Notes under the pieces: generated by a model | Told to the model about the DNA's origin: nothing | Seen by the model: only the letters and a program-made list of their open reading frames with translations | Databases searched by the model: none | Part shown: positions 1 to 64,000 of the stretch, piece after piece | Layout of the letters: each line of letters starts with the position of its first letter | Numbering within the stretch: position 1 is the stretch's first letter | NCBI RefSeq assembly: GCF_018614135.1 | Contig: NZ_JAGGOW010000067.1 | Location: 1 to 64,000, forward strand | Direction: 5' to 3' | Length of the DNA stretch: 64,000 bases | Source of the DNA: Streptomyces sp. ISL-66 | GTDB lineage: Bacteria > Actinomycetota > Actinomycetes > Streptomycetales > Streptomycetaceae | Position numbers and translations under genes: made by a program

Positions 1-153
1 GCGCCACGCCGGCCGCACCCGCCCAAGGCCGCGCCCGCCCGCTCCGGCCGGCAACCGGCCCCGCCGCCCCGCCTGGACGAGTTGTGCGCGGCGGCCGAAG
101 GCTCCGTGCCGGCTTCCATCGTGGACCTGTGCCTGCGCCAATACGGCCGCTGA
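1..153 (+). CDS. C-terminal tail of an unidentified protein (partial)
   Basis: Frame 1 is open from the window edge to a TGA at 151-153 and gives a 50-residue tail. The first half is Pro/Arg/Ala-rich; the end reads LDELCAAAEGSVPASIVDLC followed by RQYGR, which looks like a real folded C-terminus with an amphipathic helix. The start lies outside the window, so neither family nor function can be assigned. The next gene follows in the same direction but has its own promoter, so they need not be co-transcribed. Confidence 0.5.
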   Translation, partial: APRRPHPPKAAPARSGRQPAPPPRLDELCAAAEGSVPASIVDLCLRQYGR

Positions 154-185
154 CCTGCCCTGACACCCGAATACTCTGGTCGGGC

Positions 186-216
186 TTGACCCTCACACCG
201 TGTCAGGGCCTGCACT
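186..216 (+). promoter_or_regulatory. MerR-type promoter and operator
   Basis: A near-perfect dyad, CCTCACACCGTGTCAGG (191-207), sits between a -35-like TTGACC (186-191) and a -10-like TGCACT (211-216). The spacer is about 19 bp. A long spacer filled by a palindrome is the hallmark of promoters activated by MerR proteins through DNA untwisting. The MerR gene starts at 227, which implies autoregulation and a transcript with almost no leader. Confidence 0.6.
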
Positions 217-226
217 GGAAGGCGTC

Positions 227-1063
227 ATGTTCACCATCGGAGACTTCGCCAAGCACGGCCGGGTATCGGTCCGCATGCTGCGTCACTACGACGCCCTCGG
301 ACTGCTCCGCCCGGCCCGTGTCGACCCCGCCAGCGGCTACCGCTACTACGAGGCCGGGCAACTCGCCCGCCTCAACCGTGTCATCGCGCTCAAGGAGCTC
401 GGCTTCAGCCTGGACCAGGTGGGCTCGATCATCGACGAGCTCGTGGGCTCGGAGGAGCTGCGCGGCATGCTGCGGCTGCGGCGGGCGGAGCTGGAGTCGG
501 CCATGGCCGCCGCGGCGGCCCGGCTGACCCAGGTCGAGACGAGGCTCCGGATCATCGAGAACGAGGGAACCATGTCTTCCATCGACATCGTCGTGAAGAG
601 CCTTCCGCCCGTACGCCTCGCCGAGCTGAGCGGGATCGCCGGCAGTTACGAGCCGCAGGACATCAGCCCGGTCATCGGCCCGCTGTACGACGAGCTGTGC
701 CGCCGCGTCGAGAGCGCCGGAGTGACGCCGACCGCCCCGGGCATCGCGTACTACGAGGACGCCGGGGACGCGGCGCGCCCGGGTGCCGTCCTGGTCCACG
801 CCGGGCTGCCGGTGGCCGCCCCGGTGCGGGCCGAGGACCTCGGGGGCGACGTACGGATCGTCGTGCTGCCCGCCGTCAAACGGGCCGCGACGGTCGTGCA
901 CCGGGGCTCGATGGACGGCGTGCTGCCGACCGCGCAGGCCCTGGCCCAGTGGATCGATGCGAACGGGGAGCGCTCCAGCGGGTACGCGCGCGAGCTGACC
1001 CTGGCCTGCCCGGAGGACCGCGACCAGTGGGTCACGGAGCTCCAGGAACCGCTCGGCGCCTGA
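227..1063 (+). CDS. MerR-family regulator with GyrI-like effector domain
   Basis: This 278-residue protein resembles the BmrR/TipAL type of multidrug-responsive activator. Residues 1-70 are the MerR winged helix (MFTIGDFAKHGRVSVRMLRH, then SGYRYY). Residues 75-115 form the dimerising helix. The rest (about 120-278) resembles a GyrI/AraC-effector-binding fold (VKSLPPVRLAELSG), the part that binds small hydrophobic ligands. The ATG at 227 is chosen because GGAAGG lies 4 nt upstream and the protein then begins right at the helix-turn-helix; an in-frame GTG at 200 would lie inside the operator. A hairpin follows the stop. The ligand is unknown and no efflux pump is adjacent. Confidence 0.88.
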   Translation: MFTIGDFAKHGRVSVRMLRHYDALGLLRPARVDPASGYRYYEAGQLARLNRVIALKELGFSLDQVGSIIDELVGSEELRGMLRLRRAELESAMAAAAARLTQVETRLRIIENEGTMSSIDIVVKSLPPVRLAELSGIAGSYEPQDISPVIGPLYDELCRRVESAGVTPTAPGIAYYEDAGDAARPGAVLVHAGLPVAAPVRAEDLGGDVRIVVLPAVKRAATVVHRGSMDGVLPTAQALAQWIDANGERSSGYARELTLACPEDRDQWVTELQEPLGA

Positions 1064-1081
1064 CTGTCCGTCGTCGGCCTG

Positions 1082-1112
1082 GCTCCGCCGGGGGGCACTC
1101 CCCCGGCGGAGC
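1082..1112 (+). terminator. Hairpin terminator after the MerR gene
   Basis: Arms 1082-1094 and 1100-1112 are a perfect 13-bp inverted repeat (GCTCCGCCGGGGG) around a GCACT loop, 18 bp after the MerR stop. There is no U-tract, as is common in Streptomyces. Confidence 0.65.
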
Positions 1113-1216
1113 TCCTATGATCTCGACTCCTCCGGGCCCGAGGCCGTACGCGATCTGCTGTGGCGGCGGGCCGACACCGTGGTGTGGCCGGGGGACGCCG
1201 CCGCCTGGCTGCGGGC

Positions 1217-1588
1217 TCAGCGGCCCGCCGGGCGACGGCCGCAGACGTAGGCGCAGCCCCGTACGGTGTCGCGGACCGTGCCCCGCACGGTGCCGCGGAC
1301 CGCGCCGCGGCGGGCCGTACGCAGCCGCCTCATCGTGACGTGGCCGCGCCGACGCCATTCGGCCGGAGACAGCCCGGCGCGCTGGCCGCCGCCCGCGATC
1401 AGGGCGTTGACGGGGGCGTGCGGGTCGGCGGCGAGCCCCTTGGCCACCAGGACGCCGACCACGAGCGGAACCAGAGCCACGGCCAGCGCCGCACCCGCGG
1501 TGGTCACGTGCTGCTGCACGCGCGGGCGGTTCACAGGCCGGTGGGCGGCGGCGGCGGTTGCGTCGGCGAGGACGGCGTCGGAGGGCAT
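1217..1588 (-). CDS. Small putative membrane protein
   Basis: A 123-residue open frame has one convincing hydrophobic helix at about residues 30-50 (AALAVALVPLVVGVLVAKGL) followed by an Arg-rich tail, as in small single-pass membrane proteins. The start ATG at 1588 has only a weak GGGG upstream. The C-terminal third is low-complexity (repeated RGTVRGTVRDTVRG), so the true end of the conserved part is uncertain. I recognise no family. It is antisense to a stretch on the plus strand (about 1116-1247) that reads like a gene remnant but has no start. Confidence 0.4.
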   Translation of the reverse strand: MPSDAVLADATAAAAHRPVNRPRVQQHVTTAGAALAVALVPLVVGVLVAKGLAADPHAPVNALIAGGGQRAGLSPAEWRRRGHVTMRRLRTARRGAVRGTVRGTVRDTVRGCAYVCGRRPAGR

Positions 1589-1669
1589 GACCCCATCTGA
1601 TCACCGGGAGCTCGCCGGGGAATCGGGGTGGATACTCAGGCCGTTGGGTGTGACGTACTCAGATGTGTA

Positions 1670-1713
1670 CCGGTGGGCCGGCGGACCGGTGGGCCGGCGG
1701 ACCGGCGGACCGG
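1670..1713. repeat. Tandem repeat of a 16-bp GC unit
   Basis: CCGGTGGGCCGGCGGA occurs twice without a gap (1670-1685, 1686-1701), followed by the half unit CCGGCGGA and CCGG. It lies just upstream of the GTG start at 1739 and may affect the leader's structure. No function can be read from it. Confidence 0.7.
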
Positions 1714-1738
1714 CCCGCCGGACGAGGGGGCAGCGGCA

Positions 1739-2194
1739 GTGACCACACCGGGGCAGGGCTTCGAACCGGCGGGCGGCGACGGCCCGGCGCCGCCCGAAGC
1801 GGGACGGGCGGCGCAGCTCCGTACCGCGTACGAGGGCCTGTTGCAGATCCGCCGCCTGGTCAACGGACCGGCCGGCGCCGCGGTTCCCGCCCCCTGGGAG
1901 CTGCGCCTGATGCCGCGCGCGGTGGCCCTCGTACTGGAGGCTTCGGGTTTCCCCGCGTCGGCGCAGGATCCGCAGGGGTCGCGCACCCGGACCGGCTACC
2001 GGGTGGCCGCGTCCGGTGAGGGGCGGGTCGAGGTGACCTGGCTGGGCCCGCCGGGCGGCGGCGCGGCCGAGGAGGAACAGGAACGCCTGACGGCCTGCTC
2101 GGCCGCGCTCGAACCCCTCGGCTGGGTCTGCCTCCTGTACCGCGGCCCCCGCCGCCGCCGCTTCCTCGAAGTGGAACCCCCCACGAGCTCCTGA
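1739..2194 (+). CDS. Conserved hypothetical protein
   Basis: 151 residues. GTG at 1739 is preferred because GAGGGGG lies 8 nt upstream; upstream in-frame codons would translate the tandem repeat. Residues 1-25 are disordered (Pro/Gly/Ala). The remainder looks folded, with a predicted helix (RTAYEGLLQIRRLV) followed by a strand-rich C-terminus (GEGRVEVTWLG, LGWVCLLYRG). There is no signal peptide, membrane segment or known motif. It converges on the secreted LamG gene. Function unknown. Confidence 0.6.
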   Translation: MTTPGQGFEPAGGDGPAPPEAGRAAQLRTAYEGLLQIRRLVNGPAGAAVPAPWELRLMPRAVALVLEASGFPASAQDPQGSRTRTGYRVAASGEGRVEVTWLGPPGGGAAEEEQERLTACSAALEPLGWVCLLYRGPRRRRFLEVEPPTSS

Positions 2195-2235
2195 CGACCC
2201 GCCGGAGGCCGTCCGATGCCGTCCGATGCCGTCGG

Positions 2236-4968
2236 CTACGGCGCGCCGAAGGTCAGCGTGAGCCGCGGTGTCCCCTCGTTGGCCTGGGCCCGTGAGGACC
2301 AGAGCCACAGGGCGTCCGTGCCCGTGCTGGTCAGCGCCAGGCCGTACGCGGTGCCCAGCGCTCCCGTGACGGCGGCCGTGTTCAGCCCGGCGCCGTGGAC
2401 CGCCGAACCGTCCGGCACGCCCGCGAAGGCGCCGAGCGCCGGCCCGCCGAGCGCGGGGCGGTTGGCGTAGGTGGTCCCGTCCTGCGTCCACGCCCCGGTG
2501 ACGGGCACCACCGAGACGGTGTCCGTCGTACCGGCTCCGCTCATCGTGCTGGTCTTCACCTCGAGCGTGGCCGACTTCAGCACGGTGCCCGCGGGAGCGG
2601 CGGGCAGGTCGAAGCGCAGGTAGCTCGCGTAGAACGAGGTGCCGCGCACCGCCAGGGAGCTGGAGGTGCCGTAGTTGGTGCCGGGCGCACCGGCGTTGGC
2701 GTAGGTGTCCTCGGACGCGGTGACCTGGACGACCGAGTCGGCCGGGGCGGAGGCGAGGGCGAAGTGGTTCTGCACCTGGGCCGCGCTCAGGACGGTCGGG
2801 TAGACGGCGGTTTCGTCGAGCCGGCCCGCCCAGAAGTCGCTGGTCGGGCGGTTCGGCCAGCCGCTCAGGTTGTCGCCGCCGGCGTGCCAGTAGCCGGAGA
2901 AGTTCTCGTGCGTGGTGACGTTCAGCGTGCCCTTCTGCACGCCGTCCACGTACAGGGTGATGCCGCCCGGTCCCTGGGTCGCCACGACGTGGTGCCAGGC
3001 GTCGTCGTTGTAGGCGGCGCTGGTGGTGACGGTGCGGGTGCCTCCGGTGTAGACGCCGAAGGCGAGCCGGCCGTCATTGGTCATGTAGACGTGCTTGTCG
3101 TACTGGCTGCTGGTGCGGTCCTGGTTGTTGCCGAAGCCGACGAGCTTGCCGCCCCGCGTGGTGTTCGTCTTGAACCAGGTTTCGACGGAGTAGGTACTGC
3201 CCACGTTCTGGCGCTTGTCCCCGTACACCTGGGCGTCCGTGCCGTCGAAGCCGATGGCCGTGCCGGCGCCGGGTACCGCTCCGGGCGACTGGCGCAGGGC
3301 GGGGCCGCCCAGGTGCACGCCGCTCTGATTGCCGCCCACCGAGGAGTCGGCGGCGAAGGGCCCTGCCGACTCGTCGTAACGCCAGTACTGCTGGGCCCCG
3401 TCGGTGCGGACCTGGTTCGGGTAGGCGTCCACCGAGGTCGGCACGGTCACGTTCGCCGCCCCCGACAGGGCGCTGGTGTTCCCGGCGGCGTCGCTCGCCG
3501 TCACCCGGTACGCGTACGACTGGCCGGCGGCGACGGTGGTGTCGGTCCAGGACGCCTGGGGACGCCGGAAGAACAGCGAGTCGGCGGTGACCGTGGCGAT
3601 CGGGGTGGCCGCCCCGTTGCGGTAGATCTTGTACGTCAGGGCGCTGTCGTCCAGGTCGAGACTGGTGCGCCAGCGGACCTGCGCCTCGCCCGGCTTGAAG
3701 CTGACCGCGCTCGCGACGGGCGCGGTGGGCGCGCCGGTGTCCCCGGTGGACGCGAAGCGCGTGAGGCTCTGCTGCGCCGATCCGTTGACGGTGGTGAATT
3801 CGCCGCCGACCCAGAGGTATTGCACGCCGGCCTTGGATCCGACGGTCATCACGCGCGGGCCGATGCCCTCGCCGATGCCGTCGTTGGTGTCGGGCGCCCA
3901 GCCCAGCTTGTTGGTGCCGGTGGTCGGTTCGGCGAGCAGGTGGTGGCGCTGGCCGTCCGGGTACTCGCCGACGCTGGAGCAGTCGTGCGCGTGCGAGGCG
4001 CTGTAGAGCACGTCCTGGTACGGGAGCACGGCCTGGGTGGCGCCGAGGCAGGTGTCGCGCCAACGCTGGCCGAAGTCACTGAGGTTGAGGGCGATGCGGC
4101 CGTCGAAGACCCCGCCGCCCGTACCCTCGTTCGCGGTGTAGAAGCCCGTCGCGTCGACAGCCACGTCCTTGACCACCGAATTGGATTCGATGAACCCGGG
4201 GTAGGCCTTGGTGAGGGCGCCGCTCACGGCGTCCACGACGGCGAGGGCGTGGGTGGCCGCACCGCCCACGGTGAAGAAGTCTCCGCCCAGGACGACGTGT
4301 GCGCCGTCCGGGGTGACCTCGACGGCGCGGCCCGGCTCGTCGGCGTTGGCCGTGAAGGGCTTCAGCGTGCCGTCGGCGGCGTCGACGGCGGCGAAGCGCT
4401 CGCGCTGCTGGCCGGCGACGGTGAGGAAGTCGCCGCCCGCGTACACCGTGTCGCCGGTGACGGCGAGGGCCCGGACGGTGGCCGCGAAGGCCGGACGGAA
4501 GCCGGTCTTCACGGTGCAGGTCGCCACGTCGATGGCGGCGAGGCTGGAGACCGGCGTGCCGTTGACGGCGCCGAAGTAGCCGCCCGCGTACAGGGTCTGC
4601 TTGTCCGGCGAGAGGGTGAGGGCGCGGACGGTGGCGGTGCCGCCGCCCACGGTGAAGGACAGCTTGCAGGAGGTCGGGGCGCCGGTCGCGGCGTCGAGCG
4701 TCGCGAAGTTCACCGCCTGCTGTTCGCTGCCGGCGCCGCCCTCGGGCGGGCGCACGGCGGAGAAGGTGCCGCCGACGAAGACCTGGCCGCCCGCCTCGGC
4801 GAGGGCCCAGACGATGCCGTTGGGCTGCCACGTGGACAGCGCGTCGGCCGTGAAGGCCACCGGCGGGGTGATGGCCGCCGCCTCTTCGACGAGGCCGAGA
4901 CCGATGGCCGTGCCGGTGCCGGCCACGGACAGGGCGAGAGCGGCCGCCAGGCCTCTGGATCTACGCAT
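2236..4968 (-). CDS. Secreted multidomain LamG/FN3/DNRLRE protein
   Basis: A 910-residue exported protein. The ATG at 4968 has GGGGGG upstream and gives a clean signal peptide (MRRSRGLAAALALSVAGTG, cleavage near residue 33). Residues 35-410 contain repeated VYAGGDF/VFVGGTF-type strands typical of a beta-propeller. A fibronectin type III domain (about 415-510), a LamG/concanavalin-like domain (about 540-730, with YSVETWFKT and DDAWHHVVATQ) and a C-terminal DNRLRE/CBM96-like domain (about 745-910, opening EDTYANAGAPGTNYGTSSSL) follow. The last three modules usually bind polysaccharide or mediate wall adhesion. No catalytic motif is evident, so a binding or adhesive role is inferred. It is monocistronic. 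Confidence 0.85.
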   Translation of the reverse strand: MRRSRGLAAALALSVAGTGTAIGLGLVEEAAAITPPVAFTADALSTWQPNGIVWALAEAGGQVFVGGTFSAVRPPEGGAGSEQQAVNFATLDAATGAPTSCKLSFTVGGGTATVRALTLSPDKQTLYAGGYFGAVNGTPVSSLAAIDVATCTVKTGFRPAFAATVRALAVTGDTVYAGGDFLTVAGQQRERFAAVDAADGTLKPFTANADEPGRAVEVTPDGAHVVLGGDFFTVGGAATHALAVVDAVSGALTKAYPGFIESNSVVKDVAVDATGFYTANEGTGGGVFDGRIALNLSDFGQRWRDTCLGATQAVLPYQDVLYSASHAHDCSSVGEYPDGQRHHLLAEPTTGTNKLGWAPDTNDGIGEGIGPRVMTVGSKAGVQYLWVGGEFTTVNGSAQQSLTRFASTGDTGAPTAPVASAVSFKPGEAQVRWRTSLDLDDSALTYKIYRNGAATPIATVTADSLFFRRPQASWTDTTVAAGQSYAYRVTASDAAGNTSALSGAANVTVPTSVDAYPNQVRTDGAQQYWRYDESAGPFAADSSVGGNQSGVHLGGPALRQSPGAVPGAGTAIGFDGTDAQVYGDKRQNVGSTYSVETWFKTNTTRGGKLVGFGNNQDRTSSQYDKHVYMTNDGRLAFGVYTGGTRTVTTSAAYNDDAWHHVVATQGPGGITLYVDGVQKGTLNVTTHENFSGYWHAGGDNLSGWPNRPTSDFWAGRLDETAVYPTVLSAAQVQNHFALASAPADSVVQVTASEDTYANAGAPGTNYGTSSSLAVRGTSFYASYLRFDLPAAPAGTVLKSATLEVKTSTMSGAGTTDTVSVVPVTGAWTQDGTTYANRPALGGPALGAFAGVPDGSAVHGAGLNTAAVTGALGTAYGLALTSTGTDALWLWSSRAQANEGTPRLTLTFGAP

Positions 4969-5274
4969 GAACCCCCCAGTTCGATGGTGTGGTGCGTGTA
5001 CGCGGATCGCGGTGTGGCCGAAAACAGGCGTACGACTGTCCGTGACTCGATCACGGGCGCACCTTAGGGGCAATCTCCGTTGCGTTCATCCCTCTTGACG
5101 CATCGGATGCCAAATTGCGCCGTCACCGGGACGGGACGCGCCCCGGGGCCTCCGGCTCCCGCGCGGCGACCGCCCGGCTCCCGCCCCGGGCGGTCGGTCT
5201 CGCGAATGCCGCCCCACTCGGGGGCTCGTCCCTCTACCGTGCCCCTGTGTAGGGCGACCGGAGGGCGGAGCGGG

Positions 5275-5577
5275 ATGGACGAAGAAGAAGACGTGCGGCT
5301 GGCGGGGATGACCCCGGAGATCTCCCGCCGCACCCTGGCGCTGCTCCGCGGCCTCACCGGGCTGGAACCGCCGGAGCAGGTGCCGGAGGAGGCGATGATC
5401 ACCGCCGACGAGATCCTCGCCGAGTTCGGCACCGACGGTCTGCGCGTGCTCGTGACGACCCTGGCGTCCTGGGCGACGGCGCAGATCGAGAACGTCGCCG
5501 AGCTCAGCAGGCGCAGCCACGAGGCCGTCCTCGACGCGATGGAGCTGGCCTGCCTGGAGGCCGACGCGGAGGGCTGA
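5275..5577 (+). CDS. Small acidic conserved hypothetical protein
   Basis: 100 residues. The ATG at 5275 follows GAGGGCGGAG, and the protein begins MDEEEDVRLAGMTPEISRRT. It is predicted all-helical and acidic, with no membrane segment or cysteine motif beyond a single Cys near the end. Upstream in-frame Met codons give an unlikely Pro/Arg-rich extension. The sequence around MITADEILAEFGTDGLRVLV looks conserved, but I cannot name a family. No operon partner. Confidence 0.6.
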   Translation: MDEEEDVRLAGMTPEISRRTLALLRGLTGLEPPEQVPEEAMITADEILAEFGTDGLRVLVTTLASWATAQIENVAELSRRSHEAVLDAMELACLEADAEG

Positions 5578-5804
5578 GGGGGGTCGACAGCGGAGGACTG
5601 TGGGGGTCGACAACAGCCCGGCAACCCTCCGGCGCGGCCCTGTCGGGGCGGCGCCGGAGCCCCGGCCAGGGCCCCGTAGGGCTCCCGCCACGGTCGGAGG
5701 GGTTTGTTCCGCCAGAAATCGGTTCATCCTCCCCACACCGAAACCTCGGATTCGGCCCTTCGTCGGCGACACTGGGGAGCGGGGGGTCCCGATCGGAGGC
5801 CGTC

Positions 5805-6263
5805 GTGAGCACACCTTCCCCCATTCGTCTCGCTGCCGTGCTGTCCACCGAACACCGTGGACGCCTGATGTCCCACGCCCTTGAGGTCAACATCCGCGAG
5901 GGTGCCCGGATCTTCGACGAAGGCACCCGGGCACATTCCTTCTGGATCGTGCGCTCCGGAACCGTGACCCTGCAGATCCCGGGATCCGGCCGCCGGGCAA
6001 CCCCTATCGAGAGCCTGGGCCCGGGCGAGCTGGTGGGCTGGTCATGGCTGTTCCCGCCGTACGTGTGGCAGCTGAGCGCCGAGGCGATGACGCCGGTCCG
6101 CGCGTACGAGTTCGACGCCACGACCGTGCGGATGCTCATGGACGCCGATCCGGCCTTCGGGTCCGCCGTCGGCCACTGGGTGGGCCGGGTCCTCGCGCTC
6201 CGGCTGCACCAGACCCGCACCCGCCTCCTCGACCTGTACGCCCCTCGCGCCGCCGCGAGCTGA
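5805..6263 (+). CDS. Cyclic nucleotide-binding-domain protein without effector domain
   Basis: 152 residues from a GTG at 5805 with GGAGG 5 nt upstream. The sequence follows the CRP/CNB jelly roll: REGARIFDEGTRAHSFWIVR, GTVTLQIPG, then LGPGELVGWSWLFPP where the phosphate-binding cassette should be. The canonical Arg of a cAMP-binding cassette is not evident (the loop is WSWLFPPYVWQLSAEAM), so ligand binding is doubtful. A terminal helix ends the protein and there is no DNA-binding helix-turn-helix. Such stand-alone CNB proteins are probably protein-interaction modules or sensors of another ligand. Role unknown. Confidence 0.75.
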   Translation: MSTPSPIRLAAVLSTEHRGRLMSHALEVNIREGARIFDEGTRAHSFWIVRSGTVTLQIPGSGRRATPIESLGPGELVGWSWLFPPYVWQLSAEAMTPVRAYEFDATTVRMLMDADPAFGSAVGHWVGRVLALRLHQTRTRLLDLYAPRAAAS

Positions 6264-6482
6264 CCGGGGCTGCGAACCGGCGCGCTACCGAGCGTGTTCG
6301 GCCGAATCCGCCGACTGCTCCTTCACAGGTCAGCCGCAGGTCAGCCACCGGGCCACCGCTGCGGTCTGCGGTCATGCGTGCGCGTTCGGTGACGAGAAGT
6401 AGAGGTGCGAACGGGCGTTCCGCTTCCGCATGGGCAAGACTCCCGTCCGTTATCCGACACAACGACGCAAGGAGTGTTCGAC

Positions 6483-6926
6483 ATGCGGTTCATCACCAGG
6501 AGCCTGGGGCTTTCGTCCGTCGCCATGGGGCTCGCGGCCCTCACCGCCCTGGCCGGGTCCGGGGCGGCCGGCGCCGCGCCGTCCGGAGCCGATTCCCTCT
6601 ACGCGCCCTCCGCGCTCGTCCTGAGCGTCACGGACGGCGACGACGCCGCGAGCGGCACCGTGCTGCGCGCGGTCACCCTCGTCTGCGCGCCCCGGGCCGG
6701 CGGAACGCACCCGGCCCCGGCCGCCGCCTGTAGCGAGATACGGGCCAACGGACCCGAGCTGGACGCACTCGCCCAGCCCCGCCAGGACTCGGCGTGCACC
6801 CGCGAGTGGGCCCCCGTGACGGTCACGGCCGACGGGGTGTGGCAGGGCCGGCACCTGAGCTACTCCTACACCTACGCCAACTCGTGCGGGCTGCGGAACA
6901 GCACCGGCGTGCTGTTCGACTTCTGA
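6483..6926 (+). CDS. ssi: Subtilisin-inhibitor-like (SSI family) secreted protease inhibitor
   Basis: 147 residues; the ATG at 6483 follows AAGGAG by 8 nt. A signal peptide covers about residues 1-32 (ending GAAGAA). The mature part carries SSI-family hallmarks: LYAPSALVLSVT, four Cys (68, 83, 105, 135) fitting the two disulfides, GTHPAPAAAC, and DGVWQGRHLSYSYTY. By alignment with SSI the reactive-site loop is C105-T-R107-E-W-A-P. P1 is therefore Arg107, not Met, which predicts inhibition of trypsin-like proteases. Such inhibitors control extracellular proteases in the aerial-mycelium phase. The gene is monocistronic with hairpins after the stop. Confidence 0.93.
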   Translation: MRFITRSLGLSSVAMGLAALTALAGSGAAGAAPSGADSLYAPSALVLSVTDGDDAASGTVLRAVTLVCAPRAGGTHPAPAAACSEIRANGPELDALAQPRQDSACTREWAPVTVTADGVWQGRHLSYSYTYANSCGLRNSTGVLFDF

Positions 6927-6938
6927 CCGGCCGCCCGG

Positions 6939-6976
6939 CCTGCCGACGGGCAGGCGGTCGGGCGGTCGCCCGACCG
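6939..6976. terminator. Double hairpin between convergent genes
   Basis: Two adjacent inverted repeats lie between the converging ssi and GNAT genes: CCTGCC-gacg-GGCAGG (6939-6954), then CGGTCGGGCG and CGCCCGACCG (6955-6976). They could terminate from either side. Confidence 0.5.
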
Positions 6977-7038
6977 GTTGTCCGGCCGCCCGGCCCCGCC
7001 GCCTCGACCCGCCGCGCCGGCCTGGCAGGCCGCCCCCG

Positions 7039-7965
7039 TCAGCCCAGTTCGAGGCTCGTCACGCCGTACACGCCGGTCAGGTCGACGTCCGGCTCGCGGC
7101 CGGTGTACATCCGGGCGGCCTCGAAGGTGGGGGTCAGGCCCAGTCGCGCCGACAGGGCCGTGGCCGCGGGGTGGGCGTCCGGTACGTCCACGGCGACCAT
7201 CCCGTCCGGGGCGTGCTCCGCCAGCCGGAGCAGCAGGGCCTCCGCGACCGCCGGGGAGGCGGCGTAGAGCGGCCCGATCCGTGAGGCACCGCTGCACGGC
7301 CGGATCACTCCGAGCCCCTCGATCCGCCCGTCCCGGACGGCGGCGAGGCCGGTCCGGCCCGGCAGCCCGACCCAGGCGGCCAGGAAGGCATCACGGGGCG
7401 CGGGGAAGAACCTGCGGTCGTAGGCGGCGAGTTGCCCGAAGGGCAGGGTGCTCACGTCCACGATCTCCAGCCCGGCCCCCGCGCCGGACCCCGATCCCCG
7501 CGCCGGATCGGCGGCGGCGCGCGGCACGCCTTCGTGGCGGACGTTGTTCCAGGCCGAACGGAAGCCGGACTTGCGGTAGTTGTCCTGCTGCTCGACCACT
7601 CCGTCCAGTCCGACGAGCCGCCCGTCGAGCCGTTCCATGCCCGGCCGCCACAGCTGGATCCCGTAGCCCCGGCCGCGGACCTCGGGGCGGGCGATGTAGA
7701 AGCCGATGAAGCCGAAGCCCGCCCCGTACCGCACCGCCGAGACGCACGCGACGGGCTCCCCGCCGAGCCGGCCGACGAGGAAGCCGCCCGGGTCGGCGAC
7801 GGCGAACGCGAACCGGTCGGAGTCCCCCGGATTCCAGCCCTCCTCGTCGGCCCAGTCCCGGATCAGCGCCATGTCGGCGGCGCTCGCGCCGTTGATCTCG
7901 AATGCCGTCATGTCCGGTGTTGTACCAGAAGCGAAGGGGGCGCACAGCAGGTCCTGTTCAGCCAT
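7039..7965 (-). CDS. GNAT-family N-acetyltransferase, YitH-like two-domain
   Basis: 308 residues. The first half is a GNAT fold with the acetyl-CoA loop in the form RGRGYGIQLW (fits Q/R-x-x-G-x-G/A) preceded by the strand IGFYIARPEVR. The second half (about 160-285) resembles the YitH/HolE-type acetyltransferase C-terminal domain (VAVDVPDAHPAATALSARLG). The ATG at 7965 is chosen because TTGAGGG precedes it; a GTG at 7968 is adjacent. The start lies 11 bp after the ATP-grasp gene's stop, so the two are very likely co-transcribed. Acyl acceptor unknown. Confidence 0.8.
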   Translation of the reverse strand: MAEQDLLCAPFASGTTPDMTAFEINGASAADMALIRDWADEEGWNPGDSDRFAFAVADPGGFLVGRLGGEPVACVSAVRYGAGFGFIGFYIARPEVRGRGYGIQLWRPGMERLDGRLVGLDGVVEQQDNYRKSGFRSAWNNVRHEGVPRAAADPARGSGSGAGAGLEIVDVSTLPFGQLAAYDRRFFPAPRDAFLAAWVGLPGRTGLAAVRDGRIEGLGVIRPCSGASRIGPLYAASPAVAEALLLRLAEHAPDGMVAVDVPDAHPAATALSARLGLTPTFEAARMYTGREPDVDLTGVYGVTSLELG

Positions 7966-7975
7966 CACGAGACCC

Positions 7976-8855
7976 TCAAGTGACGGTCAGGAGGTCGGCG
8001 AACGAGGCAGGATCGACCTCCCGGTGCAGGTCACTGACCTGCCCGTCGCCCACTTCGACCACCCGCCAGACCCCGTCCGCGCGCAGCGCGAGGTCGGTGG
8101 TGACGAAGGGGCAGCCCAGCGCCCTGACAGCGGCGCCCACCGCGTCGAGGTCCGGCGTCACGACCGCCCCGTACGGGCTGTCGGGGTGGGCGGTCACCAG
8201 CCGGGGCTCGCCGTCGCGCCACCAGACCCGTACTTCGGTGGCCGTGTCCGCGGCCACGGTGAAGTCCTCGAAGGCGCGCAGCACCACCCCGCCGGTGAGG
8301 TCGTCGCCCTGGAGTTCCACGAAGCGGCCCACCACCCGCTGCACGGCGGCCCGGTCGGCGAGATCGGGGAGGTGACAGGCCTCGGCCCACTCGTGCTTGC
8401 GGGACTTGACGTAGTCCTTGACGATGCCGGAGCGGGACGGCAGCGCCTCGGCGAGTTCCGCCAGGCGGGCCGGGTCAGGGGTCCGCCCCGGGGCCGTCGG
8501 CAGCCAGCCGGTGGCCGGGGTCAGCTCGGCGAAGGCCTCGTACCAGCCGGGGAGTTCGTGGGCGCCGCGGTACGCATCGGGGCTCACCCGGAGTTCACCA
8601 CCACGCTCGCGCAGGGCGGCGTCGAGCTCCGCGTACCGCCGGGCCGGGAGCATCCAGCCCCGGTACCACAGGGCGCCCGCCCCCGGCGGGTACCCGGGCC
8701 ACCGCCCGGCCCGCGTCCCCGGCGAGCAGCGCGTCGTGGTCGATGAGCGCGGTGACGGCGCCGGCGGCGCGCAGCGCCCGGGCCTCGCCGGCGAAGTGGG
8801 CATCGGCCCGGCGCTCGTTCAGCGGATCGGAGCAGTACAGGACGGTGGTCGGCAT
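7976..8855 (-). pseudogene. ATP-grasp-domain protein, frameshifted
   Basis: The N-terminus (MPTTVLYCSDPLNERRADAH) reads from an ATG at 8855 in one frame, and the remaining 230 or so residues (ALWYRGWMLPARRYAELDAA to the TGA at 7976) continue in another. The crossover is at a run of five C on the plus strand (8680-8684); four would restore a frame reading PAGAGALWYRGW. The joined 292-residue product resembles ATP-grasp (DUF4343-type) ligases: GIVKDYVKSRK, DLTGGVVLRAFEDF, EVRVWWRDGEP and WRVVEVGDGQVSDL fit nucleotide and Mg binding. The strong conservation on both sides favours a sequencing error or very recent mutation. It is upstream gene of the GNAT operon. Confidence 0.8.
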
Positions 8856-8956
8856 GCTGTCACCCTATGGAGCTCCGCGCGGGGCCGTCGTGCGTTCCCT
8901 AGGGGGAAGCCGCTCGTGGCGGCGGGGGCGGGCGCTCACGCACGCCGGCGCCCGGC

Positions 8957-9439
8957 CTACGCCGCGTCCGCGGCCCGTCGCATCTCGGCCACGTCGAGCT
9001 TCTTCATCTTCATCATGGCGGCGGTCGCGCGAGCGGCCCGCTGCGGGTCGGGGTCGGCGATCAGGTCGATGGCCCCGGCCGGGATGACCTGCCAGGACAC
9101 GCCGAACTTGTCCTTGACCCACCCGCAGGCGGATTCCTCGCCGCCGTCGGAGGTCAGCGTGTCGTAGTAGTAGTCCGCCTCCGCGTCGTCGGCGCAGTGG
9201 ATCTGGAAGGAGATGGCCTCGCTGAAGTGGAATTGCGGGCCGCCGTTGAGGCCGACGAACTTCTGTCCGTTGATCTCGAACTCGATGACGAGGACCTCGC
9301 CCGCCGGGCCGGGCCCCGCCTCGGTGTAGCGGCCGACGCGGCCGAGCTTTCCGTCCTTGAAGACGGACAGGTAGTAGTCGGCGGCGGCTTCCGCGTTGCC
9401 GTCGAACCACAGGCACGTGGTGAAACCGTTGCTGCTCAT
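8957..9439 (-). CDS. VOC-superfamily (PhnB-like) protein
   Basis: 160 residues. The ATG at 9439 follows GGAGG. The start MSSNGFTTCLWFDGNAEAAA and the middle part (HFSEAISFQIHCADDAEADYYY, then GWVKDKFGVSWQVIP) are typical of the PhnB/3-demethylubiquinone-methyltransferase-like branch of the vicinal-oxygen-chelate superfamily, paired beta-alpha-beta-beta-beta modules. Members are usually annotated glyoxalase/bleomycin-resistance-like, and most have no proven substrate. Possible metal ligands are an early His/Gln and the C-terminal Glu, but assignment is uncertain. It stands alone between a hairpin and a divergent-looking gap. Confidence 0.8.
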   Translation of the reverse strand: MSSNGFTTCLWFDGNAEAAADYYLSVFKDGKLGRVGRYTEAGPGPAGEVLVIEFEINGQKFVGLNGGPQFHFSEAISFQIHCADDAEADYYYDTLTSDGGEESACGWVKDKFGVSWQVIPAGAIDLIADPDPQRAARATAAMMKMKKLDVAEMRRAADAA

Positions 9440-9496
9440 GACTGCCTCCGGCAGGGTGCGCGTACGGGGCGGACGGAAAGGGAAACCGTCCCGTAC

Positions 9497-9551
9497 ATAC
9501 GGACCGGCCCCGGCCCCGAAACTCATCGGTGGGGCCGGGGCCGGTCCGTAT
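9497..9551 (-). terminator. 21-bp perfect hairpin after the glycosyltransferase
   Basis: Arms 9497-9517 and 9531-9551 are perfectly complementary over 21 bp around a 13-nt loop. The hairpin starts 15 bp beyond the glycosyltransferase stop and lies upstream of the VOC gene on the same strand, so it most likely separates the two transcripts. Confidence 0.85.
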
Positions 9552-9565
9552 CGCACTCGTGTGGG

Positions 9566-12500
9566 CTACATGCCGAGCATGCGGTCGACGATCCGCTCCG
9601 CGGCGCGGCCGTCGTCCAGGTCGCAGAACTCCGCCCGGAACTCGGCGCGTGCCCGCGCGTACCGCGCGCCCACCTCGTCCGCGTCGCGCACGGCTTCGAT
9701 CAGGCTCGCCGAGTCCCGCAGCAGCGGGCCCGGGGCCTTCTTCTCGAAGTCGAAGGTGAAGCCGCGCAGCGTGTCGCGGTAGTGCTCCAGGTCGTAGGTG
9801 AAGAGCAGGATCGGCTTGTCGGTGTGCGCGTAGTCGAAGATCGCGGAGGAGTAGTCCGAGATCAGCACGTCGGCGACGAGCAGCAGGTCGGTCGGGTCGT
9901 GCCAGCGGGACACGTCCTTGACGAAGCCGTCGCGGACTCCGTCGCGGAGCTGTTCGTTGACCTTGTGGTGACCGCGGACGAGCAGGACGTGGTCCTCGCC
10001 GAGCTCGCGGCGGGCCGCTTCGATGTCGATCCGCAGGTCGAGCCGGTAGCCGGAGGCGAGCGACCAGCCGAGGCGGTTCTCCCGCCACGTGGGCATGTAG
10101 AGGACGACCTTCTTACCTTCCGGCAGGCCGAGCCGGCGGCGGATTTCGGTGATCCGCGCCGGGTCGGGCTTCAGGAGCGCGTCCGTGCGCGCGCTGCCGG
10201 ACTCGATGGTCTCGCCGTCGTAGCCGAGTGCCCGCTTGAGGACCTCAGTGGCGTACGAGCCCGGGGAGGCGAGCAGCGACCACTGGGCGCTGTCGTGCTC
10301 CAGCGCCTCCAGCACCTCGGGGCTGGTGTAGTAGTCGTGCATGAAGTCGTGGCCGATCTGCTTCAGCGGCGTACCGTGCCACGTCTGCACGACGGTCTGG
10401 CCGGGGCGGCGCCTGAAGGCCATCGGCACGCTGTCGTTGACCACGTAGTACCGGGCGCGCGCGAGCACGTCCCAGGACTCCAGGCTGTCGTACTGGACCG
10501 CGCGGGCGGTCGGGGGGACCTCGGCGCGGCCGTCGCGCACCAGCCAGACGTGCTCCAGCTTCTCGCCGCGCCGCACGAGCTCCTCGTGGATGGCGCGGGG
10601 CGAGTCGCCGGCGCCGTTCCCCTGGAAGGAGTCGTAGACGACGAGGTCCTTGACCGGCAGGGCTCTCTGCGCCGGGTACGTCACGTCGCGGGCGACGCGC
10701 TGCGCGTAGTGCGAGCGGTCGTGCGGGCTGATCAGCGGGTCGGCGATCAGCGCCAGGCGGTCGTAGAGCCGGGCTTCGACCCGTATGCGGCGGCCCCGCG
10801 CCGTGAGGGCCTGGGGTCCCGCGTGCAGGGCGGTGGGCGCGAACTGCACCGGGGCGCCGCGGTCGACGCCGAGCAGACCCGCGGTGACTCCGCCCCGGGA
10901 GACCGGCCGCATCGAGGGCCACCAGCGGCCCTGCGGGAGGGGGGTGTGGCCGGCGTAGGACTCGGCGGGCACCGGCTCGAAGGAGGCTTCGAAGCGGTCG
11001 CCGTCCCGGGTGACGGGGTAGCTGAACTCGACTCCGTGCGCATCGTGCAGGACCAGTTCGCAGGGCTCGTCCACGGGCGCGACGAACCGGCCCCGCAGGG
11101 TCAGCCTGCCGTCCTTCGCCTCGACCGCGTCGACCAGCGGCGGGGACGGCTGCACGGAGAGGGTGAGGTGTCCGGTGTTGCCGCGCTTGGCGAAGAGGAA
11201 GCGGTCGCTCTCTTCGCCGGGCAGGGGTACGACCAGTCCGGCGAAACCGGCGCGCTCGTCGTGGGCCAGCCGCTGCTCGGTGCCGTCGGCGCCGGTCACG
11301 GACAGGCTCCACGGCTCGGGGGTCCACTCGCCGGGCTCGCGGGGGGCGTCGGGGACGGCGGCCAGTTCGGCCAGCGGGACGCGTGCGGTGAAGGGGATCC
11401 GGCCGCCGGCGACGGCGGCGGAGGTCTCCAGCGGGTAGGTGAGCACGGCCCCGGTGGAGACGTGCTGCGCGCGCAGGGCGCCGCCCGCGCCGACCTCGGC
11501 TGCGAGCTCGCCCACCACCTCGACGGCGTCGTCACCGGACGCGCGGACGTCCAGGGCGCGGGCGCGGACGATCTCGACCTGGAGGGTGAGGGCGCCGAGG
11601 GTGTTCGGAACGATCCGCACGTCGGGGGCCACCCAGTGCGCGGGCGGGTTCTGGCCGCTGTCGTGCTCGCCGCCGCGGAGCCGGGAGCGGTGCAGGCCGC
11701 CGGCGCCGGTGACGGCCACCGAGGTGGTCCACACGCCTTCGTTCCACTTGCCGCCCGTCTGGAAGGAGGTGGGGTCGACGACGGCGGTGAAGCCGGCCCA
11801 GTCGGCGTGGCGCAGGGCGAGGTGCGGGGAGTTCACGGTGGCCATCGGGGAGGCGACCGTACGGGTGGTGACGACGGTCCGGCGGCGCTTGCCGCTCTCG
11901 CGGAAGATCAGTGCTTTGCGCGAGCCGAGGCGGCTCTCGGCGCCGAGGTGGCCGGGCAGCGCGTAGCCGCGCAGCAGCAGTTTGCCGTCGGTCCACTGGG
12001 CCTGCTCCAGGCGGCTGACGACGCGGCGCTCGCGCGGGCCGAGGGTCAGGACCTTGCCGGGGACCGGTGCCTTGAGGAAGGGGTAGTCGGCCTGCGGGCG
12101 GGCCAGCCCCTTGACCGGCACGCTGTACGTGAAGTCCTTCTGGTGCTGGAGGAGGCTGATGAACTCCTCGATCCGGCCCTCGCCGGCCAGGTACGCCTTG
12201 AGCCGGTCGGCGACGGTGAGGTCGGGCCACGGCCCGGTGCCGATCTCCCGGACGAGTCCGCCGACTTCCTTGGAGAAGGCGGCACGGAAGTCGGGTCCGG
12301 CCTCCGCGACGTACTTGTAGATGAGCGGGAGTTCCTCGCTCAGCACGTTGTGGTCGTATTCGCGCAGGTAACGGGCGTACGGGGCGCCCTGCTTGCGCTG
12401 GAGCGCCTCGCGCACCAGGCGTACGGACGCCACCCGGTCGATGACCGACACCGGGTCGGTGGAGCGCTGGGTGATGGAGCGCTCGCCGGTCTCGCGGACG

Positions 12501-13129
12501 CGCCAGTGGTAGACGCATTCGCTGAGGATGTCGACGCTGGTGGCGAAGTAGTGCGCGGGGATGCTGACGGGTGCGTCCTCGTAGAGGATGCCCTCCGGGT
12601 ACTGGAATGCGTGCTCGTCCCAGAAACTGCGCCGGTAGACCTTGTTCCACGCGGTGCGGTCGGTGACCAGCGCCGGGAACTTGGAGATGTGGGTCTCCAG
12701 TTTGGTGTGGGCGAACGCGGCGCGGTGCCCCCAGGACTGCGACATGCCGACGGAGCGGAAGCGCTTGACGTTGCCGGCGGCGAAGTCGGAGCCGGTCTCG
12801 TCGAGGGCGTCGATCATCCGCTGGTAGGCGTAGTCCGGCATCGTGTCGTCGCTGTCGACGAAGGCCAGGTACTCCGTACCGGGGGTGATGTGGCGGGCGC
12901 CGACGTTGCGGGCGGCGCCGAGGCCGGCGTTCTGCTGGAGGACCACCCGGAACCGCGCGTCACGGTCCGCGAACGCCTGTGCCATGGCCGCACTGTCATC
13001 CGTGGATCCGTCGTCGACGAGCACGACTTCAAAGTCATCGAAAGTCTGCGCTGCGATGGACTCCAGGCACTCGTCAAGATAAAGCTCGACGTTGTAGACG
13101 GGTACGACGATGCTGAGGCGCGGGGGCAT
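9566..13129 (-). CDS. Bifunctional GT2 glycosyltransferase / CDP-glycerol glycerophosphotransferase-like protein
   Basis: 1187 residues. The N-terminus is a GT-A family 2 domain (RLSIVVPVYN, VDDGSTDDS, AFVDSDDTMPD, ILYEDAP acidic pair; about 1-230). A helical linker and a long beta-rich middle part (about 390-800) follow. Residues about 818-1187 are a TagB/TagF-like CDP-glycerol:glycerophosphotransferase domain (VVQTWHGTPLKQIGHDF, VLYMPTWRENR, LISDYSSAIFDYAHTDKP). Fusions of this type build teichoic-acid-like or other phosphopolyol wall and capsule polymers at the inner membrane face. There is no membrane helix. The start has only a distant GGAG and lies next to an AT-rich promoter region. 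No other wall-polymer gene is adjacent. Confidence 0.88.
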   Translation of the reverse strand: MPPRLSIVVPVYNVELYLDECLESIAAQTFDDFEVVLVDDGSTDDSAAMAQAFADRDARFRVVLQQNAGLGAARNVGARHITPGTEYLAFVDSDDTMPDYAYQRMIDALDETGSDFAAGNVKRFRSVGMSQSWGHRAAFAHTKLETHISKFPALVTDRTAWNKVYRRSFWDEHAFQYPEGILYEDAPVSIPAHYFATSVDILSECVYHWRVRETGERSITQRSTDPVSVIDRVASVRLVREALQRKQGAPYARYLREYDHNVLSEELPLIYKYVAEAGPDFRAAFSKEVGGLVREIGTGPWPDLTVADRLKAYLAGEGRIEEFISLLQHQKDFTYSVPVKGLARPQADYPFLKAPVPGKVLTLGPRERRVVSRLEQAQWTDGKLLLRGYALPGHLGAESRLGSRKALIFRESGKRRRTVVTTRTVASPMATVNSPHLALRHADWAGFTAVVDPTSFQTGGKWNEGVWTTSVAVTGAGGLHRSRLRGGEHDSGQNPPAHWVAPDVRIVPNTLGALTLQVEIVRARALDVRASGDDAVEVVGELAAEVGAGGALRAQHVSTGAVLTYPLETSAAVAGGRIPFTARVPLAELAAVPDAPREPGEWTPEPWSLSVTGADGTEQRLAHDERAGFAGLVVPLPGEESDRFLFAKRGNTGHLTLSVQPSPPLVDAVEAKDGRLTLRGRFVAPVDEPCELVLHDAHGVEFSYPVTRDGDRFEASFEPVPAESYAGHTPLPQGRWWPSMRPVSRGGVTAGLLGVDRGAPVQFAPTALHAGPQALTARGRRIRVEARLYDRLALIADPLISPHDRSHYAQRVARDVTYPAQRALPVKDLVVYDSFQGNGAGDSPRAIHEELVRRGEKLEHVWLVRDGRAEVPPTARAVQYDSLESWDVLARARYYVVNDSVPMAFRRRPGQTVVQTWHGTPLKQIGHDFMHDYYTSPEVLEALEHDSAQWSLLASPGSYATEVLKRALGYDGETIESGSARTDALLKPDPARITEIRRRLGLPEGKKVVLYMPTWRENRLGWSLASGYRLDLRIDIEAARRELGEDHVLLVRGHHKVNEQLRDGVRDGFVKDVSRWHDPTDLLLVADVLISDYSSAIFDYAHTDKPILLFTYDLEHYRDTLRGFTFDFEKKAPGPLLRDSASLIEAVRDADEVGARYARARAEFRAEFCDLDDGRAAERIVDRMLGM

Positions 13130-13288
13130 GGGCGGCGAGTTCTCCAGCGTATTAATCTGTTGATGATCAGCTGATTACAGCATCTTACTGCGTAACGAGA
13201 TGATAAAATCCGGCGTCTCGGACATACGGGAAAAGCCGCCGGGCGGACGGCAATGAGTTCAACCGCCCGCCACCTCGCCGCCACCTGA

Positions 13289-13663
13289 TCAGACTTCGAG
13301 TTCCGCTTCGATCTTCCTCAGCTGGTGCCGGGCCATCGCGAGGTTGGCGCGCCCCTTGTCCAGCGCGAGGTAGAGGAAGAGCCCGGCGCCGCCCCGGCCC
13401 TTCAGCAGCCGGATCAGGTGGTATTGGCTGCCGAGAGTGATCAGGATGTCCTCGATGTCCTCGTTGAGGTTGAGCATCTCCATCGTGCGGAGCTTGGCGC
13501 GCACCACGTCGGTGTTGCCGGCCGCGGCGATCGTGAGGTCCAGATCCTTGCCGCCGCCGATGGTGCCGAGGGCCATGCCGCTGCTGTAGTCCACCAACGC
13601 GGCGCCGAGCACGCCCTCGATGCTGGTGGTGGCTTCCTTGAGTGCGGTTTCCACGTTACTCAT
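13289..13663 (-). CDS. Roadblock/LC7-like protein C
   Basis: 124 residues, starting MSNVETALKEATTSIEGVLG. The pattern GAALVDYSSGMALGTIGGG, then a helix and strands ending ILITLGSQYHLIRLL, fits the roadblock/LC7 fold, the family of MglB and CvnB that dimerises and binds small GTPases. The C-terminal helix (ANLAMARHQLRKIEAELEV) resembles the one in roadblock A, so the two are probably paralogues. It is last in a run of four same-strand genes, 125 bp after roadblock B. No GTPase gene is linked. Confidence 0.75.
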   Translation of the reverse strand: MSNVETALKEATTSIEGVLGAALVDYSSGMALGTIGGGKDLDLTIAAAGNTDVVRAKLRTMEMLNLNEDIEDILITLGSQYHLIRLLKGRGGAGLFLYLALDKGRANLAMARHQLRKIEAELEV

Positions 13664-13788
13664 GGTTCGTTCCTCTTTCTTGTTTCTTGTCCGGCTGTCC
13701 CGGGATTCGGTCGGTACGGAGGTACGTGGTCGGGGGGACCGCCGGGCGGTCGGCGGTCCGGGTCGCGCCGCGGTCCGCGGGCCTGTGC

Positions 13789-14193
13789 TCAGGGGACCCG
13801 GCGGCCGAGGCTGTGGTCGATCAGCTCGGCTATGCGCAGGCTGGAGCGCCGGGCCTCCAGGTGGAGGCGGCCCACGTTGACGCGCTGCTCGGCCACCAGC
13901 GTGAGGACCGCCGCTTCGCCCGCCGCGTAGGTGGCGACGTAGCCGTGCTCCCCGCGCACGAGCAGCTCGCGGAAGCCGCCCTGACCGGTGCAGTCGCTGA
14001 GCCGCTGGGCCACCCCGAGGGCGGCCGCCGTCAGGGCCGCGACGGACTCGGCCTCGGCGGCGGCGCTGTCCTGGGCCAGGACCAGGCCGTCGGCGCTGGC
14101 GGCGAGGGCGCCGGTGAGCTGGGGGACGCGGGACCGTAGCCGCCGGAGCTCGGCGAGTATCTCGGCCTCCGCTTCGGCGGGCACCGTGCTCAT
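13789..14193 (-). CDS. Roadblock/LC7-domain protein B
   Basis: 134 residues from an ATG at 14193 preceded by AAAGGAGG, the best ribosome-binding site of the cluster. A helix (AEILAELRRLRSRVPQLTGA) leads into LAASADGLVLAQDSAAAEAE and then LLVRGEHGYVATYAAGEAAV, the classic roadblock layout seen in the B proteins of Streptomyces conservons. It is 71 bp downstream of the DUF4388-like gene and probably in the same transcript. Roadblock proteins usually act with a Ras-like GTPase; none is present here. Confidence 0.82.
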   Translation of the reverse strand: MSTVPAEAEAEILAELRRLRSRVPQLTGALAASADGLVLAQDSAAAEAESVAALTAAALGVAQRLSDCTGQGGFRELLVRGEHGYVATYAAGEAAVLTLVAEQRVNVGRLHLEARRSSLRIAELIDHSLGRRVP

Positions 14194-14264
14194 GTCGGCC
14201 TTCCTCCTTTCGGGCTGCCGCCGCTCGGAGCGGTCGGCGCGCAGGACCGGTCGCAGCGGGAGCC

Positions 14265-15056
14265 TCACAGGCTTGCCTCCAGTGCGTCGCGCAACCGGCG
14301 CAGCAGCGCCACGTCCGGGGACTGCGTCTGCGTCATCCAGTCGGGCAGGGCGTGCTCGGGGGCGGGTTCCGCCGCCGTCGGTGCGTACGGGGTCTCGACG
14401 AGCCCGGCCGCGGCCAGCCGCCGTACGTCGAGCAGGGTGTGGAACGCCGGCCGGCCCAGCACCCACGCGAGGTCCGCGGGTGTCCGTACGCCGTCGGCGC
14501 GGGCCAGCAGGATCCGCTGGCGGGCCGTGACGGTTTGGCCGGGGGCCGCGGCCCGGGGCACGACCGGGGAGGTGTCCAGCAGCGGGTAGGGCCAGACCGC
14601 GTCGAGCAGCTCGCGGCGCCGCCGGGTCTCCCGCTCGACGGCGGCCGCCGCGACGGAGCGGACGGTACCGATCCAGTGGGTGGCCCCGCGGCGGAAGCGG
14701 GAGGGGCCGCTGCCCGGTGAGAGGGCGAAGAAGGCGGCGTCGAAGATCGCGGCGAGGTGGCAGATCTCCAGCTCGCCGCCCGCCATGCCCCCGCTGTCGA
14801 CGAGGAAGCGGGCGACCTGGCGGCGGGCGCCGGCCTGGTTCACCGCCTCGGTCCAGCGCTCCGGGGCGAGGCCGCCGCCGGTGGTGAGCAGGACGTCCAG
14901 GCCGGGGGTGGCCGGGCTCTCCGCGTGGACGATCCGGCCGTCCTCCAGGAAGAGCGTGCCCCGCTCGCGGAGCAGGGCGCCGGTGGCGCGCTCGGCGGCG
15001 AGCCGGGTGAGTAACGGCGAGACGGCAGCCGTCGCGGGGAGGGAATGTGCGGTCAT
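14265..15056 (-). CDS. DUF4388/PatA-N-like regulatory protein
   Basis: 263 residues. The N-terminal part (ERATGALLRERGTLFLEDG, then RIVHAESPATPGLDVLL) fits the DUF4388/PatA N-terminal domain, found in bacterial signalling proteins. The middle is helical, and the C-terminal region (RQRILLARADGVRTPADLAW, then GRPAFHTLLDVRRLAAAGLV) resembles a winged-helix domain. The ATG at 15056 overlaps the stop of roadblock A by 4 nt (ATGA), so the two are translationally coupled. It probably works with the roadblock proteins; whether it binds DNA is not shown. Confidence 0.7.
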   Translation of the reverse strand: MTAHSLPATAAVSPLLTRLAAERATGALLRERGTLFLEDGRIVHAESPATPGLDVLLTTGGGLAPERWTEAVNQAGARRQVARFLVDSGGMAGGELEICHLAAIFDAAFFALSPGSGPSRFRRGATHWIGTVRSVAAAAVERETRRRRELLDAVWPYPLLDTSPVVPRAAAPGQTVTARQRILLARADGVRTPADLAWVLGRPAFHTLLDVRRLAAAGLVETPYAPTAAEPAPEHALPDWMTQTQSPDVALLRRLRDALEASL

Positions 15057-15460
15057 TTGAGCACCAGCCCCTCGGCAAGGGCGCGGAGTCTGTGCCGGGC
15101 GAGCGCGAGATTGCCGTCGACCCGGTCGAGCCACAGGTGGAGGAAGACGCTGCTGTCGAAGCTGGTTTCGACGAAGCGGAGCACGTGGTAGCCGGTCCGG
15201 GTGGTGACGATCAGATCCTCCACGGGCAGCCCCGCCGCCTCGTCGCCGGAGCCGGCCGGTGGTTCCGCCTGGGCGAAGGACTCGTACTCGGCGGCGGCCC
15301 GCGCCAGTTCGGCGGTCTCGGCGGCGGTGGTCTCGTGGTCCCCGACCGGCGACTCCCCCGCGGTGCCGAGGGCCAGGCCACTGCTCCAGTCGACCAGTGC
15401 GGCGCCCCTCGCCCCGGGCAGGGCCATGGCTTCGAGCAGGCATTCGTCGATCCCGGGCAC
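15053..15460 (-). CDS. Roadblock-like protein A
   Basis: 135 residues; GGGAGGGGAG precedes the ATG. GARGAALVDWSSGLALGTAG matches the second strand-turn of roadblock C almost residue for residue. The C-terminal half (DLIVTTRTGYHVLRFVETSF, then LWLDRVDGNLALARHRLRAL) is also parallel to C, so A and C are paralogues with a short acidic insert here (about residues 48-75). It is first gene of the coupled roadblock/DUF4388 unit. The upstream 206 bp to the IclR-like gene contain no obvious hairpin, so read-through from it is possible. Confidence 0.72.
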   Translation of the reverse strand: MPGIDECLLEAMALPGARGAALVDWSSGLALGTAGESPVGDHETTAAETAELARAAAEYESFAQAEPPAGSGDEAAGLPVEDLIVTTRTGYHVLRFVETSFDSSVFLHLWLDRVDGNLALARHRLRALAEGLVLK

Positions 15461-15666
15461 GCGGGCTCCCCTCCCGGCCGGACCGGGCGTGGTGCACGGT
15501 CGTACAGCGCGACAGAAGGGAACTTACTCAGGTTCCACCGTGCGGAAGGGCGTTCTGGCATTTTCCGCTGGAACATGCGAGTTAACGCGTGACAGCTTGG
15601 CCGGAACCCGTCGGAATTTGATCATTGGTTTGGATCATGGGTGCCGGGGATTGCGCGAGGCACGCG

Positions 15667-15945
15667 TCAGGAGGCGAGCGGAAGATCGTCCGCGAGCCGG
15701 AATGCCCCGCCCTCGCGCCGTACGTAGCCTTCGTGGCTCAGGGTGCGCAACAGGTGATAAACGGTGGGCAGGGGAATGCCGGTAATCCGGGCGAGCCTCT
15801 TGGCGGTCACGCCGCCCTCCGCGTGCATCGCCTCCACGAGGCGCAACGCCCGCTGTACGGAACCGATGAGGGTCGGTGCGGTGGTGGTGCCGCTGCTGCT
15901 GTCCGTGCCGTCCGCGCTGTCCTTGTGTCCGTGGTCGCTGCCCAT
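15667..15945 (-). CDS. Stand-alone IclR-type helix-turn-helix protein
   Basis: 92 residues. After a Ser/Thr/Gly-rich start (about 1-25) comes a complete IclR N-terminal winged helix: SVQRALRLVEAMHAEGGVTA, then RLARITGIPLPTVYHLLRTL and SHEGYVRREGGAFRLADD. The usual IclR ligand-binding domain of about 170 residues is missing and the protein ends cleanly. GGGGGA lies upstream of the ATG. It is divergent from the M48 protease gene (170 bp between starts) and upstream of the roadblock cluster on the same strand, so it may regulate either. Confidence 0.78.
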   Translation of the reverse strand: MGSDHGHKDSADGTDSSSGTTTAPTLIGSVQRALRLVEAMHAEGGVTAKRLARITGIPLPTVYHLLRTLSHEGYVRREGGAFRLADDLPLAS

Positions 15946-16114
15946 GAGTAGTCCCCCTGCTTCGGTACGAGGCCTGGAAACCCATCAAAGTCGCTCATCG
16001 GCCGCAAAACCAGCGGACTCGCGTAAACCTGAGCATAAGATCAACCTCCCTGTCGGGCCCCCATATCCTGCGCGGACCGCGGATCACAGCTGGTCCGCGT
16101 CGGGGAGGGGATCA

Positions 16115-17476
16115 GTGAACGTGGAAACCATCGGGGAACGCACCGAGGCATCCGGCGGGGCATCCGGCAGCGAAGGGCGCACACCGCAGGGGCGGCAGTG
16201 CCCGGAGTGCGGGCACGTCGTCGCCGTGCACGCGCGGTACGTCGACTGGTGCGCGGAATGCGACTGGAACGTGGATCCGGGTGCTCCCGATCCGGACCGG
16301 GGCCGCATAGCAACGGTCCGCCGGCGCCTTGCCCGGGCACACGGGGAACAGCTCGCGGCCGGGATCGGCCGGGGCGAGGACGGGCCGGCCGCGCTGGACA
16401 CCCCGACCGTCCTGGCCTACGGGATCTCCGTGGTGGTGCACGCGGTCACCGCGGCTCTGGTGGTCGTGGCCGGAGTGCTGGTCATCGATGGATGGCACAC
16501 GGGGATCCAACCGGTGCTCGGCGTGCTGGTCCTGGTGATCGCGGCGGCGCTGCTGCCCCGGCCGGGGCGGCTGCCGAAGCACGCGCCGGTGCTGTACCGG
16601 GCGGACGCGCCCCGGCTGTTCGAGCTGATCGACGAGGTCGGGGCCGCCGTCGGGACGTCCGGGGTGCACGCCGTGGTCGTGGAGCCGGTCGCCAATGCGG
16701 GGGTCACCACCTACGGCTTCCGGAACCGCCGAGTGATGTACCTGGGGCTCGGGCTGTGGGAGATCCTCTCGCCGCAGGAGCTCGTGGCCCTGCTGGGCCA
16801 CGAGCTCGGACACTTCGCGAACGGCGACGTGCGCTCCTCGTACCTCACCGGCTGGGCGCTGCACGCCCTCCAGCGCTGGCACCACCTGCTGACCCCGACG
16901 CCCCTGCCGCCCCTGGCACCCTTGTGGCACCAGGCGGCGGACCTCCTCCTGCGCGTCCTGGCCTTCCTGCCGCGCTGGGCCGTCTACGGGGTGACCCACC
17001 TGCTCGACGGGCTGACGATGAGGGCCTCGCAGCGGGCCGAGTACCGGGCCGACACCGGCGCCGCCCGCGTCGGGTCCACGGAGGCGGCCGTCGCCCTCAT
17101 GGACCGGATGCTGCTGTGCGAGGCGGTGCAACCCCAGCTGCGGCGCGAGTCGGTGGCGGCGCAGATGCGCGGCGGGGCCCAGGGGCGCGCGCTGCGCGAC
17201 GCGGCCGAGCGGGGGCTGTGGGAACGGCTCGGCGAGCGGATGGGCTCCGTCCCCGAGAGCGAGTACGAGCGGCTGCGCCGGGTCTCCGCCCGGCGCGGGC
17301 ACAGCGTCGACGACACCCACCCGCCGACCCACCTGCGCCGCCGCTGCCTGGCCTCGGCCGGCGCGCACCCGGCCCGGGTGGTCTGCGACGCCGCCCGTAC
17401 GGAGGCGGTCGCGGCCGAACTGGCTCCGGTCCGCGCCGAGCTGGCCCGCCGGGTGATCCGGGACTACGCGCACTGA
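16115..17476 (+). CDS. M48-family membrane metalloprotease with N-terminal zinc ribbon
   Basis: 453 residues from a GTG at 16115, just after GGGGAGGGG. A zinc ribbon C29-x2-C32 ... C46-x2-C49 opens the protein. Two membrane helices follow (about 105-150), then the peptidase domain with HELGHFANGD (H229, E230, H233; third zinc ligand likely in RAEYRADTGAAR). Further hydrophobic segments follow the HExxH. This is the HtpX/Ste24-like layout, acting in quality control of membrane proteins. A cytosolic zinc ribbon on an M48 protease suggests partner or substrate binding. It is monocistronic and divergent from the IclR-like gene. Confidence 0.88.
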   Translation: MNVETIGERTEASGGASGSEGRTPQGRQCPECGHVVAVHARYVDWCAECDWNVDPGAPDPDRGRIATVRRRLARAHGEQLAAGIGRGEDGPAALDTPTVLAYGISVVVHAVTAALVVVAGVLVIDGWHTGIQPVLGVLVLVIAAALLPRPGRLPKHAPVLYRADAPRLFELIDEVGAAVGTSGVHAVVVEPVANAGVTTYGFRNRRVMYLGLGLWEILSPQELVALLGHELGHFANGDVRSSYLTGWALHALQRWHHLLTPTPLPPLAPLWHQAADLLLRVLAFLPRWAVYGVTHLLDGLTMRASQRAEYRADTGAARVGSTEAAVALMDRMLLCEAVQPQLRRESVAAQMRGGAQGRALRDAAERGLWERLGERMGSVPESEYERLRRVSARRGHSVDDTHPPTHLRRRCLASAGAHPARVVCDAARTEAVAAELAPVRAELARRVIRDYAH

Positions 17477-17615
17477 GGCCGGGGCCGAGGCCGGGGCCGG
17501 GCTCGATCCGTCCCTGCCGCGCGGGCGCGGCTCGTGCTCGGCGTCACCGCACTGGACGACGCGGCGGCGTCGCGGCCCTCCCCACCGCCCCCCTCCCCGT
17601 GTCACCCTGCCCGTC

Positions 17616-18962
17616 ATGGAGCGGATCATCGAGGAGATACGCGAGGACCTGGACCGCCGGCTCGCGGTGGCGGCGGAGCGGCTCGCCGACCGGGCGCCGG
17701 TCGAGGACCCGGCCCACGCCGCCCACGCCTCTTACACCGCCCTGCTCGGCCGGGCCGAACTGTGCGACCGGATCCACCACATCCTCGGTCACGTGGTCGA
17801 GGGCCTGGTCCGCGGCTCCCGCGGCCTGCCCGCCGGTCTCGCCGACGCCCGCGCCGACGGTGCGCTCCGCGCCGGGCAGGGGCTGCCGCTCGCCTCCCTG
17901 CTGGGGGTCTACCGGCTCTGCGGCCGGCTGCTGTGGCAGACCCTGACCGAGGCCGTCGCCGCCCACGACCGGGCGGCGCTGCCCCGGCTGCTGCCGGGGG
18001 CGCCCGCGCTGTGGGAGGTGGTCGACCGGTTGGCGGACGCGGCGGCCGAGTCGTACCACCGGGCCGAGTCCGCGCGCGGGGACCGGGAGCGGGAGCTCGC
18101 CGCCGCCCTGCTCGACACCCTGCTCGAAGGCTCCGGTTCGGCCGAGGAGGCCGCCGGGTCGGCGGAGCGGCTCGGGCTGCCGGAGCGCGGCCGGTTCGCG
18201 GTGGTCGTCCTCGGACCCGGCGGCGGAGACCTCGCCGGGGCCGGCCTCGGCGGCGCCGGGACAACGACCGGGGCCGAAGCCGAGACCGAAGCCGGCACCG
18301 GAGTCCACCCTGCGCCCGGCGCCCCGCGGCTGCTGTGGCGGATCCGCGCCGCCGGGGAGAGCTGCCTCGTGGAGCTGGGCCACCATCCGCTGGAATCCGT
18401 ACGGGAGTTGCTCGCGCCGCTCGGCGTGCGCGCCGGGGTGAGCCCGGTGGTGGCGTCGCCGGCCGAGCTGGCCGGGGCGCACCGGATGGCCGTCCTCGCC
18501 CTGCGCACCGCCGTCGCGGAGGGCCCGCGCACCGCGCTGCTGGACGAGCGGCTGCCGGCGGCACTGGTCGCGGCCGAGCCCGAACTCGCGGCCCGGCTAC
18601 GCCGGGTGGTGCTCGGGCCGGTGCTGGCGCTGCCGCCGGAGGACCGCCGGGTGCTGCTGAACACCCTGGGGACCTGGCTGACCTGCCAGGGCTCGACGAC
18701 GTACGCGGCGCAGCGGCTGTACTGCCACCGCAACACCGTCTCCAACCGGCTGCGCCGTCTGGAGCGGCTGACCGGCCGCTCCCTCTCGGATCCGGCCCAC
18801 GTCGTGGAGCTGGCGCTGGCGCACGCGGCGGTCGTCCAGCGTCCGGCTAGCGCCGTGCCTCCGGCGCCGGCCCCGTCTCCGTCTCCGTCCCCTCCTTCGG
18901 GTGCGTCGTCTTCGCGGACTCCAGCAGGAACGGCACGTCGATTACCGCGACCCCGGGCGTGA
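17616..18962 (+). CDS. PucR/CdaR-type transcriptional regulator
   Basis: 448 residues. An N-terminal helical sensor-like region (HHILGHVVEGLVRGSRGLPA) and a GGDEF-like/CdaR middle region (RFAVVVLGPG, HRMAVLALRTAVAEGP) lead to the PucR C-terminal helix-turn-helix: LLNTLGTWLTCQGSTTYAAQ, then RLYCHRNTVSNRLRRLERLTG-type recognition helix at about 350-400. The last 60 or so residues (PAPAPSPSPSPPSG and beyond) are low-complexity and are antisense to the end of the kimA-like gene over 116 bp. Upstream in-frame starts extend into an unlikely sequence. Such regulators respond to metabolites; the target is not evident. Confidence 0.82.
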   Translation: MERIIEEIREDLDRRLAVAAERLADRAPVEDPAHAAHASYTALLGRAELCDRIHHILGHVVEGLVRGSRGLPAGLADARADGALRAGQGLPLASLLGVYRLCGRLLWQTLTEAVAAHDRAALPRLLPGAPALWEVVDRLADAAAESYHRAESARGDRERELAAALLDTLLEGSGSAEEAAGSAERLGLPERGRFAVVVLGPGGGDLAGAGLGGAGTTTGAEAETEAGTGVHPAPGAPRLLWRIRAAGESCLVELGHHPLESVRELLAPLGVRAGVSPVVASPAELAGAHRMAVLALRTAVAEGPRTALLDERLPAALVAAEPELAARLRRVVLGPVLALPPEDRRVLLNTLGTWLTCQGSTTYAAQRLYCHRNTVSNRLRRLERLTGRSLSDPAHVVELALAHAAVVQRPASAVPPAPAPSPSPSPPSGASSSRTPAGTARRLPRPRA

Positions 18963-20820
18963 ACAGCAGCCGCGCCTTGAGCCGCAGCGCGTTCTGGTTG
19001 TGCAGGGGCTGCTCCCACCAGTGCCCCACCACGTATTCGGGGATCACCACCGACAGCATGTCCGTCCCCTCGGCGGCCGCCTGCTCCTGCACGTAGGCGA
19101 GCACCGGCCCGACCACTTCCCGGTAGGGGGAGTGCAGCACCTTCAGCGGGATCCCCGGGTCGTGCTCCGCCCAGGTCTCCCGCAGCCGGTTCGCGTCCTC
19201 CTCGTCCGCGGCCACCGAGACCGCGGTGAGGGTGTCGGGCCGCAGCCCCATGGCGAAGCCGAGGGCCTTGAGCGTGGGGGCGTGCACGGCGGCGACGAGA
19301 ACGACCACGTGATGGCGGGCGGGCTTGCGCGGTTTGACCCCGGGGGCGACGGCGACCTCCCGGGCCACGGTGTCGTAGTGGCGGCGCACGCCCTTCATGC
19401 CGAGGAAGAGCAGCGGCATCGCGATGACGACGAGCCAGGCTCCGTGGGTGAACTTGGTGATCAGGACGATGACCAGGACCACGGAGGTCATGACGGCGCC
19501 GACGGCGTTGATGGCCCGTCGGCGGTGGATGTGGATCCGCTCCTCCTTCCGGGTCCCGGGCGATGCCAGCTCCTGCTTCCAGTGCCGGACCATGCCGGCC
19601 TGCGAGAGGGTGAAGGAGACGAAGACGCCGATGATGTAGAGCTGGATGAGGCGGGTCAGCTGGGCGTCGAAGGTCACGATGAGCGCGATGGCCGCGAGCG
19701 CGAGCAGGACGATGCCGTTGGAGTAGACGAGCCGGTCGCCGCGGTTGAAGAGCTGGCGCGGTACGTACCGGTCCTTGGCCAGGATCGAGGCCAGCATCGG
19801 GAAGCCGTTGAAGGCGGTGTTCGCGGCGAGGACCAGTACGCCGGCCGTGACGGCCTGGAGCAGGTAGAAGAGGACGTGCCAGTCGCCGAAGGTGGCCCGG
19901 CCGATCTGTGCGAGCGCGGTGGACATCGGCGTCCCGGGGGCCAGGCCCAGCTCGGTCGGGTTCGCCGCGACGTGCACCTCGTAGACCATGGCGAGGAGGG
20001 TGATCCCGGCGAACATGGTGACGGCGAGCGCGCCCATCGCGGCGAGCGTGGTCGCCGCGTTCTTGCTCTTGGGCTTCTCGAAGGCGGGCACGCCGTTGCT
20101 GATGGCCTCGACGCCGGTCAGCGCGGTACAGCCGGAGGCGAAGGCGCGCAGTGCGAGCAGCACCAGCGCGAGGCCGGCGTAGCCGCCGGCTTCGGTGATC
20201 GGCAGCTCGGCGGATTCGGCGCGGATGGTGTCGCCGGTCGCGAGGCGGAAGGCGGCCACGGCGAACATGAGGTAGATGACGAGTACGAAGCCGTAGGTGG
20301 GGATCGCGAAGATCCGTCCCGACTCCCGTACGCCGCGCAGGTTCATCAGGGTCAGGAGCACGACGAACCCCACCGACAGGCCGACTTCGTGGTCGGTGAG
20401 GGAAGGGATGGCCGAAGTGATGGCGGAGACGCCGGAGACCACGGAGACGGCGACCGTCATGACGTAGTCGACGAGCAGCGCGCTCGCGGCGGTGAGGGCC
20501 GCGGTCGGGCCGAGGTTCTTGGAGCTGACGATGTAGGCGCCGCCGCCGCCCGGGTAGGCGTAGCAGGTCTGACGGTAGGAGGCGACGACGACCACCAGCA
20601 GGAAGATGATCGCCGCGGCCGCGTACCAGGCGAGGTGGAGCAGGGCGACGCCGCCGAGGGCGAGGATCAGCAGGATCTCCTCGGTGGCGTAGGCCACCGA
20701 GGAGAGCGGGTCGCTGCAGAAGATGGGGAGTGCGAGCCGTTTGGGCAGCAGGGTCTCGCCCAGACGAGCGGTGTCGAGCGGTTCACCGACCAGCACGCGT
20801 TTCGCATTGATACGCCTCAT
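18847..20820 (-). CDS. kimA: KimA-like potassium importer (APC superfamily)
   Basis: 657 residues with about 12 membrane helices and a cytosolic C-terminal alpha/beta domain (from about 500: HHVVVLVAAVHAPTLKALGF). It follows Bacillus subtilis KimA closely: FCSDPLSSVAYATEEILLIL, SYRQTCYAYPGGGGAYIVSS, LLVDYVMTVAVSVVSGVSAI, FASGCTALTGVEAISNGVPA, and VIPEYVVGHWWEQPLHNQ near the end. KimA imports K+ with protons and is inhibited by c-di-AMP. The 74-bp leader is too short for a ydaO-type riboswitch, and no clear Shine-Dalgarno precedes the ATG. It is 74 bp after the molybdenum hydroxylase small subunit, so it may share that transcript. Many genomes label it simply amino acid permease. Confidence 0.78.
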   Translation of the reverse strand: MRRINAKRVLVGEPLDTARLGETLLPKRLALPIFCSDPLSSVAYATEEILLILALGGVALLHLAWYAAAAIIFLLVVVVASYRQTCYAYPGGGGAYIVSSKNLGPTAALTAASALLVDYVMTVAVSVVSGVSAITSAIPSLTDHEVGLSVGFVVLLTLMNLRGVRESGRIFAIPTYGFVLVIYLMFAVAAFRLATGDTIRAESAELPITEAGGYAGLALVLLALRAFASGCTALTGVEAISNGVPAFEKPKSKNAATTLAAMGALAVTMFAGITLLAMVYEVHVAANPTELGLAPGTPMSTALAQIGRATFGDWHVLFYLLQAVTAGVLVLAANTAFNGFPMLASILAKDRYVPRQLFNRGDRLVYSNGIVLLALAAIALIVTFDAQLTRLIQLYIIGVFVSFTLSQAGMVRHWKQELASPGTRKEERIHIHRRRAINAVGAVMTSVVLVIVLITKFTHGAWLVVIAMPLLFLGMKGVRRHYDTVAREVAVAPGVKPRKPARHHVVVLVAAVHAPTLKALGFAMGLRPDTLTAVSVAADEEDANRLRETWAEHDPGIPLKVLHSPYREVVGPVLAYVQEQAAAEGTDMLSVVIPEYVVGHWWEQPLHNQNALRLKARLLFTPGVAVIDVPFLLESAKTTHPKEGTETETGPAPEARR

Positions 20821-20894
20821 TTAGGCATGATCAGCCAAACCTGTACCGATTCACCCCGTATAGGGCTTGTGTCATGGAGTGAACCGTGTGCCTC

Positions 20895-21350
20895 CTACAT
20901 TTTCGCCGCCGCGCTGCGGATCGCCTCGCGGATGCGGAAGTAGGTGCCGCAGCGGCAGATGTTGGCGATCGCGTCGATGTCCTCGTCGGTCGGCGTGCTC
21001 GTGCGCTTCAACAGGGCCACCGCCGCCATGATCTGGCCGGGCTGGCAGAAGCCGCACTGTGCGACGTCCTGTTCGAGCCAGGCCTCCTGCACCGGGTGCA
21101 GCTCGTCGCCGTTCGCCAGCCCCTCGATGGTGGTCACGGCCTTGCCCGCGCACGCGGAGACCGGGACCACGCACGGGCGGACGTCCACCCCGTCGAGGTG
21201 GCTGGTACAGGCCTTGCAGGCGTCCACGCCGCAGCCGTATTTGGGGCCGCGCACGCCCAGCATGTCGCGGAGCACCCACAGCAGGGGCAGATCGTCGGGC
21301 GCGTCCACGGTGACGCTCCGCCCGTTGACGGTGAAGGTGTGCGAGGGCAC
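20895..21350 (-). CDS. (2Fe-2S)-binding small subunit of a molybdenum hydroxylase (IorA-like)
   Basis: 151 residues; the GTG at 21350 follows AGGAG, and the gene starts 15 bp after the large-subunit stop. The plant-ferredoxin-type cluster is C-x4-C-x2-C ([18 protein letters not shown]) plus a later Cys. The second [2Fe-2S] site is [13 protein letters not shown] with [14 protein letters not shown]. Length and motifs fit the small subunits of isoquinoline 1-oxidoreductase and related two-subunit, FAD-lacking aldehyde/aromatic hydroxylases. It passes electrons from the molybdenum site in the large subunit to an unknown acceptor. Confidence 0.9.
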
Positions 21351-21365
21351 GGCTCGGCTCCTGGA

Positions 21366-23669
21366 CTAGCGGGGGTAGGGGGTGAAGTCGACGTCGAAGT
21401 CGAGGGGGAAGCTGCGCGGCTTCGTGCCCGTGGCGCGGGCGTAGGCGTTGGCGATGGCGCCCACGGCGGCCGGCAGGCCCAGCTCACCGGCTCCGCCCGG
21501 CTCGGTCCCGGTCGCCGGGAGCACGAAGACCCGTACGTCCCGGGGGGTGTCCCGCTGCCGCGCCCAGCGGAACTGGCTGTAACTGCCCTCCAGCGGGAGC
21601 CCCTTGTCCAGGTGCAGGCCGGCCGTGAGCGTGGTGGAGATGGCATCCATCAGACCGCCGATCATCTGGGCCTCCAGACCGCGCGGGTTGACGGGCAGGC
21701 CCACGTCCACGGCGATGACGGCCTTGGTGACGCGCACGTGCTCCGGGTCCCGGGTGTCGATCTCGACCAGGCAGGCGGTCCTCGACTTGTACTCCTCGTG
21801 GAAGGCGATGCCCTGGGCGCACCCGGCGGGCAGGGCGCGGCCCCAGTCCCCCTCGGTCGCCACCTTGTCGAGCACGGCGCGCTGGGCGGCCGTCTTCAGG
21901 AAGGTGCGGCGGAACCGGTACGGGTCCCTGCCCGTCGCGGCGGCCAGTTCGTCGACGACGATCTCCTCGGCGCCCCGGGTGTTCGCCGAGTAAACCGAAC
22001 GCCAGGAGCCGGTGGGCACCCCGGTCGGGACCTCGGTGAGGACCTGGGTGGTGAGGCCGAAGTGGTACGGGGACTTGACCGTGGTGAGGAACAGCGTCTG
22101 GGCGAGGGTGGCGTTGCCGATGCCGAGCGGCAGGCTCGCGGCCGTGGCCGTGATGATCTCGCCGAGGCCGTGCCGGAAGTCGGTCTCGGCGGCGGCGACC
22201 CGGTGTTCGAAGCTGAGCACCTCGCCGAGCAGGTGGGTCGCGCGGATCTTGTGGTGGGTGGCTGGGCGCATTCGGCCGTGCCGGGTGTCGTCGACACGGG
22301 TCCACATCAGACGGACCGGGCGGCGGCAGGCCTTGGAGATCCGGGCGGCCTCCAGCGCGGCGTCGAAGAAGAGCCGCCGGCCGAAGGAGCCCCCGGCCTG
22401 GACCACGTGGACGGTGACCTTGTCGAGCGGCAGGCCGAGGTCGGCGGCTATGGTCTCGCGGGCCACGATCGGGGACTTGAGCCCGGACCAGATCTCGGCG
22501 CGGTCCTCGCGCACGTCGGCGACCGCGGAGTTGGTCTCCATCGGCGCGTGGCTGACGAAGGCGAAGTCGAACTCGGCGTCCACGCGCGCGGTGAGCAGCG
22601 GCGGCACGACCAGCGGGGCGGTGGCGGCCCGCAGTTCGGCGCGCACCTGGGCGTCGGAGAGCTGGTCGGCGGGGCCCGGGCCCCAAGTGACCTGGAGCGC
22701 GGCCTTGGCGTCGAGGGCCTGGCCGAAGGTCTCGGCGACGACGGCGACACCGGTGGCGACGGTGACCACGTGCAGGACGCCGGGCATGGCCCTGACAGCG
22801 GCGAGGTTGGCCACGGCACGGACGCCGCCGCCGAGGGTCGGGGGACGGCGGACCACGCAGGGCTTGGCCCCGGGCACGTCGAGGTCGAGGGTGTACCGCT
22901 GGGCGCCGGTGACCATCGCGCGGGCGTCGATCCGGCTGGTCGGCTTGCCGACGAGGGTGTGCTTCGCCGGCTGCTTGGGGCTCGCTCCGAGGACCACGAG
23001 TGCGGGGTTCGCCGCGGCCGTGGCGAGTGAGCCGTAGCCGGCGGTGCGGCCGTCGGGGGCGCGGACGGCGCCGTTCGCGGTGGTGAGGGAGGAGACCGGG
23101 AGGCTCCAGCGGACGGCCGCGGCCGCCACCAGACGGGCGCGGGCGGTGGCGGCGCACTGGCGGACCGGGCCGTAGAGGGAGCGGATGGAGTTGGACGAGC
23201 CGGTGAGCTGGTTGAAGAGCAGCTCGGGGCGGGCGTCGTCCAGTTCGATCCGTACGGCGGCCAGCGGCGCGTCGAGCTCCTCCGCGACGAGCATCGCCAC
23301 GGCGGTGGTGAGGCCCTGGCCGACCTCCTCGCGCGGCAGCCGGAAGCGGACGGTGCCGTCGGCCTCCACGGCGAGCGCGAGCAGGGCGGAGGTGGGAGCG
23401 CCCGCGAGGATGAACAGGTCGCCCAGGTCCAGCAGGTCCGCGGGGGCGGGCAGGGTCGGGATCACCGCGTGGGCCGGCTGCGGCGCGATGAGGTCGGCGC
23501 CGGCGCGGGTGACGAGGGCGAGGGTCGGCGCGGCGACGAGGTAGGTGAGGAAGGAGCGGCGGCTCTGCCCGTCGGCTCCGCTCCGCCGCCCGTCCGCCGA
23601 CGCGTGGCCCGGCCCGTCGGTCGGGGCGTGGCCCGGCCCGTCGGTCGGCGCATGGCTCTGCCCGGTCAT
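21366..23669 (-). CDS. Molybdopterin-cytosine-dinucleotide large subunit, Tat-exported (IorB-like)
   Basis: 767 residues of the xanthine-dehydrogenase superfamily, two-subunit branch. A twin-arginine signal (QSRRSFLTYLVAAPTLALV) follows an unusual N-terminal repeat (HAPTDGPG twice, then HASADG). Motifs include the Mo-pterin loops EVGQGLTTAVAMLVAEELDA and VQAGGSFGRRLFFDAALEAA, and near the C-terminus GGAGELGLPAAVGAIANA with the catalytic Glu. The enzyme should hydroxylate an aldehyde or N-heterocycle outside the membrane, with the small subunit co-exported. No FAD subunit, cytochrome c partner or XdhC-type maturation factor is adjacent. The start is not firmly fixed because the ribosome site is weak. 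Confidence 0.85.
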   Translation of the reverse strand: MTGQSHAPTDGPGHAPTDGPGHASADGRRSGADGQSRRSFLTYLVAAPTLALVTRAGADLIAPQPAHAVIPTLPAPADLLDLGDLFILAGAPTSALLALAVEADGTVRFRLPREEVGQGLTTAVAMLVAEELDAPLAAVRIELDDARPELLFNQLTGSSNSIRSLYGPVRQCAATARARLVAAAAVRWSLPVSSLTTANGAVRAPDGRTAGYGSLATAAANPALVVLGASPKQPAKHTLVGKPTSRIDARAMVTGAQRYTLDLDVPGAKPCVVRRPPTLGGGVRAVANLAAVRAMPGVLHVVTVATGVAVVAETFGQALDAKAALQVTWGPGPADQLSDAQVRAELRAATAPLVVPPLLTARVDAEFDFAFVSHAPMETNSAVADVREDRAEIWSGLKSPIVARETIAADLGLPLDKVTVHVVQAGGSFGRRLFFDAALEAARISKACRRPVRLMWTRVDDTRHGRMRPATHHKIRATHLLGEVLSFEHRVAAAETDFRHGLGEIITATAASLPLGIGNATLAQTLFLTTVKSPYHFGLTTQVLTEVPTGVPTGSWRSVYSANTRGAEEIVVDELAAATGRDPYRFRRTFLKTAAQRAVLDKVATEGDWGRALPAGCAQGIAFHEEYKSRTACLVEIDTRDPEHVRVTKAVIAVDVGLPVNPRGLEAQMIGGLMDAISTTLTAGLHLDKGLPLEGSYSQFRWARQRDTPRDVRVFVLPATGTEPGGAGELGLPAAVGAIANAYARATGTKPRSFPLDFDVDFTPYPR

Positions 23670-24052
23670 GTCGTCGTGTCCCCGCCCTGCGCACGGCCCG
23701 CTTTCGGCGGGCCTCCCGGCTCGTTACCGACACGTAGAGTAGCGATCGCCGGATGAACGCGGAAGGTCCGGGCGGCGGCGTACCGGCCGGACCGGCCGCC
23801 GGGAAGTCTCGTACCCCCTCCGCGCGGCCTCCCTGACCTCGCCCGGACGCCGCCCCGCCAGCCGGCCGCGCTCCCCGTTGTCCTCCGTTCGGGGGCTACG
23901 GCTCGTGTGCGAGCACGGCGGGAGTTCCCTTCGCACACCTCGGCCGTACGATCGACCGCTCCGCGCCGAAAGGCCGGTTTCCGGCCGCGGGCGGACGATG
24001 GAAAGAGCCCGCAAGAGCAGGCCGGGAACAGCGGACGAGGAGGTGTGCGGCA
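23670..24052. other. Intergenic region upstream of divergent genes
   Basis: 383 bp between the hydroxylase large subunit (leftward) and the DUF4242 gene (rightward). It must hold both promoters. I see no clear operator, hairpin or additional gene; open frames here have atypical, Arg/Pro-rich translations. Confidence 0.5.
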
Positions 24053-24301
24053 GTGGCGAAGTACATGGACGTCCACTACGGCATGAACGGCATCACGGCG
24101 GAGCAGCTCAAGGCCGCCCACGAGGCCGACCTGGGCATCGAGGCGGAGGAGAGCGTGCACTTCGAGCACGCCTGGGCCGACCCGGCGTCCGGCACGGTCT
24201 ACTGCCTCTCGGAGGCACCCTCGGCGGACGCGGTCAAGCGCATCCACGACCGCACGGGACACCCCTTCAGCGAGATTCACCCGGTGCCGATCGCCGTGTA
24301 A
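24053..24301 (+). CDS. DUF4242 family protein, SCO4226-like (nickel-responsive)
   Basis: 82 residues from a GTG at 24053 with GAGGAGG upstream. The start MAKYMDVHYGMNGITAEQLK and the motif HFEHAWADPASGTVYCLSE match DUF4242, whose Streptomyces coelicolor member SCO4226 was characterised as a nickel-binding protein with a ferredoxin-like fold. His/Cys/Asp positions that could bind metal (H8, H39, C55, H68, H72 region) are present. It is monocistronic and followed by a hairpin. Confidence 0.8.
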   Translation: MAKYMDVHYGMNGITAEQLKAAHEADLGIEAEESVHFEHAWADPASGTVYCLSEAPSADAVKRIHDRTGHPFSEIHPVPIAV

Positions 24302-24321
24302 CGACCCAAGGGGCGCAAGGG

Positions 24322-24351
24322 CCGGCGGGTCTCCGGACGGAGGCCCGCCGG
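24322..24351 (+). terminator. Hairpin after the DUF4242 gene
   Basis: CCGGCGGGTCTCCG (24322-24335) pairs with CGGAGGCCCGCCGG (24338-24351) with one mismatch, 21 bp after the stop. Confidence 0.6.
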
Positions 24352-24548
24352 TAGCGCTGACCGGATTCGTTCGCACACTCCCGAGGCGTCGGAAGGCCTC
24401 AGGCATATGCCTGAAGCAAGTCCTCCACAGATGTTGCCAAACGCCTTACAGGCTGTCGCGGCCTGTGCCACAGTCGTTACCGGCCCTTCCATCAGAACCG
24501 GTCCTACCTTTCAGAACTTGGCCGTGCCGCGCCTGTATCGGAGTTCTC

Positions 24549-25988
24549 ATGCCGTCCCACCTGTACGCGGACCCTCCCGCGCAGCCCCCGGAACCAGGGT
24601 CGGTGGACGCGCTGATCTCGCAGACCCGACAGCTGCGGGGAGAAGTCGACGCCGTCCGCCGCGACACCGTCGTCGACGACGACGACGCCCAGGGCCGGTG
24701 GCAGCGCGCGCTGTGCGATCTCGCCGTGCACCACCTCGACGACATCGGAGAGCACCTCGGCCAGCTGAAGGAAGGCCTGGCGCCGACGGTGCCGGCAACC
24801 GTCGGACCGCCGCGGGCCGCCCCGGCTCCCGAAACCGGACCCGCCGGCGCGGAAGCGCAGCAGACCCGGGTCGGCAGCGCCGAATGGAACCTGCTGACCG
24901 ACGAGGTCAGCTGGTCCGACGAGCTCTTCCAGATCTTCGGCCGCTCCCCCGAGAGCGGCGCGCTCACCCTCGACGAGCTGGGCTCCACCCTGTTCTCCGA
25001 AGACCAGCCGTTGTTGACGGCCATGGTCACGGCCTGCCTGGTGGACGGAAAGCCCATAGACGGTGAGTTCCGCATCGTCCGGGCCGACGGCCGCGTCCGG
25101 ACGCTGCACATGAGGGGCGAGCCGGTGCTCGACTCCGACGGCTGCACGGCCACCATGTGGGCCGTGCTGCGCGACGTGAGCGAACTGCGCCGGAGCCAGC
25201 GGGCGGTCCACGAGTCCCGTGACTCGCTGCAGCGCCGGCAGGAGATCGCGCGGACCGAGCGCCGGCTGGCGGTCGAACTACAGGAGGCCGTGCTTCCCCC
25301 GTGGCGCGGATCCCTGCGGTCCCCGCACGGCAGCCGGGCCCTGGACATCGCCGCGCACTACCTGCCCTCCGCGACCAGTGCGCTGATCGGCGGCGACTGG
25401 TACGACGCGCTCGAACTCCCGGGCGGGCAGTCGCTGCTGACGGTGGGTGACCTGACGGGTCACGGGGTGACCGCCACCTCGGGCATGGCCATGATGCTCG
25501 GCGCGCTGCGCGGGATGGCCATGGCCGGCATCGAGCCGGGCCCCCTGATGGGCTGGCTGAACCAGCTCCTCGAAGCCTCCGTACAGCCCGCCCTGGGCTC
25601 CGCGGTTTGCTGTCGCTACGATCCCGCGCACCGGATCCTGTCCTGGGCGCAGGCCGGCCACCCCGCCCCGCTGCTCTTCCGCCACGGCCAGGGCCGCTCG
25701 CTGCTGCCGCCCGAGGGCGTGCTGCTGGGAGCGACCTCCGGGGCCGCGTACGGACAGGCCGAAGAGCGGCTGGAGGCCGGCGACGTGCTCGTCCTGCACA
25801 CCGACGGACTGACCCCGCGCAGCATCGAGTTCAGCAAGGCCGACGGAGCCGAGCGGCTGCTGGCGCTCGCCCCGCACTTCTCGGCCGCCCGTTCGGCGCA
25901 GGACTGCGTGCGCCTGGTGATCGGGGAGTTCGGCGAGGGCGAGCGCGAGGACGACGCCTGCGTACTGGTGGCCCGGGTCGGCGGTTAG
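24549..25988 (+). CDS. PAS-domain PP2C/SpoIIE-type phosphatase
   Basis: 479 residues; the ATG at 24549 follows CGGAG by 5 nt. A helical start (about 15-75) precedes a PAS domain (about 95-225: NLLTDEVSWSDELFQIFGRS, EFRIVRADGRVRTLHMRG). A linker coiled coil (RRQEIARTERRLAVELQEAV) leads to the RsbU/SpoIIE phosphatase (about 255-479): LPPW, IGGDWYDALELPGG, VGDLTGHGVTA, LVLHTDGLTPR, DDACVLVARV. Such enzymes dephosphorylate STAS anti-anti-sigma factors. It sits far from the sigma-factor region at 44 kb but could act on the same network. A strong terminator follows. Confidence 0.9.
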   Translation: MPSHLYADPPAQPPEPGSVDALISQTRQLRGEVDAVRRDTVVDDDDAQGRWQRALCDLAVHHLDDIGEHLGQLKEGLAPTVPATVGPPRAAPAPETGPAGAEAQQTRVGSAEWNLLTDEVSWSDELFQIFGRSPESGALTLDELGSTLFSEDQPLLTAMVTACLVDGKPIDGEFRIVRADGRVRTLHMRGEPVLDSDGCTATMWAVLRDVSELRRSQRAVHESRDSLQRRQEIARTERRLAVELQEAVLPPWRGSLRSPHGSRALDIAAHYLPSATSALIGGDWYDALELPGGQSLLTVGDLTGHGVTATSGMAMMLGALRGMAMAGIEPGPLMGWLNQLLEASVQPALGSAVCCRYDPAHRILSWAQAGHPAPLLFRHGQGRSLLPPEGVLLGATSGAAYGQAEERLEAGDVLVLHTDGLTPRSIEFSKADGAERLLALAPHFSAARSAQDCVRLVIGEFGEGEREDDACVLVARVGG

Positions 25989-25999
25989 GGCCGGCCTGC

Positions 26000-26025
26000 A
26001 AGGCCGCGCCGAGGCGCGGCCTTGT
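26000..26025 (+). terminator. Intrinsic terminator after the PAS-PP2C gene
   Basis: CAAGGCCGCGC (26000-26010) and GCGCGGCCTTG (26015-26025) form a perfect 11-bp stem with a CGAG loop, followed by TTCCTCT. It is one of the few hairpins here with a T-rich tail. Confidence 0.75.
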
Positions 26026-26130
26026 TCCTCTCCGCGCCGCCGCGCCCTCGCGGCACCGCGTACCGGCGTACGCGTACGGGCCGCACGGGCCGCATGAGGG
26101 CCTTCCACCGGTGGCGGCTCATACCGCGGC

Positions 26131-27615
26131 TCATACCGGCCGAGGGGCCACCGGGCTGTTCGGGAGGGCCAGTTTGATCTCCTCGCGGAGTTCCTCGATG
26201 CCGGCGAAGCCGGAGTAGTGGCCGCTCAGCCGGTACATTTCGCGCAGCCTGTCCCACGTCCGGTGCGATGAGGTCTCGTTCATCGAGACGAGCGCGAGGC
26301 GGGCGTAGCGGTCGGCCTGCTCCGGATCGTCGGCGATGAAGCAGGCCGAAGCCATCGAGATGTAGTCGAAGATCTTCGAGCGCTGGTGGCCGTCGGCGCG
26401 CAGCCGCAGGGCCTCCTGGGCGTGCTTCTGGGCGATCGGCGCGGCCGACGGATCGTGGTCGGCGAGGGTGCGGAAGGCCAGTGCCTGCATGCCGTGCAGA
26501 TCGGCTTCGTCGAAGTGCTGCATCCACGACGGCGACGGCACGTCTCCCGACGTGGACACGAACAGGTCCTCCGCCTCGCCGAGGGTACGGCGCATCGCCT
26601 GGCCCTTGCCGAGCGCGGCCTGCGCCCACGCCTCGATGGTGTGCAGCATGGCGCGGGTGCGGGGCAGCGTCTGCTCGCCGGAACCGGACTGCGCGAGCTT
26701 CATCAGGTCCAGGGCCTCGTTCGGCTTGCCCAGGTGGACCATCTGACGGGCGGCACGGGAAAGCGCCTCCCCCGCACGCGGCCGGTCGCCGCCCTCGCGG
26801 GCCGCGTGCGCGGCGATGACGAAGTACTTCTGGGCCGTCGGCTCCAGGCCCACGTCGTGGGACATCCAGCCCGCCAGCACCGCCAGGTTGGCCGCCACCC
26901 CCCACAACCGCCGCTGGAGGTGGTCGGGATGGTGGTACGCGAGCATGCCGCCCACCTCGTTGAGCTGCCCGACCACGGCCTTGCGCTGCAGGCCGCCGCC
27001 TCTGGAGGCGTCCCAGGCGCGGAATACCTCCACGGAGCGCTCCAGGGCCTCGATCTCCTGGGAGCCGATGGGTGCGGCCTCGTACCGGTCGTATCCCGCC
27101 CCGTCGGCCTGGTAGTTGTCGCCGTGGCGGAACGCGTCCTTGGCGCGGGCCGGGTCGGTGTGGAGCCAGTCGTACATGGCGTTGCTGAGGGCTGAGCCGG
27201 CGGTGAGCGCGGCGCCCGCGCCCATCAGACCGCGACGGTTGAGCATGAGGTCCATTCCCGTGAATTCGGTGAGGACCGCGGCTGTGCGTTCGGGCGCCCA
27301 TGGCATCCCCTCGGGGTTCTCCAGCTCCCCGTCCGGTTGCCGTTTGGTGGTGCGCCGTTGTCGTACGAACCCGAGGTCCTCGATGGTCACGACACGACCG
27401 AGCCGCTCGGTGAACAGTGCTGCCAGTACCGTGGGAACCGGTTCGCGCGGGGTCTCCCCCATGTCGATCCAGCGCCGCACCCGCGAGGTGTCGGTGGCCA
27501 GCTGGTGGTGGCCCATGGAGGCCGCCTGCCGGTTGACCATCCTCGCCAGTTCGCCCTTCGACCATCCGGCCAGGCCGAACAAGTCGTTCAGACGGGTGTT
27601 TGGTGCTTTGCTCAC
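26131..27615 (-). CDS. NsdA-like TPR sporulation/antibiotic regulator
   Basis: 494 residues from a GTG at 27615 with GGGGG 6 nt upstream; longer upstream starts give a non-conserved extension. The N-terminus (GLAGWSKGELARMVNRQAAS, then TDTSRVRRWIDMGETPREPV) matches the helix-turn-helix-like region of the NsdA family. A hydrophobic stretch (RRGLMGAGAALTAGSALSNA) and a long TPR array (about 210-470) follow. NsdA of S. coelicolor represses sporulation and antibiotic production and has about this length. The assignment to NsdA itself rather than a paralogue is not certain. It is divergent from the APH-like gene with 229 bp between starts. Confidence 0.72.
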   Translation of the reverse strand: MSKAPNTRLNDLFGLAGWSKGELARMVNRQAASMGHHQLATDTSRVRRWIDMGETPREPVPTVLAALFTERLGRVVTIEDLGFVRQRRTTKRQPDGELENPEGMPWAPERTAAVLTEFTGMDLMLNRRGLMGAGAALTAGSALSNAMYDWLHTDPARAKDAFRHGDNYQADGAGYDRYEAAPIGSQEIEALERSVEVFRAWDASRGGGLQRKAVVGQLNEVGGMLAYHHPDHLQRRLWGVAANLAVLAGWMSHDVGLEPTAQKYFVIAAHAAREGGDRPRAGEALSRAARQMVHLGKPNEALDLMKLAQSGSGEQTLPRTRAMLHTIEAWAQAALGKGQAMRRTLGEAEDLFVSTSGDVPSPSWMQHFDEADLHGMQALAFRTLADHDPSAAPIAQKHAQEALRLRADGHQRSKIFDYISMASACFIADDPEQADRYARLALVSMNETSSHRTWDRLREMYRLSGHYSGFAGIEELREEIKLALPNSPVAPRPV

Positions 27616-27844
27616 GTCAAGCCCCCAGGTTCTCGGCTGAGTTGACAGTAACCCCCCGTCAGATGCCGAGCGACTATTCGCCAGGCTTCGCCAGGGCACG
27701 CTCCGTGGTCCGCCACCCACGGCCGGGTGTCAGGTAGGAATGCGCCTCCCCGACCCGGTCACCGACGGAACTCCCCAGGGTGATGCACGGGATCGGCGGG
27801 GCGGCGTACGCAACTCGTCGGCGCACGAAGGGATCCGTAACGCC

Positions 27845-28969
27845 ATGTACGCAGCAACGACCTCCGTGTCCGCTCCGGTCCGGCCGCACCGCACTCTCCC
27901 CGCGGTCGGCGGCCCCTACCTCGAACCCGGCCGCATCGCGGCACCGGTGCAGGGCGCCGTACGGGCACGGCGGATGCCGGGTACCGGATCGCAGCCGCTC
28001 AGCGGGAGAATCGACCTGTCGGGGCCGCAGGGCGCTCAGTTGCGGACCGCGCTCGCCTCGGTGCAGCGGATCTGTCCGGAGTTCGCGCCGGTCCAGGTGC
28101 TGCGGCGCAGCGGCCGGTCGGTCCTGCTGGTGGGGACGACCGGACGGATGACCGCCGTGGCGAAGGTTTTACTGGATCACTCGCCCGAGTGGCGCGAGCG
28201 GTACCGGCACGAAATAGCGACGTACCGGACGTTCGTCCGGCACCGCCCGCAAGTCCGCGTGCCGCGGCTGATCGCCGCCGACCCGGAGAACTGCGTACTG
28301 GTCGTCGAGCGGATGGCGGGCCGGGTCGCCGCGCTCCAGCGGCACCCGGTGGAAGCACCGCCGCGAGCCGACCTGCGGGCAGCGCTGGGCGCGGTGCGCC
28401 AGGTGAACGGCTGGCGGCCCGCCGAGGAGCTGTTCGAAAAGCCCCTGGACTACGACCGGCGGATCGCCCGGGACTACCAGCAGGGCCTGCTGACCGACCG
28501 CGACTTCGGGGATCTGCAGAAGCTGCTGCACGGGGTGAAGATGGCCGGCACCCCCTGGCAGTTCAACCACGGCGACGCGCTGCTGTCGAACCTGCTGCTG
28601 TCCCCGGCGGGGCCGGTGCTCCTCGACTGGGAGCACGCCGGCTGGTACCTGCCCGGATACGACCTGGCCACGCTGTGGACGGTACTGGGCGACGCCCCGG
28701 CCGCCCGTGCCCACATCAGCCGCATGGCGCAGGCCGCCGGACCGTCCGCACGGGACGCGTTCCTGGTCAATCTGATGCTGGTGCTGACCCGGGAGATCCG
28801 GATGACGGAGACGGCGGTGCAGCGCTCGATGGCGGCGACCGCCCCGGCCCACCCCCTGCCGGTGGGTTCCCTGTCCTCCGGCGAGGAGCAGAGGCTGCTG
28901 CTGCGGCGCCTGCACGACGACGCGGGCATGGCGCGCAGGGCGGTCCGCGCGGCCGTGGGCACGCGCTGA
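27845..28969 (+). CDS. APH/choline-kinase-like phosphotransferase
   Basis: 374 residues from an ATG at 27845. After a variable N-terminus (1-65) the kinase-like fold includes [20 protein letters not shown] (ATP-binding lysine region), [12 protein letters not shown], and the catalytic [12 protein letters not shown] followed by [20 protein letters not shown] (D of the DFG-equivalent). These are hallmarks of the aminoglycoside phosphotransferase/homoserine kinase superfamily. Substrate unknown; many such proteins phosphorylate small metabolites rather than drugs. It shares a divergent promoter region with the NsdA-like gene. Confidence 0.82.
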
Positions 28970-29019
28970 CCCCGGCGTTCGCGGGCTCGTAGAGCGGAAC
29001 CCAGGAGCACGGATCCCTG

Positions 29020-29056
29020 TCCCGTGTCGCACACACCCGGTGTGTGCGGCACGGGA
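29020..29056 (+). terminator. Hairpin after the phosphotransferase gene
   Basis: TCCCGTGTCGCACACACC (29020-29037) pairs with the 18 bases at 29039-29056, with one G-U-type mismatch, about 50 bp after the stop. The near-perfect dyad has a single central base, so the real RNA loop would open a few pairs. Confidence 0.65.
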
Positions 29057-29188
29057 TTTCCCGTGTCCGGGCCCGGTGTGCGACTGGTGCGCATGCCTTG
29101 ACTTCACATGATCCCCCGAACACCTTTCCTGACTCAGCATCAGAATCGCTGAACCGCCCCTTCCCTCCCACGACGCCGGAGCCTGCCC

Positions 29189-30997
29189 ATGACCGCGAGA
29201 CCCGCCTCCGCAGCCAGTTCCGAACCGAGTTCCGCCCTCCCCTCCCGCCGGACGGTCCTCGCGGGGACCGGAGCCGGGGTGCTCGCCGCCACCGTGCTGC
29301 CCTCCGCCGCGGCGCACGCGGCCGGCGCCGGCCCGGGGGCCGCGACGCTCGGCGAGTACGACGTCGTCGTGGTCGGATCCGGGGCCTCCGGGATGACCGC
29401 CGCGCTCACCGCCGCCAAGCGGGGCCTGAGCGTGCTCGTCGTCGAGAAGGCCCCCACCTTCGGCGGTTCGGCCGCCCGCTCCGGCGCCGGCATCTGGCTG
29501 CCCAACAACTCCGTGATCCTGGGCGCGGGCGTCCCGGACACCCCCGAGAAGGCGGCGGCGTACCTCGCGGCCGTCGTCGGCGACGGTTCCTCGGCGGACC
29601 GGCAGGCCGCCTTCCTCGCCAACGGGCCGCGGATGCTGGACCTCGTGATGGCCAACAGCCCGCTGCGCTTCCGCTTCATGGACGGCTACAGCGACTACTA
29701 CCCCAACCTCCCCGGCGGGCTTCCCAACGGCCGCTCGATCGAGCCCGATCAGATCGACGGCAACATCCTCGGCGCCGAACTGGCCCACCTGAACCCGGCG
29801 TACATGCCCGTACCGGCCGGGATGGTGGTGTTCAGCCAGGACTACAAGTGGCTCAACCTCGCGGCCGTGAGCGCCAAGGGCCTCGCGGTGTCCACCGAAT
29901 GCCTTGCGCGCGGCGCCGCGGCCGCGCTGTCCGGACAGAAGCCGCTGACCATGGGCCAGGCCCTGGCGACCGGCCTGCGGGCCGGGCTGTTGCGGGCCGG
30001 GGTGCCGGTGTGGCTCAACAGCCCCCTCGTCGACCTGGTCCAGGAGGGCGGCGCGGTCACCGGGGTCGTGGTGGAGCAGGAGGGCGTACGGGGCGTCGTG
30101 CGGGCCCGCAAGGGCGTGGTCATCGGCTCGGGCGGCTTCGAGCACAACGCGCAGATGCGGGCCCAGTACCAGCAGCAGCCGATCGGCACCCAGTGGTCGG
30201 TGGGAGCCGAGGAGAACACCGGCGACGGCATCCGTGCGGGCCAACGGGCCGGGGCGGCACTGGCGTTGATGGACGACGCCTGGTGGGGGCCCTCGATCCC
30301 GTTGCCGGACGAGCCGTACTTCTGCCTGGCCGAACGGACCCTGCCCGGCGGCCTGATGGTCAACGGTGAGGGCGCCCGCTTCGTCAACGAGGCCGCTCCG
30401 TACAGCGATGTGGTGCACGTGATGTACGAGAAGGACCGGGGCGCGACCGGCTCGCACATCCCCGCCTGGCTGATCGTGGATCAGAACTACCGCAACAAGT
30501 ACCTGTTCAAGGACATCCTGCCCACGATCGCCTTCCCCGACTCGTGGTACGAGGTGGGCGCGGCGAAGAAGGCGTGGACCTGGGACGCCCTGGCCCACCA
30601 GATCGGCGTACCGGCCGGAGCCCTGCGCTCCACCCTCAACCGGTTCAACGCGCAGGCCTGGAACGGCACCGACCCCGACTTCCACCGGGGCGACACCGCG
30701 TACGACCACTACTACACGGACCCGGGCGTCCGGCCGAACTCGTGCCTGGCCCCGATCTGGGCCCCGCCGTTCTACGCCTTCAAGATCGTGCCGGGCGACC
30801 TGGGCACGAAGGGCGGCATCGTCACCGACGCGCGGGCCCGCGCGCTGCGGGCCGACGGATCGGTGATCCGGGGCCTGTGGGCGGCGGGCAACGCGAGTGC
30901 GGCCGTGATGGGGCACAGCTACGCGGGGGCCGGATCGACGATCGGCCCCGCGATGACGTTCGGCTACGTGGCAGCGAACGACATCGCGGCCGGCTAG
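29189..30997 (+). CDS. KstD-like FAD-dependent dehydrogenase with Tat signal
   Basis: 602 residues. A twin-arginine-like signal (PSRRTVLAGTGAGVLAATVL) is followed by the FAD-binding dinucleotide motif (YDVVVVGSGASGMTAALTAA) and VVEKAPTFGGSAARSGAGIW. The end (GLWAAGNASAAVMGHSYAGA, then GSTIGPAMTFGYVAANDI) matches 3-ketosteroid delta-1-dehydrogenases and fumarate-reductase-type flavoproteins. Length (about 600 with signal) is near KstD. Export of a KstD-like enzyme is unusual; the Tat call rests on the RR and hydrophobic stretch alone. A steroid-type substrate is an inference, supported loosely by the CoA cluster 3 kb away. Confidence 0.8.
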   Translation: MTARPASAASSEPSSALPSRRTVLAGTGAGVLAATVLPSAAAHAAGAGPGAATLGEYDVVVVGSGASGMTAALTAAKRGLSVLVVEKAPTFGGSAARSGAGIWLPNNSVILGAGVPDTPEKAAAYLAAVVGDGSSADRQAAFLANGPRMLDLVMANSPLRFRFMDGYSDYYPNLPGGLPNGRSIEPDQIDGNILGAELAHLNPAYMPVPAGMVVFSQDYKWLNLAAVSAKGLAVSTECLARGAAAALSGQKPLTMGQALATGLRAGLLRAGVPVWLNSPLVDLVQEGGAVTGVVVEQEGVRGVVRARKGVVIGSGGFEHNAQMRAQYQQQPIGTQWSVGAEENTGDGIRAGQRAGAALALMDDAWWGPSIPLPDEPYFCLAERTLPGGLMVNGEGARFVNEAAPYSDVVHVMYEKDRGATGSHIPAWLIVDQNYRNKYLFKDILPTIAFPDSWYEVGAAKKAWTWDALAHQIGVPAGALRSTLNRFNAQAWNGTDPDFHRGDTAYDHYYTDPGVRPNSCLAPIWAPPFYAFKIVPGDLGTKGGIVTDARARALRADGSVIRGLWAAGNASAAVMGHSYAGAGSTIGPAMTFGYVAANDIAAG

Positions 30998-31012
30998 TGC
31001 GGTGGCGGGCGG

Positions 31013-31513
31013 CTAGCCCTGCTGGAAGAGCTCGGCGGGCAGCGGCTTCAGCAGCGCGTACAGGTCGTCGGTGATCGGCCGGTCCCAGCTCGCGATGGTG
31101 ACCAGCACGTTGTCACTGCGGTCGAACTGCACGCAGCTGATCCGGCTCTCGGAGAGCTTGATCTTCCGGACGATGAGGAGGTTGTCGCCCTGCATGACGG
31201 GGCAGTCCTCGGCGCCGATGACCTCGACGTCCTCGTCGTTCTCGAGGGCGTCGAGGAGCTGGGCGACCTCGAAGGGGACCTGGCCCTCCGAGAGGTCGCG
31301 GGCGGGGGAACCCTCGGGCAGGTTTCCGATGATCATCGCGGGGCCGCGTCCGCCGAAGAGGTCGTAGCGGAGGAAGACACCCTGGCAACTGCCGTCGGGC
31401 GCGGGCAGCAGCCCGGCCCCGAGGTTGCCCGGCCAGTCCCCCGGGTCCATGGCCAGGACGTCGAAGTCCGGGCCGGCGGGTGTGGCGGCGCGGTGGCGGC
31501 GGAGGAAGGACAT
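31013..31513 (-). CDS. Conserved hypothetical protein
   Basis: 166 residues from an ATG at 31513 (MSFLRRHRAATPAGPDFDVL). Acidic, alpha/beta, no membrane helix: DGSCQGVFLRYDLFGGRGPA, IGNLPEGSPARDLSEGQV, VIGAEDCPVMQGDNLLIVRK, CVQFDRSDNVLVTIASWDRP. It looks like a conserved actinobacterial protein but I cannot name the family. The ribosome site is weak. The same frame stays open upstream to 32056 through a Gly/Gln/His repeat region, so a longer protein is formally possible; the composition argues against it. It converges on the KstD-like gene with only 15 bp between stops. Confidence 0.65.
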   Translation of the reverse strand: MSFLRRHRAATPAGPDFDVLAMDPGDWPGNLGAGLLPAPDGSCQGVFLRYDLFGGRGPAMIIGNLPEGSPARDLSEGQVPFEVAQLLDALENDEDVEVIGAEDCPVMQGDNLLIVRKIKLSESRISCVQFDRSDNVLVTIASWDRPITDDLYALLKPLPAELFQQG

Positions 31514-32281
31514 GCCGCCATGGTACGTGCCCGCCCGCGTTTCCCGGCCCCCGCCCCGGGCTCCGCCCCTGCCCTTGGGCGTCCGCCTGACCGTGGCTAC
31601 GCCCTCGGCCGTGCGCCTGACCGTGGCCGTGGGCCTGGCCGTGATCGCGCCCCTGACTGTGCGCCCACCCTTGGCCATGGGCCTGGCCAGGGCCGTGCCC
31701 TTGGCCGTGGCGCTGACCGGGCCGTGGGCGTGGCCGTGGCCGTGGCCGTGGCTACGCCCTCGGCCGTGCGCCTGACCGTGGCCGTGGCCCTGGCCCTGGC
31801 CCTGGCCCTGGCGCTGGCCCTGGCGCTGGCCCTGGCGCTGGCGCTGACCCTGGCCGTGCCCCTGACCGTGGCCGCGCCCCTGACCGTGAGCCCTCACCGT
31901 GGGCCCTGACCGTGGGCCCTGACCGTGGCTCGGATCCGGGTCGGCGGCCCACCGGTCCGCCGACCCGTACGTACCGCTGCGCGGGGCGGCCGCCCTGACC
32001 GCCGTCCCCGCCTGCGGGTCCGTACGCCCGCTGCGCGGCGCCGGTCCCCTACCCACCCTTCCGCCGTTCCCAGGGCTCCGCCCTGACCCGTAGAGCCCGG
32101 GCTCCGCCCGAAGCCCCGCGCCTCAAACGCCGGCGGGGCTGATATCTAGCCCCGCCGGCGTTTGAGGCGCGGGGGTCCGGGGGCTGGCCCCCGGCAACGA
32201 ACCCGCACGGCGAGCACGGCGCCGGCCAAATCCGGCCCCGCCGGCGATTGAGGCGGAGGTCCCGCCTGACCCCCAGGCGGC
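31514..32281. repeat. Gene-free low-complexity region with a 40-bp direct repeat
   Basis: No supported gene. A 40-bp sequence occurs identically at 31593-31632 and 31748-31787. From 31770 to 31860 the DNA is a degenerate CTGGCC/CTGGCG hexamer array, flanked by many CTGACCGTGG units to about 31930. Reading frames here give only Leu-Ala, Val-Ala or Gly-Gln repeats. The region ends in a palindrome at 32114-32174 and a partial copy of it at 32235-32255. Confidence 0.75.
32114..32174. repeat. 27-bp perfect inverted repeat, Streptomyces intergenic palindrome
   Basis: Arms 32114-32140 and 32148-32174 are perfectly complementary over 27 bp with the loop GATATCT. The core CCCCGCCGGCGTTTGAGGCG is a recurrent intergenic sequence in Streptomyces, to my knowledge. 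A 21-bp stretch at 32235-32255 repeats one arm with a single change. It can terminate transcription in both directions. Confidence 0.85.
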
Positions 32282-32707
32282 TCAGCCCGCCGCGGACTCC
32301 GCGGAGCGGGCCGCCAGCGCCTCCAGGACGGCGACCGCCTCGGCGGCCCGGTCGGCGGCCACGAAGAGGTGGTCGTGGTGGTAGCCGGCGATGACGTTGC
32401 AACTCAGGCCGTGCGCCGCGAGTTCGGTGGCGAAGGCCGCGGTGAGGCCTACGGCTTCGAGGGCGGAGTGCACGCGCAGGGTGATCCAGCCGGCGGTGTA
32501 CTCGTACGGCAGCCCCGCGCCGTCGGCCTCCTCCTGCCCGAGGACGAGGGTGAGCCCCTCGGGTTCCAGGATCGAGGCGACGGGGGTGAGCCCGGCGAGG
32601 GCCTCGGGGTCGGTGTCTCCGGGGATGGTGCAGAACACGTACTGCCCGTCGTTCAGCACGGGCCGCATACCGCTCAGCAGTTTCCGCAGGTCGCTCTCTC
32701 CACTCAT
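32282..32707 (-). CDS. ACT-domain protein
   Basis: 141 residues, MSGESDLRKLLSGMRPVLND. Two ACT-like halves are seen: YVFCTIPGDTDPEALAGLTP with LTLVLGQEEA, and WITLRVHSALEAVGLTAAFA with HGLSCNVIAGYHHDHLFVAA. The latter is the conserved core of the ACT_3/DUF2241-type small proteins, which probably bind amino acids. No catalytic domain is attached. A short hairpin (CCGCCTG/CAGGCGG, 32262-32280) follows the stop. Stand-alone; regulatory target unknown. Confidence 0.82.
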   Translation of the reverse strand: MSGESDLRKLLSGMRPVLNDGQYVFCTIPGDTDPEALAGLTPVASILEPEGLTLVLGQEEADGAGLPYEYTAGWITLRVHSALEAVGLTAAFATELAAHGLSCNVIAGYHHDHLFVAADRAAEAVAVLEALAARSAESAAG

Positions 32708-32742
32708 GTGGACACCCTACCTTTTACCCCGATATGCCCGAA

Positions 32743-32779
32743 CGGCCCGGCCGCCACCGTCAAGGTGGCGGCCGGGCCG
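32743..32779 (-). terminator. Hairpin after the DUF397 gene
   Basis: Arms 32743-32758 and 32764-32779 form a perfect 16-bp stem (CGGCCCGGCCGCCACC) with a GTCAA loop, 45 bp beyond the DUF397 stop. Confidence 0.7.
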
Positions 32780-32824
32780 TGCCGAGCCGTGCGTCCGTGC
32801 GTCCGCGCGTCCGTGCCGTTTCGA

Positions 32825-33064
32825 CTAGGTCAGGTCGAACTCCCCGCCCCGCGCGTTCAGGACGAACTTGCGCCACTCGTCCGGCGCGAAGATCAGCGAG
32901 GGGCTTTCGGGGCGGTCGCCGTTGCGCATCGCGATGAACCCCTCCACGAAGGCGATCTGGACGTCACCCGCCCCCCGGCTGCTCGACTGCCAGTCCGCCT
33001 CGGTCAGATCGAGGTCCGGCTTTCCCCAGCCGGCCGGCGCCTGCGAAGTCATGCTCTCTGCCAC
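32825..33064 (-). CDS. DUF397-domain protein
   Basis: 79 residues. DLTEADWQSSSRGAGDVQIA, then FVEGFIAMRNGDRPESPSLI and FAPDEWRKFVLNARGGEFDL span the full DUF397 domain. These small proteins occur in large numbers in Streptomyces and usually pair with an XRE-family regulator; BldB is a relative. Here no XRE partner is adjacent. A GTG at 33064 with GGGAGGAG upstream is preferred to the ATG at 33052. Confidence 0.85.
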   Translation of the reverse strand: MAESMTSQAPAGWGKPDLDLTEADWQSSSRGAGDVQIAFVEGFIAMRNGDRPESPSLIFAPDEWRKFVLNARGGEFDLT

Positions 33065-33197
33065 GTGCGTGCTCCTCCCGGTACGTCGTCCCGGGGTCAG
33101 GTTAGCGATCGCACGGCGTGCCGCACAGGCCACGGTGCGTCACTCCTGGTCCCTGTGAGGCACCCCTCCCCGAAGCCGGATACCGCGGCCGCCGTTT

Positions 33198-34373
33198 TCA
33201 GGAGGCCGGCGGCTGCGAACCCACCAGCCACATCGAGAAGAACTGCGCCCCGCCCCCGTACGCGTGCCCCATCGCCCGCCGCGCGTCCGGGACTTGGTGT
33301 TCCCCGGCCTGACCGCGCACCTGGAGGGCCGCTTCCGCGAAGCGGATCATGCCGGAAGCGCCGATCGGGTTGGTGGACAGGACACCGCCCGACGGGTTGA
33401 CGGGGAGGTCGCCGTCGAGTTCCGTGACCCCGGCCTCGGTGAGCTTCCAGCCCTCGCCCTCCTCGGCGAAACCGAGGTTCTCCAGCCACATCGGCTCGTA
33501 CCAGGAGAAGGGCACGTACATCTCCACCGCGTCGATCTCCCGGCGCGGATCGGTGATCCCGGCCTGCCGGTAGACGTCGGCCGCGCAGTCCTTGCCCGCC
33601 TGCGGGGACACGAAGTCCTTGCCCGCGAAGAGCGTCGGCTCGCTGCGCATCGCCCCGCCGTGCATCCAGGCCGGCGGCTTCGGCGAACGGGCCGCGCCCG
33701 CCCGGTCGGTGAGGATCATCGCGCAGGCGCCGTCGGAGGACGGGCAGGTCTCGGAGTACCGGATCGGGTCCCACAGCATCGGCGAGGCCTGGACCTTCTC
33801 CAGGGTGATGCCGTGCTCGTGCAGGTGCGCGTACGGGTTCTTCAGCGCGTTGCGCCGGTCCTTGTACGCCACCAGCGAGCCGACCGTGTCAGGCGCGCCC
33901 GTGCGCCGCATGTACGCGCGGACGTGCGGGGCGAAGAAGCCGCCGGCCCCGGCCAGCAGCGGCTGCTGGAAGGGAACGGGCAGCGAGAGCCCCCACATGG
34001 CGTTGGACTCCGACTGCTTCTCGAAGGCGAGGGTCAGCACGGTGCGGTGCACGCGGGCGGCGACCAGGTTGGAGGCGACCAGCGCCGTGGACCCGCCCAC
34101 CGAACCGGCCGTGTGCACGCGGAGCATGGGCTTGCCGACCGCGCCGAGGGCGTCGGCCAGGTACAGCTCCGGCATCATCACGCCCTCGAAGAAGTCGGGG
34201 GCCTTGCCGATGACGACCGCGTCGATGTCCGCCCAGGTCAGCTCGGCGTCCGCGAGCGCGCGGACCGCCGCCTCGCGCACCAGCCCCGCGATGGAGACGT
34301 CGTGGCGGGCGGCCACGTGCTTGGTCTGCCCGATGCCGACGACGGCCACGGGCTCCTTGCCCGATGCGCTCAT
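33198..34373 (-). CDS. Thiolase-fold protein, lipid-transfer/Ltp2-like
   Basis: 391 residues, opening VAVVGIGQTKHVAARHDVSI. The SCP-x/lipid-transfer-type thiolase layout is present: DAVVIGKAPDFFEGVMMPEL, CPSSDGACAMILTDRAGA, LPVNPSGGVLSTNPIGASGM and the C-terminal GHAYGGGAQFFSMWLV. Where thiolases have the nucleophilic Cys this protein reads VHTAGSVGGSTA, so it is unlikely to be a classical thiolase. Ltp2-type members work as retro-aldolases with a DUF35 partner in steroid side-chain breakdown. The ATG at 34373 overlaps the preceding gene's stop by 4 nt, so the two thiolase-fold proteins are translationally coupled. Confidence 0.82.
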   Translation of the reverse strand: MSASGKEPVAVVGIGQTKHVAARHDVSIAGLVREAAVRALADAELTWADIDAVVIGKAPDFFEGVMMPELYLADALGAVGKPMLRVHTAGSVGGSTALVASNLVAARVHRTVLTLAFEKQSESNAMWGLSLPVPFQQPLLAGAGGFFAPHVRAYMRRTGAPDTVGSLVAYKDRRNALKNPYAHLHEHGITLEKVQASPMLWDPIRYSETCPSSDGACAMILTDRAGAARSPKPPAWMHGGAMRSEPTLFAGKDFVSPQAGKDCAADVYRQAGITDPRREIDAVEMYVPFSWYEPMWLENLGFAEEGEGWKLTEAGVTELDGDLPVNPSGGVLSTNPIGASGMIRFAEAALQVRGQAGEHQVPDARRAMGHAYGGGAQFFSMWLVGSQPPAS

Positions 34374-35443
34374 GCTCGGTCCCCTTCCAGGACGGCGACC
34401 AGGTTCTGCTGGAGGCAGGGGCCGGAGGTGGCGTGCGCGACGGCCCGGTCGGACTCGCCGCGGTGGATCCGGGCGGCCGCCTCGCCGATCCGGATCAGCC
34501 CCGCGGCCATGATCGGATGGGCGGCGAGCGCGCCGCCGGACGGGTTGACGGACACGCTCGCGTCGAGTCCGAGCGCCTTGCGCAGCACGACCTCCTGGGA
34601 GGAGAACGGCGCGTGCAGTTCGGCGGTGTCCACCGGCTTCTCGAAGACCCCCGCGTGCTCGGCGGCGATCCGCGTGGACGGGGAGTCGGTGAGGTCGCGC
34701 AGCCCGAGGCTGTGCGCCTCGATGCGGTGGTCGATACCGGTGATCCAGGCGGGCCGCTCGCACAGCCGCCGCGCCACGTCCCCGGCGGCCAGGATGACGG
34801 CGGCCGCGCCGTCGCCGATCGGCGGGCAGTCGCCGGTGCGCAGCGGGGCGACCTCGTAGTCGCCCTGTGCGACGGAACCGCTGAGCTGGGCGTGCGGGTT
34901 GGCGCTCGCGCGGGCCCGGTTGCGGGCGCCGATCGCGGCGAGCGCCGGTTCGTCGGTCTCGCCCGCGTCGATGAGGGCCTGGGCCTGGAGGGCGGCCAGG
35001 GCCACCGAGTCGGGCCAGAGCGGAGCCACGTAGTAGGGGTCGAGCTGGCGGGTCAGGACGTCCCGTACCGATCCCGGGGAGGACTTGCCGTACGCGTACA
35101 CGAGCGCGGTGTCCGCCTCGCCGGTCTGGATCTTGACCCAGGCCTCGTACAGGGCCCAGGCGCCGTCCATCTCCACGTGCGACTCGGAGATGGGCGGCCA
35201 GGCGCCGACCCCGTCGAGGGTCATGGTGAAGGAGAAGGCCCGGCCGGCGAGGTAGTCGCTGGAACCGGAGCAGGTGAAGCCGATCTCGCCCGTCTTCAGA
35301 CCGGTCTGTGCCAGGACCTGGTGCAGGACCGGCATGACCATCTCGACTTCGCTGAGCTCGTCCGTGCGGCGCAGGTGGTCGCTCTGCGCGAAGGCGACGA
35401 CGGCCACTTCCCGTGCGTGCCCGCTGCTGGTCGGCGTGGCCAT
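34370..35443 (-). CDS. Second thiolase-fold protein
   Basis: 357 residues (MATPTSSGHAREVAVVAFAQ). Thiolase features include GEIGFTCSGSSDYLAGRAFS, GDCPPIGDGAAAVILAAGDV, VSVNPSGGALAAHPIMAAGL and a shortened C-terminus. The position of the nucleophilic Cys reads SHVEMDGAWALYEAW, with no Cys. It may be the non-catalytic or aldolase-type partner of the downstream paralogue. Its ATG shares one base with the DUF35 gene's stop (TGATG), which suggests co-translation and a stable DUF35-thiolase complex. Confidence 0.78.
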   Translation of the reverse strand: MATPTSSGHAREVAVVAFAQSDHLRRTDELSEVEMVMPVLHQVLAQTGLKTGEIGFTCSGSSDYLAGRAFSFTMTLDGVGAWPPISESHVEMDGAWALYEAWVKIQTGEADTALVYAYGKSSPGSVRDVLTRQLDPYYVAPLWPDSVALAALQAQALIDAGETDEPALAAIGARNRARASANPHAQLSGSVAQGDYEVAPLRTGDCPPIGDGAAAVILAAGDVARRLCERPAWITGIDHRIEAHSLGLRDLTDSPSTRIAAEHAGVFEKPVDTAELHAPFSSQEVVLRKALGLDASVSVNPSGGALAAHPIMAAGLIRIGEAAARIHRGESDRAVAHATSGPCLQQNLVAVLEGDRA

Positions 35444-36420
35444 CAGATGAGCTCCTTGTAGACGTCGTAGTCCGCGTCCGGCTCTCCGGTGGGGCGGTAG
35501 TGGTCGGGGTAGCGGCCGCCTTCGGTCCACACGGGCTCCACGCGCAGGCCCATGCGGACCTGGTCGTAGGGGATGCCGCCGATCCGGCCGTGGAGTGCGA
35601 GGTCGGCGCCGTCGAGGGCGATGTGTGCGTAGACGTAGGGGACTTCGATGTCGAGGTTCGCCGTATGACCGGCCTTGATGTTGACGATGCAGTACGTGGT
35701 CACCGTGCCCGCCGGACCGACCTCGACCGGGTCGGTGGTGGCGACCCCGCAGGTGGGACAGGCGCCGCGCGGGGGCACGTACACCTTGTGGCAGGAGGGG
35801 CAGCGCTCTCCGACGGTCTTCCGCTGGGAGAGGCCGTTGATGTACGCGGTCTGCGCGCGGCCGGGGGTGTACGTGTAGTCCAGGCGGGCCTCGGCGACGA
35901 TGCCGGTGACGGCGTCGGCGAACTCACCGGCGTGCGGCGCCGCTTGCGCGGACCCGTCGCCCTCGTGGTGCTCCGCGGGCTCGAAGCAGGCGATGTCGGT
36001 GATCGCCCCGATCCGCTCCCCGGCCCACCGGATCCGGACCCGCATGCCGGTGTGCACGGCCTCCGGCCCGGGGGCGTCGAGGGCGTGCAGGATCCCGGTG
36101 TCGGCGCCGTCGAGGCGTACGAGGACCCAGGCGAAGGGGGTGGCGAGGGGCTGGCCGCGGCGCGGCGCGGCGTTCCACGCCCAGGTGGTCACGGTTCCGG
36201 TGGCGCCCACCTCGACGAGGTCGCGGATCTCCTCGGCGGTGACGGGGTCGTACTCGACCGGCGGCACCATCACCTTGCCGTCGGCGGTGGTGACCCCGAG
36301 GACGACGCGTTCGCGCAATCCGGTGAGGAAGGCGCTCTGCACGGGCCCGAGGGACCGGGTGAAGGGGAACTCGACGACGAAGGGCGCGCGGAGGATCTCC
36401 GGTGGGGACGCGGCTGTCAT
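35443..36420 (-). CDS. Duplicated DUF35 (OB-fold/zinc-ribbon) acyl-CoA-associated protein
   Basis: 325 residues with two DUF35-like halves. The first (about 10-155; VMVPPVEYDPVTAEEIRDLV, then GTVTTWAWNAA) has lost the zinc-ribbon cysteines. The second (about 180-315) keeps a rubredoxin-type ribbon (RCPSCHKVYVPPRGACPTCG) and the OB strand VGPAGTVTTYCIVNIKA. DUF35 proteins pair with thiolase-fold enzymes; ChsH2 with Ltp2 is the known case. It is placed first of the three coupled genes. There are about 190 bp between it and the crotonase. Confidence 0.83.
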   Translation of the reverse strand: MTAASPPEILRAPFVVEFPFTRSLGPVQSAFLTGLRERVVLGVTTADGKVMVPPVEYDPVTAEEIRDLVEVGATGTVTTWAWNAAPRRGQPLATPFAWVLVRLDGADTGILHALDAPGPEAVHTGMRVRIRWAGERIGAITDIACFEPAEHHEGDGSAQAAPHAGEFADAVTGIVAEARLDYTYTPGRAQTAYINGLSQRKTVGERCPSCHKVYVPPRGACPTCGVATTDPVEVGPAGTVTTYCIVNIKAGHTANLDIEVPYVYAHIALDGADLALHGRIGGIPYDQVRMGLRVEPVWTEGGRYPDHYRPTGEPDADYDVYKELI

Positions 36421-36607
36421 GGATGGTCTCCGATGTGTTGGTTCCGAGAACGGTCGAGTGGCGATCGCGGCCCAGGGGCGATCGCGGCTGGATGGCGGTC
36501 GCGGCCGGGTCCGGCCCCGCCGGAGGGGTCCAGCCCGGCCAGGGGTGCCTCCCGGCGGTGGCCGGGGGATTTCGAGGCGCGGGAGTAACCGGGGCCGGCC
36601 GCCCCGG

Positions 36608-37408
36608 TTACTCCCGCCGGTACAGCGCGGGCCGCTTCTCCGCGAAGGCCCGGGCCCCCTCCTTGGCGTCCGCCGTGTCGAAGACCGGCCAGCCGCGCAG
36701 GAGTTCGGAGGCGAGCCCCTCGGTCTCCGTCATCTCGGCCGTCTCGTAGACGGACGCCTTCACCGCCTCCACCGCGAGCGGCCCGCACGCGTTGATCCGC
36801 TCCGCGATCTCCAGCGCGGCCTCCAGCGCGGTGCCGTCCGGCACCACCCGCCCGATGAGCCCGATCCGGGCCGCCTCCTCGGCCGCGTACGGCCGCCCGG
36901 ACAGCAGCATCTCCAGCGCGTGCGTCCGCGGGATCTGCCGGGGCAGCCGAACGGTCGAGCCGCCGATCGGGAAGAGCCCGCGCTTGACCTCGAACAGTCC
37001 GAAGGTCGCGCCTTCCCCGGCGACGCGGATGTCCGTGCCCTGGAGGATCTCCGTCCCGCCGGCCACGCAGTAGCCCTCGACCGCCGCGATGACGGGCTTG
37101 CGCGGCCGGTGGTGGCGCAGCATCGCCTTCCAGTGCAGGTCCGGGTCGGCTTTGAGCCGGTCCCGGTACTGGTCGCCCTCCATGCCCCGACCGGCCAGTG
37201 CCTTCAGGTCCATGCCGGCGCAGAAGTCCCCGCCGGCGCCCGTCAGCACGACGGAGCGGATCCCGTCGTCCGCGTCCGCTTCGAGCCAGCCGTCGTACAG
37301 CCCCACCAACAGCGGCAGCGAAAGGGCGTTCTTCGCTTCTGGCCTGTTCATGGTGAGCACCAGCGTGGCGCCGTGGCGTTCCGCCGTCAGGTGTTCCGTC
37401 CCACCCAT
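36608..37408 (-). CDS. Crotonase-family enoyl-CoA hydratase
   Basis: 266 residues. The crotonase fold is clear: LVLTMNRPEAKNALSLPLLV, the first oxyanion-hole segment GGDFCAGMDLKALAGRG, and the second AVEGYCVAGGTEILQGTDIR. The catalytic-Glu segment reads FGLFEVKRGLFPIGGSTVRL; one of the two canonical glutamates may be replaced, so hydratase activity cannot be assumed. It is the first gene of the leftward catabolic transcript and has a KstR-like operator 24 bp upstream of its start. Confidence 0.85.
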   Translation of the reverse strand: MGGTEHLTAERHGATLVLTMNRPEAKNALSLPLLVGLYDGWLEADADDGIRSVVLTGAGGDFCAGMDLKALAGRGMEGDQYRDRLKADPDLHWKAMLRHHRPRKPVIAAVEGYCVAGGTEILQGTDIRVAGEGATFGLFEVKRGLFPIGGSTVRLPRQIPRTHALEMLLSGRPYAAEEAARIGLIGRVVPDGTALEAALEIAERINACGPLAVEAVKASVYETAEMTETEGLASELLRGWPVFDTADAKEGARAFAEKRPALYRRE

Positions 37409-37431
37409 TGCCGTCCTCCCGTCTCAAGACC

Positions 37432-37445
37432 TAGAACAGGTTGCA
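37432..37445. promoter_or_regulatory. KstR-like operator
   Basis: TAGAACAGGTTGCA fits TnnAACnnGTTnnA, the published mycobacterial KstR consensus, at every fixed position. It lies between the divergent crotonase and acyl-CoA ligase genes, 24 bp from the crotonase start, where a TetR-type repressor could block both promoters. Confidence 0.55.
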
Positions 37446-37472
37446 GTAGGGGCGGGTGCAGTTCAATAGTTT

Positions 37473-37489
37473 TCTGACAGTCAGTCAGA
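37473..37489. promoter_or_regulatory. TetR-like inverted repeat
   Basis: TCTGAC-AGTCA-GTCAGA is a perfect 6-5-6 inverted repeat in the same divergent promoter, about 94 bp before the ligase start. The nested CTGACAGTCAG is also a perfect palindrome. TGAC...GTCA dyads are common TetR-family sites, so a second regulator may act here. Confidence 0.45.
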
Positions 37490-37582
37490 TTTCTTGGGCG
37501 GTCCCCTTCCCACTTGGGGCTGGCGACGCTCTAATGACCGCCGAGCAGACCAGCCATGGGATTTTCTGGGTCAGGAGGACCG

Positions 37583-39220
37583 GTGGAGTACAACATTGCC
37601 GACCTGTTCGAGTCGGTCGTGGACGTGGTCCCGGACCGCGAGGCCCTCGTGTACGTGGACCACCCCGGGACCGGCGCCGAGCGCCGCCTCACGTACGCGG
37701 AGCTGGACGCGGCGTCGAACCGCATCGCGCACCACCTGCTGGACAGCGGGCTGAAGGCCGGCGAGCACCTGGGCCTGCACCTCTACAACGGGATCGAGTA
37801 CTTGCAGACGGTGCTGGCCTGCCTCAAGGCCCGCCTGGTACCGGTGAACGTGAACTACCGGTACGTGGAGGAGGAACTGGTCTACCTCTACAACGACGCC
37901 GACCTCGCCGCCCTCGCCTTCGAGGGCGAGTTCACCGAGCGGGTCGCGGCGGCGCTGCCGCAGACGACGAAGCTGCGCCATCTGATCCGGGTCGGGCCGG
38001 CTCCCGAGGACGCCCCGGAGCCCTCGGTCGCGCCGATCGCGTACGCCGACGCGGAGGCGGCCGGATCGCCCGGGCGCGGCTTCCCGCCCCGCTCGCCCGA
38101 CGATCTGTTCATCATTTACACGGGCGGTACGACCGGCATGCCCAAGGGCGTCATGTGGCGCGCCGAGGACCTCTTCTTCGCCGGGCTCTTCGGCGGCGAA
38201 CCGTCCGGCGAGCCGGTGAAGCGGCCCGAGGAGCTGGCGGAGCGGGTCGCGGCGCGCGGCCCCGGGCTCACCTTCTTCCCGGCTCCCCCGCTGATGCACG
38301 GCACGTCCACGCTGACCTCCTTCATCGCCTTCAACTACGGGCAGCGGGTGGTCATCCACCGCAAGTACGCCCCCGAGGAGGTGCTGCGCACGATAGAGAA
38401 GGAGAGGGTCACCAGCGTGTCGCTGGTGGGCGACGCCATGCTGCGGCCGCTCATCGACGCCCTGAACGGCCCGCTGAAGGGAACGGACCTGTCGTCCCTG
38501 TTCAGCGTCTCCTCGTCCGGCGCGATCATGTCGGAGACCGTGCGCGCCGAGTTCCAGAAGCTCGTGCCGAACGTGCTGCTCCTGAACAACTTCGGCTCGT
38601 CCGAATCCGGCTCCAACGGGCGCGCCACGAACGACTCCAGCCCCGAGAGGGGCTTCCGGCTGGAGGTCAACGAGCGTACGCAAGTGGTCGACCCGGTTTC
38701 CCACGAGCCGGTGCCGATCGGCGAACCGGGGCGGCTCGCGCAGCGCGGGTACGTCCCGCTGGGTTACTACAACGACCCCGTCAAAACCGCCGAAACCTTC
38801 TTCCAGAAGGGATCGGAGCGGTGGGTGCTGCTGGGTGACATGGCGACCGTGGACGAGCAGGGCATCGTCACCGTCCTCGGCCGCGGTTCGCAGTGCATCA
38901 ACACGGGCGGCGAGAAGGTGTATCCGGAGGAGGTCGAGCAGGCGCTGAAGTCCCATCCGGACGTGTACGACGCCCTGGTGGCCGGGGTCGCGGACCCGAC
39001 GTGGGGCAGCCACGTCGCCGCGGTGGTCCAGATCCGGGACGGCGCCCCCGAGCCGACGCTGGAGGAGATCCAGGCCCACTGCCGCACCAAGCTCGCGGGC
39101 TACAAGATCCCGCGGCAGCTCGTCATCACCTCTGCCGTCCAGCGCTCCCCGAGCGGCAAGGCGGATTACCGGTGGGCGAAGTCGGTGGCGACGGAGGCGG
39201 ACGCGGACGCGACGCGCTGA
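37583..39220 (+). CDS. FadD19-like acyl-CoA synthetase
   Basis: 545 residues. GTG at 37583 is chosen: AGGAGG lies 5 nt upstream and the protein then begins EYNIADLFESVVDVVPDREA as in FadD19. ANL-family motifs: IIYTGGTTGMPKGVMWR (P-loop), FFPAPPLMHG, NNFGSSESGSNG, YVPLGYYNDP, LLGDMATVDEQGIVTVLGRG, INTGGEKVYPEEVEQALKSH and the catalytic lysine in RSPSGKADYRWAK. FadD19 activates C24-branched sterol side chains in mycobacteria; substrate here is an inference. It is divergent from the crotonase operon. Confidence 0.87.
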   Translation: MEYNIADLFESVVDVVPDREALVYVDHPGTGAERRLTYAELDAASNRIAHHLLDSGLKAGEHLGLHLYNGIEYLQTVLACLKARLVPVNVNYRYVEEELVYLYNDADLAALAFEGEFTERVAAALPQTTKLRHLIRVGPAPEDAPEPSVAPIAYADAEAAGSPGRGFPPRSPDDLFIIYTGGTTGMPKGVMWRAEDLFFAGLFGGEPSGEPVKRPEELAERVAARGPGLTFFPAPPLMHGTSTLTSFIAFNYGQRVVIHRKYAPEEVLRTIEKERVTSVSLVGDAMLRPLIDALNGPLKGTDLSSLFSVSSSGAIMSETVRAEFQKLVPNVLLLNNFGSSESGSNGRATNDSSPERGFRLEVNERTQVVDPVSHEPVPIGEPGRLAQRGYVPLGYYNDPVKTAETFFQKGSERWVLLGDMATVDEQGIVTVLGRGSQCINTGGEKVYPEEVEQALKSHPDVYDALVAGVADPTWGSHVAAVVQIRDGAPEPTLEEIQAHCRTKLAGYKIPRQLVITSAVQRSPSGKADYRWAKSVATEADADATR

Positions 39221-39392
39221 CCGCCCGCGGGTGCGCGCGAGGGCCGGGACCCGGACGGGTGGCGGGCGGGTGGAAGGCTCCGGAGGCGGCGAAGGCCGCG
39301 GACGCCTCGGGGGTGGAGATCGACATGGCAGCAACCCCGGCAGGCGATCACCCGTTCGAGTAATTGATTTGGGCGCCGCACTCCGGCAATCT

Positions 39393-39410
39393 ACCGAATG
39401 ATCGGTCGGT
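39393..39410. promoter_or_regulatory. PaaR-like operator upstream of paaK
   Basis: ACCGAATGATCGGTCGGT is an 18-bp imperfect palindrome (7 of 9 pairs) with a perfect ACCGA-atga-TCGGT core. It resembles the ACCGACCG-type sites of TetR regulators of phenylacetate genes. It ends 24 bp before the paaK start. Confidence 0.45.
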
Positions 39411-39433
39411 TGACTCGAAGAGGGGTGGGCGGC

Positions 39434-40783
39434 ATGAGCACGTTCCCGAAGGGGCGCGATGCGTGGGGCCACGGCGGCGATGCCGCCGGGCGCGGGGCGG
39501 ACGAGGCGGACGAGGGCGAGCGGCTGAGCCGGGACGAGCTGGCCGCCCTCCAGCTGACCCGGCTGCGCGCGACCCTGCACCGGGCGTACGAGCGGGTGCC
39601 CTTCTACCGGCAGTCCTTCGACAAGGCCGGCCTGCATCCCGACGACTGCCGCTCCCTCGCCGATCTCGCCCTCTTCCCCTTCACCACCAAGAGCGACCTG
39701 CGCGACCAGTACCCCTTCGGCATGCTCGCCGTCCCCCGTCCCGAGGTGCGGCGCATCCACGCGTCCAGCGGCACCACCGGCCGGCCGACCGTCGTCGGGT
39801 ACACCGAGGGCGATCTGTCCACGTGGGCGGACGTGGTCGCCCGCTCGATCCGCGCGGCGGGCGGCAGACCGGGCCAGATGGTCCACATCGCCTACGGGTA
39901 CGGCCTGTTCACCGGAGGCCTGGGCGCCCACTACGGCGCGGAACGCCTGGGCTGTACGGTCGTGCCCGCCTCGGGCGGGATGACGGACCGCCAGGTCCGC
40001 CTGATCCAGGACTTCCGGCCGGAGATCATCATGGTCACCCCGTCCTACATGCTCACCTTGCTGGACGAGATGGAGCGCCAGGGCATCGACCCCCGCTCCA
40101 CCTCGCTCCGCACGGGGATGTTCGGCGCCGAGCCGTGGACGCAGGAGATGCGCCGCGAGATCGAGGAGCGGCTGGACATCGACGCGGTGGACATCTACGG
40201 CCTGTCCGAGGTGATGGGCCCCGGCGTCGCGCAGGAGTTCGCCGAGACCAAGGACGGCCTGCACGTCTGGGAGGACCACTTCTACCCGGAGGTCGTCGAC
40301 CCGCTGACGGGCGCCGTGCTGCCCGAGGGCGAGTCCGGGGAGCTGGTGTTCACCTCGCTCACCAAGGAGGCGATGCCCGTCATCCGCTACCGCACCCGGG
40401 ATCTGACCCGGCTGCTGCCCGGCACCGCCCGCCCGGCCTTCCGCCGGATGGAGAAGGTCACCGGCCGCAGCGACGACATGATCATCCTGCGCGGGGTGAA
40501 CCTCTACCCCACCCAGATCGAGGAGGTGCTCCTGCGCACCCCCGCCCTGGCCCCCCACTTCCAGCTCCGCCTGACCCGGGAGGGCCGCCTGGACGCCCTG
40601 ACCGTACGGGTGGAGGCGCGCCGGGAGAGCGATGCCGGTCAGCGGGAGGCCGCGGCGGCGGCCGTGGTCCGGGCCGTCAAGGAGGGCATCGGCGTCTCGG
40701 TGGCGGTGGAGGTGGTGGATCCGCAGACCCTGGAGCGGTCGGTCGGAAAGATGAAGCGGCTGGTGGACCTCCGGGAGGCCTGA
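39434..40783 (+). CDS. paaK: Phenylacetate-CoA ligase
   Basis: 449 residues; the ATG at 39434 has GAGGGGTGGG upstream. PaaK features: RVPFYRQSFDKAGLHPDDCR, FPFTTKSDLRDQYPFGMLAV, the nucleotide loop HASSGTTGRPTVVGYT, YGLSEVMGPGVAQEF, YRTRDLTRLLPGTARP, GRSDDMIILRGVNLYPTQIE, and the lysine-bearing end RSVGKMKRLVDLR. It makes phenylacetyl-CoA, the entry compound of aerobic phenylacetate breakdown. The rest of the paa genes are absent from this window. It lies 213 bp after the FadD19-like ligase and has its own putative operator. Confidence 0.92.
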   Translation: MSTFPKGRDAWGHGGDAAGRGADEADEGERLSRDELAALQLTRLRATLHRAYERVPFYRQSFDKAGLHPDDCRSLADLALFPFTTKSDLRDQYPFGMLAVPRPEVRRIHASSGTTGRPTVVGYTEGDLSTWADVVARSIRAAGGRPGQMVHIAYGYGLFTGGLGAHYGAERLGCTVVPASGGMTDRQVRLIQDFRPEIIMVTPSYMLTLLDEMERQGIDPRSTSLRTGMFGAEPWTQEMRREIEERLDIDAVDIYGLSEVMGPGVAQEFAETKDGLHVWEDHFYPEVVDPLTGAVLPEGESGELVFTSLTKEAMPVIRYRTRDLTRLLPGTARPAFRRMEKVTGRSDDMIILRGVNLYPTQIEEVLLRTPALAPHFQLRLTREGRLDALTVRVEARRESDAGQREAAAAAVVRAVKEGIGVSVAVEVVDPQTLERSVGKMKRLVDLREA

Positions 40784-40890
40784 GCCGCGTACCCGGACGC
40801 GCCGCCGGACCCGTCGCCGAAACCACCCCTTCGGGCCCACTTCGGGGGGCCTGCCGGGAGCGGGCGGGTCCGTCCGGGTAGGGGAAAGGC

Positions 40891-41715
40891 GTGACCTCGA
40901 TCTTCCGGAAGCTCCCCGACCGACTGCGGGCCTCCCCGGCCGGTCTGGCCTGGAGCCGTGGCCGGGAGGTGGAGCTGATGCACCGGGCGATGGGCTTCGC
41001 GGCCCTCGGCTTCCTGACCCTGGTGCCGCTGCTGGTCGTCGTCGCGGCCGCCGCGCCCGGCAGCGGCTCCGGCTTCGGACGCTGGCTGGGCCAGGCCCTC
41101 GGGGTGACGACGTACTCCCGGGAGCGGGTCGAGATGCTGTTCGGCGCCGCGGACCTCGCGCTGGAGCGGACCACCGCCTTCGGTCTGGCCGCGCTGGCGG
41201 TCTTCGGCCTGACCTTCGGCTCCGCCGTGCAGACGGGCTACGAGAAGGTCTGGGACCTCCCGACGGCCCGTTGGCACACCATGTGGCGGCACGTCGTCTG
41301 GCTCGGCCTGCTCGTCTGCTACCTCGCGTTGCTGGTCCTCATCCCCACCCCCTCCGAGGACGCGCCCGGCACGATCCTGGGCACCACGGGCGACGTCATC
41401 GGCACCTGCCTGTTCTTCTGGAGCTCCCAGCGGCTCCTGCTCGGGGGCCGGGTCCGCTGGCGCGCGCTGCTCCCGGGCGCGGTGGCCACCAGCCTCGGCC
41501 TCCTCGGCCTGCGGATCTTCTCGCAGCTGGTCTTCTCCCCGCTGATCGCCTCCAACGCCGTGACGTACGGCCCCTTCGGCACCCTCCTGGTCGTCCAGTC
41601 GTGGCTGGTCGGCGTCGGCTTCGTGGTCTACGGCGGCGCGCTGGTGGGCCGCCTGGTCCACGAACACCTCACCCTCCGCCGCCTGCGCACCACCGGCCTC
41701 CTCCCGGAGGAGTGA
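40891..41715 (+). CDS. YihY/BrkB-like membrane protein
   Basis: 274 residues from a GTG at 40891 with GGGGA 5 nt upstream. Six or so membrane helices are predicted (ALGFLTLVPLLVVVAAAAPG, FGLAALAVFGLTFGSAVQTG, VVWLGLLVCYLALLVLI, later AVATSLGLLGLRIFSQLVFS and LLVVQSWLVGVGFVVYGGAL). The helix order and YEKVWDLP fit the YihY/virulence-factor BrkB family, whose members are uncharacterised transporters or envelope proteins. It is probably unrelated to the catabolic genes upstream. It converges on the decayed synthetase gene. Confidence 0.75.
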   Translation: MTSIFRKLPDRLRASPAGLAWSRGREVELMHRAMGFAALGFLTLVPLLVVVAAAAPGSGSGFGRWLGQALGVTTYSRERVEMLFGAADLALERTTAFGLAALAVFGLTFGSAVQTGYEKVWDLPTARWHTMWRHVVWLGLLVCYLALLVLIPTPSEDAPGTILGTTGDVIGTCLFFWSSQRLLLGGRVRWRALLPGAVATSLGLLGLRIFSQLVFSPLIASNAVTYGPFGTLLVVQSWLVGVGFVVYGGALVGRLVHEHLTLRRLRTTGLLPEE

Positions 41716-41757
41716 CCGGGCACACCGACCGGTCCGCACCCGGAGGGAAGGGAGCGG

Positions 41758-42979
41758 TCAGGCGGGGTTGGAGAGGTGGTCGCGGAGGGTGCGCTTGAGG
41801 ATCTTCCCGCTCGCGTTGCGGGGAAGGGAGTCCACGAAGACCACGCGCTTCGGGGCCTTGAAGTGGGCCAGTCGCTCGCGGGCGTACGCGAGCAGTTCCG
41901 CCTCCGTCACGCCGTCGCGCGGGACCACCACCGCCGTGACCGCCTCGATCCACCGCTCGTCCGGCAGGCCGACCACCGCCGCCTCCGCCACGCCCGGATG
42001 GGCGTACAGGACGTCCTCGACCTGCCGGGAGGCGACCAGGACGCCACCCGAGTTGATGACGTCCTTCACCGCGCAGCCGTTCCAGGACGGGCACCGGCAT
42101 GACCGACGCCCCGTAGTACGCCTTGCGCAGCGCGGACAGGTCACGGACCGCGAAGTCGGGGTGGTTCGCCAGCCCGATCCACACCGTCGGCGGCGCGAAC
42201 AGGCTGTCCGCCTCCCCCGCCTCCACCAGGTCGAAGATCTCCGCCGCGACCGGCGAGTCCACGATCGTGTTCCGCGCGCCGACCGCCAGGTACGGAAGCA
42301 GGAACACGTGCATCTGTGCCGAGTGGTACAGGGGCAGGGAGTGGACCGGCAGGTCCTCCTCCCCCAGGGCGAGGGCCGCGATCGCGCTCTCGTACTCGTG
42401 GCACAGCGCCTCGTGGGTCATCATCGCGCCCTTGGGTAGGGCAGTCGTCCCAGAGGTGTACAGCAGCTGCACCAGCCGGGACGGGTCACCGGTGCCGGCG
42501 CGGACACCGGCATAGGCGCCGACATCGGCACCGGCGCCGGCGGCGTACGGCGCCGGTTCGGCGAGTTCCGCGAGGAAGGAGCCGGGGGCGTCGCGCAGCG
42601 GCCGCACCGTGAACCCGGCGGGGATCCGGCCGGTCAGGTCCGGGTCCGCGAGGACCAGCGAACTCGCGCAGTTCTCCAGGATGTACGAGAGGTCCTCCCC
42701 GGTCAGGTTCTGGTTGACGGGGACGTGCGTGAGCCCGGCGCGCGCGCAGGCGAGGAACGCGACGAGGTAGGCGTCGGAGTTGTGCGCGAAGGTCGCGACC
42801 CGGTCCCCCTGCGCCAGTCCGTACCGCTCGCGCAGCACGTGCGCGCCGGTGGAGACGGCCGCGTCGAGCTCCGCGTAGGTCCAGGTCCGCTCGCGGTAGC
42901 GGACCGCCGTCCGGTCCGGGACGCGCAGCGCGCTGTCGTGGACCAGTCCGTCGACCGTGTTCTTCCGCACTGGCGTCAT
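41758..42979 (-). pseudogene. Acyl-CoA synthetase with internal deletion
   Basis: The N-terminal two-thirds reads from an ATG at 42979 (MTPVRKNTVDGLVHDSALRV) through LVQLLYTSGTTALPKGAMMT and PTVWIGLANHPDFAVRDLSA to VPVLERLR. The sequence then jumps, in another frame, to VKDVINSGGVLVASRQVEDV and ends with PRNASGKILKRTLRDHLS at 41758. The join is at about 42069. Intact relatives have roughly 100-130 residues between these points, including the YGxTE-type and D-motif segments needed for adenylation. The gene therefore has a deletion plus frameshift and cannot make an active enzyme. Both fragments are otherwise well conserved, so the event is recent. Confidence 0.85.
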
Positions 42980-43069
42980 ACCGGGATCCTCGTCTCCCCG
43001 CGGGCGCGGGGTCAATGACCGCAACGTCCGGGATGCGCGGCGGCGGTTCCGAGGGATACCAAACGGGAT

Positions 43070-43086
43070 GTTGACATGACGTCAAC
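43070..43086. promoter_or_regulatory. Inverted repeat GTTGAC-N5-GTCAAC
   Basis: A perfect 6-5-6 inverted repeat contains a TTGACA-like -35 element on the plus strand and lies 100 bp upstream of the TTG start of the truncated secreted protein. It may be the operator and promoter of the lost gene. Confidence 0.4.
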
Positions 43087-43184
43087 CGCCTGCGTGAGTG
43101 GGGAGGCACACGGCACACAAGTACCGCCCGCACCACAGCCCGCACGGTCAACTCCGCTCGCGCGCAGGCCCTTTGGGAGGCACG

Positions 43185-43300
43185 TTGCGCCTTCTTCATG
43201 CACACCGCCACACCCGCCCGCTGCTCCGCCGCGTCGCGCTCCCCGGCGCCACGCTGCTGGCCGCGGCGGCCGCGATGCCCCAGGCCACCGCCGCGACACA
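43185..43300 (+). pseudogene. Signal-peptide remnant of a secreted protein
   Basis: TTG at 43185 with GGGAGG 4 nt upstream begins MRLLHAHRHTRPLLRRVALP, then GATLLAAAAAMPQATAA, a textbook signal peptide. About residue 39 the frame stops looking like protein and runs antisense into the ROK fragment. Only the leader of the original gene is left, and the mature domain is gone. The open frame continues to 43547 but its translation is a shadow of the ROK fragment. Confidence 0.55.
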
Positions 43301-43545
43301 TCCGGGCATGATGGGAGGGGCCACCGGGACGCCCTCGGGAAAGGGGACCGGGCCCGGTACGCCGATGCCCGCGCCGTCCAGTCCGTCGGCCAGGCCGGAC
43401 GCCTTGAGCTTGGCGGTCATCGACAGGACCTGCTCGAAGACCGCGACGGGACCTTCGCGCACGTCCATGGAATGGTTGAGGTGCCCCAGGATCTCCAACT
43501 CGGCCTTGGCACCGCGACATCGAAGCAGACGAAGCGGTCGTGCCT
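43301..43545 (-). pseudogene. ROK-family (sugar kinase/repressor) fragment
   Basis: Minus-strand translation gives RHDRFVCFDV in one frame (about 43514-43545) and then AELEILGHLNHSMDVREGPV, AVFEQVLSMTAKLKASGLAD and GIGVPGPVPFPEGVPVAPPI in another. This is the N-terminal ATPase part of a ROK protein, including the GVGxPGPV motif. The match ends abruptly at 43301, exactly where the signal-peptide remnant of the opposite strand begins. There is no helix-turn-helix, no C-terminal zinc motif and a frameshift inside, so it is a relic. Confidence 0.7.
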
Positions 43546-43796
43546 GATGTGCGTTGCCGGGCCGGGCCGTCATGCGGCGCACGTGCCCCTCCTCTGCAAC
43601 CGGTCCCGCGCGGCCAACTTGCGCCGTTCGTCCCGGTTTCGACGGAAAGTAGCAGCACTCCTGCCAGCGCGGAAGAACTTGCGCACGGTTCCGTTCGACG
43701 TTCGCCGGAGCGAGGACGAAGAGCGGCGCGGCGGCGCCCGCGCAGCTCGGCTTCCGCCTCCAACGGCCCGTACGCCGGCTGACCGGTGGGCGCCGT

Positions 43797-44141
43797 TCAG
43801 ACCCCGAGGGCGTCCTCCACGCTCGCATGGACGGAAAGGACCGTATCGGCCCCGGTTACGGCGAAGAGCCGGCGCAACTGCTCGCTGGGGGCGGCGATGC
43901 GCAGGGCCGTTAGGTGGTGGAACCGAAGGAGGAGGTTCAGGAAGGAGGAGTCCCCGAAGGTGATGGCACCGGCGTCCAGAACCACCAGCGGGCACCGGTT
44001 CGCGGCGGAGGCAAGCGCCTCCGCCAGCGGAGCCAGCGTGTCCTGGTCCAGCTCTCCGCGGGCCGCCACCACCCACCCGGTGCCCGCCGGGTAGCCGTCC
44101 CGGACCACACCTGTCTGGAATGCGTCCCCTGCTCCGGTCAT
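43797..44141 (-). CDS. STAS-domain anti-anti-sigma factor (RsbV/BldG-like)
   Basis: 114 residues from an ATG at 44141 (GGGAGGCGGGC upstream). STAS pattern: WVVAARGELDQDTLAPLAEA, then CPLVVLDAGAITFGDSSFLN with the phosphorylatable Ser in DSS, and ALRIAAPSEQLRRLFAVTGA. In partner switching the unphosphorylated form binds an RsbW-type anti-sigma factor and frees the sigma factor. It is divergent from the SigB-like gene 210 bp away, which fits a functional link. Confidence 0.88.
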   Translation of the reverse strand: MTGAGDAFQTGVVRDGYPAGTGWVVAARGELDQDTLAPLAEALASAANRCPLVVLDAGAITFGDSSFLNLLLRFHHLTALRIAAPSEQLRRLFAVTGADTVLSVHASVEDALGV

Positions 44142-44351
44142 GCCCGCCTCCCGGCTCGCCACCTGTAACGTCGTCGTCAAGGGAGTATGCCTGGTCGCTC
44201 GATCGACGATGCCGCCGCACGGTGCGTACGGCCCCCGGTACGCACCACGTGGTCCGGGAAACGAAGAGGTACCGTGCGAAGGGTGTAGGACCGATGAACC
44301 GGGGCACACGCGCCCGAGCAGCCGTCAGTCAATTGGGAGGGGAGTGGCCAC

Positions 44352-45281
44352 ATGTCTCGCTCGGCCACCGTCATGGGACCCATTCGTGCTACAGACGTGC
44401 AAGCTCCTGCTTGTGATGACCGGGGCCTGGTGGGAGCGCCACCGCAGGACACGGACCGCGTCGAGGTCGAGAACGCCCGCGAGGTGGCCCCGGCCGACGC
44501 CCGTGAACTGTCGCGGCACTTCTTCGCGAGGCTGCGCATCCTGGAGGAGGGCACGCGCGAGTACCAGTACACGCGCAACACCCTGATCGAGATGAACCTC
44601 TCGCTCGTGCAGTTCGCGGCACGGCGCTTCCGGGCCCGCGTGCTCGGCGGCGGTCTCGACATGGACGACATCATCCAGGTGGGGACCATCGGCCTGATCA
44701 AGGCCATCGACCGCTACGACCTCCAGCGGGACGTCGAATTCTCCACGCTCGCGCTCCCCTACATCATCGGTGAGATCAAGCGCTTCTTCCGTGACACCAC
44801 GTGGGCCGTGCACGTACCGCGCCGGCTTCAGGAGCTGCGTATGGAACTCGCCAAGGCCCAGGAGGCCCTGAGCGACGTCCTGGGCAGGGCGCCGACGGTG
44901 AAGGAGCTCGCCCACCACCTGGAGCTGTCCGAGGACGAGGTCATCGACGGGCTGGTTGCCGCGAACGGTTACACGAGCGGTTCGCTCGACACCGTCGTCT
45001 CGGACGGCGACGCGGCCTCCTCGGCGAGCGGGACTTCGCGGCCGCTCGCGGAACGCCTCGGCGAGGTCGACTCCGGCATGGAGCTCTTCGAGGATTTCCA
45101 CACCCTCGCGCCCCTGCTGGGGCAGTTGGCGGAGCGCGACCGGCTCATCCTGCGGATGCGCTTCGGCCAGGAGCAGACCCAGGCCGAGATCGGCGCCGAG
45201 CTGGGCATCTCCCAGATGCAGGTGTCGCGCATACTGTCCCGCACGCTGGCCCGGCTGCGCGCCGGCATGCTCGCGGAGTAG
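44352..45281 (+). CDS. SigB/SigF/SigG-family stress sigma factor
   Basis: 309 residues with GGGAGGGGAG upstream. Region 2: NTLIEMNLSLVQFAARRFRA, then GGGLDMDDIIQVGTIGLIKA, IDRYDLQRDVEFSTLALPYI and GEIKRFFRDTTWAVHVPRRL. Region 3: LGRAPTVKELAHHLELSEDE. Region 4: LAERDRLILRMRFGQEQTQA with EIGAELGISQMQVSRILSRT. This is the SigB/F/G type, of which Streptomyces has about nine copies, serving osmotic, oxidative or developmental stress. RsbW-like and RsbV-like genes surround it. No clear GTTT-N15-GGGTAC autoregulatory promoter was found upstream. Confidence 0.92.
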   Translation: MSRSATVMGPIRATDVQAPACDDRGLVGAPPQDTDRVEVENAREVAPADARELSRHFFARLRILEEGTREYQYTRNTLIEMNLSLVQFAARRFRARVLGGGLDMDDIIQVGTIGLIKAIDRYDLQRDVEFSTLALPYIIGEIKRFFRDTTWAVHVPRRLQELRMELAKAQEALSDVLGRAPTVKELAHHLELSEDEVIDGLVAANGYTSGSLDTVVSDGDAASSASGTSRPLAERLGEVDSGMELFEDFHTLAPLLGQLAERDRLILRMRFGQEQTQAEIGAELGISQMQVSRILSRTLARLRAGMLAE

Positions 45282-45618
45282 GGAAGTGACCTGGGGCGCC
45301 TGGGCCGGGGCGCGACACCGCTGACCGCCCAGCCGCCGCGGGACCTGGCCGGAGCGCGGCTGGGCGGCAGCGGGCCGCTCGTTCGGCCCGGGGTCTCCTC
45401 CGAATGCGACCTCCCCTTGCCCGAACCGGCCCTCACCGGTGGGCGACGCACCCCGCCTCCCCCTGCTCCCACGGAGGTCTGACCCGGGCCCGTGCCATGG
45501 GCACGGGCTTCGCCCCGCGGCTCACCACGGCAACGCCGTGAGAACGGGGGTCGCCTAGACTGTCGTGGGCCGGGCCAGGAAGCACAGACCAGTACCGACG
45601 TGGGGGTGAAAGACCTCG
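45282..45618 (+). other. Intergenic region with hairpin
   Basis: 337 bp between the sigma factor and the ATPase gene. A 12-bp inverted repeat (CCGCCCAGCCGC at 45325-45336, partner at 45356-45367) lies 44 bp after the sigma-factor stop and probably terminates it. The rest must hold the promoter of the ATPase gene; no gene was seen. Confidence 0.55.
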
Positions 45619-46083
45619 GTGGAGACCATCGGACCTGAAGTGGGTGATCCGTCGAGCGCGGGCCTGCCCCCCGCGGGACAGCGCCGCAGGCTCGCCCTGA
45701 CGGGCGTCCGCGGCGCCGTGGCCAAAGGCCGCGACTTCACGCGCGGGGCCCTGCGCGACTGGGGGTGGGACGGGACCGCGACCACCGAGGACACCCTTCT
45801 CCTCGCGTCCGAGCTGCTGACCAACGCCTCCCTGCACGCGGGCGGCTGTCACGAGCTCGTACTCACGGCCGGAGAAACCCTGCTCATCGAGGTCTACGAC
45901 GGCACCACCACCCTGCCCAGCCGTCACCCCGCCCCGCAGCGCGGCATCCCGGGCGGCCACGGCCTCCACATCGTGGACCGCCTGTCCGACTGCTGGGGCT
46001 CGCGCGCGCACGAACACGGCAAGGCCGTCTGGGCGGAGATCGACGCGTCCCGGCTGAAGTCCGGCAGGCCCACCGGTCGATGA
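45619..46083 (+). CDS. RsbW-like ATP-binding anti-sigma regulator
   Basis: 154 residues from GTG at 45619. HATPase_c motifs: LLLASELLTNASLHAGGCHE (N box), IEVYDGTTTLPSRHPAP (G1 region), GIPGGHGLHIVDRLSDCWG (G2). There is no histidine-kinase domain. Proteins of this type bind STAS partners and/or sigma factors; it is the closest one to the SigB-like gene and the best candidate for its anti-sigma factor. A bidirectional hairpin follows the stop. Confidence 0.85.
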   Translation: METIGPEVGDPSSAGLPPAGQRRRLALTGVRGAVAKGRDFTRGALRDWGWDGTATTEDTLLLASELLTNASLHAGGCHELVLTAGETLLIEVYDGTTTLPSRHPAPQRGIPGGHGLHIVDRLSDCWGSRAHEHGKAVWAEIDASRLKSGRPTGR

Positions 46084-46120
46084 CCCCGGCGCTTCGGGTC
46101 GCGCTTCCGCCGCCTCGGCA

Positions 46121-46158
46121 CGCCGTCCGGGGCCCGTCGAGAGGGGCCCCGGACGGCG
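46121..46158. terminator. Bidirectional hairpin between convergent genes
   Basis: CGCCGTCCGGGGCCC (46121-46135) pairs perfectly with 46144-46158 across an 8-nt loop, between the ATPase gene and the DUF4235 gene. Confidence 0.7.
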
Positions 46159-46171
46159 AGCGGCACGTCGC

Positions 46172-46843
46172 CTACCCCGGCCAGGTGCCCGTGACCCGCT
46201 GCGTCGCGAGGGCCCCTGACCGTTCGACGGCCGCCCTGACGACGGCGAAGATCGCGCCCTGGAGGGCGGCGGCTATGAGGATCTCCTTCCAGGAGCGGTC
46301 CTCATCGGTGGCGTTCGGGGCGTCACCTTCTCCTTCGATCACCTTCCAGGCCTGTTTGAACGCCATCCCGGCGAGCAGGCCGCTTGCCGCCCCCAGTGCC
46401 AGCCCGACCGGCCTGTACGCCGCCGTGGACGCCTTCACTTGCGACCCCCGGCCGCGGCGCACCAGAAGGATGACGATCAAGACCGATCCGATGGCGATCA
46501 GCGGAGTGCGGTTGGCCCGCACCCTGGTGGCCAACCGGTCCGCCTCGCCGAGTACCGGCTCCGGTGTCCTGCCTTTCATGAAATGCGCGGCCTGTTCCGT
46601 CATCCCGGACGCCTTCTCCCTGGCTTGTTCCATGAGGTCCTGGGCCTGAGCCCGGGCGCCGGCCGCCACGTCCATGGCGTGCGCCCTGACGTCGGCGGCC
46701 TTCTCCTCGGCCCGTACCTTGACGTCGGCCTTGGCCGCAAGTGCTTCGACGGTCCGGCCGAGCTCATCGCGCGTGCGCTCGGTCCGGTGCCGCAGTTCCT
46801 CGGACGAGGAGGTGGAGCCGTTCGTGTGGGGCTGGTTCGTCAT
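46172..46843 (-). CDS. DUF3618-DUF4235 fusion membrane protein
   Basis: 223 residues; AAGGAGAGGG precedes the ATG at 46843. The N-terminal part is DUF3618-like (SEELRHRTERTRDELGRTVE, ALAAKADVKVRAEEKAADV), running into an Ala/Gln-rich helix (about 60-100). A membrane segment (PLIAIGSVLIVILLVRRGRG) follows and then DUF4235 (VGLALGAASGLLAGMAFKQA, WKEILIAAALQGAIFAVVRA). The two DUFs are normally neighbouring genes; here they are one protein. Such proteins occur in stress regulons of actinobacteria, and the function is unknown. A terminator of the PRC-barrel gene lies upstream, so it has its own promoter. Confidence 0.8.
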   Translation of the reverse strand: MTNQPHTNGSTSSSEELRHRTERTRDELGRTVEALAAKADVKVRAEEKAADVRAHAMDVAAGARAQAQDLMEQAREKASGMTEQAAHFMKGRTPEPVLGEADRLATRVRANRTPLIAIGSVLIVILLVRRGRGSQVKASTAAYRPVGLALGAASGLLAGMAFKQAWKVIEGEGDAPNATDEDRSWKEILIAAALQGAIFAVVRAAVERSGALATQRVTGTWPG

Positions 46844-46947
46844 CGGTGTGCCCTCTCCTTGATCTGTGCGAGCTGTTGCTTCTGGCGTACCGATCAGGCT
46901 GGTTGGCGCCGCACAGGAGGCCGTCGGCCCTGGCAGGGGAAACGCCT

Positions 46948-46982
46948 GAGGGGGTCCGGACTCGCGGAGTCCGGACCCCCTC
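46948..46982 (-). terminator. Perfect 16-bp hairpin after the PRC-barrel gene
   Basis: Arms 46948-46963 and 46967-46982 (GAGGGGGTCCGGACTC and its complement) with a GCG centre, 10 bp beyond the PRC-barrel stop. Confidence 0.8.
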
Positions 46983-46992
46983 ACGCAGAAGG

Positions 46993-47361
46993 TCAGGCGG
47001 GGCGGCCTCCGAAGGGGGCGCCGGTGCCGTAGTACGTGCCCAGCTCCTCGTGGTAACCCGCGTCGCCGAGGTGCTTGTCCCGGTGGAACTCGGGAGCGCT
47101 CTTGATCTGCTCCTTGGTCCGGTCCACGTAGACCTTCCTGTCCTGCGGGTCGACCCGCAGGACCGTGCTCGCCGGCAGCAGGACCTCCTTGCCGAAGATC
47201 CAGACGCCGGTGTCCACGACCAGGTAGGCGTCACCGACCTCGTCGGAGTGCTTGTCCACCTTGCCGATGTCACCGTCGACCGCCTCGACCTTGAAACCGG
47301 TCAGATCGGTCCCGGCCAGATGGCCCGAGGTGGACTTGTAACTCCACACATGCTCAGTCAC
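46993..47361 (-). CDS. PRC-barrel domain protein
   Basis: 122 residues from a GTG at 47361 with GGAGGAG upstream; the longer frame upstream looks non-coding. TGFKVEAVDGDIGKVDKHSD, then DAYLVVDTGVWIFGKEVLLP and STVLRVDPQDRKVYVDRTKE is the standard PRC barrel, followed by an acidic/His-rich tail (EFHRDKHLGDAGYHEELGTY). PRC-barrel proteins of this kind are strongly stress-induced in Streptomyces and related bacteria but have no proven activity. It is placed among other general-stress genes. Confidence 0.88.
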   Translation of the reverse strand: MTEHVWSYKSTSGHLAGTDLTGFKVEAVDGDIGKVDKHSDEVGDAYLVVDTGVWIFGKEVLLPASTVLRVDPQDRKVYVDRTKEQIKSAPEFHRDKHLGDAGYHEELGTYYGTGAPFGGRPA

Positions 47362-47691
47362 GCGAAAACAACTCCTCCGGTAAGCGGAGGACGACAAGGG
47401 ATCCCCCTGCCGCCCCTCCATTTCCGATGTCGTGCAGCGGACAGCGTCGCGTTCCGCTCGGTCTTCCGCGTGCCCCTGTCCCGGCACCCCATGCCTGCGT
47501 CACCAAAAAAGAATTTTCGGCGCGGCGGTCGCGGGTGCGTGGCACCGGTCGGTACCGAGGCCAGCGTTCGGGGGGTTGAGGAACGGGTCCAGCCGCCGAA
47601 GCCGCAGGGGTGTGCTCGGGCTGCCCGTTGCACGATCGGGTAGGTAAGGCGGGTCCCGACACGGTTTCACAAGGGAATGGTGAGCGGTTCC
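47362..47691. other. Intergenic region without a supported gene
   Basis: 330 bp upstream of the PRC-barrel gene, up to the start of the antiporter relic. It includes a less GC-rich stretch (CACCAAAAAAGAATTTTCGG near 47501-47520). No operator or gene was recognised; the plus-strand open frames have shadow-type translations. Confidence 0.5.
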
Positions 47692-48240
47692 TGGTGTTCC
47701 CGCTGCCGCTTGACGCGCTCCCGACGCTCGACCCCGTCCGGCACCGCGGCGTCGTGGAACACCTCTCGGAGGTCTGCTTCGTGGTCGCGCTGATGGGCGC
47801 GGGTCTTGCCATCAACCGCCCGTCGGGCCTGCGCACCTGGTCGACGACGTGGCGACTGCTGGGCTGGGCAAGGTCGAAAGGCTCCTGACCGCCGTCACCC
47901 TCTTCCTCGTCGGCGGCTTCATCGCCGACGGCGGCCTCGCCGCACTGTCCTGGCGCGGAGGGGTTCTCGGGCTCGTGCTCTTCCTGCTGATCCGCCCGGC
48001 CGTCGCCTGGGCCGTCCAGATCGGCGGCAAGGCCGCCGGCAAAGAGCGAGCAGCCATCGCGTTCTTCGGCATCCGGGGCGTCGGTTCGTTCTTCTACCTC
48101 GCGTACGCCCTGGGCGAGGCGGAATTCGCCGCCCCCGCTTGTGAGTTGTGGGCGACGGTGACCTTCGCCGTCCTGCTGTCGGTACTCCTGCACGGTGTCG
48201 CGGCCACACCCGTCACTGCTCGGCTCGACCGCTACGCCCC
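47692..48240 (+). pseudogene. CPA1-type cation/proton antiporter, truncated and internally deleted
   Basis: Two pieces of one NhaP-like antiporter remain. In the first frame: FPLPLDALPTLDPVRHRGVV, EHLSEVCFVVALMGAGLAIN, RPSGLRTWSTTWRLLG (about 47692-47865). In another frame: VERLLTAVTLFLVGGFIADG, GKERAAIAFFGIRGVGSFFY, LAYALGEAEF and VLLSVLLHGVAATPVTARLD (about 47870-48240). Intact relatives have about 200 residues between these segments and another 40-50 before the first. The relic therefore lacks its 5' end and the ion-binding core. A longer frame continues to 48370 but adds nothing recognisable. Confidence 0.8.
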
Positions 48241-48359
48241 GGACGGACCGGCCCGGAAGGACAAGGCGTCGATGAACAGGTCCCCGCGTGATGTCCCGGA
48301 TTCCGGCTGCACGGCCTTCGCAGGGTTCCTCGTCCTCGGGCAGGACAGCCGACGGTGGT

Positions 48360-48752
48360 TCAGGGGGTAGCGGGGAGCGGGATGAACGCCGTGATCGTCT
48401 TGCCGCCGCCATGGGGTCGGATCTCCGTACGGTCGGCGATCCGATTGACCAGCAGCCAGCCGAACCCTCCCGGTACGTCAAGGGGTGTTCCCGGCGTGCG
48501 GGGCGACGCCGGGGACCTGTCCGACACTTCGACCACCACACAGTCCGCGAGAGGCCGGACGCGGAAGTCGCTGGCGCCGCCGGCGTGGCGGTCGGCGTTG
48601 GAGACGAGCTCGGAGACGACCAGCAGGACGTCGTTCACCAGGCGCTCCCCCAGGCCGCTCACCGCCAGGACGTCGCGGGCGATCAACCGGGCGTCCTCGC
48701 ACTTCAGACCGGCCGTGCGGCGTGGCGTATCCGGCACCTCCTCTTCCCTCAT
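48360..48752 (-). CDS. RsbW-like ATP-binding protein
   Basis: 130 residues from ATG 48752, preferred over 48779 because AAGGGGAAG precedes it. HATPase_c motifs: VNDVLLVVSELVSNADRHAG (N box), VVVEVSDRSPASPRTPGTP, VPGGFGWLLVNRIADRTEIR (G2) and a GGGKTITAFIPL end. Very common in Streptomyces; such proteins are anti-sigma kinases or their relatives. It is divergent from the STAS-like gene at 48988. Confidence 0.85.
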   Translation of the reverse strand: MREEEVPDTPRRTAGLKCEDARLIARDVLAVSGLGERLVNDVLLVVSELVSNADRHAGGASDFRVRPLADCVVVEVSDRSPASPRTPGTPLDVPGGFGWLLVNRIADRTEIRPHGGGKTITAFIPLPATP

Positions 48753-48987
48753 GACTCGCTTCTTCCCCTTCTCGTTCACTCAACCCGCCGAGGGCGCCCG
48801 GCGCAGACCGCGCACGGAGCCGGGTCTGCCGCCCCTCGTCGGAGCGGCGCCCCGGGAACGGGGTGTTCATCCGCCCGTGCTCCACCCCAGCCGGTGATCC
48901 GGACCGTGAAGGAACGCGCATACCGGCCCGAGACGCGGGCATCCGCGCACTGCTCAGCCGATGTGATCGCGAAGACAAGGAGTGTCC

Positions 48988-49353
48988 GTGCTGCCCTTCA
49001 ACGTGACCGAGAACGGTGTGCTGATCATTCGGTTGCGAGCCGACCTGGACATCGCCGGCCGGGCCGCGGCCGCCTGGGCGATCGACGGATACCTCGCCGC
49101 CCACCGCTCCGCACCCGTCATGCTGGAACTCTCGGACGCGCCGCTGAGCAACGCCGCGGTGAGCACCGTCGTACGGACCCGGCGCATGTGCCGCTCCGCG
49201 GGCGCGCCGCTGGCCGTCGTCGCGGCGACCGCCGAAACGCGCCGGGCGCTGGAGGCGCAGACGATGGCCGAGGGTCTGACCGTCCGTCCCACCCGCCGCC
49301 TGGCCGCCGCCGCGCTCTCGGCTGCCTCGGCGCCGGTCGCCGCGGCAGCGTAA
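48988..49353 (+). CDS. STAS-like protein without phosphorylation serine
   Basis: 121 residues. GTG at 48988 is chosen because AAGGAG lies 5 nt upstream; an in-frame GTG at 48982 overlaps that site. VTENGVLIIRLRADLDIAGR and APVMLELSDAPLSNAAVSTV follow the STAS fold; the segment where DSxG is expected reads LSNAAVST, so regulation by phosphorylation is unlikely. C-terminal Ala-rich tail. A long perfect palindrome follows. Divergent partner of the ATPase gene at 48752. Confidence 0.65.
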   Translation: MLPFNVTENGVLIIRLRADLDIAGRAAAAWAIDGYLAAHRSAPVMLELSDAPLSNAAVSTVVRTRRMCRSAGAPLAVVAATAETRRALEAQTMAEGLTVRPTRRLAAAALSAASAPVAAAA

Positions 49354-49692
49354 TACCGGGCGTCCGCGCCGCAGTGGCCCAGTCCGCCCCCGGGGGCGGA
49401 CTGGGCCACTGCACGATTCGGCTACTGGGGCGCGCGGCCCACCAACAAAAGCCGGCAGTCACAGGTGTGAGCAGCGGACTCCGCAGCTCTCACCGGCAGG
49501 CCCCTCCCCCTCGTCTGCGAGGTTCACTGGCAGGCGGGTACGGAGTCGTCGAGAACGCCCGTGCCGGGCAGGCAACCGATCCGTCAGATGGCCGCCACCT
49601 ACCCTGCTGATCACGGTTGAACCCCGCCGTCGGACGGCCACCGCCTGCCACCCGGGTTACGGCCCCGAGCCGCTGCGCAGGATGGTGCGCGG
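49354..49692. other. Intergenic region with a perfect palindrome
   Basis: 339 bp between converging STAS-like and ATPase genes. Apart from the 42-bp palindrome (49371-49412) nothing is recognisable: no gene, operator or second hairpin. Confidence 0.5.
49371..49412 (+). terminator. 42-bp perfect palindrome after the STAS-like gene
   Basis: Two 21-bp arms meet with no spacer (centre CCCCCGGGGG). In RNA it would form a very stable hairpin with a small loop, 18 bp after the stop. Perfect symmetry means it would terminate from both sides. Confidence 0.85.
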
Positions 49693-50100
49693 CTACCACG
49701 CGAGTTCCGCACGGACGGTTTTGCCGTCGTCGTGGCGGATGACCTGCACATCGCAGGCAAGGCGCTGGACGATGGGCCATCCGCGACCGCCGTACAGGTC
49801 CGGGGTGCGGGCGGCAGGAATTGCGTGGTCCGTGTCCCGCACGGTGATCTCGATCCGGTCCCGAAGCAGGGCCAGGCCGAAGATCAGGGGCCCGGGGGCA
49901 TGGCGAACGGCGTTCGTCACCAGTTCGGAGACGACCAGCAGGACGTCGTCGTGAAAGGTGGGATGGGCGGCCGGGGCCTGATCGTCCAGAAACGCGGCGG
50001 CGGCATCTCGCGCTGCGGCGATGCAGCCCGAAGCGCCGTCGAAGTTCATGCACACCTGCTTCGGGCGGGTGTCGTGCTCCGTGACCCGCGGGAGTTCCAT
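49693..50100 (-). CDS. RsbW-like ATP-binding protein
   Basis: 135 residues; GAGAGGGGAG precedes the ATG at 50100. N box HDDVLLVVSELVTNAVRHAP, then EITVRDTDHAIPAARTPD and YGGRGWPIVQRLACDVQVIR as G motifs, and GKTVRAELAW end. Third HATPase_c regulator in 4.5 kb. It is divergent from the STAS-led signalling operon at 50509, a natural partner. Confidence 0.85.
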   Translation of the reverse strand: MELPRVTEHDTRPKQVCMNFDGASGCIAAARDAAAAFLDDQAPAAHPTFHDDVLLVVSELVTNAVRHAPGPLIFGLALLRDRIEITVRDTDHAIPAARTPDLYGGRGWPIVQRLACDVQVIRHDDGKTVRAELAW

Positions 50101-50508
50101 CGCGACTCCCCTCTCCCCTACGCGGTGTGCCTCACCGATCAGGTGATGCCCGCTGCCGTTGACCCATTGCGCCAACCGCGACGAGCCCGCGGCCCGTCGC
50201 ACTGCCGGACCTTTAGTCGCGTGAGCTCCCGGGGACAGGATACATATCCCGTTCGCGCCGTTCAGGCCTACGCATCGTTCTGCCCTCACCGGGGGGTGCC
50301 CCGCTCAGGCCCGCCCAAGTAGCCCTCTCCCGTGCACCGTTGCGCTGCTCGACTGGTGCGGACCACTGGCCCTTTCGAGTCTTTGCGGTGATTCCTCCCT
50401 CCCTGATGCCACACGTCGCTTTGATTGGGTACTGCTTCTAGTGCAGATTCACTACCCTCTAGTGGTGTCCGTTGCCCAGAACAGGCTTGCCGTACGAGGA
50501 GGTCGACC
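50101..50508. other. Divergent promoter region, AT-richer than its surroundings
   Basis: 408 bp between the ATPase (leftward) and the STAS operon (rightward). CTAGTG occurs twice (near 50439 and 50459), and GGGTAC at 50427-50432 resembles a SigB-type -10, but there is no GTTT 14-16 bp upstream. No gene was found. Confidence 0.45.
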
Positions 50509-50853
50509 GTGACGGGTCCCGTGTTCGCGGTCACCACGGTGCTTGATGCCGATGTATGTGCCCTGCAATTGAGCGGTGCGTTGGATCTGGACGGCACTGG
50601 CCAGTTGCGTGCCGCTCTCGCCGACTGCTTCGCGCGGCGGCCGGGCCGTATCGTGCTCGACCTGAAGAGCCTGCTCTTTTGCGACTGCGCGGGACTGAAC
50701 GGGCTGCTGGAGGCCCGGATGAGGGCCGGTAGAGTCGGCAGCGAGCTGTGCGTGGTGGGCGCCCGCACGCAAGTGGCTCGCCTGTTCTTTCTGGCGGGTG
50801 TCGACAAGTGGTTCGCAGACACCGTGCCGCGTCTACCTCCGAGGACCATGTGA
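50509..50853 (+). CDS. STAS protein with Cys at the phospho-serine position
   Basis: 114 residues from GTG 50509 with GAGGAGG upstream. DADVCALQLSGALDLDGTGQ and RIVLDLKSLLFCDCAGLNGL define a STAS domain, followed by GSELCVVGARTQVARLFFLA. Normal RsbV-type proteins have DS(T/S)G; here it is DCAG, so it cannot be phosphorylated on that Ser. It may be a constitutively active or redox-sensitive antagonist. The stop shares its A with the ATG of the response regulator (TGATG), which begins a four-gene overlapping operon. Confidence 0.82.
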   Translation: MTGPVFAVTTVLDADVCALQLSGALDLDGTGQLRAALADCFARRPGRIVLDLKSLLFCDCAGLNGLLEARMRAGRVGSELCVVGARTQVARLFFLAGVDKWFADTVPRLPPRTM

Positions 50854-51536
50854 TGTCATCGAGTCCCCACAGCGCGCTGGGCACCGTGCCACGCACCGCC
50901 AGTGGCCGTATCAGCATTCTGCTGGTCGAGGACCATGACATGGTGGCCGAGGCGATCCGGCTCGCGATGGACCGCACCGACGATCTGGAGGTGGTCGGCC
51001 GGAGCCTGTCGGTCCAGGACGCGCTGACCGATGCCGCGCGACTGCGCCCTGCCGTGGTGGTGCTGGACCGGCGTCTGCCCGACGGTGACGGGATCGACGC
51101 CATCGGTCCGCTCAAGGCCGCGGCCCCCGGCACCCGGGTGCTGGTGCTGACGGGGGAGGCGAGCCCGGCCGTGGCCGCCCGCGTCGCCGAAGCCGGCGCC
51201 TCGGGGCTCATCCTCAAGATCGGCAATCTGCGGGAGCTGCAAGACGGTGTGCGCCGGGTGGCCGCAGGCGAGGTTGCCTTCAGCGAGGGTCTGCTCGGCG
51301 GGGTGCTGGATCGACTGACCGGCCGGACCGCCGATGTGGGCGCGAGGCTCACCCCGCGCGAGCGGGAGACCCTCAGTCTGTTGGGCGAGGGGCTGGGCGC
51401 CGCGGAGATCAGCCGGCGGCTCGGCGTAGCGCTCAACACCGCCAGGAACCACGTACAGCGCGTCCTGGAGAAGCTCGGTGCCCGCTCCCAGTTGGAAGCG
51501 GTCGCCGTGGCCCGTCGCGAGGGCCTGCTGCGATGA
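50853..51536 (+). CDS. NarL/LuxR-family response regulator
   Basis: 227 residues. Receiver domain (about 20-140): RISILLVEDHDMVAEAIRLA, phospho-Asp in AVVVLDRRLPDGDGIDAIGP, VLVLTGEASPAV, SGLILKIGNLRELQDGV. LuxR-type helix-turn-helix (about 165-225): LTPRERETLSLLGEGLGAAE, ISRRLGVALNTARNHVQRVL. Its stop overlaps the kinase start by 4 nt, so the pair is translationally coupled. It is the likely DNA-binding output of the neighbouring PAS kinase. Confidence 0.92.
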   Translation: MSSSPHSALGTVPRTASGRISILLVEDHDMVAEAIRLAMDRTDDLEVVGRSLSVQDALTDAARLRPAVVVLDRRLPDGDGIDAIGPLKAAAPGTRVLVLTGEASPAVAARVAEAGASGLILKIGNLRELQDGVRRVAAGEVAFSEGLLGGVLDRLTGRTADVGARLTPRERETLSLLGEGLGAAEISRRLGVALNTARNHVQRVLEKLGARSQLEAVAVARREGLLR

Positions 51537-52675
51537 GTGGAACGAGCTCCGCCGAAGACGGCGGCCCCCTGGCCCCGACGGAGACCGCGTTCACGCTGCT
51601 GGTCACCAGCGTCCTGGACTACGGCATCTTCATGCTCGATCCCCAGGGACACGTGTCCACCTGGAACGCGGGTGCCGAACGCATCAAGGGCTACAGCGCC
51701 ACGGACATCATCGGCAAGCACTTCTCCGTCTTCTACCCGCCCGAGGACATCGCCGCCCGCAAACCCCACTGGGAGCTGGAAGCAGCCATCCAGGAAGGCC
51801 GGCTCGAGGACGAAGGCTGGCGTATCCGCAAGAACGGGTCCCGCTTCTGGGCAAACGTGGTGATCACCCCTCTGTTCGACGCCACCGGCGAACTGCGCGG
51901 CTTCGGCAAGGTCACCCGCGACATGACCGAGCGCCGTGCCGCGGAGCAGGCACTCACCGAACGCCGCCGCCTCTTCGCCCACCTGGTACAAGCACAAGAG
52001 CTGGAACGCCGCCGCATCGCCTGGGACGTGCACGACGACTCCATCCAGGCCATGGTCGCGGTCGGCATGCGGCTGCAACTCCTCGCCGAACGAGCCGGGG
52101 AGCCGCACGCCCGCGACCTCTCCGAACTCGACGCGTCGGTACGTGAGGCGGTGGACCGCCTGCGCAACCTCACCTTCCGGCTCCAGCCGCCGGGCATCGA
52201 CCGGCACGGGCTGATCGAGTCCTTGTCGCAGCACCTCAACGACGTCGTGGTCGGCAGCTGGGGCCTGCAGTCGTCCATCGAGCACACTCTGGCGAACGAG
52301 CCGGCCCCCGAAACCGCGATCACCATCTTCCGTATCGTGCAGGAGGCGCTGCTCAACGTACGCAAGCACGCCGGAGCGCGCACGGTGCGCGTCAGCGTCA
52401 CCACCGAGGATCAAGGCCTGCTCGTGCGGGTCGTCGACGACGGCACCGGGCAGGCCGCGATCACCCATCGCCTGTACGAACACTTCGGGCTGATCGAGAT
52501 GCGCGAGCGGGCCGAGACCGCCGGCGGATGGTGGACCTTGCGCAGCGAGCCGGGCACCGGCACCACCGTGGAGTTCTGGGTGCCCGACCTGCCCACCGCC
52601 GCGCTGGACGAACCGCTGCCCGGAGCTCTCGCCAAGAGCTTCGACTCCCACACCGCCCCCCCAAGGCCCTCATGA
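51533..52675 (+). CDS. PAS-domain histidine kinase (HisKA_3 type)
   Basis: 380 residues, no membrane helix. PAS domain (about 20-145): DYGIFMLDPQGHVSTWNAGA, IKGYSATDIIGKHFSVFYPP, RFWANVVITPLFDATGELRG. HisKA_3 (about 160-230) with the phospho-His in ERRRIAWDVHDDSIQAMVAV. HATPase_c: TIFRIVQEALLNVRKHAGAR, VRVVDDGTGQ, EHFGLIEMRERAETAGGWWT. The cytosolic PAS could sense an intracellular cue such as redox state or a ligand. Start and stop overlap both neighbours by 4 nt (ATGA). Confidence 0.92.
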   Translation: MSGTSSAEDGGPLAPTETAFTLLVTSVLDYGIFMLDPQGHVSTWNAGAERIKGYSATDIIGKHFSVFYPPEDIAARKPHWELEAAIQEGRLEDEGWRIRKNGSRFWANVVITPLFDATGELRGFGKVTRDMTERRAAEQALTERRRLFAHLVQAQELERRRIAWDVHDDSIQAMVAVGMRLQLLAERAGEPHARDLSELDASVREAVDRLRNLTFRLQPPGIDRHGLIESLSQHLNDVVVGSWGLQSSIEHTLANEPAPETAITIFRIVQEALLNVRKHAGARTVRVSVTTEDQGLLVRVVDDGTGQAAITHRLYEHFGLIEMRERAETAGGWWTLRSEPGTGTTVEFWVPDLPTAALDEPLPGALAKSFDSHTAPPRPS

Positions 52676-53151
52676 CTCAGCCCGCCACTCCCCCGCATCC
52701 CCTGCGGGTCTTGGTCTGCGACGACAACGACGTGCTGCGCGCGGCCCTGGCCGACGTCGTCCGCGCCCAGCACGACCTCACCCTGGTCGGCAGTGCCGCC
52801 GATGCCGACCAGGCGATCGCTCTCGCCCGCGCCCACCGCCCGCACGTCGTGGTACTCGACGTGCGTTTCCCCGGCGGCGGCCCGTACACCGCCCAGGAGA
52901 TCGTCCGCAGCGTCCCCGGCGTACGCGTCGTGGCGTTCTCCGCGTACGGCGACCAAGGGTCGCGCAATGCGATGGCTGCCGCCGGCGTCGCCGGATATCT
53001 CGTCAAGGGCATCACCAACGCCCGGCTGCTGGACGAGATCCGAACCCTGGGAGACCAGGCCCTCGCCTCCCCCTCCTTCGCGGCCGAAGAGACGTCCGGC
53101 GGGCAACACGGCGCCACGAACGCGCACGGTCTCGCGTCTGAGCCGCGGTAG
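52672..53151 (+). CDS. Single-domain receiver protein
   Basis: 159 residues. Complete receiver: LRVLVCDDNDVLRAALADVV, phospho-Asp in HVVVLDVRFPGGGPYTAQEI, VRVVAFSAYGDQ, AAGVAGYLVKGITNARLLDE. The C-terminal 35 residues are disordered and there is no output domain. It starts inside the kinase stop (ATGA), so the kinase probably phosphorylates both this and the LuxR-type regulator. It could be a phosphate sink or act by protein contact. Confidence 0.88.
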   Translation: MTQPATPPHPLRVLVCDDNDVLRAALADVVRAQHDLTLVGSAADADQAIALARAHRPHVVVLDVRFPGGGPYTAQEIVRSVPGVRVVAFSAYGDQGSRNAMAAAGVAGYLVKGITNARLLDEIRTLGDQALASPSFAAEETSGGQHGATNAHGLASEPR

Positions 53152-53154
53152 CGC

Positions 53155-53160
53155 GGGTAC
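53155..53160 (+). promoter_or_regulatory. Possible SigB-type promoter (-10)
   Basis: GGGTAC with GTCT at 53136-53139, 15 bp upstream, is close to GTTT-N14-16-GGGTAC, the SigB/F consensus of Streptomyces. It lies 79 bp before the small zinc-motif gene. One -35 mismatch keeps it tentative. Confidence 0.3.
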
Positions 53161-53238
53161 ACGGGACAACTACGCCCCGCCCCCTCGACTGGAGGGCAAG
53201 GACCCGCGTACGCCCCCGTCGCACGAGGAGATGCCTTC

Positions 53239-53523
53239 ATGAGCACTACCCCGGTCCTGGCCACTCCGTGCCGGACGGTGCGCGCAGCCGCCCGTACAGC
53301 CGTCGGTCTCCCGCCTTCGGCGCTCGACGCGATGCTGGATGCCGCCTACGAGACGCACCGCCGTTTCCGGCACGGCGCGTTCGCCGAGCCTTGCCCGACC
53401 TGCCACGTCTCGGCGGGTGAGCTCTGCCTGGCGCGACGCAGTGTGCACGCCGCCCGCCGGCTGGCGCACCGCGCCCGGGAGACACGGAGCGAGCTGGACT
53501 CGGCTCCGCTGACACCACGGTGA
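53239..53523 (+). CDS. Small protein with a zinc-finger-like motif
   Basis: 94 residues from ATG 53239 (GAGGAGATG context upstream). The centre reads PCPTCHVSAGELCLARRSVH followed by AARRLAHRARETR. The C-x2-C-x8-C plus His arrangement matches small actinobacterial and phage zinc-binding proteins with CPTC...C...SxH. An N-terminal helix (PPSALDAMLDAAYETHRRFR) precedes it. Function unknown. It lies 87 bp after the signalling operon and may be a separate unit. Confidence 0.6.
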   Translation: MSTTPVLATPCRTVRAAARTAVGLPPSALDAMLDAAYETHRRFRHGAFAEPCPTCHVSAGELCLARRSVHAARRLAHRARETRSELDSAPLTPR

Positions 53524-53948
53524 CCCGCTCTGCTGGGAAAGAGCGTCGACGGAGGGCACAACAGCGGGCGGAGACCACAGTTTGTCGCCGTCCGACCCGC
53601 CCAGACGTCCGACGGTCCCGCGGTAATCCCAACAACTCTCCGTTATGCGAAAATCAACTTCTCCCGTCAAGGGAGGCGGAAGGGAAAGAAATCCATACCG
53701 CAGCCCCCACCGCAGCCCCCACCGCAGTCCCTACCGCACTCTTTTCCCTGCATTCACGGCGAACTTCGCGTTCCGACCCATTCCTCGCTTGCCCTGTGCC
53801 GTGTATCGCACCCCCCGATATCCGAGGTCACCTGTCAGCGCGAGAACAGAACTCCGCACCTGGCGACATGGCGGTGGCCTGTCACCCCCAGATCGGGGGG
53901 TGACAGGCCACCGCCATACCACAGCTGAACTGCGACTCTGCGAATCAG
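53524..53948. other. Gene-free region with a 12-bp tandem repeat and a terminator
   Basis: 425 bp without a supported gene; lower GC between 53630 and 53700. ACCGCAGCCCCC repeats from 53697 (two exact units, a third with two changes). The terminator of the small membrane protein lies at the right end. Open frames here translate to repeats or Arg/Ser-rich shadows. Confidence 0.5.
53868..53917 (-). terminator. 22-bp perfect hairpin after the small membrane protein
   Basis: Arms 53868-53889 and 53896-53917 are perfectly complementary over 22 bp around AGATCG, 31 bp beyond the stop of the minus-strand gene at 53949. Confidence 0.8.
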
Positions 53949-54110
53949 CTACCAGCGATACCACCGTCCGCTACTGCCCTTCGGGCGGGCGACAAAACCG
54001 ATCAGCCAGAGCACGAGGACCGCGATAGCGACCCACCAGAGAATTTTGACCGCGAAACCCGCACCGGCGAGAATCAGGACAAGCAGAAGAACAAGAAGCA
54101 GGGGAACCAT
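53949..54110 (-). CDS. Small hydrophobic membrane protein
   Basis: 53 residues from ATG 54110 with GGAGG 8 nt upstream. Almost the whole protein is two membrane helices (MVPLLLVLLLVLILAGAGFA, then WWVAIAVLVLWLIGFVA) with a short basic, aromatic tail (RPKGSSGRWYRW). Tiny proteins of this type (annotated hydrophobic protein) are common in Streptomyces and often stress-induced. A strong terminator follows, which supports it being a real transcription unit. Confidence 0.75.
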   Translation of the reverse strand: MVPLLLVLLLVLILAGAGFAVKILWWVAIAVLVLWLIGFVARPKGSSGRWYRW

Positions 54111-54227
54111 AGTTATCAACCTCCGAGGCATCACCTGCCCGAGAACGCCCCGGCCATGCACACCACAATTGACTGTTCTTTATCGGCGCGAGCGGGAATC
54201 CGCCGCCGGACAACCTGTGCGGCTCCC

Positions 54228-54251
54228 GTTTAGCCGACACGGCTGGGGTAG
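54228..54251 (+). promoter_or_regulatory. SigB-type promoter candidate
   Basis: GTTT (54228-54231), 14 bp, then GGGTAG (54246-54251) fits the Streptomyces SigB/F consensus GTTT-N14-16-GGGTA. It is only 9 bp upstream of the ATG at 54261, so the transcript would be almost leaderless. Confidence 0.4.
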
Positions 54252-54260
54252 GAGGGCCGC

Positions 54261-54515
54261 ATGTTCAAGCACCGACGTGTTCGTACGATTGCTGCGCTTG
54301 CCCTCAGCTGGGCGGCCTTGACATACGTCGAGCGGGTGAGCGAGGACGCATCCTGGCGTATGGCCCTGCTCAGCGGGCTGGTGTGGGGGGCCGTGATAGC
54401 CGGCGCCTGGTGGTTCGCCGAATGGACTCAGATGGGCCGGCGCACCAGGGGCGGCCTCGCGGATCCGGCTGCCACCCGTGAGGACGCGAGCGAGACGACG
54501 CGGAGCACCCCGTGA
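54261..54515 (+). CDS. Small putative membrane protein
   Basis: 84 residues; GGAGGG precedes the ATG. Two hydrophobic helices are predicted: VRTIAALALSWAALTYVE and WRMALLSGLVWGAVIAGAWW, followed by a polar tail (EWTQMGRRTRGGLADPAATR). A SigB-type promoter candidate overlaps the leader, in keeping with the stress-gene neighbourhood. No known family was recognised. Confidence 0.6.
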   Translation: MFKHRRVRTIAALALSWAALTYVERVSEDASWRMALLSGLVWGAVIAGAWWFAEWTQMGRRTRGGLADPAATREDASETTRSTP

Positions 54516-54922
54516 CGGGCCGGCGTCGCAGCGTCCCGCGGTTCCCCGTCGGCTTGCCCCTTCGGCCGCCCCCGCTCGGCCCCCACTTCCTCACGGAAGC
54601 CCTTGCCGTCGTTGCGCGCGGCGTGCGGCGCAGCCGTGCCGCAGGCACCGGAGCCGTCTGCGTGTCCGCCTCCGGGTACCGGTCGCACCCCGGCCGGCAG
54701 GGCGGGTCCGCCGGCGGCGCCTCGGCCCGGCACCGGAGCCGGAGCACCTTCCCGGGCGTCACCGACCCTCACGAGCGCGCCCAGGAAGTCATCGACTCCT
54801 GTACCACCGGGCCCGGCGAACTGGCCTCGTTCCTCGACATGCTGGGCCTCCAGCCGCCCGGGCAGCCGGACGGGAACCGAGCCCGTTCCGAAGGCGACCG
54901 GGGCTACCCCGGGCCGCGGTAA
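54512..54922 (+). CDS. Doubtful hypothetical protein
   Basis: 136 residues overlapping the preceding gene by 4 nt (ATGA), which would allow coupling. The first 85 residues are Arg/Pro-rich and look non-coding, but the end (TDPHERAQEVIDSCTTGPGE, then LASFLDMLGLQPPGQPDG) has a normal composition and a helical pattern. A shorter real gene may start at a rare codon inside. Nothing comparable is read in other frames. Confidence 0.3.
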   Translation: MTGRRRSVPRFPVGLPLRPPPLGPHFLTEALAVVARGVRRSRAAGTGAVCVSASGYRSHPGRQGGSAGGASARHRSRSTFPGVTDPHERAQEVIDSCTTGPGELASFLDMLGLQPPGQPDGNRARSEGDRGYPGPR

Positions 54923-54952
54923 CGGGCAGGGGACGGCGAGGAACGGAGTCGA

Positions 54953-56254
54953 TCACCGACCCTTGTTCTTCTTGCCCTTCGCCTTCCCCGGGGTGTCCTT
55001 CGTCTTCGCCGCACCCGGCACGTTCGCCGGAAGGCGCTCGCCGCCCGGCTGCGGCTCACGCGTGGACGCCTGGAGCCCCGGTGCGGCGGATGGTGTCGCG
55101 AGGGGCAGCGGTGCGGGCGACACCGGCCGGGGACCTGCCGGCGCGGTGTTGTCCGAAGCCGCCGGCTGCTCCTGGACCGGCACGGGGGCCGGCGTCCCGT
55201 TCTCCCCTGCGGGGATGCGGCCCATCACCAGCGTGCAGGCTCCCGCGACACCGACCGCCACGAGGCCCAAGCGAGCCCCGCGCCGACGACGCGCAGCCCT
55301 GCGATGCGCCGGTCCGGGCGTTCGTGCGGGTTCGGCGCGACGACCCTCCGCTGCGAGCGGCCGCCATGGCGAGCGGTGCGTAGAGGTGTCCGTGGCCGGC
55401 GCGCTCCGTTCGGTCCGGGATCGCGGGGCGTGCGCGATGTCCTCCAGGCGCTGGTGGACGGCGGCGGCATCGGGACGTACCGCGGGATCCCGGGCGGTCA
55501 TGGCCTTCAGCAGGCGGGCGAGGTCGTCCGGCAGCCCCTCGGGAATCCCCGGCGCGTGCAGGAGGCGGTCGGTGCCGATCTCCACGGGCGTTCCCCCGTA
55601 CTCCCGGTGGCCCGTGAGCGCTTCGAGGAGCGTCAACCCCAGGGCGTAGATGTCGCTGGCCTTACTCGCGCCGTGGCCGAGGAGCTGCTCGGGGGCCATG
55701 TAGGCGACGGTGCCGACCAGCGTGTCGGGTGCGCTGATGGAATGCTCGTGCACGGTCCTGGACAGCCCGAAGTCGGCGAGGTGCGGGGAGCCGTCCTCGC
55801 CGAGCAGGACGTTGGAGGGTTTCACGTCATGGTGGATGAGGCCGTGATCGTGGACGTGGTCGAGGGCTGACGAGATGTCGGCGCCGATCCGTGCGACCCG
55901 GACGGGGCTGAGCGGGCCGTCGTCCACTCGGGCGCGCAGGGTGGCGCCACGGATCAACTCCGTGACCATGAATGCGCCCTGTCCGTGGCGGCCGGCATCG
56001 TAGACGGTGACCAGAGCAGGATGGGAAAGGCGGGCCAGCACACGTGCTTCGTCACAGAAGCGGTCGGCAGTGACCGTGTCCGTGCCCGCGCGGAACACCT
56101 TGACGGCCACCTCACGACCCAGGACCTGGTCCGTGCCGCGAAAGACATCTGCCGTCCCGCCGGAGCCGATGGGGCCTTCGAGCCGATATCGGCCACCGAT
56201 CAGAGCGTCGCGTTCGGGCAGTGCTCCGTACGTGGGGACGGGCCGGGCCGGCAT
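54953..56254 (-). CDS. Membrane-anchored Ser/Thr protein kinase
   Basis: 433 residues. Kinase domain (about 18-280): GRYRLEGPIGSGGTADVFRG (P-loop), REVAVKVFRAG (Lys), the catalytic loop LIHHDVKPSNVLLG, HLADFGLSRT, GTVAYMAPEQLLG, SDIYALGLTLLEAL. The loop has HHD instead of HRD, so it is a non-RD kinase. A basic linker leads to one membrane helix (about 325-345: RLGLVAVGVAGACTLVMGRI) and a Pro/Ala-rich outer segment ending in Lys-rich KTKDTPGKAKGKKNKGR. No PASTA domains. Located in the signalling cluster, 164 bp downstream of the PP2C gene end on the same strand. Confidence 0.9.
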   Translation of the reverse strand: MPARPVPTYGALPERDALIGGRYRLEGPIGSGGTADVFRGTDQVLGREVAVKVFRAGTDTVTADRFCDEARVLARLSHPALVTVYDAGRHGQGAFMVTELIRGATLRARVDDGPLSPVRVARIGADISSALDHVHDHGLIHHDVKPSNVLLGEDGSPHLADFGLSRTVHEHSISAPDTLVGTVAYMAPEQLLGHGASKASDIYALGLTLLEALTGHREYGGTPVEIGTDRLLHAPGIPEGLPDDLARLLKAMTARDPAVRPDAAAVHQRLEDIAHAPRSRTERSAPATDTSTHRSPWRPLAAEGRRAEPARTPGPAHRRAARRRRGARLGLVAVGVAGACTLVMGRIPAGENGTPAPVPVQEQPAASDNTAPAGPRPVSPAPLPLATPSAAPGLQASTREPQPGGERLPANVPGAAKTKDTPGKAKGKKNKGR

Positions 56255-56418
56255 GGGGTCCTCCTCCGCTCGCGGGCAGTGCCGCGCACCTACCCGTTGC
56301 GGGTCGCCCTACGCACCTGCTCCCGCCGGCCCCGGGGACCGCCCCGACCAGCAGGCGGACGGACCGGACCTCCTGGACACCGGGCCGATCGCCGAGCACC
56401 CCGCGCCGCCGTGGCAGG

Positions 56419-58871
56419 TCAGCGCACCTGGACTCCGATGAGGCACGTGTCGTCGTCGGTGTCCGAGGCGCTGTAGGTCAGCAGGTTGTCGAGCCGCTTT
56501 TCGAGGGAGCCCTCGGGGTGTGAGGCCACGTCGAGAAGCTGCGCGAGAGCATCCGTTACGGAGATGTCCCGGCGTTCGACGAGCCCGTCGGTGTACATGA
56601 GGAGGATGTCCTCGCGTTGCAGCTGTACCTCCTCCTCCGTGAAGGTCACCTCGGGCAGTGCTCCGAGGAGGAGTCCGCCCGCGGTGAGGGGGAAGGCGTG
56701 GGCATCGGTCCCCCGGACCAGGAGGGGGGCAGGTGGCCGGCTCGGGCCCACGTCAGCCGACGGGTCTGCGGGTCGTAGATCGCGCATACGGCGGTTGCGG
56801 TGAGGTTGCTGGTGAGGTGGTAGGCGACGCTGTTGAGCCAGGACAGCAGTTGGGCGGGCCCGGCGCCGGTGACGGCGAGGCCGCGCAGGGCGTTGCGCAG
56901 GATCACCATGCCGGTGGCCGCCTGAATGCCGTGCCCGGCGATGTCTCCGACGCTGATGAGGATCTTGTTGTTGGGCAGGACGACGGAGTCGTACCAGTCG
57001 CCGCCGACGAGGGACTCGGATTCGGCGGGTCGGTAGCGTACGGCGATGCGGATGCCGGGGACTTCCAGCGCGTCCGGAGCCGGAGGCATGATGGCCTGCT
57101 GGAGCTGCAGCGCGAGCTGGGAGCGGTCCGCGGATTCGGCTTCGCTGTCGGCGAGTTGGTCGCGCGTGGCGGCCAGGGCGACCTCGGTCCAGTGCTGCGC
57201 GGAGATGTCCTGGCAGGCGCCTCGAACGGAGTACAGACGACCATGGTCGTCCAGGACGGGTTCCGCCACCATCCGGATGTGCCGGGTGATGCCGTCGGGG
57301 CGCTTGAGTCGGAAATCCACTGAAGATTCGCGGAGCCGGTACAGGAGAGTCCGCAGGAACCGGCCGAGGGAATTGACGTCGTGGGGATGCGCGTGTGCGG
57401 CGATCTCTTCGAGCGGGACCGGGGAGGCCGTCACGGGCAGGCCGAAGAGGGTGAAGAGCTGGTCGTTCCAGCTCGTCTCGCCGGTGGCGACGTTCTGTTC
57501 GAAGCCGCCGACCCGGCCCAGGCGCTGTGCGTGCTGCAGGAGGCTGGCGAGACGCGCGGTTTCGTCTTCGATTCTCCAGATGAGGAGGAGGGCCGTGCCG
57601 TGCCGGCTGATGCTGACGTCGGCGACGGAGGTGAGGGGGACTTCGTCGACGTAAGCCGTCAGGGTGGTCCGTGGTGCCTGAAGGGGCTCACCGGTGGCGT
57701 AGACGCGTTCCAGCTTGGAGAAGAGTCCGTTGTCCTGCGCGGCTGCCGGGTAGGCCTCCAGGAAGTGCGTGCCGGTGACCATCGAGCGTGGCCGTCCCGC
57801 AGGGTCGACGAAGCGCTGGTTGGTGTGATGGATGCGGAAGTCGCTCAGCCTGCCGGTCGAGTCCAGGCTCGGGATCAGGATGAGTACGGGGTCGTGCAGG
57901 TGGTCTGCCAGGTCGGTCAGTTCCGGTACCCCTGCCAGGCGCGGTGTGCGCGAGGCCGAGGCGGGGGTCTGTTCCTCCAGGGTGTGGGAGCACAATTCGG
58001 CCAGGGTTTCCAACTGCCGCAGCAGATGGGGCGGCTGAGCGGGCAGAGGGTCCGGCCAGGACACCTCCAGCACGCCGAGGATGCGTCCTCCGGTGCCCGC
58101 CGGGACCATGATCCGCCCGCCGTCCGGGTGCTGACGCCGTCCGATGGTGGGGATGTCAGAGCTGGAGAGGCAGTCCACGATGGTGAGTTCCCGGCTGTTC
58201 AGCGCCAGTCGCGCACAAGTGGCCACCTCGGGCGGGACGTAGCGCCAGCGGCCGGCGTCCTCGGGGGTGAAGCCGTCCTGTCCTACCAAGGTGATGGAGG
58301 AGTCCGCTGCGACGGCCCAGATCGCGACTCCGTTGGCGCCCAACGCCGACAGGGCGTTTTCCAGCAGGGCGGTGGCCACGGCTTGGGAGTCGGTGGCTGC
58401 CAGCATGCCGCTCTCCGCCGTCCTGAGCCGCATGGCCGCGGAGGGGTCCCGGGGAGCCGCGGGTTCGGCGTCGGCGGTGTCGAGGAACTGTCGTGCGGTC
58501 TCGCTGACGTGGTCCCGGGCGGCCTGATTGATGATGTCGACCGACAGCGCGAGGATGGTCGTGTTCGACTGCTCGGCGAGCTTGGTGATGTGGCGGGAGG
58601 CTTCGCCGGGCCCGCAGCCGAGGCGCTCCACGAGGATGCCTTTGGCCATTTCGATCAGTGCCCGCCCGTCGGAGGCTTCCTGGGCTTCCAGTGCCTCTTG
58701 GCGCAGTCGCTCCACCGTTGCGGCCAGGCGGCCCACCTGGCTGGACTGCGGGACGCTCGGCGCGCTGGTGTGCGGGGGTGTCCCGAGGTCCGCCGTTCGG
58801 GGAGCGGCAGGAACCGCCGGGGCGCTGATGGCCGGGGCGGGTCGGTCCTGCGGGGGGTCGACGGGGTTCAC
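56419..58871 (-). pseudogene. ANTAR-GAF-PAS-PP2C phosphatase, frameshifted
   Basis: ATG 58871 opens a frame of 741 residues that ends at 56646, but the phosphatase domain continues in another frame from about 56730 to 56419 (PLLVRGTDAHAFPLTAGGLL, LMYTDGLVERRDISVTDALA). Six G at 56724-56729 should be seven (LPPLLV). Domains: ANTAR-like (about 65-115: LIEMAKGILVERLGCGPGEA), GAF (about 150-300), PAS (about 310-430), PAS/PAC (about 440-560), PP2C (from about 590: VGGDWYDSVVLPNNKILISV, GDIAGHG). ANTAR usually binds RNA. All parts are well conserved, so a sequencing error is likely; if so the product is about 816 residues. It is 42 bp downstream of the multi-HAMP kinase gene and likely in its operon. 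Confidence 0.85.
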
Positions 58872-58913
58872 TGGTCGCCGCCTTCTTCTGCGGTGGGGTG
58901 GGGGGCAGCAGGG

Positions 58914-61900
58914 TCAGACACGGGGAGTCTTCGAGGTGTCCTGCGGCAAGAGCCAGCGCCGGAGCCGGTCGAGGAGGTCGTTGGCGTCGACGGGCTTGGT
59001 GACGTAGTCGCTCGACCCCGACGCGAGGCTCTTCTCCCGGTCGCCGGGCATGGCCTTCGCGGTGACCGAGATGATCGGCAGGTCGGCGTACTGGGGCATG
59101 CGCCGGATCTCCGCGGTGGCGGCGTATCCGTCGAGCTCGGGCATCATGACGTCCATCAGGATCAGGTCGATGCCGGGGGTGCTGGTGAGCGTTTCGATCC
59201 CCTTGCGACCGTTCTCGGCGTGGAGCACCCGGATGCCGTGCAGTTCGAGGATGCCGCTGATGGCGTACAGGTTGCGGGGGTCGTCATCGACCACCAGGAC
59301 GGAGCGGTCCGCGAGGCTGGCGTCGGCGAAGGCGTTGTCCGGTTCCGGGAGGCTGCTCTGGGGCCGCGCGGCCGGCAGGACATCGCCCAAATGTTCGACC
59401 GAGAGGTGCAGCGTGATCCGTTCGCGCAGTTCGTCCAGGCTGGTGAACACTTCGAACGGCCGGCCCGCGGCCCGTGCGGCGATCTCCTGCTTCTGCGCCC
59501 GGGGCATGCGCCGGTTGTCGTGGGCGAGGACCGGCAGGGACGACAGGGCCGTGTCTCCTGCGAGGGCTTGGAGGAAGCGCTCGGCCTGGCCGTTGGCATC
59601 CAGTTCGAGGACTACGCAGTGGAACGGCGACTGGGCGAGCAGGGTGGCCGCGTCCCGTGCGGTGACGGCGGTCAGGACCTCGACCTTCACGACCGACGGG
59701 ATGGAGGGACTGCCGACGAGGTCGGTGGCGGCACTTTCCGCGACGAGGCTCAGGAGGCCGTGGCTGCGCTCCTCGATCACGAGGAGCTTTCGCGGGTGGT
59801 CGTCCTTCTCTCCGGTCTCCTCGCTGCCGTCGGCCTGGGCGGCGTGGTGCGGCGCTTCTTCCTGCTCGAGGGCGGGGGCTTCCCCGGTCATCGGTTCGAT
59901 GGACTCGGTGCGTGCGACGGGCAGGTACAGCGTGAAGGTCGAACCCTGACCGGGCGCGCTGTGGGCGGTGACGACGCCGCCGAGGAGCCGGGCGATCTCC
60001 CTGGTGATGGAGAGGCCGAGTCCGGTACCGCCGTACCTGCGGCTGGTCGTGCCGTCGGCCTGCTGGAACGCGGCGAAGATTGCCTCCAGCTGCTCTTCGG
60101 GGATGCCGATTCCGGTGTCGATGACCCTGAAGGCCACGACCGATCCCGACTGAGCCAGCTCCGCGGGAAGCTCGGCGGTGTCGGCGGGTTCGATCTCGAT
60201 CCGCACCCGGCCCTGTTCGGTGAACTTCACGGCGTTGGAGAGCAGGTTGCGCAGGATCTGCTGCAGCCGGGCGTCGTCCGTGAGCAGGTCCGCCGGCGCC
60301 CCGGCCGCCGTCGTCACCTCGAAGTTGAGGCCCTTCTGGGAGGTCAGGGGCCGGAAGGTGGCTTCGACGTAGTCGAGGAGCTGCTTGAGCGAGACCCGTT
60401 CCAGGTTGATGTCCATCTTTCCCGCTTCGACCTTCGACAGGTCGAGGATGTCGTTGATCAGCTGGAGCAGGTCCGAACCGGCCGAGTGGATGATGCCCGC
60501 GTACTCGACCTGCTTGGGGGTGAGGTTGCGGCTGGAGTTCTGCGAGAGGAGCTGGGCGAGGATGAGGAGGCTGTTGAGCGGCGTGCGCAGTTCGTGGCTC
60601 ATGTTGGCCAGGAACTCCGACTTGTACTTCGAGGCGCGGGAGAGCTGCTGGGCGCGGTCCTCCAGTTCCTGCCGGGCCTGCTCGATCTCCAGGTTCTTCG
60701 TCTCGATGTCGCGGTTCTGGATGGCGAGGAGGGCTGCCTTCTCCTCCAGTTCGGCGTTGGAGCGCTGGAGTTCGTCCTGCTGGACCTGCAACTGTCCTGA
60801 ACGTGCCTGCAGTTCGACGGTGAGGCGCTGGGACTCGCCGAGGAGTTCGTCGGTGCGGGCGTTGGCCACGATGGTGCTCACGTTGACGCCGACCGTTTCC
60901 ATCAGGCGGCCGAGGAAGTCCCGGTGGACGGAGGTGAACGTGGTGAAGGACGCGAGTTCGATGACGCCCAGGACCTGGTCCTCCACGAGGATGGGAAGGA
61001 CGATCAGGCTGGCGGGGGTGGCGCTGCCGAGTCCTGATGAGATCAGGTAGCCCGGGGGGACGTGCTCGGTGGAGAGGATGCGGCGGGAGCGGGCCGCTTG
61101 CCCCACGAGGGTCTCGCCATGGCGTACCCGGGTGGCGGCGGGGCTGTCCGACGGCCGGCCGAAGGATCCGATGAGCGTCAGCCACGTTTCGCCGTCGTGG
61201 TCCTCGGCGAGGTAGAAGGCGCCGTAGCTCGCGTCCACCAGCGGCGTCAGCTCGTCCATCACCAGCTCGGCGACGACGGCCAGGTCCCGGTGGCCCTGCA
61301 TCAGCCCCGAGATGTGCGCCAGGTTCGACTTGAGCCAGTCCTGCTCCTGGTTCGCCCGGGTGGTCTCGCGGAGCGAGCCGACCATGGAGTTGATGTTGTC
61401 CTTGAGTTCGGCGACCTCACCCGACGCGTCGACCGTGATCGAGCGGGTCAGGTCACCCTCGGCCACCGCGCTGGCCACCTCGGCGATGGCCCGGACCTGG
61501 CGGGTCAGGTTCCCGGCCAGCTCATTGACGTTCTCCGTCAGCCGCTTCCACGTACCCGACACCCCCTCGACCTCGGCCTGACCGCCGAGCCGGCCCTCAC
61601 TGCCCACCTCACGCGCCACACGCGTCACCTCCGCGGCGAAGGCGGACAGCTGGTCGACCATCGTGTTGATCGTCGTCTTCAGCTCCAGGATCTCCCCCCG
61701 GGCATCCACATCGATCTTCTTGGACAGATCTCCGTTGGCGACGGCCGTCGTCACCAGGGCGATGTTGCGGACCTGACCGGTCAGGTTGTTCGCCATCGAA
61801 TTGACGTTGTCGGTCAGGTCCTTCCAGGTGCCCGCCACGTTCGGGACCTGCGCCTGGCCGCCGAGCCGGCCCTCCGTACCCACCTCGCGGGCCACCCGCG

Positions 61901-63488
61901 TCACCTCGTCGGCGAACGCGGACAACGTGTCCACCATCGTGTTGATGACCCCGGCCAGCGCGGCGACCTCGCCCTTCGCCTCCACCATGATCTTCTGCGA
62001 CAGGTCGCCACGGGCGACGGCGGTGGCCACCTGAGCGATGGAACGCACCTGACCGGTCAGGTTGTAGGCCATGACGTTGACGTTGTCGGTGAGGTCCTTC
62101 CAGGTGCCGGAAACCCCCCGGACCGTGGCCTGCCCGCCCAGGTTGCCCTCGGTCCCGACCTCGCGGGCCACCCTGGTCACCTCGTCGGCGAACGCGGACA
62201 GCTGGTCGACCATCGTGTTGATGGTCTCCTTCAGCTCCAGGATCTCCCCGCGGGCATCGACCCGGATCTTCTGCGAAAGATCACCCTGCGCCACCGCCGT
62301 GGTAACCTCGGCGATGGAGCGCACCTGCGCGGTCAGGTTGTCGGCCATGAAGTTCACCGAGTCGGTGAGGTCCCGCCACGTGCCGGAGACACCCTTGACA
62401 TCCGCCTGGCCCCCGAGGCGGCCATCGGTGCCCACCTCCCGCGCGACGCGGGGTGACCTCGTCGGCGAACGCGGACAGCTGGTCGACCATCGTGTTGATC
62501 GTCGTCTTGAGTTCCAGGATCTCCCCGCGGGCATCGACCCGGATCTTCTGCGAAAGATCACCCTGCGCCACCGCCGTGGCGACTTCGGCGATCGAACGCA
62601 CCTGCGCGGTCAGGTTCCCGGCCATGAAGTTCACCGAGTCGGTGAGGTCCCGCCACGTGCCGGAGACACCCTTGACGTCCGCCTGCCCGCCCAGTCGGCC
62701 ATCGGTACCGACCTCGCGGGCCATCCTGGTGACCTCGTCGGCGAACGCGGACAGCTGGTCGACCATCGTGTTGATGGTGTTCTTGAGTTCGAGGATCTCG
62801 CCGCGGGCATCGACGGCGATCTTCTGCGACAGGTCGCCCCTGGCCACGGCCGTGGTCACCTGGGCGATGTTGCGGACCTGATCGGTGAGGTTGCCGGCCA
62901 TGAAGTTCACCGAATCGGTGAGGTCGCGCCAGACACCGGCCACGCCGGGGACCTCGGCCTGGCCGCCGAGCCTGCCCTCGCTGCCCACCTCGCGCGCGAC
63001 CCGGGTCACCTCGTCCGCGAAGGACGAGAGCTGGTCCACCATCGTGTTGACGGTGTCCTTCAGCTCGAGGATCTCGCCCCGGGCCGCCACATCGATCTTC
63101 TGCGACAGGTCGCCCCTGGCCACCGCGGTGGCGACCTGGGCGATGTCGCGCACCTGCGTGGTCAGGTTGCCGGCCATCGCGTTCACGGAGTCGGTGAGAT
63201 CGGCCCAGGTCCCGGAGACGCCCGGCACCTCGGCCTGACCTCCCAGAGTGCCCTCGGTGCCCACTTCCCGGGCGACCCGGGTCACCTCTGAGGTGAACAG
63301 AGACAGTTGATCGACCATGCCGTTGAAGACGGTCGCGATCTCGCCGAGCAGCCCCTGGGACTCCTCCGGCAGGCGAGTACCGAAGTCCCCGTCGCGAACG
63401 GCTGTCAGCCCAACAGCTGCCGCAGTTCCGGTTCGCCCACCTCGCCCGCCGACTCGACGCCCGCACCGGACACCGTCGACTTGACCAT
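58914..63488 (-). pseudogene. Multi-HAMP hybrid histidine kinase, two frameshifts
   Basis: A cytosolic kinase of about 1520 residues if repaired. ATG 63488 ([20 protein letters not shown]) is followed by a lost base near 63409-63411 (QLLG to [14 protein letters not shown]), and an extra base in GGGG at 62450-62453 breaks the third repeat. Seven HAMP-type repeats of 92 residues follow ([13 protein letters not shown] ... GDLSQKI ... [12 protein letters not shown]). Then come GAF, a coiled coil, HisKA (LANMSHELRTPLNSLLILAQ), HATPase_c (DTGIGIPEEQLEAIFAAFQQ), a degenerate receiver (HCVVLELDANG) and a full receiver (LILMDVMMPELDGYAATAEI). It resembles Nik1-type group III osmosensing kinases. Repeats three and four are nearly identical in DNA. 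Confidence 0.85.
62241..62790. repeat. Near-identical tandem HAMP units (276 bp)
   Basis: The DNA of repeat unit four recurs in unit three with the same 40-60-bp blocks (for example ATCTCCCCGCGGGCATCGAC at 62242 and 62519), offset by 277 bp, that is 92 codons plus the extra base at 62450-62453. Other units share protein but not DNA identity to this degree, so this pair is a recent duplication. Confidence 0.75.
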
Positions 63489-63883
63489 CTTCGCCCCATT
63501 CCCTCTGGCAAGGCCCCGACGCCTCTCCGGTCCAAGTTCACCACAGCTCATTCGCCGCAAGGGCCGCACGGGTGAAGCTCCATGACGGCCGGGCCCCATG
63601 GCCACCAGCCCCGCCGCGCGGTCAACCAGACGAGTGAGCCCTAGCGCGGCCTCGGCCTCCGCTTCCCCTTCACAGAGACGCCGTTCAAAGGGGAACAGTC
63701 CCCGCCCGGCCTCCCCATGGCGTTTCTCATGGCGAGTTACACCCTCGTGCCACAGGGAATCCGAAGTCAGACGCCATGCCTGGACCCGGTACTGTTATTG
63801 GCGGCTTGGAACACCGCACACAGCCGGTGGGACGAGCCTTTTCCACGTGGGCTCGCGAGCCAGGGGCGGACGGTGAGGAAACG
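63489..63883. other. Divergent promoter region
   Basis: 395 bp between the multi-HAMP kinase and the MEDS gene. It holds both promoters. There is no hairpin, no SigB-type GGGTAC with a matching -35, and no supported gene; frames on both strands read as shadows. Confidence 0.5.
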
Positions 63884-64000
63884 ATGATCGCGCAGGACAG
63901 CAGGGAGCGGCCGGTCCACGGCCTCGGCCACGGGGATCACGTGTGTCTGGCGTTCGCCGACGATTCCGAACAGCGCCGGGTGGTCACCGCCTACATGTCC
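63884..64000 (+). CDS. MEDS-domain protein (partial, runs off the window)
   Basis: ATG 63884 follows GGTGAGGAAACG. The 39 residues visible (MIAQDSRERPVHGLGHGDHV, then CLAFADDSEQRRVVTAYMS) match the start of MEDS/DcmR-sensory-domain proteins, whose GDHVC(L/A)FA signature is diagnostic. In Streptomyces this domain is usually followed by a STAS or ATPase-regulator domain and belongs to anti-anti-sigma systems, which fits the surroundings. The rest lies outside the window. Confidence 0.75.
   Translation, partial: MIAQDSRERPVHGLGHGDHVCLAFADDSEQRRVVTAYMS

Follow-up and report, generated by a model that had tools for sequence, protein, structure and literature searches.

To our knowledge, the inputs of RsbW-type ATPases and STAS proteins in actinomycetes are mostly unknown. 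The question is raised in concrete form by a 64,000-nucleotide stretch of Streptomyces DNA, analysed as a whole and referred to here as the window, in which the gene of a STAS protein overlaps those of a two-component system. Two points have to be settled: whether these genes form a conserved unit, and by which route a sensor kinase might reach the proteins of a partner switch. The answer proposed here, to which we give an even chance, is a self-contained actinomycete module in which the two-component system would act on the partner switch chiefly by way of gene dosage. The module is found in many soil actinomycetes and appears to join two signalling systems usually treated separately: a sensor kinase, working with a DNA switch, appears to set the amount of the partner-switch proteins.

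A conserved gene unit and its lineage-specific forms

All genes of the four-gene unit (Table 1) are co-directional and, by their open reading frame coordinates, overlap by 1, 4 and 4 nt, as an earlier sequence-only reading of the window had claimed; its statement that the last gene is a receiver without output domain also holds, Response_reg being the one Pfam domain assigned to it. This lone receiver has the make-up of a single-domain response regulator (REC only, phosphorylation residues intact), and the two preceding genes have that of a NarL/HisKA_3 two-component system: HisKA_3 histidine, DxxxQ motif and HATPase domain in the kinase, Asp/Lys pair and LuxR-type helix-turn-helix (HTH) in the response regulator (RR). 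According to Pfam, receiver and ATPase are separate genes rather than REC-RsbW or REC-PP2C fusions of the kind represented by TciR, SypE and RsfR.

Table 1. Coordinates of the module genes, neighbouring ATPase genes and predicted regulatory sites in the window.
Feature	Position	Strand	Basis and remarks
STAS protein gene	50509..50853	+	GTG start; Pfam STAS/STAS_2; site F-C-D-C-A-G
NarL/LuxR response regulator (RR) gene	50853..51536	+	Pfam Response_reg + GerE; likely operator binder
Soluble histidine kinase gene	51533..52675	+	Pfam PAS + HisKA_3 + HATPase_c
Lone receiver gene	52672..53151	+	Pfam Response_reg only; plus sub-threshold B12-binding match
RsbW-like ATPase gene (HATPase_c_2), divergent from STAS gene	49693..50100	-	Pfam; ORF 49693-50289; likely start at 50100, from comparison with relatives
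Second HATPase_c_2 gene nearby	48360-48779	-	Pfam
Third HATPase_c_2 match nearby	45619-46083	+	24.4 bits, below the Pfam cut-off of 27.4
Predicted operator, palindrome CTAGTGCAGATTCACTA(C)	50438..50455		Gap alignment, pattern counts, matrix scans
Possible second half-site CTAGTG	50459..50464	+	Offset 21 in the window

A damaged-looking SpoIIE gene is also present, at 56419-58871 of the window.

The lone receiver was discarded as an ortholog probe, its identities reaching at most 42% outside its own copy among the matches listed (100 genomes); as the receiver domain is too common to find orthologues, the kinase was chosen instead. Its relatives in 84,980 species genomes yielded 209 candidate stretches, of which the best 80 were kept, and all counts per 80 loci refer to these close kinase relatives only. 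Among the best 80, the RR gene adjoins the kinase gene in 77 (the split RR of locus L086, spread over two frames, was scored present from its larger piece) and was not seen in L092, L095 and L128, the last two of which end at a contig edge. The lone receiver is adjacent in 69 of the best 80, an RsbW-like ATPase gene lies between RR and kinase in 49, and a STAS gene occurs upstream in 24, downstream in 28 and divergently in 2, giving 54 in all. The downstream STAS genes, hosted by Pseudonocardiaceae, are on the same strand in 22 cases and on the opposite strand in 6. Where the STAS gene precedes RR and kinase (24 of the best 80), the receiver is present as well in 22, and RR and kinase genes overlap by 4 nt in 22 of these 24 streptomycete-type loci; such recurrence makes the order STAS-RR-kinase more than chance. 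Loss of gene order in relatives was the outcome named beforehand as speaking against the unit, and the order proved to be kept. The four-gene unit is confirmed as real and conserved, and conservation of the module is, in our view, virtually certain.

The module is distributed, within the best 80 of 209 loci, over Streptomycetaceae, Pseudonocardiaceae, Streptosporangiaceae and one member of the Micromonosporaceae, the nearest named kinase relatives belonging to Streptomyces and Actinacidiphila. Carriers include Streptomyces katrae and S. albidochromogenes, and Saccharothrix and Lentzea have sets whose ATPase, receiver and STAS genes all run in the same direction. Within the genus, the kinase was found at E <= 1e-60 in 9 of 295 genomes, including its own, and in all eight others a STAS gene stands beside it, six times upstream on the same strand and twice divergently. 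This rarity of the kinase was counted as a point against control by dosage. In four Amycolatopsis loci only RR and kinase are present, STAS, ATPase and operator being absent at the operon.

In a kinase tree built from 79 loci plus the window (80 sequences; L128, cut at a contig end, left out), the streptomycete form STAS-RR-kinase-receiver is one clade (support 100/97), and its sister is Streptomyces megasporus (99/95), with the order RR-ATPase-kinase and a divergent STAS gene of the FCDC type discussed below. The in-operon ATPase probably predates the streptomycete form and was later lost from it, as read from a tree whose root is arbitrary, set for drawing only, and whose bootstrap is unsettled.

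Outside the module, when neighbouring genes were clustered, no other family extended beyond 14 of the best 80 loci; families present in 10-14 loci chiefly reflect synteny within Lentzea, their names being judged by eye. No sigma factor or PP2C family stood out in this clustering, which did not use sigma or PP2C profiles. The positions of the ATPase and STAS genes differ among lineages, and the window's own genome has 68 HATPase_c_2 matches, 54 of them over the cut-off; both facts favour mere neighbourhood, in which such genes would drift beside a two-component system without any functional link. An ATPase gene between RR and kinase in 49 of 80 loci, a STAS gene in one of three positions in 54 of the 80, and a predicted operator placed ahead of one or the other make this improbable.

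The STAS protein and the RsbW-like ATPases

The fold expected of the STAS partner in RsbV/RsbW switching is found in the window protein by Pfam, model and Foldseek: the AlphaFold model (pLDDT 88) has residue 60 at a helix start, and its best Foldseek match is SpoIIAA bound to SpoIIAB, followed by RsfB and RsbV. Residues 57-62 read F-C-D-C-A-G, so the DCAG reported earlier at the phosphorylation site is indeed there, and we take the site to align with the D-S-S/T-G of SpoIIAA and RsbV. In place of the phosphorylatable residue of D-S/T-x-G, Cys stands in the window and in all 26 streptomycete module STAS proteins (24 upstream, 2 divergent; 22 continuing as CA and 4 as CS), which share 31-69% identity with the window STAS, the protein of L067 entering the alignment from the point where its profile match begins. 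The 28 downstream proteins of Pseudonocardiaceae read FFGST (13), FFSVA (4), FFGSA (3), FFSSA (3), FFGSS (2), FLALV (1), FFSSS (1) and FLGSA (1), so that Ser is kept in 23 with the preceding Asp lost, and Val or Leu stands in 5. The earlier description of the STAS protein as non-phosphorylatable thus fits the streptomycete proteins but not all relatives.

The own genome has 18 STAS_2 matches, a count that does not include STAS proteins matching PF01740 only. Among those read, the window protein alone has Cys at the site, Ala, Val, Leu and Pro occurring in others, with four cases (L130, L137, L143, L144) either ambiguous or without the site. The pattern FCDC[AST]G gave 62 matches in 54 of 199 same-genus genomes, against 1 for the reversed control; of the 30 loci fetched from the 62, 29 lie in reading frames scored as STAS and 3 beside RR and kinase. 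The idea that Cys-type STAS proteins are private to the module was rejected on the last of these figures: they are a minority subclass that is not module-specific.

The FCDC site is invariant (26 of 26) despite the low identity of these proteins, where drift would leave mixed residues, as might be expected if the Cys and the one two residues earlier formed a thiol or redox switch replacing phosphorylation in the streptomycete proteins. However, the first Cys is common in Ser-type STAS proteins too (FCDS, searched with TCN codons only, gave 42 matches in 31 of 31 genomes), and both are missing from the 28 downstream proteins, which leaves such a switch with a small probability. The preferred alternative is that the streptomycete STAS acts by amount, not by phosphorylation, because Cys replaces the Ser that RsbW-type kinases phosphorylate; the Cys would prevent an ATPase from turning the protein off. 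Whether STAS dosage control is the main role of the module we judge as evenly balanced.

The sequence-only reading had linked the STAS protein to partner switching through the divergent ATPase. The link itself turned out broader than claimed, given the ATPase genes inside the operon in other lineages. Linked ATPases have the N-box residues of the RsbV/RsbW system: among 71 ATPases near the module (bystanders and those of the window included), Glu is present in all and Asn in 70. The model of the divergent ATPase is closest to SpoIIAB/RsbW by Foldseek. The particular partner fared less well: only 7 of 24 streptomycete-type loci have a counterpart at this position, and the divergent ATPase is not the nearest own-genome relative of the in-operon ATPase. 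Orthology between the two was unsupported: scored with a profile of the in-operon ATPases, the divergent protein comes 8th among the 31 own-genome ATPases tested (of 68 matches), which makes it a different paralogue. When the profile is built from the divergent ATPases instead, the window paralogue ranks far above the other own-genome paralogues. As 15 of the 24 streptomycete-type loci lack an ATPase gene at the divergent site with the receiver kept, and 2 more lack both, the STAS protein may have no dedicated partner at such loci.

A palindrome and its candidate binder

The gap between ATPase and STAS genes, aligned for the window and eight relatives (L072, without divergent ATPase, being trimmed to a fixed 500 nt), is variable except for an invariant 17-nt block, CTAGTGCAGATTCACTA. 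Its core, TAGTG-N6-CACTA, has 38 copies (34 distinct) in 1.19 Mb comprising the window and 89 loci, all of them beside the module; other half-site spacings from 0 to 15 gave 0 or 1 copy each in the same loci, and permuted half-sites 3 at most. In the own genome the core occurs at two places, at the module and ahead of a TetR gene, with 7 for the reversed control. The strict form TAGTGCANNTKCACTA has 7 matches in 295 same-genus genomes, all at the module and covering 7 of the 9 kinase-bearing genomes (reversed control: 12 matches in 10 genomes). A second strict target was not visible in the streptomycetes searched, and the strict palindrome is absent from both streptomycetes retaining an in-operon ATPase (L086, L088).

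A first operator matrix had been trained on the loci that it scanned; as an independent test, a matrix was built from 23 sites in the 24 streptomycete-form loci only and run on the 56 other loci. Its best match fell in the gap between RR and ATPase genes in 36 of the 48 non-streptomycete-form loci having both genes, a gap that makes up 1.06% of the locus on average (loci mostly about 13 kb), and 28 of these 36 sites start 3 nt before the RR gene end. In 4 of the 56 loci, all from Amycolatopsis, the best match lies upstream of the STAS gene, and in 16 it lies elsewhere, which was counted against the dosage scheme. Of the 25 streptomycete copies, the window's among them, 24 retain GATT as inner bases; after the palindrome, a second half-site, CT[AG][AG]TG, stands at offset 24 in 8 copies and at offset 25 in 13. 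The palindrome is very probably a regulatory site.

Its halves could pair in RNA, and in many loci it overlaps the RR stop codon (the 28 sites above), two features that would suit an RNA hairpin acting as an attenuator; alternatively, an unlinked protein might use the site. Taken together, these options have a low probability: the one leader folded, that of the window, folds no better than shuffles (z 0.05), no Rfam match occurs within 45000-57000, and conservation of the GATT inner bases also argues against a hairpin. The hairpin was set aside as unsupported on the fold and the blank Rfam scan.

Binding by the module's own RR appears likely. Pfam assigns a DNA-binding domain to no other module protein, and every form of the module conserves the RR's recognition helix, NTxRNH, with VQ or IQ after it in most cases; that the helix is also kept in the four Amycolatopsis loci without operator, STAS and ATPase was counted against this assignment. 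PimM is said to be a LuxR-type regulator binding dyads of a similar frame. PimM-type boxes (CTVGGGAWWTCCCBAG) share with the present site a LuxR-type HTH binder, predicted here, and a CTAG...CTAG-like dyad, whereas the operator here is of 18 bp with TGCA half-sites and mostly local copies.

A relaxed form of the site was found at 19 places in 12 whole genomes (1-4 per genome), 13 of them at the module. As the reversed control gives 17 forward matches, the six unlinked copies may be due to chance. In Kibdelosporangium (L242) an unlinked exact copy precedes the gene of a STAS-ANTAR-GAF protein (STAS 36.6 bits), about 80 nt ahead of its likely start; the longest reading frame spans the palindrome. 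In Amycolatopsis vastitatis (L255) a relaxed site lies about 70 nt ahead of the gene of a HAMP-repeat protein, recognised by eye. Others stand next to an FKBP gene (L240), next to an acyltransferase gene (L254) and between tRNA-synthetase and BrkB-like genes (L243).

Predicted flow of signal and relation to known systems

From these elements we infer a scheme in which phosphotransfer, the binder, the partner of the STAS protein, the sense of regulation and the end target are all predicted. An internal signal would be sensed by the soluble PAS kinase, which would phosphorylate the NarL-type RR; the RR would bind CTAGTGCAnnTGCACTAG ahead of the STAS gene in streptomycetes and ahead of the RsbW-like ATPase gene in other families, where kinase, receiver and often STAS genes follow. 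Its occupancy would set the dose of STAS or ATPase together with that of the two-component proteins. If the one clear streptomycete target of the RR is its own operon, output would have to pass through the STAS protein and the lone receiver. A more specific version, in which the system targets its own STAS/ATPase promoter, STAS phosphorylation is abandoned, transcription sets the stoichiometry and the receiver brakes the kinase, is offered tentatively and as somewhat doubtful.

The residues needed for phosphotransfer are conserved. Kinase His167, Gln172, Glu271, Asn275, Asp302 and Gly304 are kept in all of the best 80 of 209 relatives, and Asp168 in 79, with Glu in the one exception. Phospho-Asp72 and Lys122 are present in 76 of 76 aligned RRs, position 100 being Thr in 61 and Ala in 15, and the lone receiver retains Asp17, Asp18, phospho-Asp63 and Lys112 in 69 of 69 cases. 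Because the phospho-Asp is kept in both proteins, the earlier suggestion that one kinase feeds two receivers is plausible. The lone receiver would be a second phospho-acceptor, either a phosphate sink competing for phosphate or a protein-level output acting through contact.

The intact receiver residues would equally suit a post-translational link, in which the phosphorylated lone receiver binds the ATPase or STAS protein as a split version of REC-RsbW or REC-PP2C, the operator serving autoregulation only. Fused versions are known in TciR (REC-RsbW) and RsfR (REC-PP2C), and the lone receiver RsdR is described, with its kinase, as repressing sporangium opening. Nevertheless, the adjacent receiver is missing in 11 of the best 80 loci, five of which have the ATPase (L088, L101, L116, L117, L119), so that it is dispensable for the arrangement, and we regard this link as unlikely. 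Through the module, one partner-switch set acquires a defined sensor, a predicted operator and a list of conserved partners, and thus becomes testable end to end.

Compared with RsbV/RsbW and SpoIIAA/SpoIIAB, the module is alike in the STAS and ATPase folds and in the ATPase N-box residues; it differs in having Cys for the phospho-Ser (other families having lost the Asp), and neither a sigma factor nor a PP2C was seen recurring in it. HsbR/HsbA reportedly joins two-component signalling and partner switching by domain fusion. Two-component input to partner switching is already known through fused proteins, namely RsfSR, TciR, SypE and HsbR. TciR of the Vogesella TciKR system is a REC-RsbW fusion, and SypE/SypA likewise joins two-component and RsbW/STAS signalling by domain fusion (PMC12826045). 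The module shares this joining with TciKR, SypE/SypA and HsbR/HsbA, which achieve it within one protein; here it would be achieved by an operon and a predicted operator. RsfSR of Mycobacterium smegmatis resembles the module in that a histidine kinase and a receiver protein feed an actinomycete partner switch; its receiver forms one protein with a PP2C phosphatase that acts on phospho-RsfB, whereas the module has an RR predicted to bind DNA and a second receiver that stands alone (PMC10950880).

RsdK-RsdR of Actinoplanes missouriensis is similar in pairing a kinase with a lone receiver within a single operon; there, however, the GAF and PAS domains of the kinase follow another plan, the receiver gene lies upstream, and no STAS or ATPase gene is mentioned for the operon in the available part of the description (PMC10733313). 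Identity of the two systems was rejected, as the domain plan differs. For SipA, a constitutive STAS-RsbW contact has been reported. Searches of the open-licence literature listed no paper with a title or abstract opening on the present gene set or operator. STAS proteins that lack the phospho-Ser are perhaps run by dosage, which would extend to others found here; two of the three Cys-type STAS proteins scanned are STAS-ANTAR proteins.

Partner-switching genes around the operon

Many partner-switching genes are found along contig stretch 43797-65739, which runs past the end of the window. The small ORF 3' of the operon (window 53239-53523) gave a weak Pfam match, below the cut-off, to a phage zinc-binding domain (PF24623).

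Features in contig stretch 43797-65739 (contig positions)
Feature	Position	Remark
STAS genes	43797, 48982, 50509, 64502	Profile matches; last one beyond the window
ATPase genes	45619, 48360, 49693, 65398	Profile matches; last one beyond the window
SpoIIE gene		Same stretch
HAMP-repeat hybrid kinase	58914-62561	Same stretch

An ANTAR-GAF-PAS-SpoIIE phosphatase gene (window 56419-58871, minus strand) is apparently broken across two frames: in ORF 56646-58871 the SpoIIE domain match covers the first half only, and the remaining part, judged by eye, seemingly lies in the overlapping ORF 56419-56787. A longer homologue of 835 aa occurs near the module in L044, a locus from another genome.

Palindromes in the ATPase-STAS gap and away from the module

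The alignment of the ATPase-STAS gap revealed a second short palindrome, closer to the ATPase gene, reading GGGTACCC in five of the nine rows and GAGTACTC in two, and altered in those of the window and of the relative L072. It could represent the ATPase promoter or another operator.

Exact unlinked copies of the predicted operator were found at positions 1501-1516 of two fetched loci. The copy in L255 (Amycolatopsis vastitatis) lies 5' of a gene with HAMP repeats, apparently of the same type as the hybrid kinase tabulated here (window 58914-62561); this copy may be due to chance, given the reversed-pattern control. The copy in L242 (Kibdelosporangium), which may likewise have arisen by chance, precedes a gene for a STAS-ANTAR-GAF protein, whose STAS site (LLSTSG) also lacks the Asp.

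Cys-type STAS domains outside the module

STAS domains of the FCDC type, with Cys in the usual phospho-Ser position, are fused to ANTAR domains in loci L184 and L194, from genomes of the same genus.
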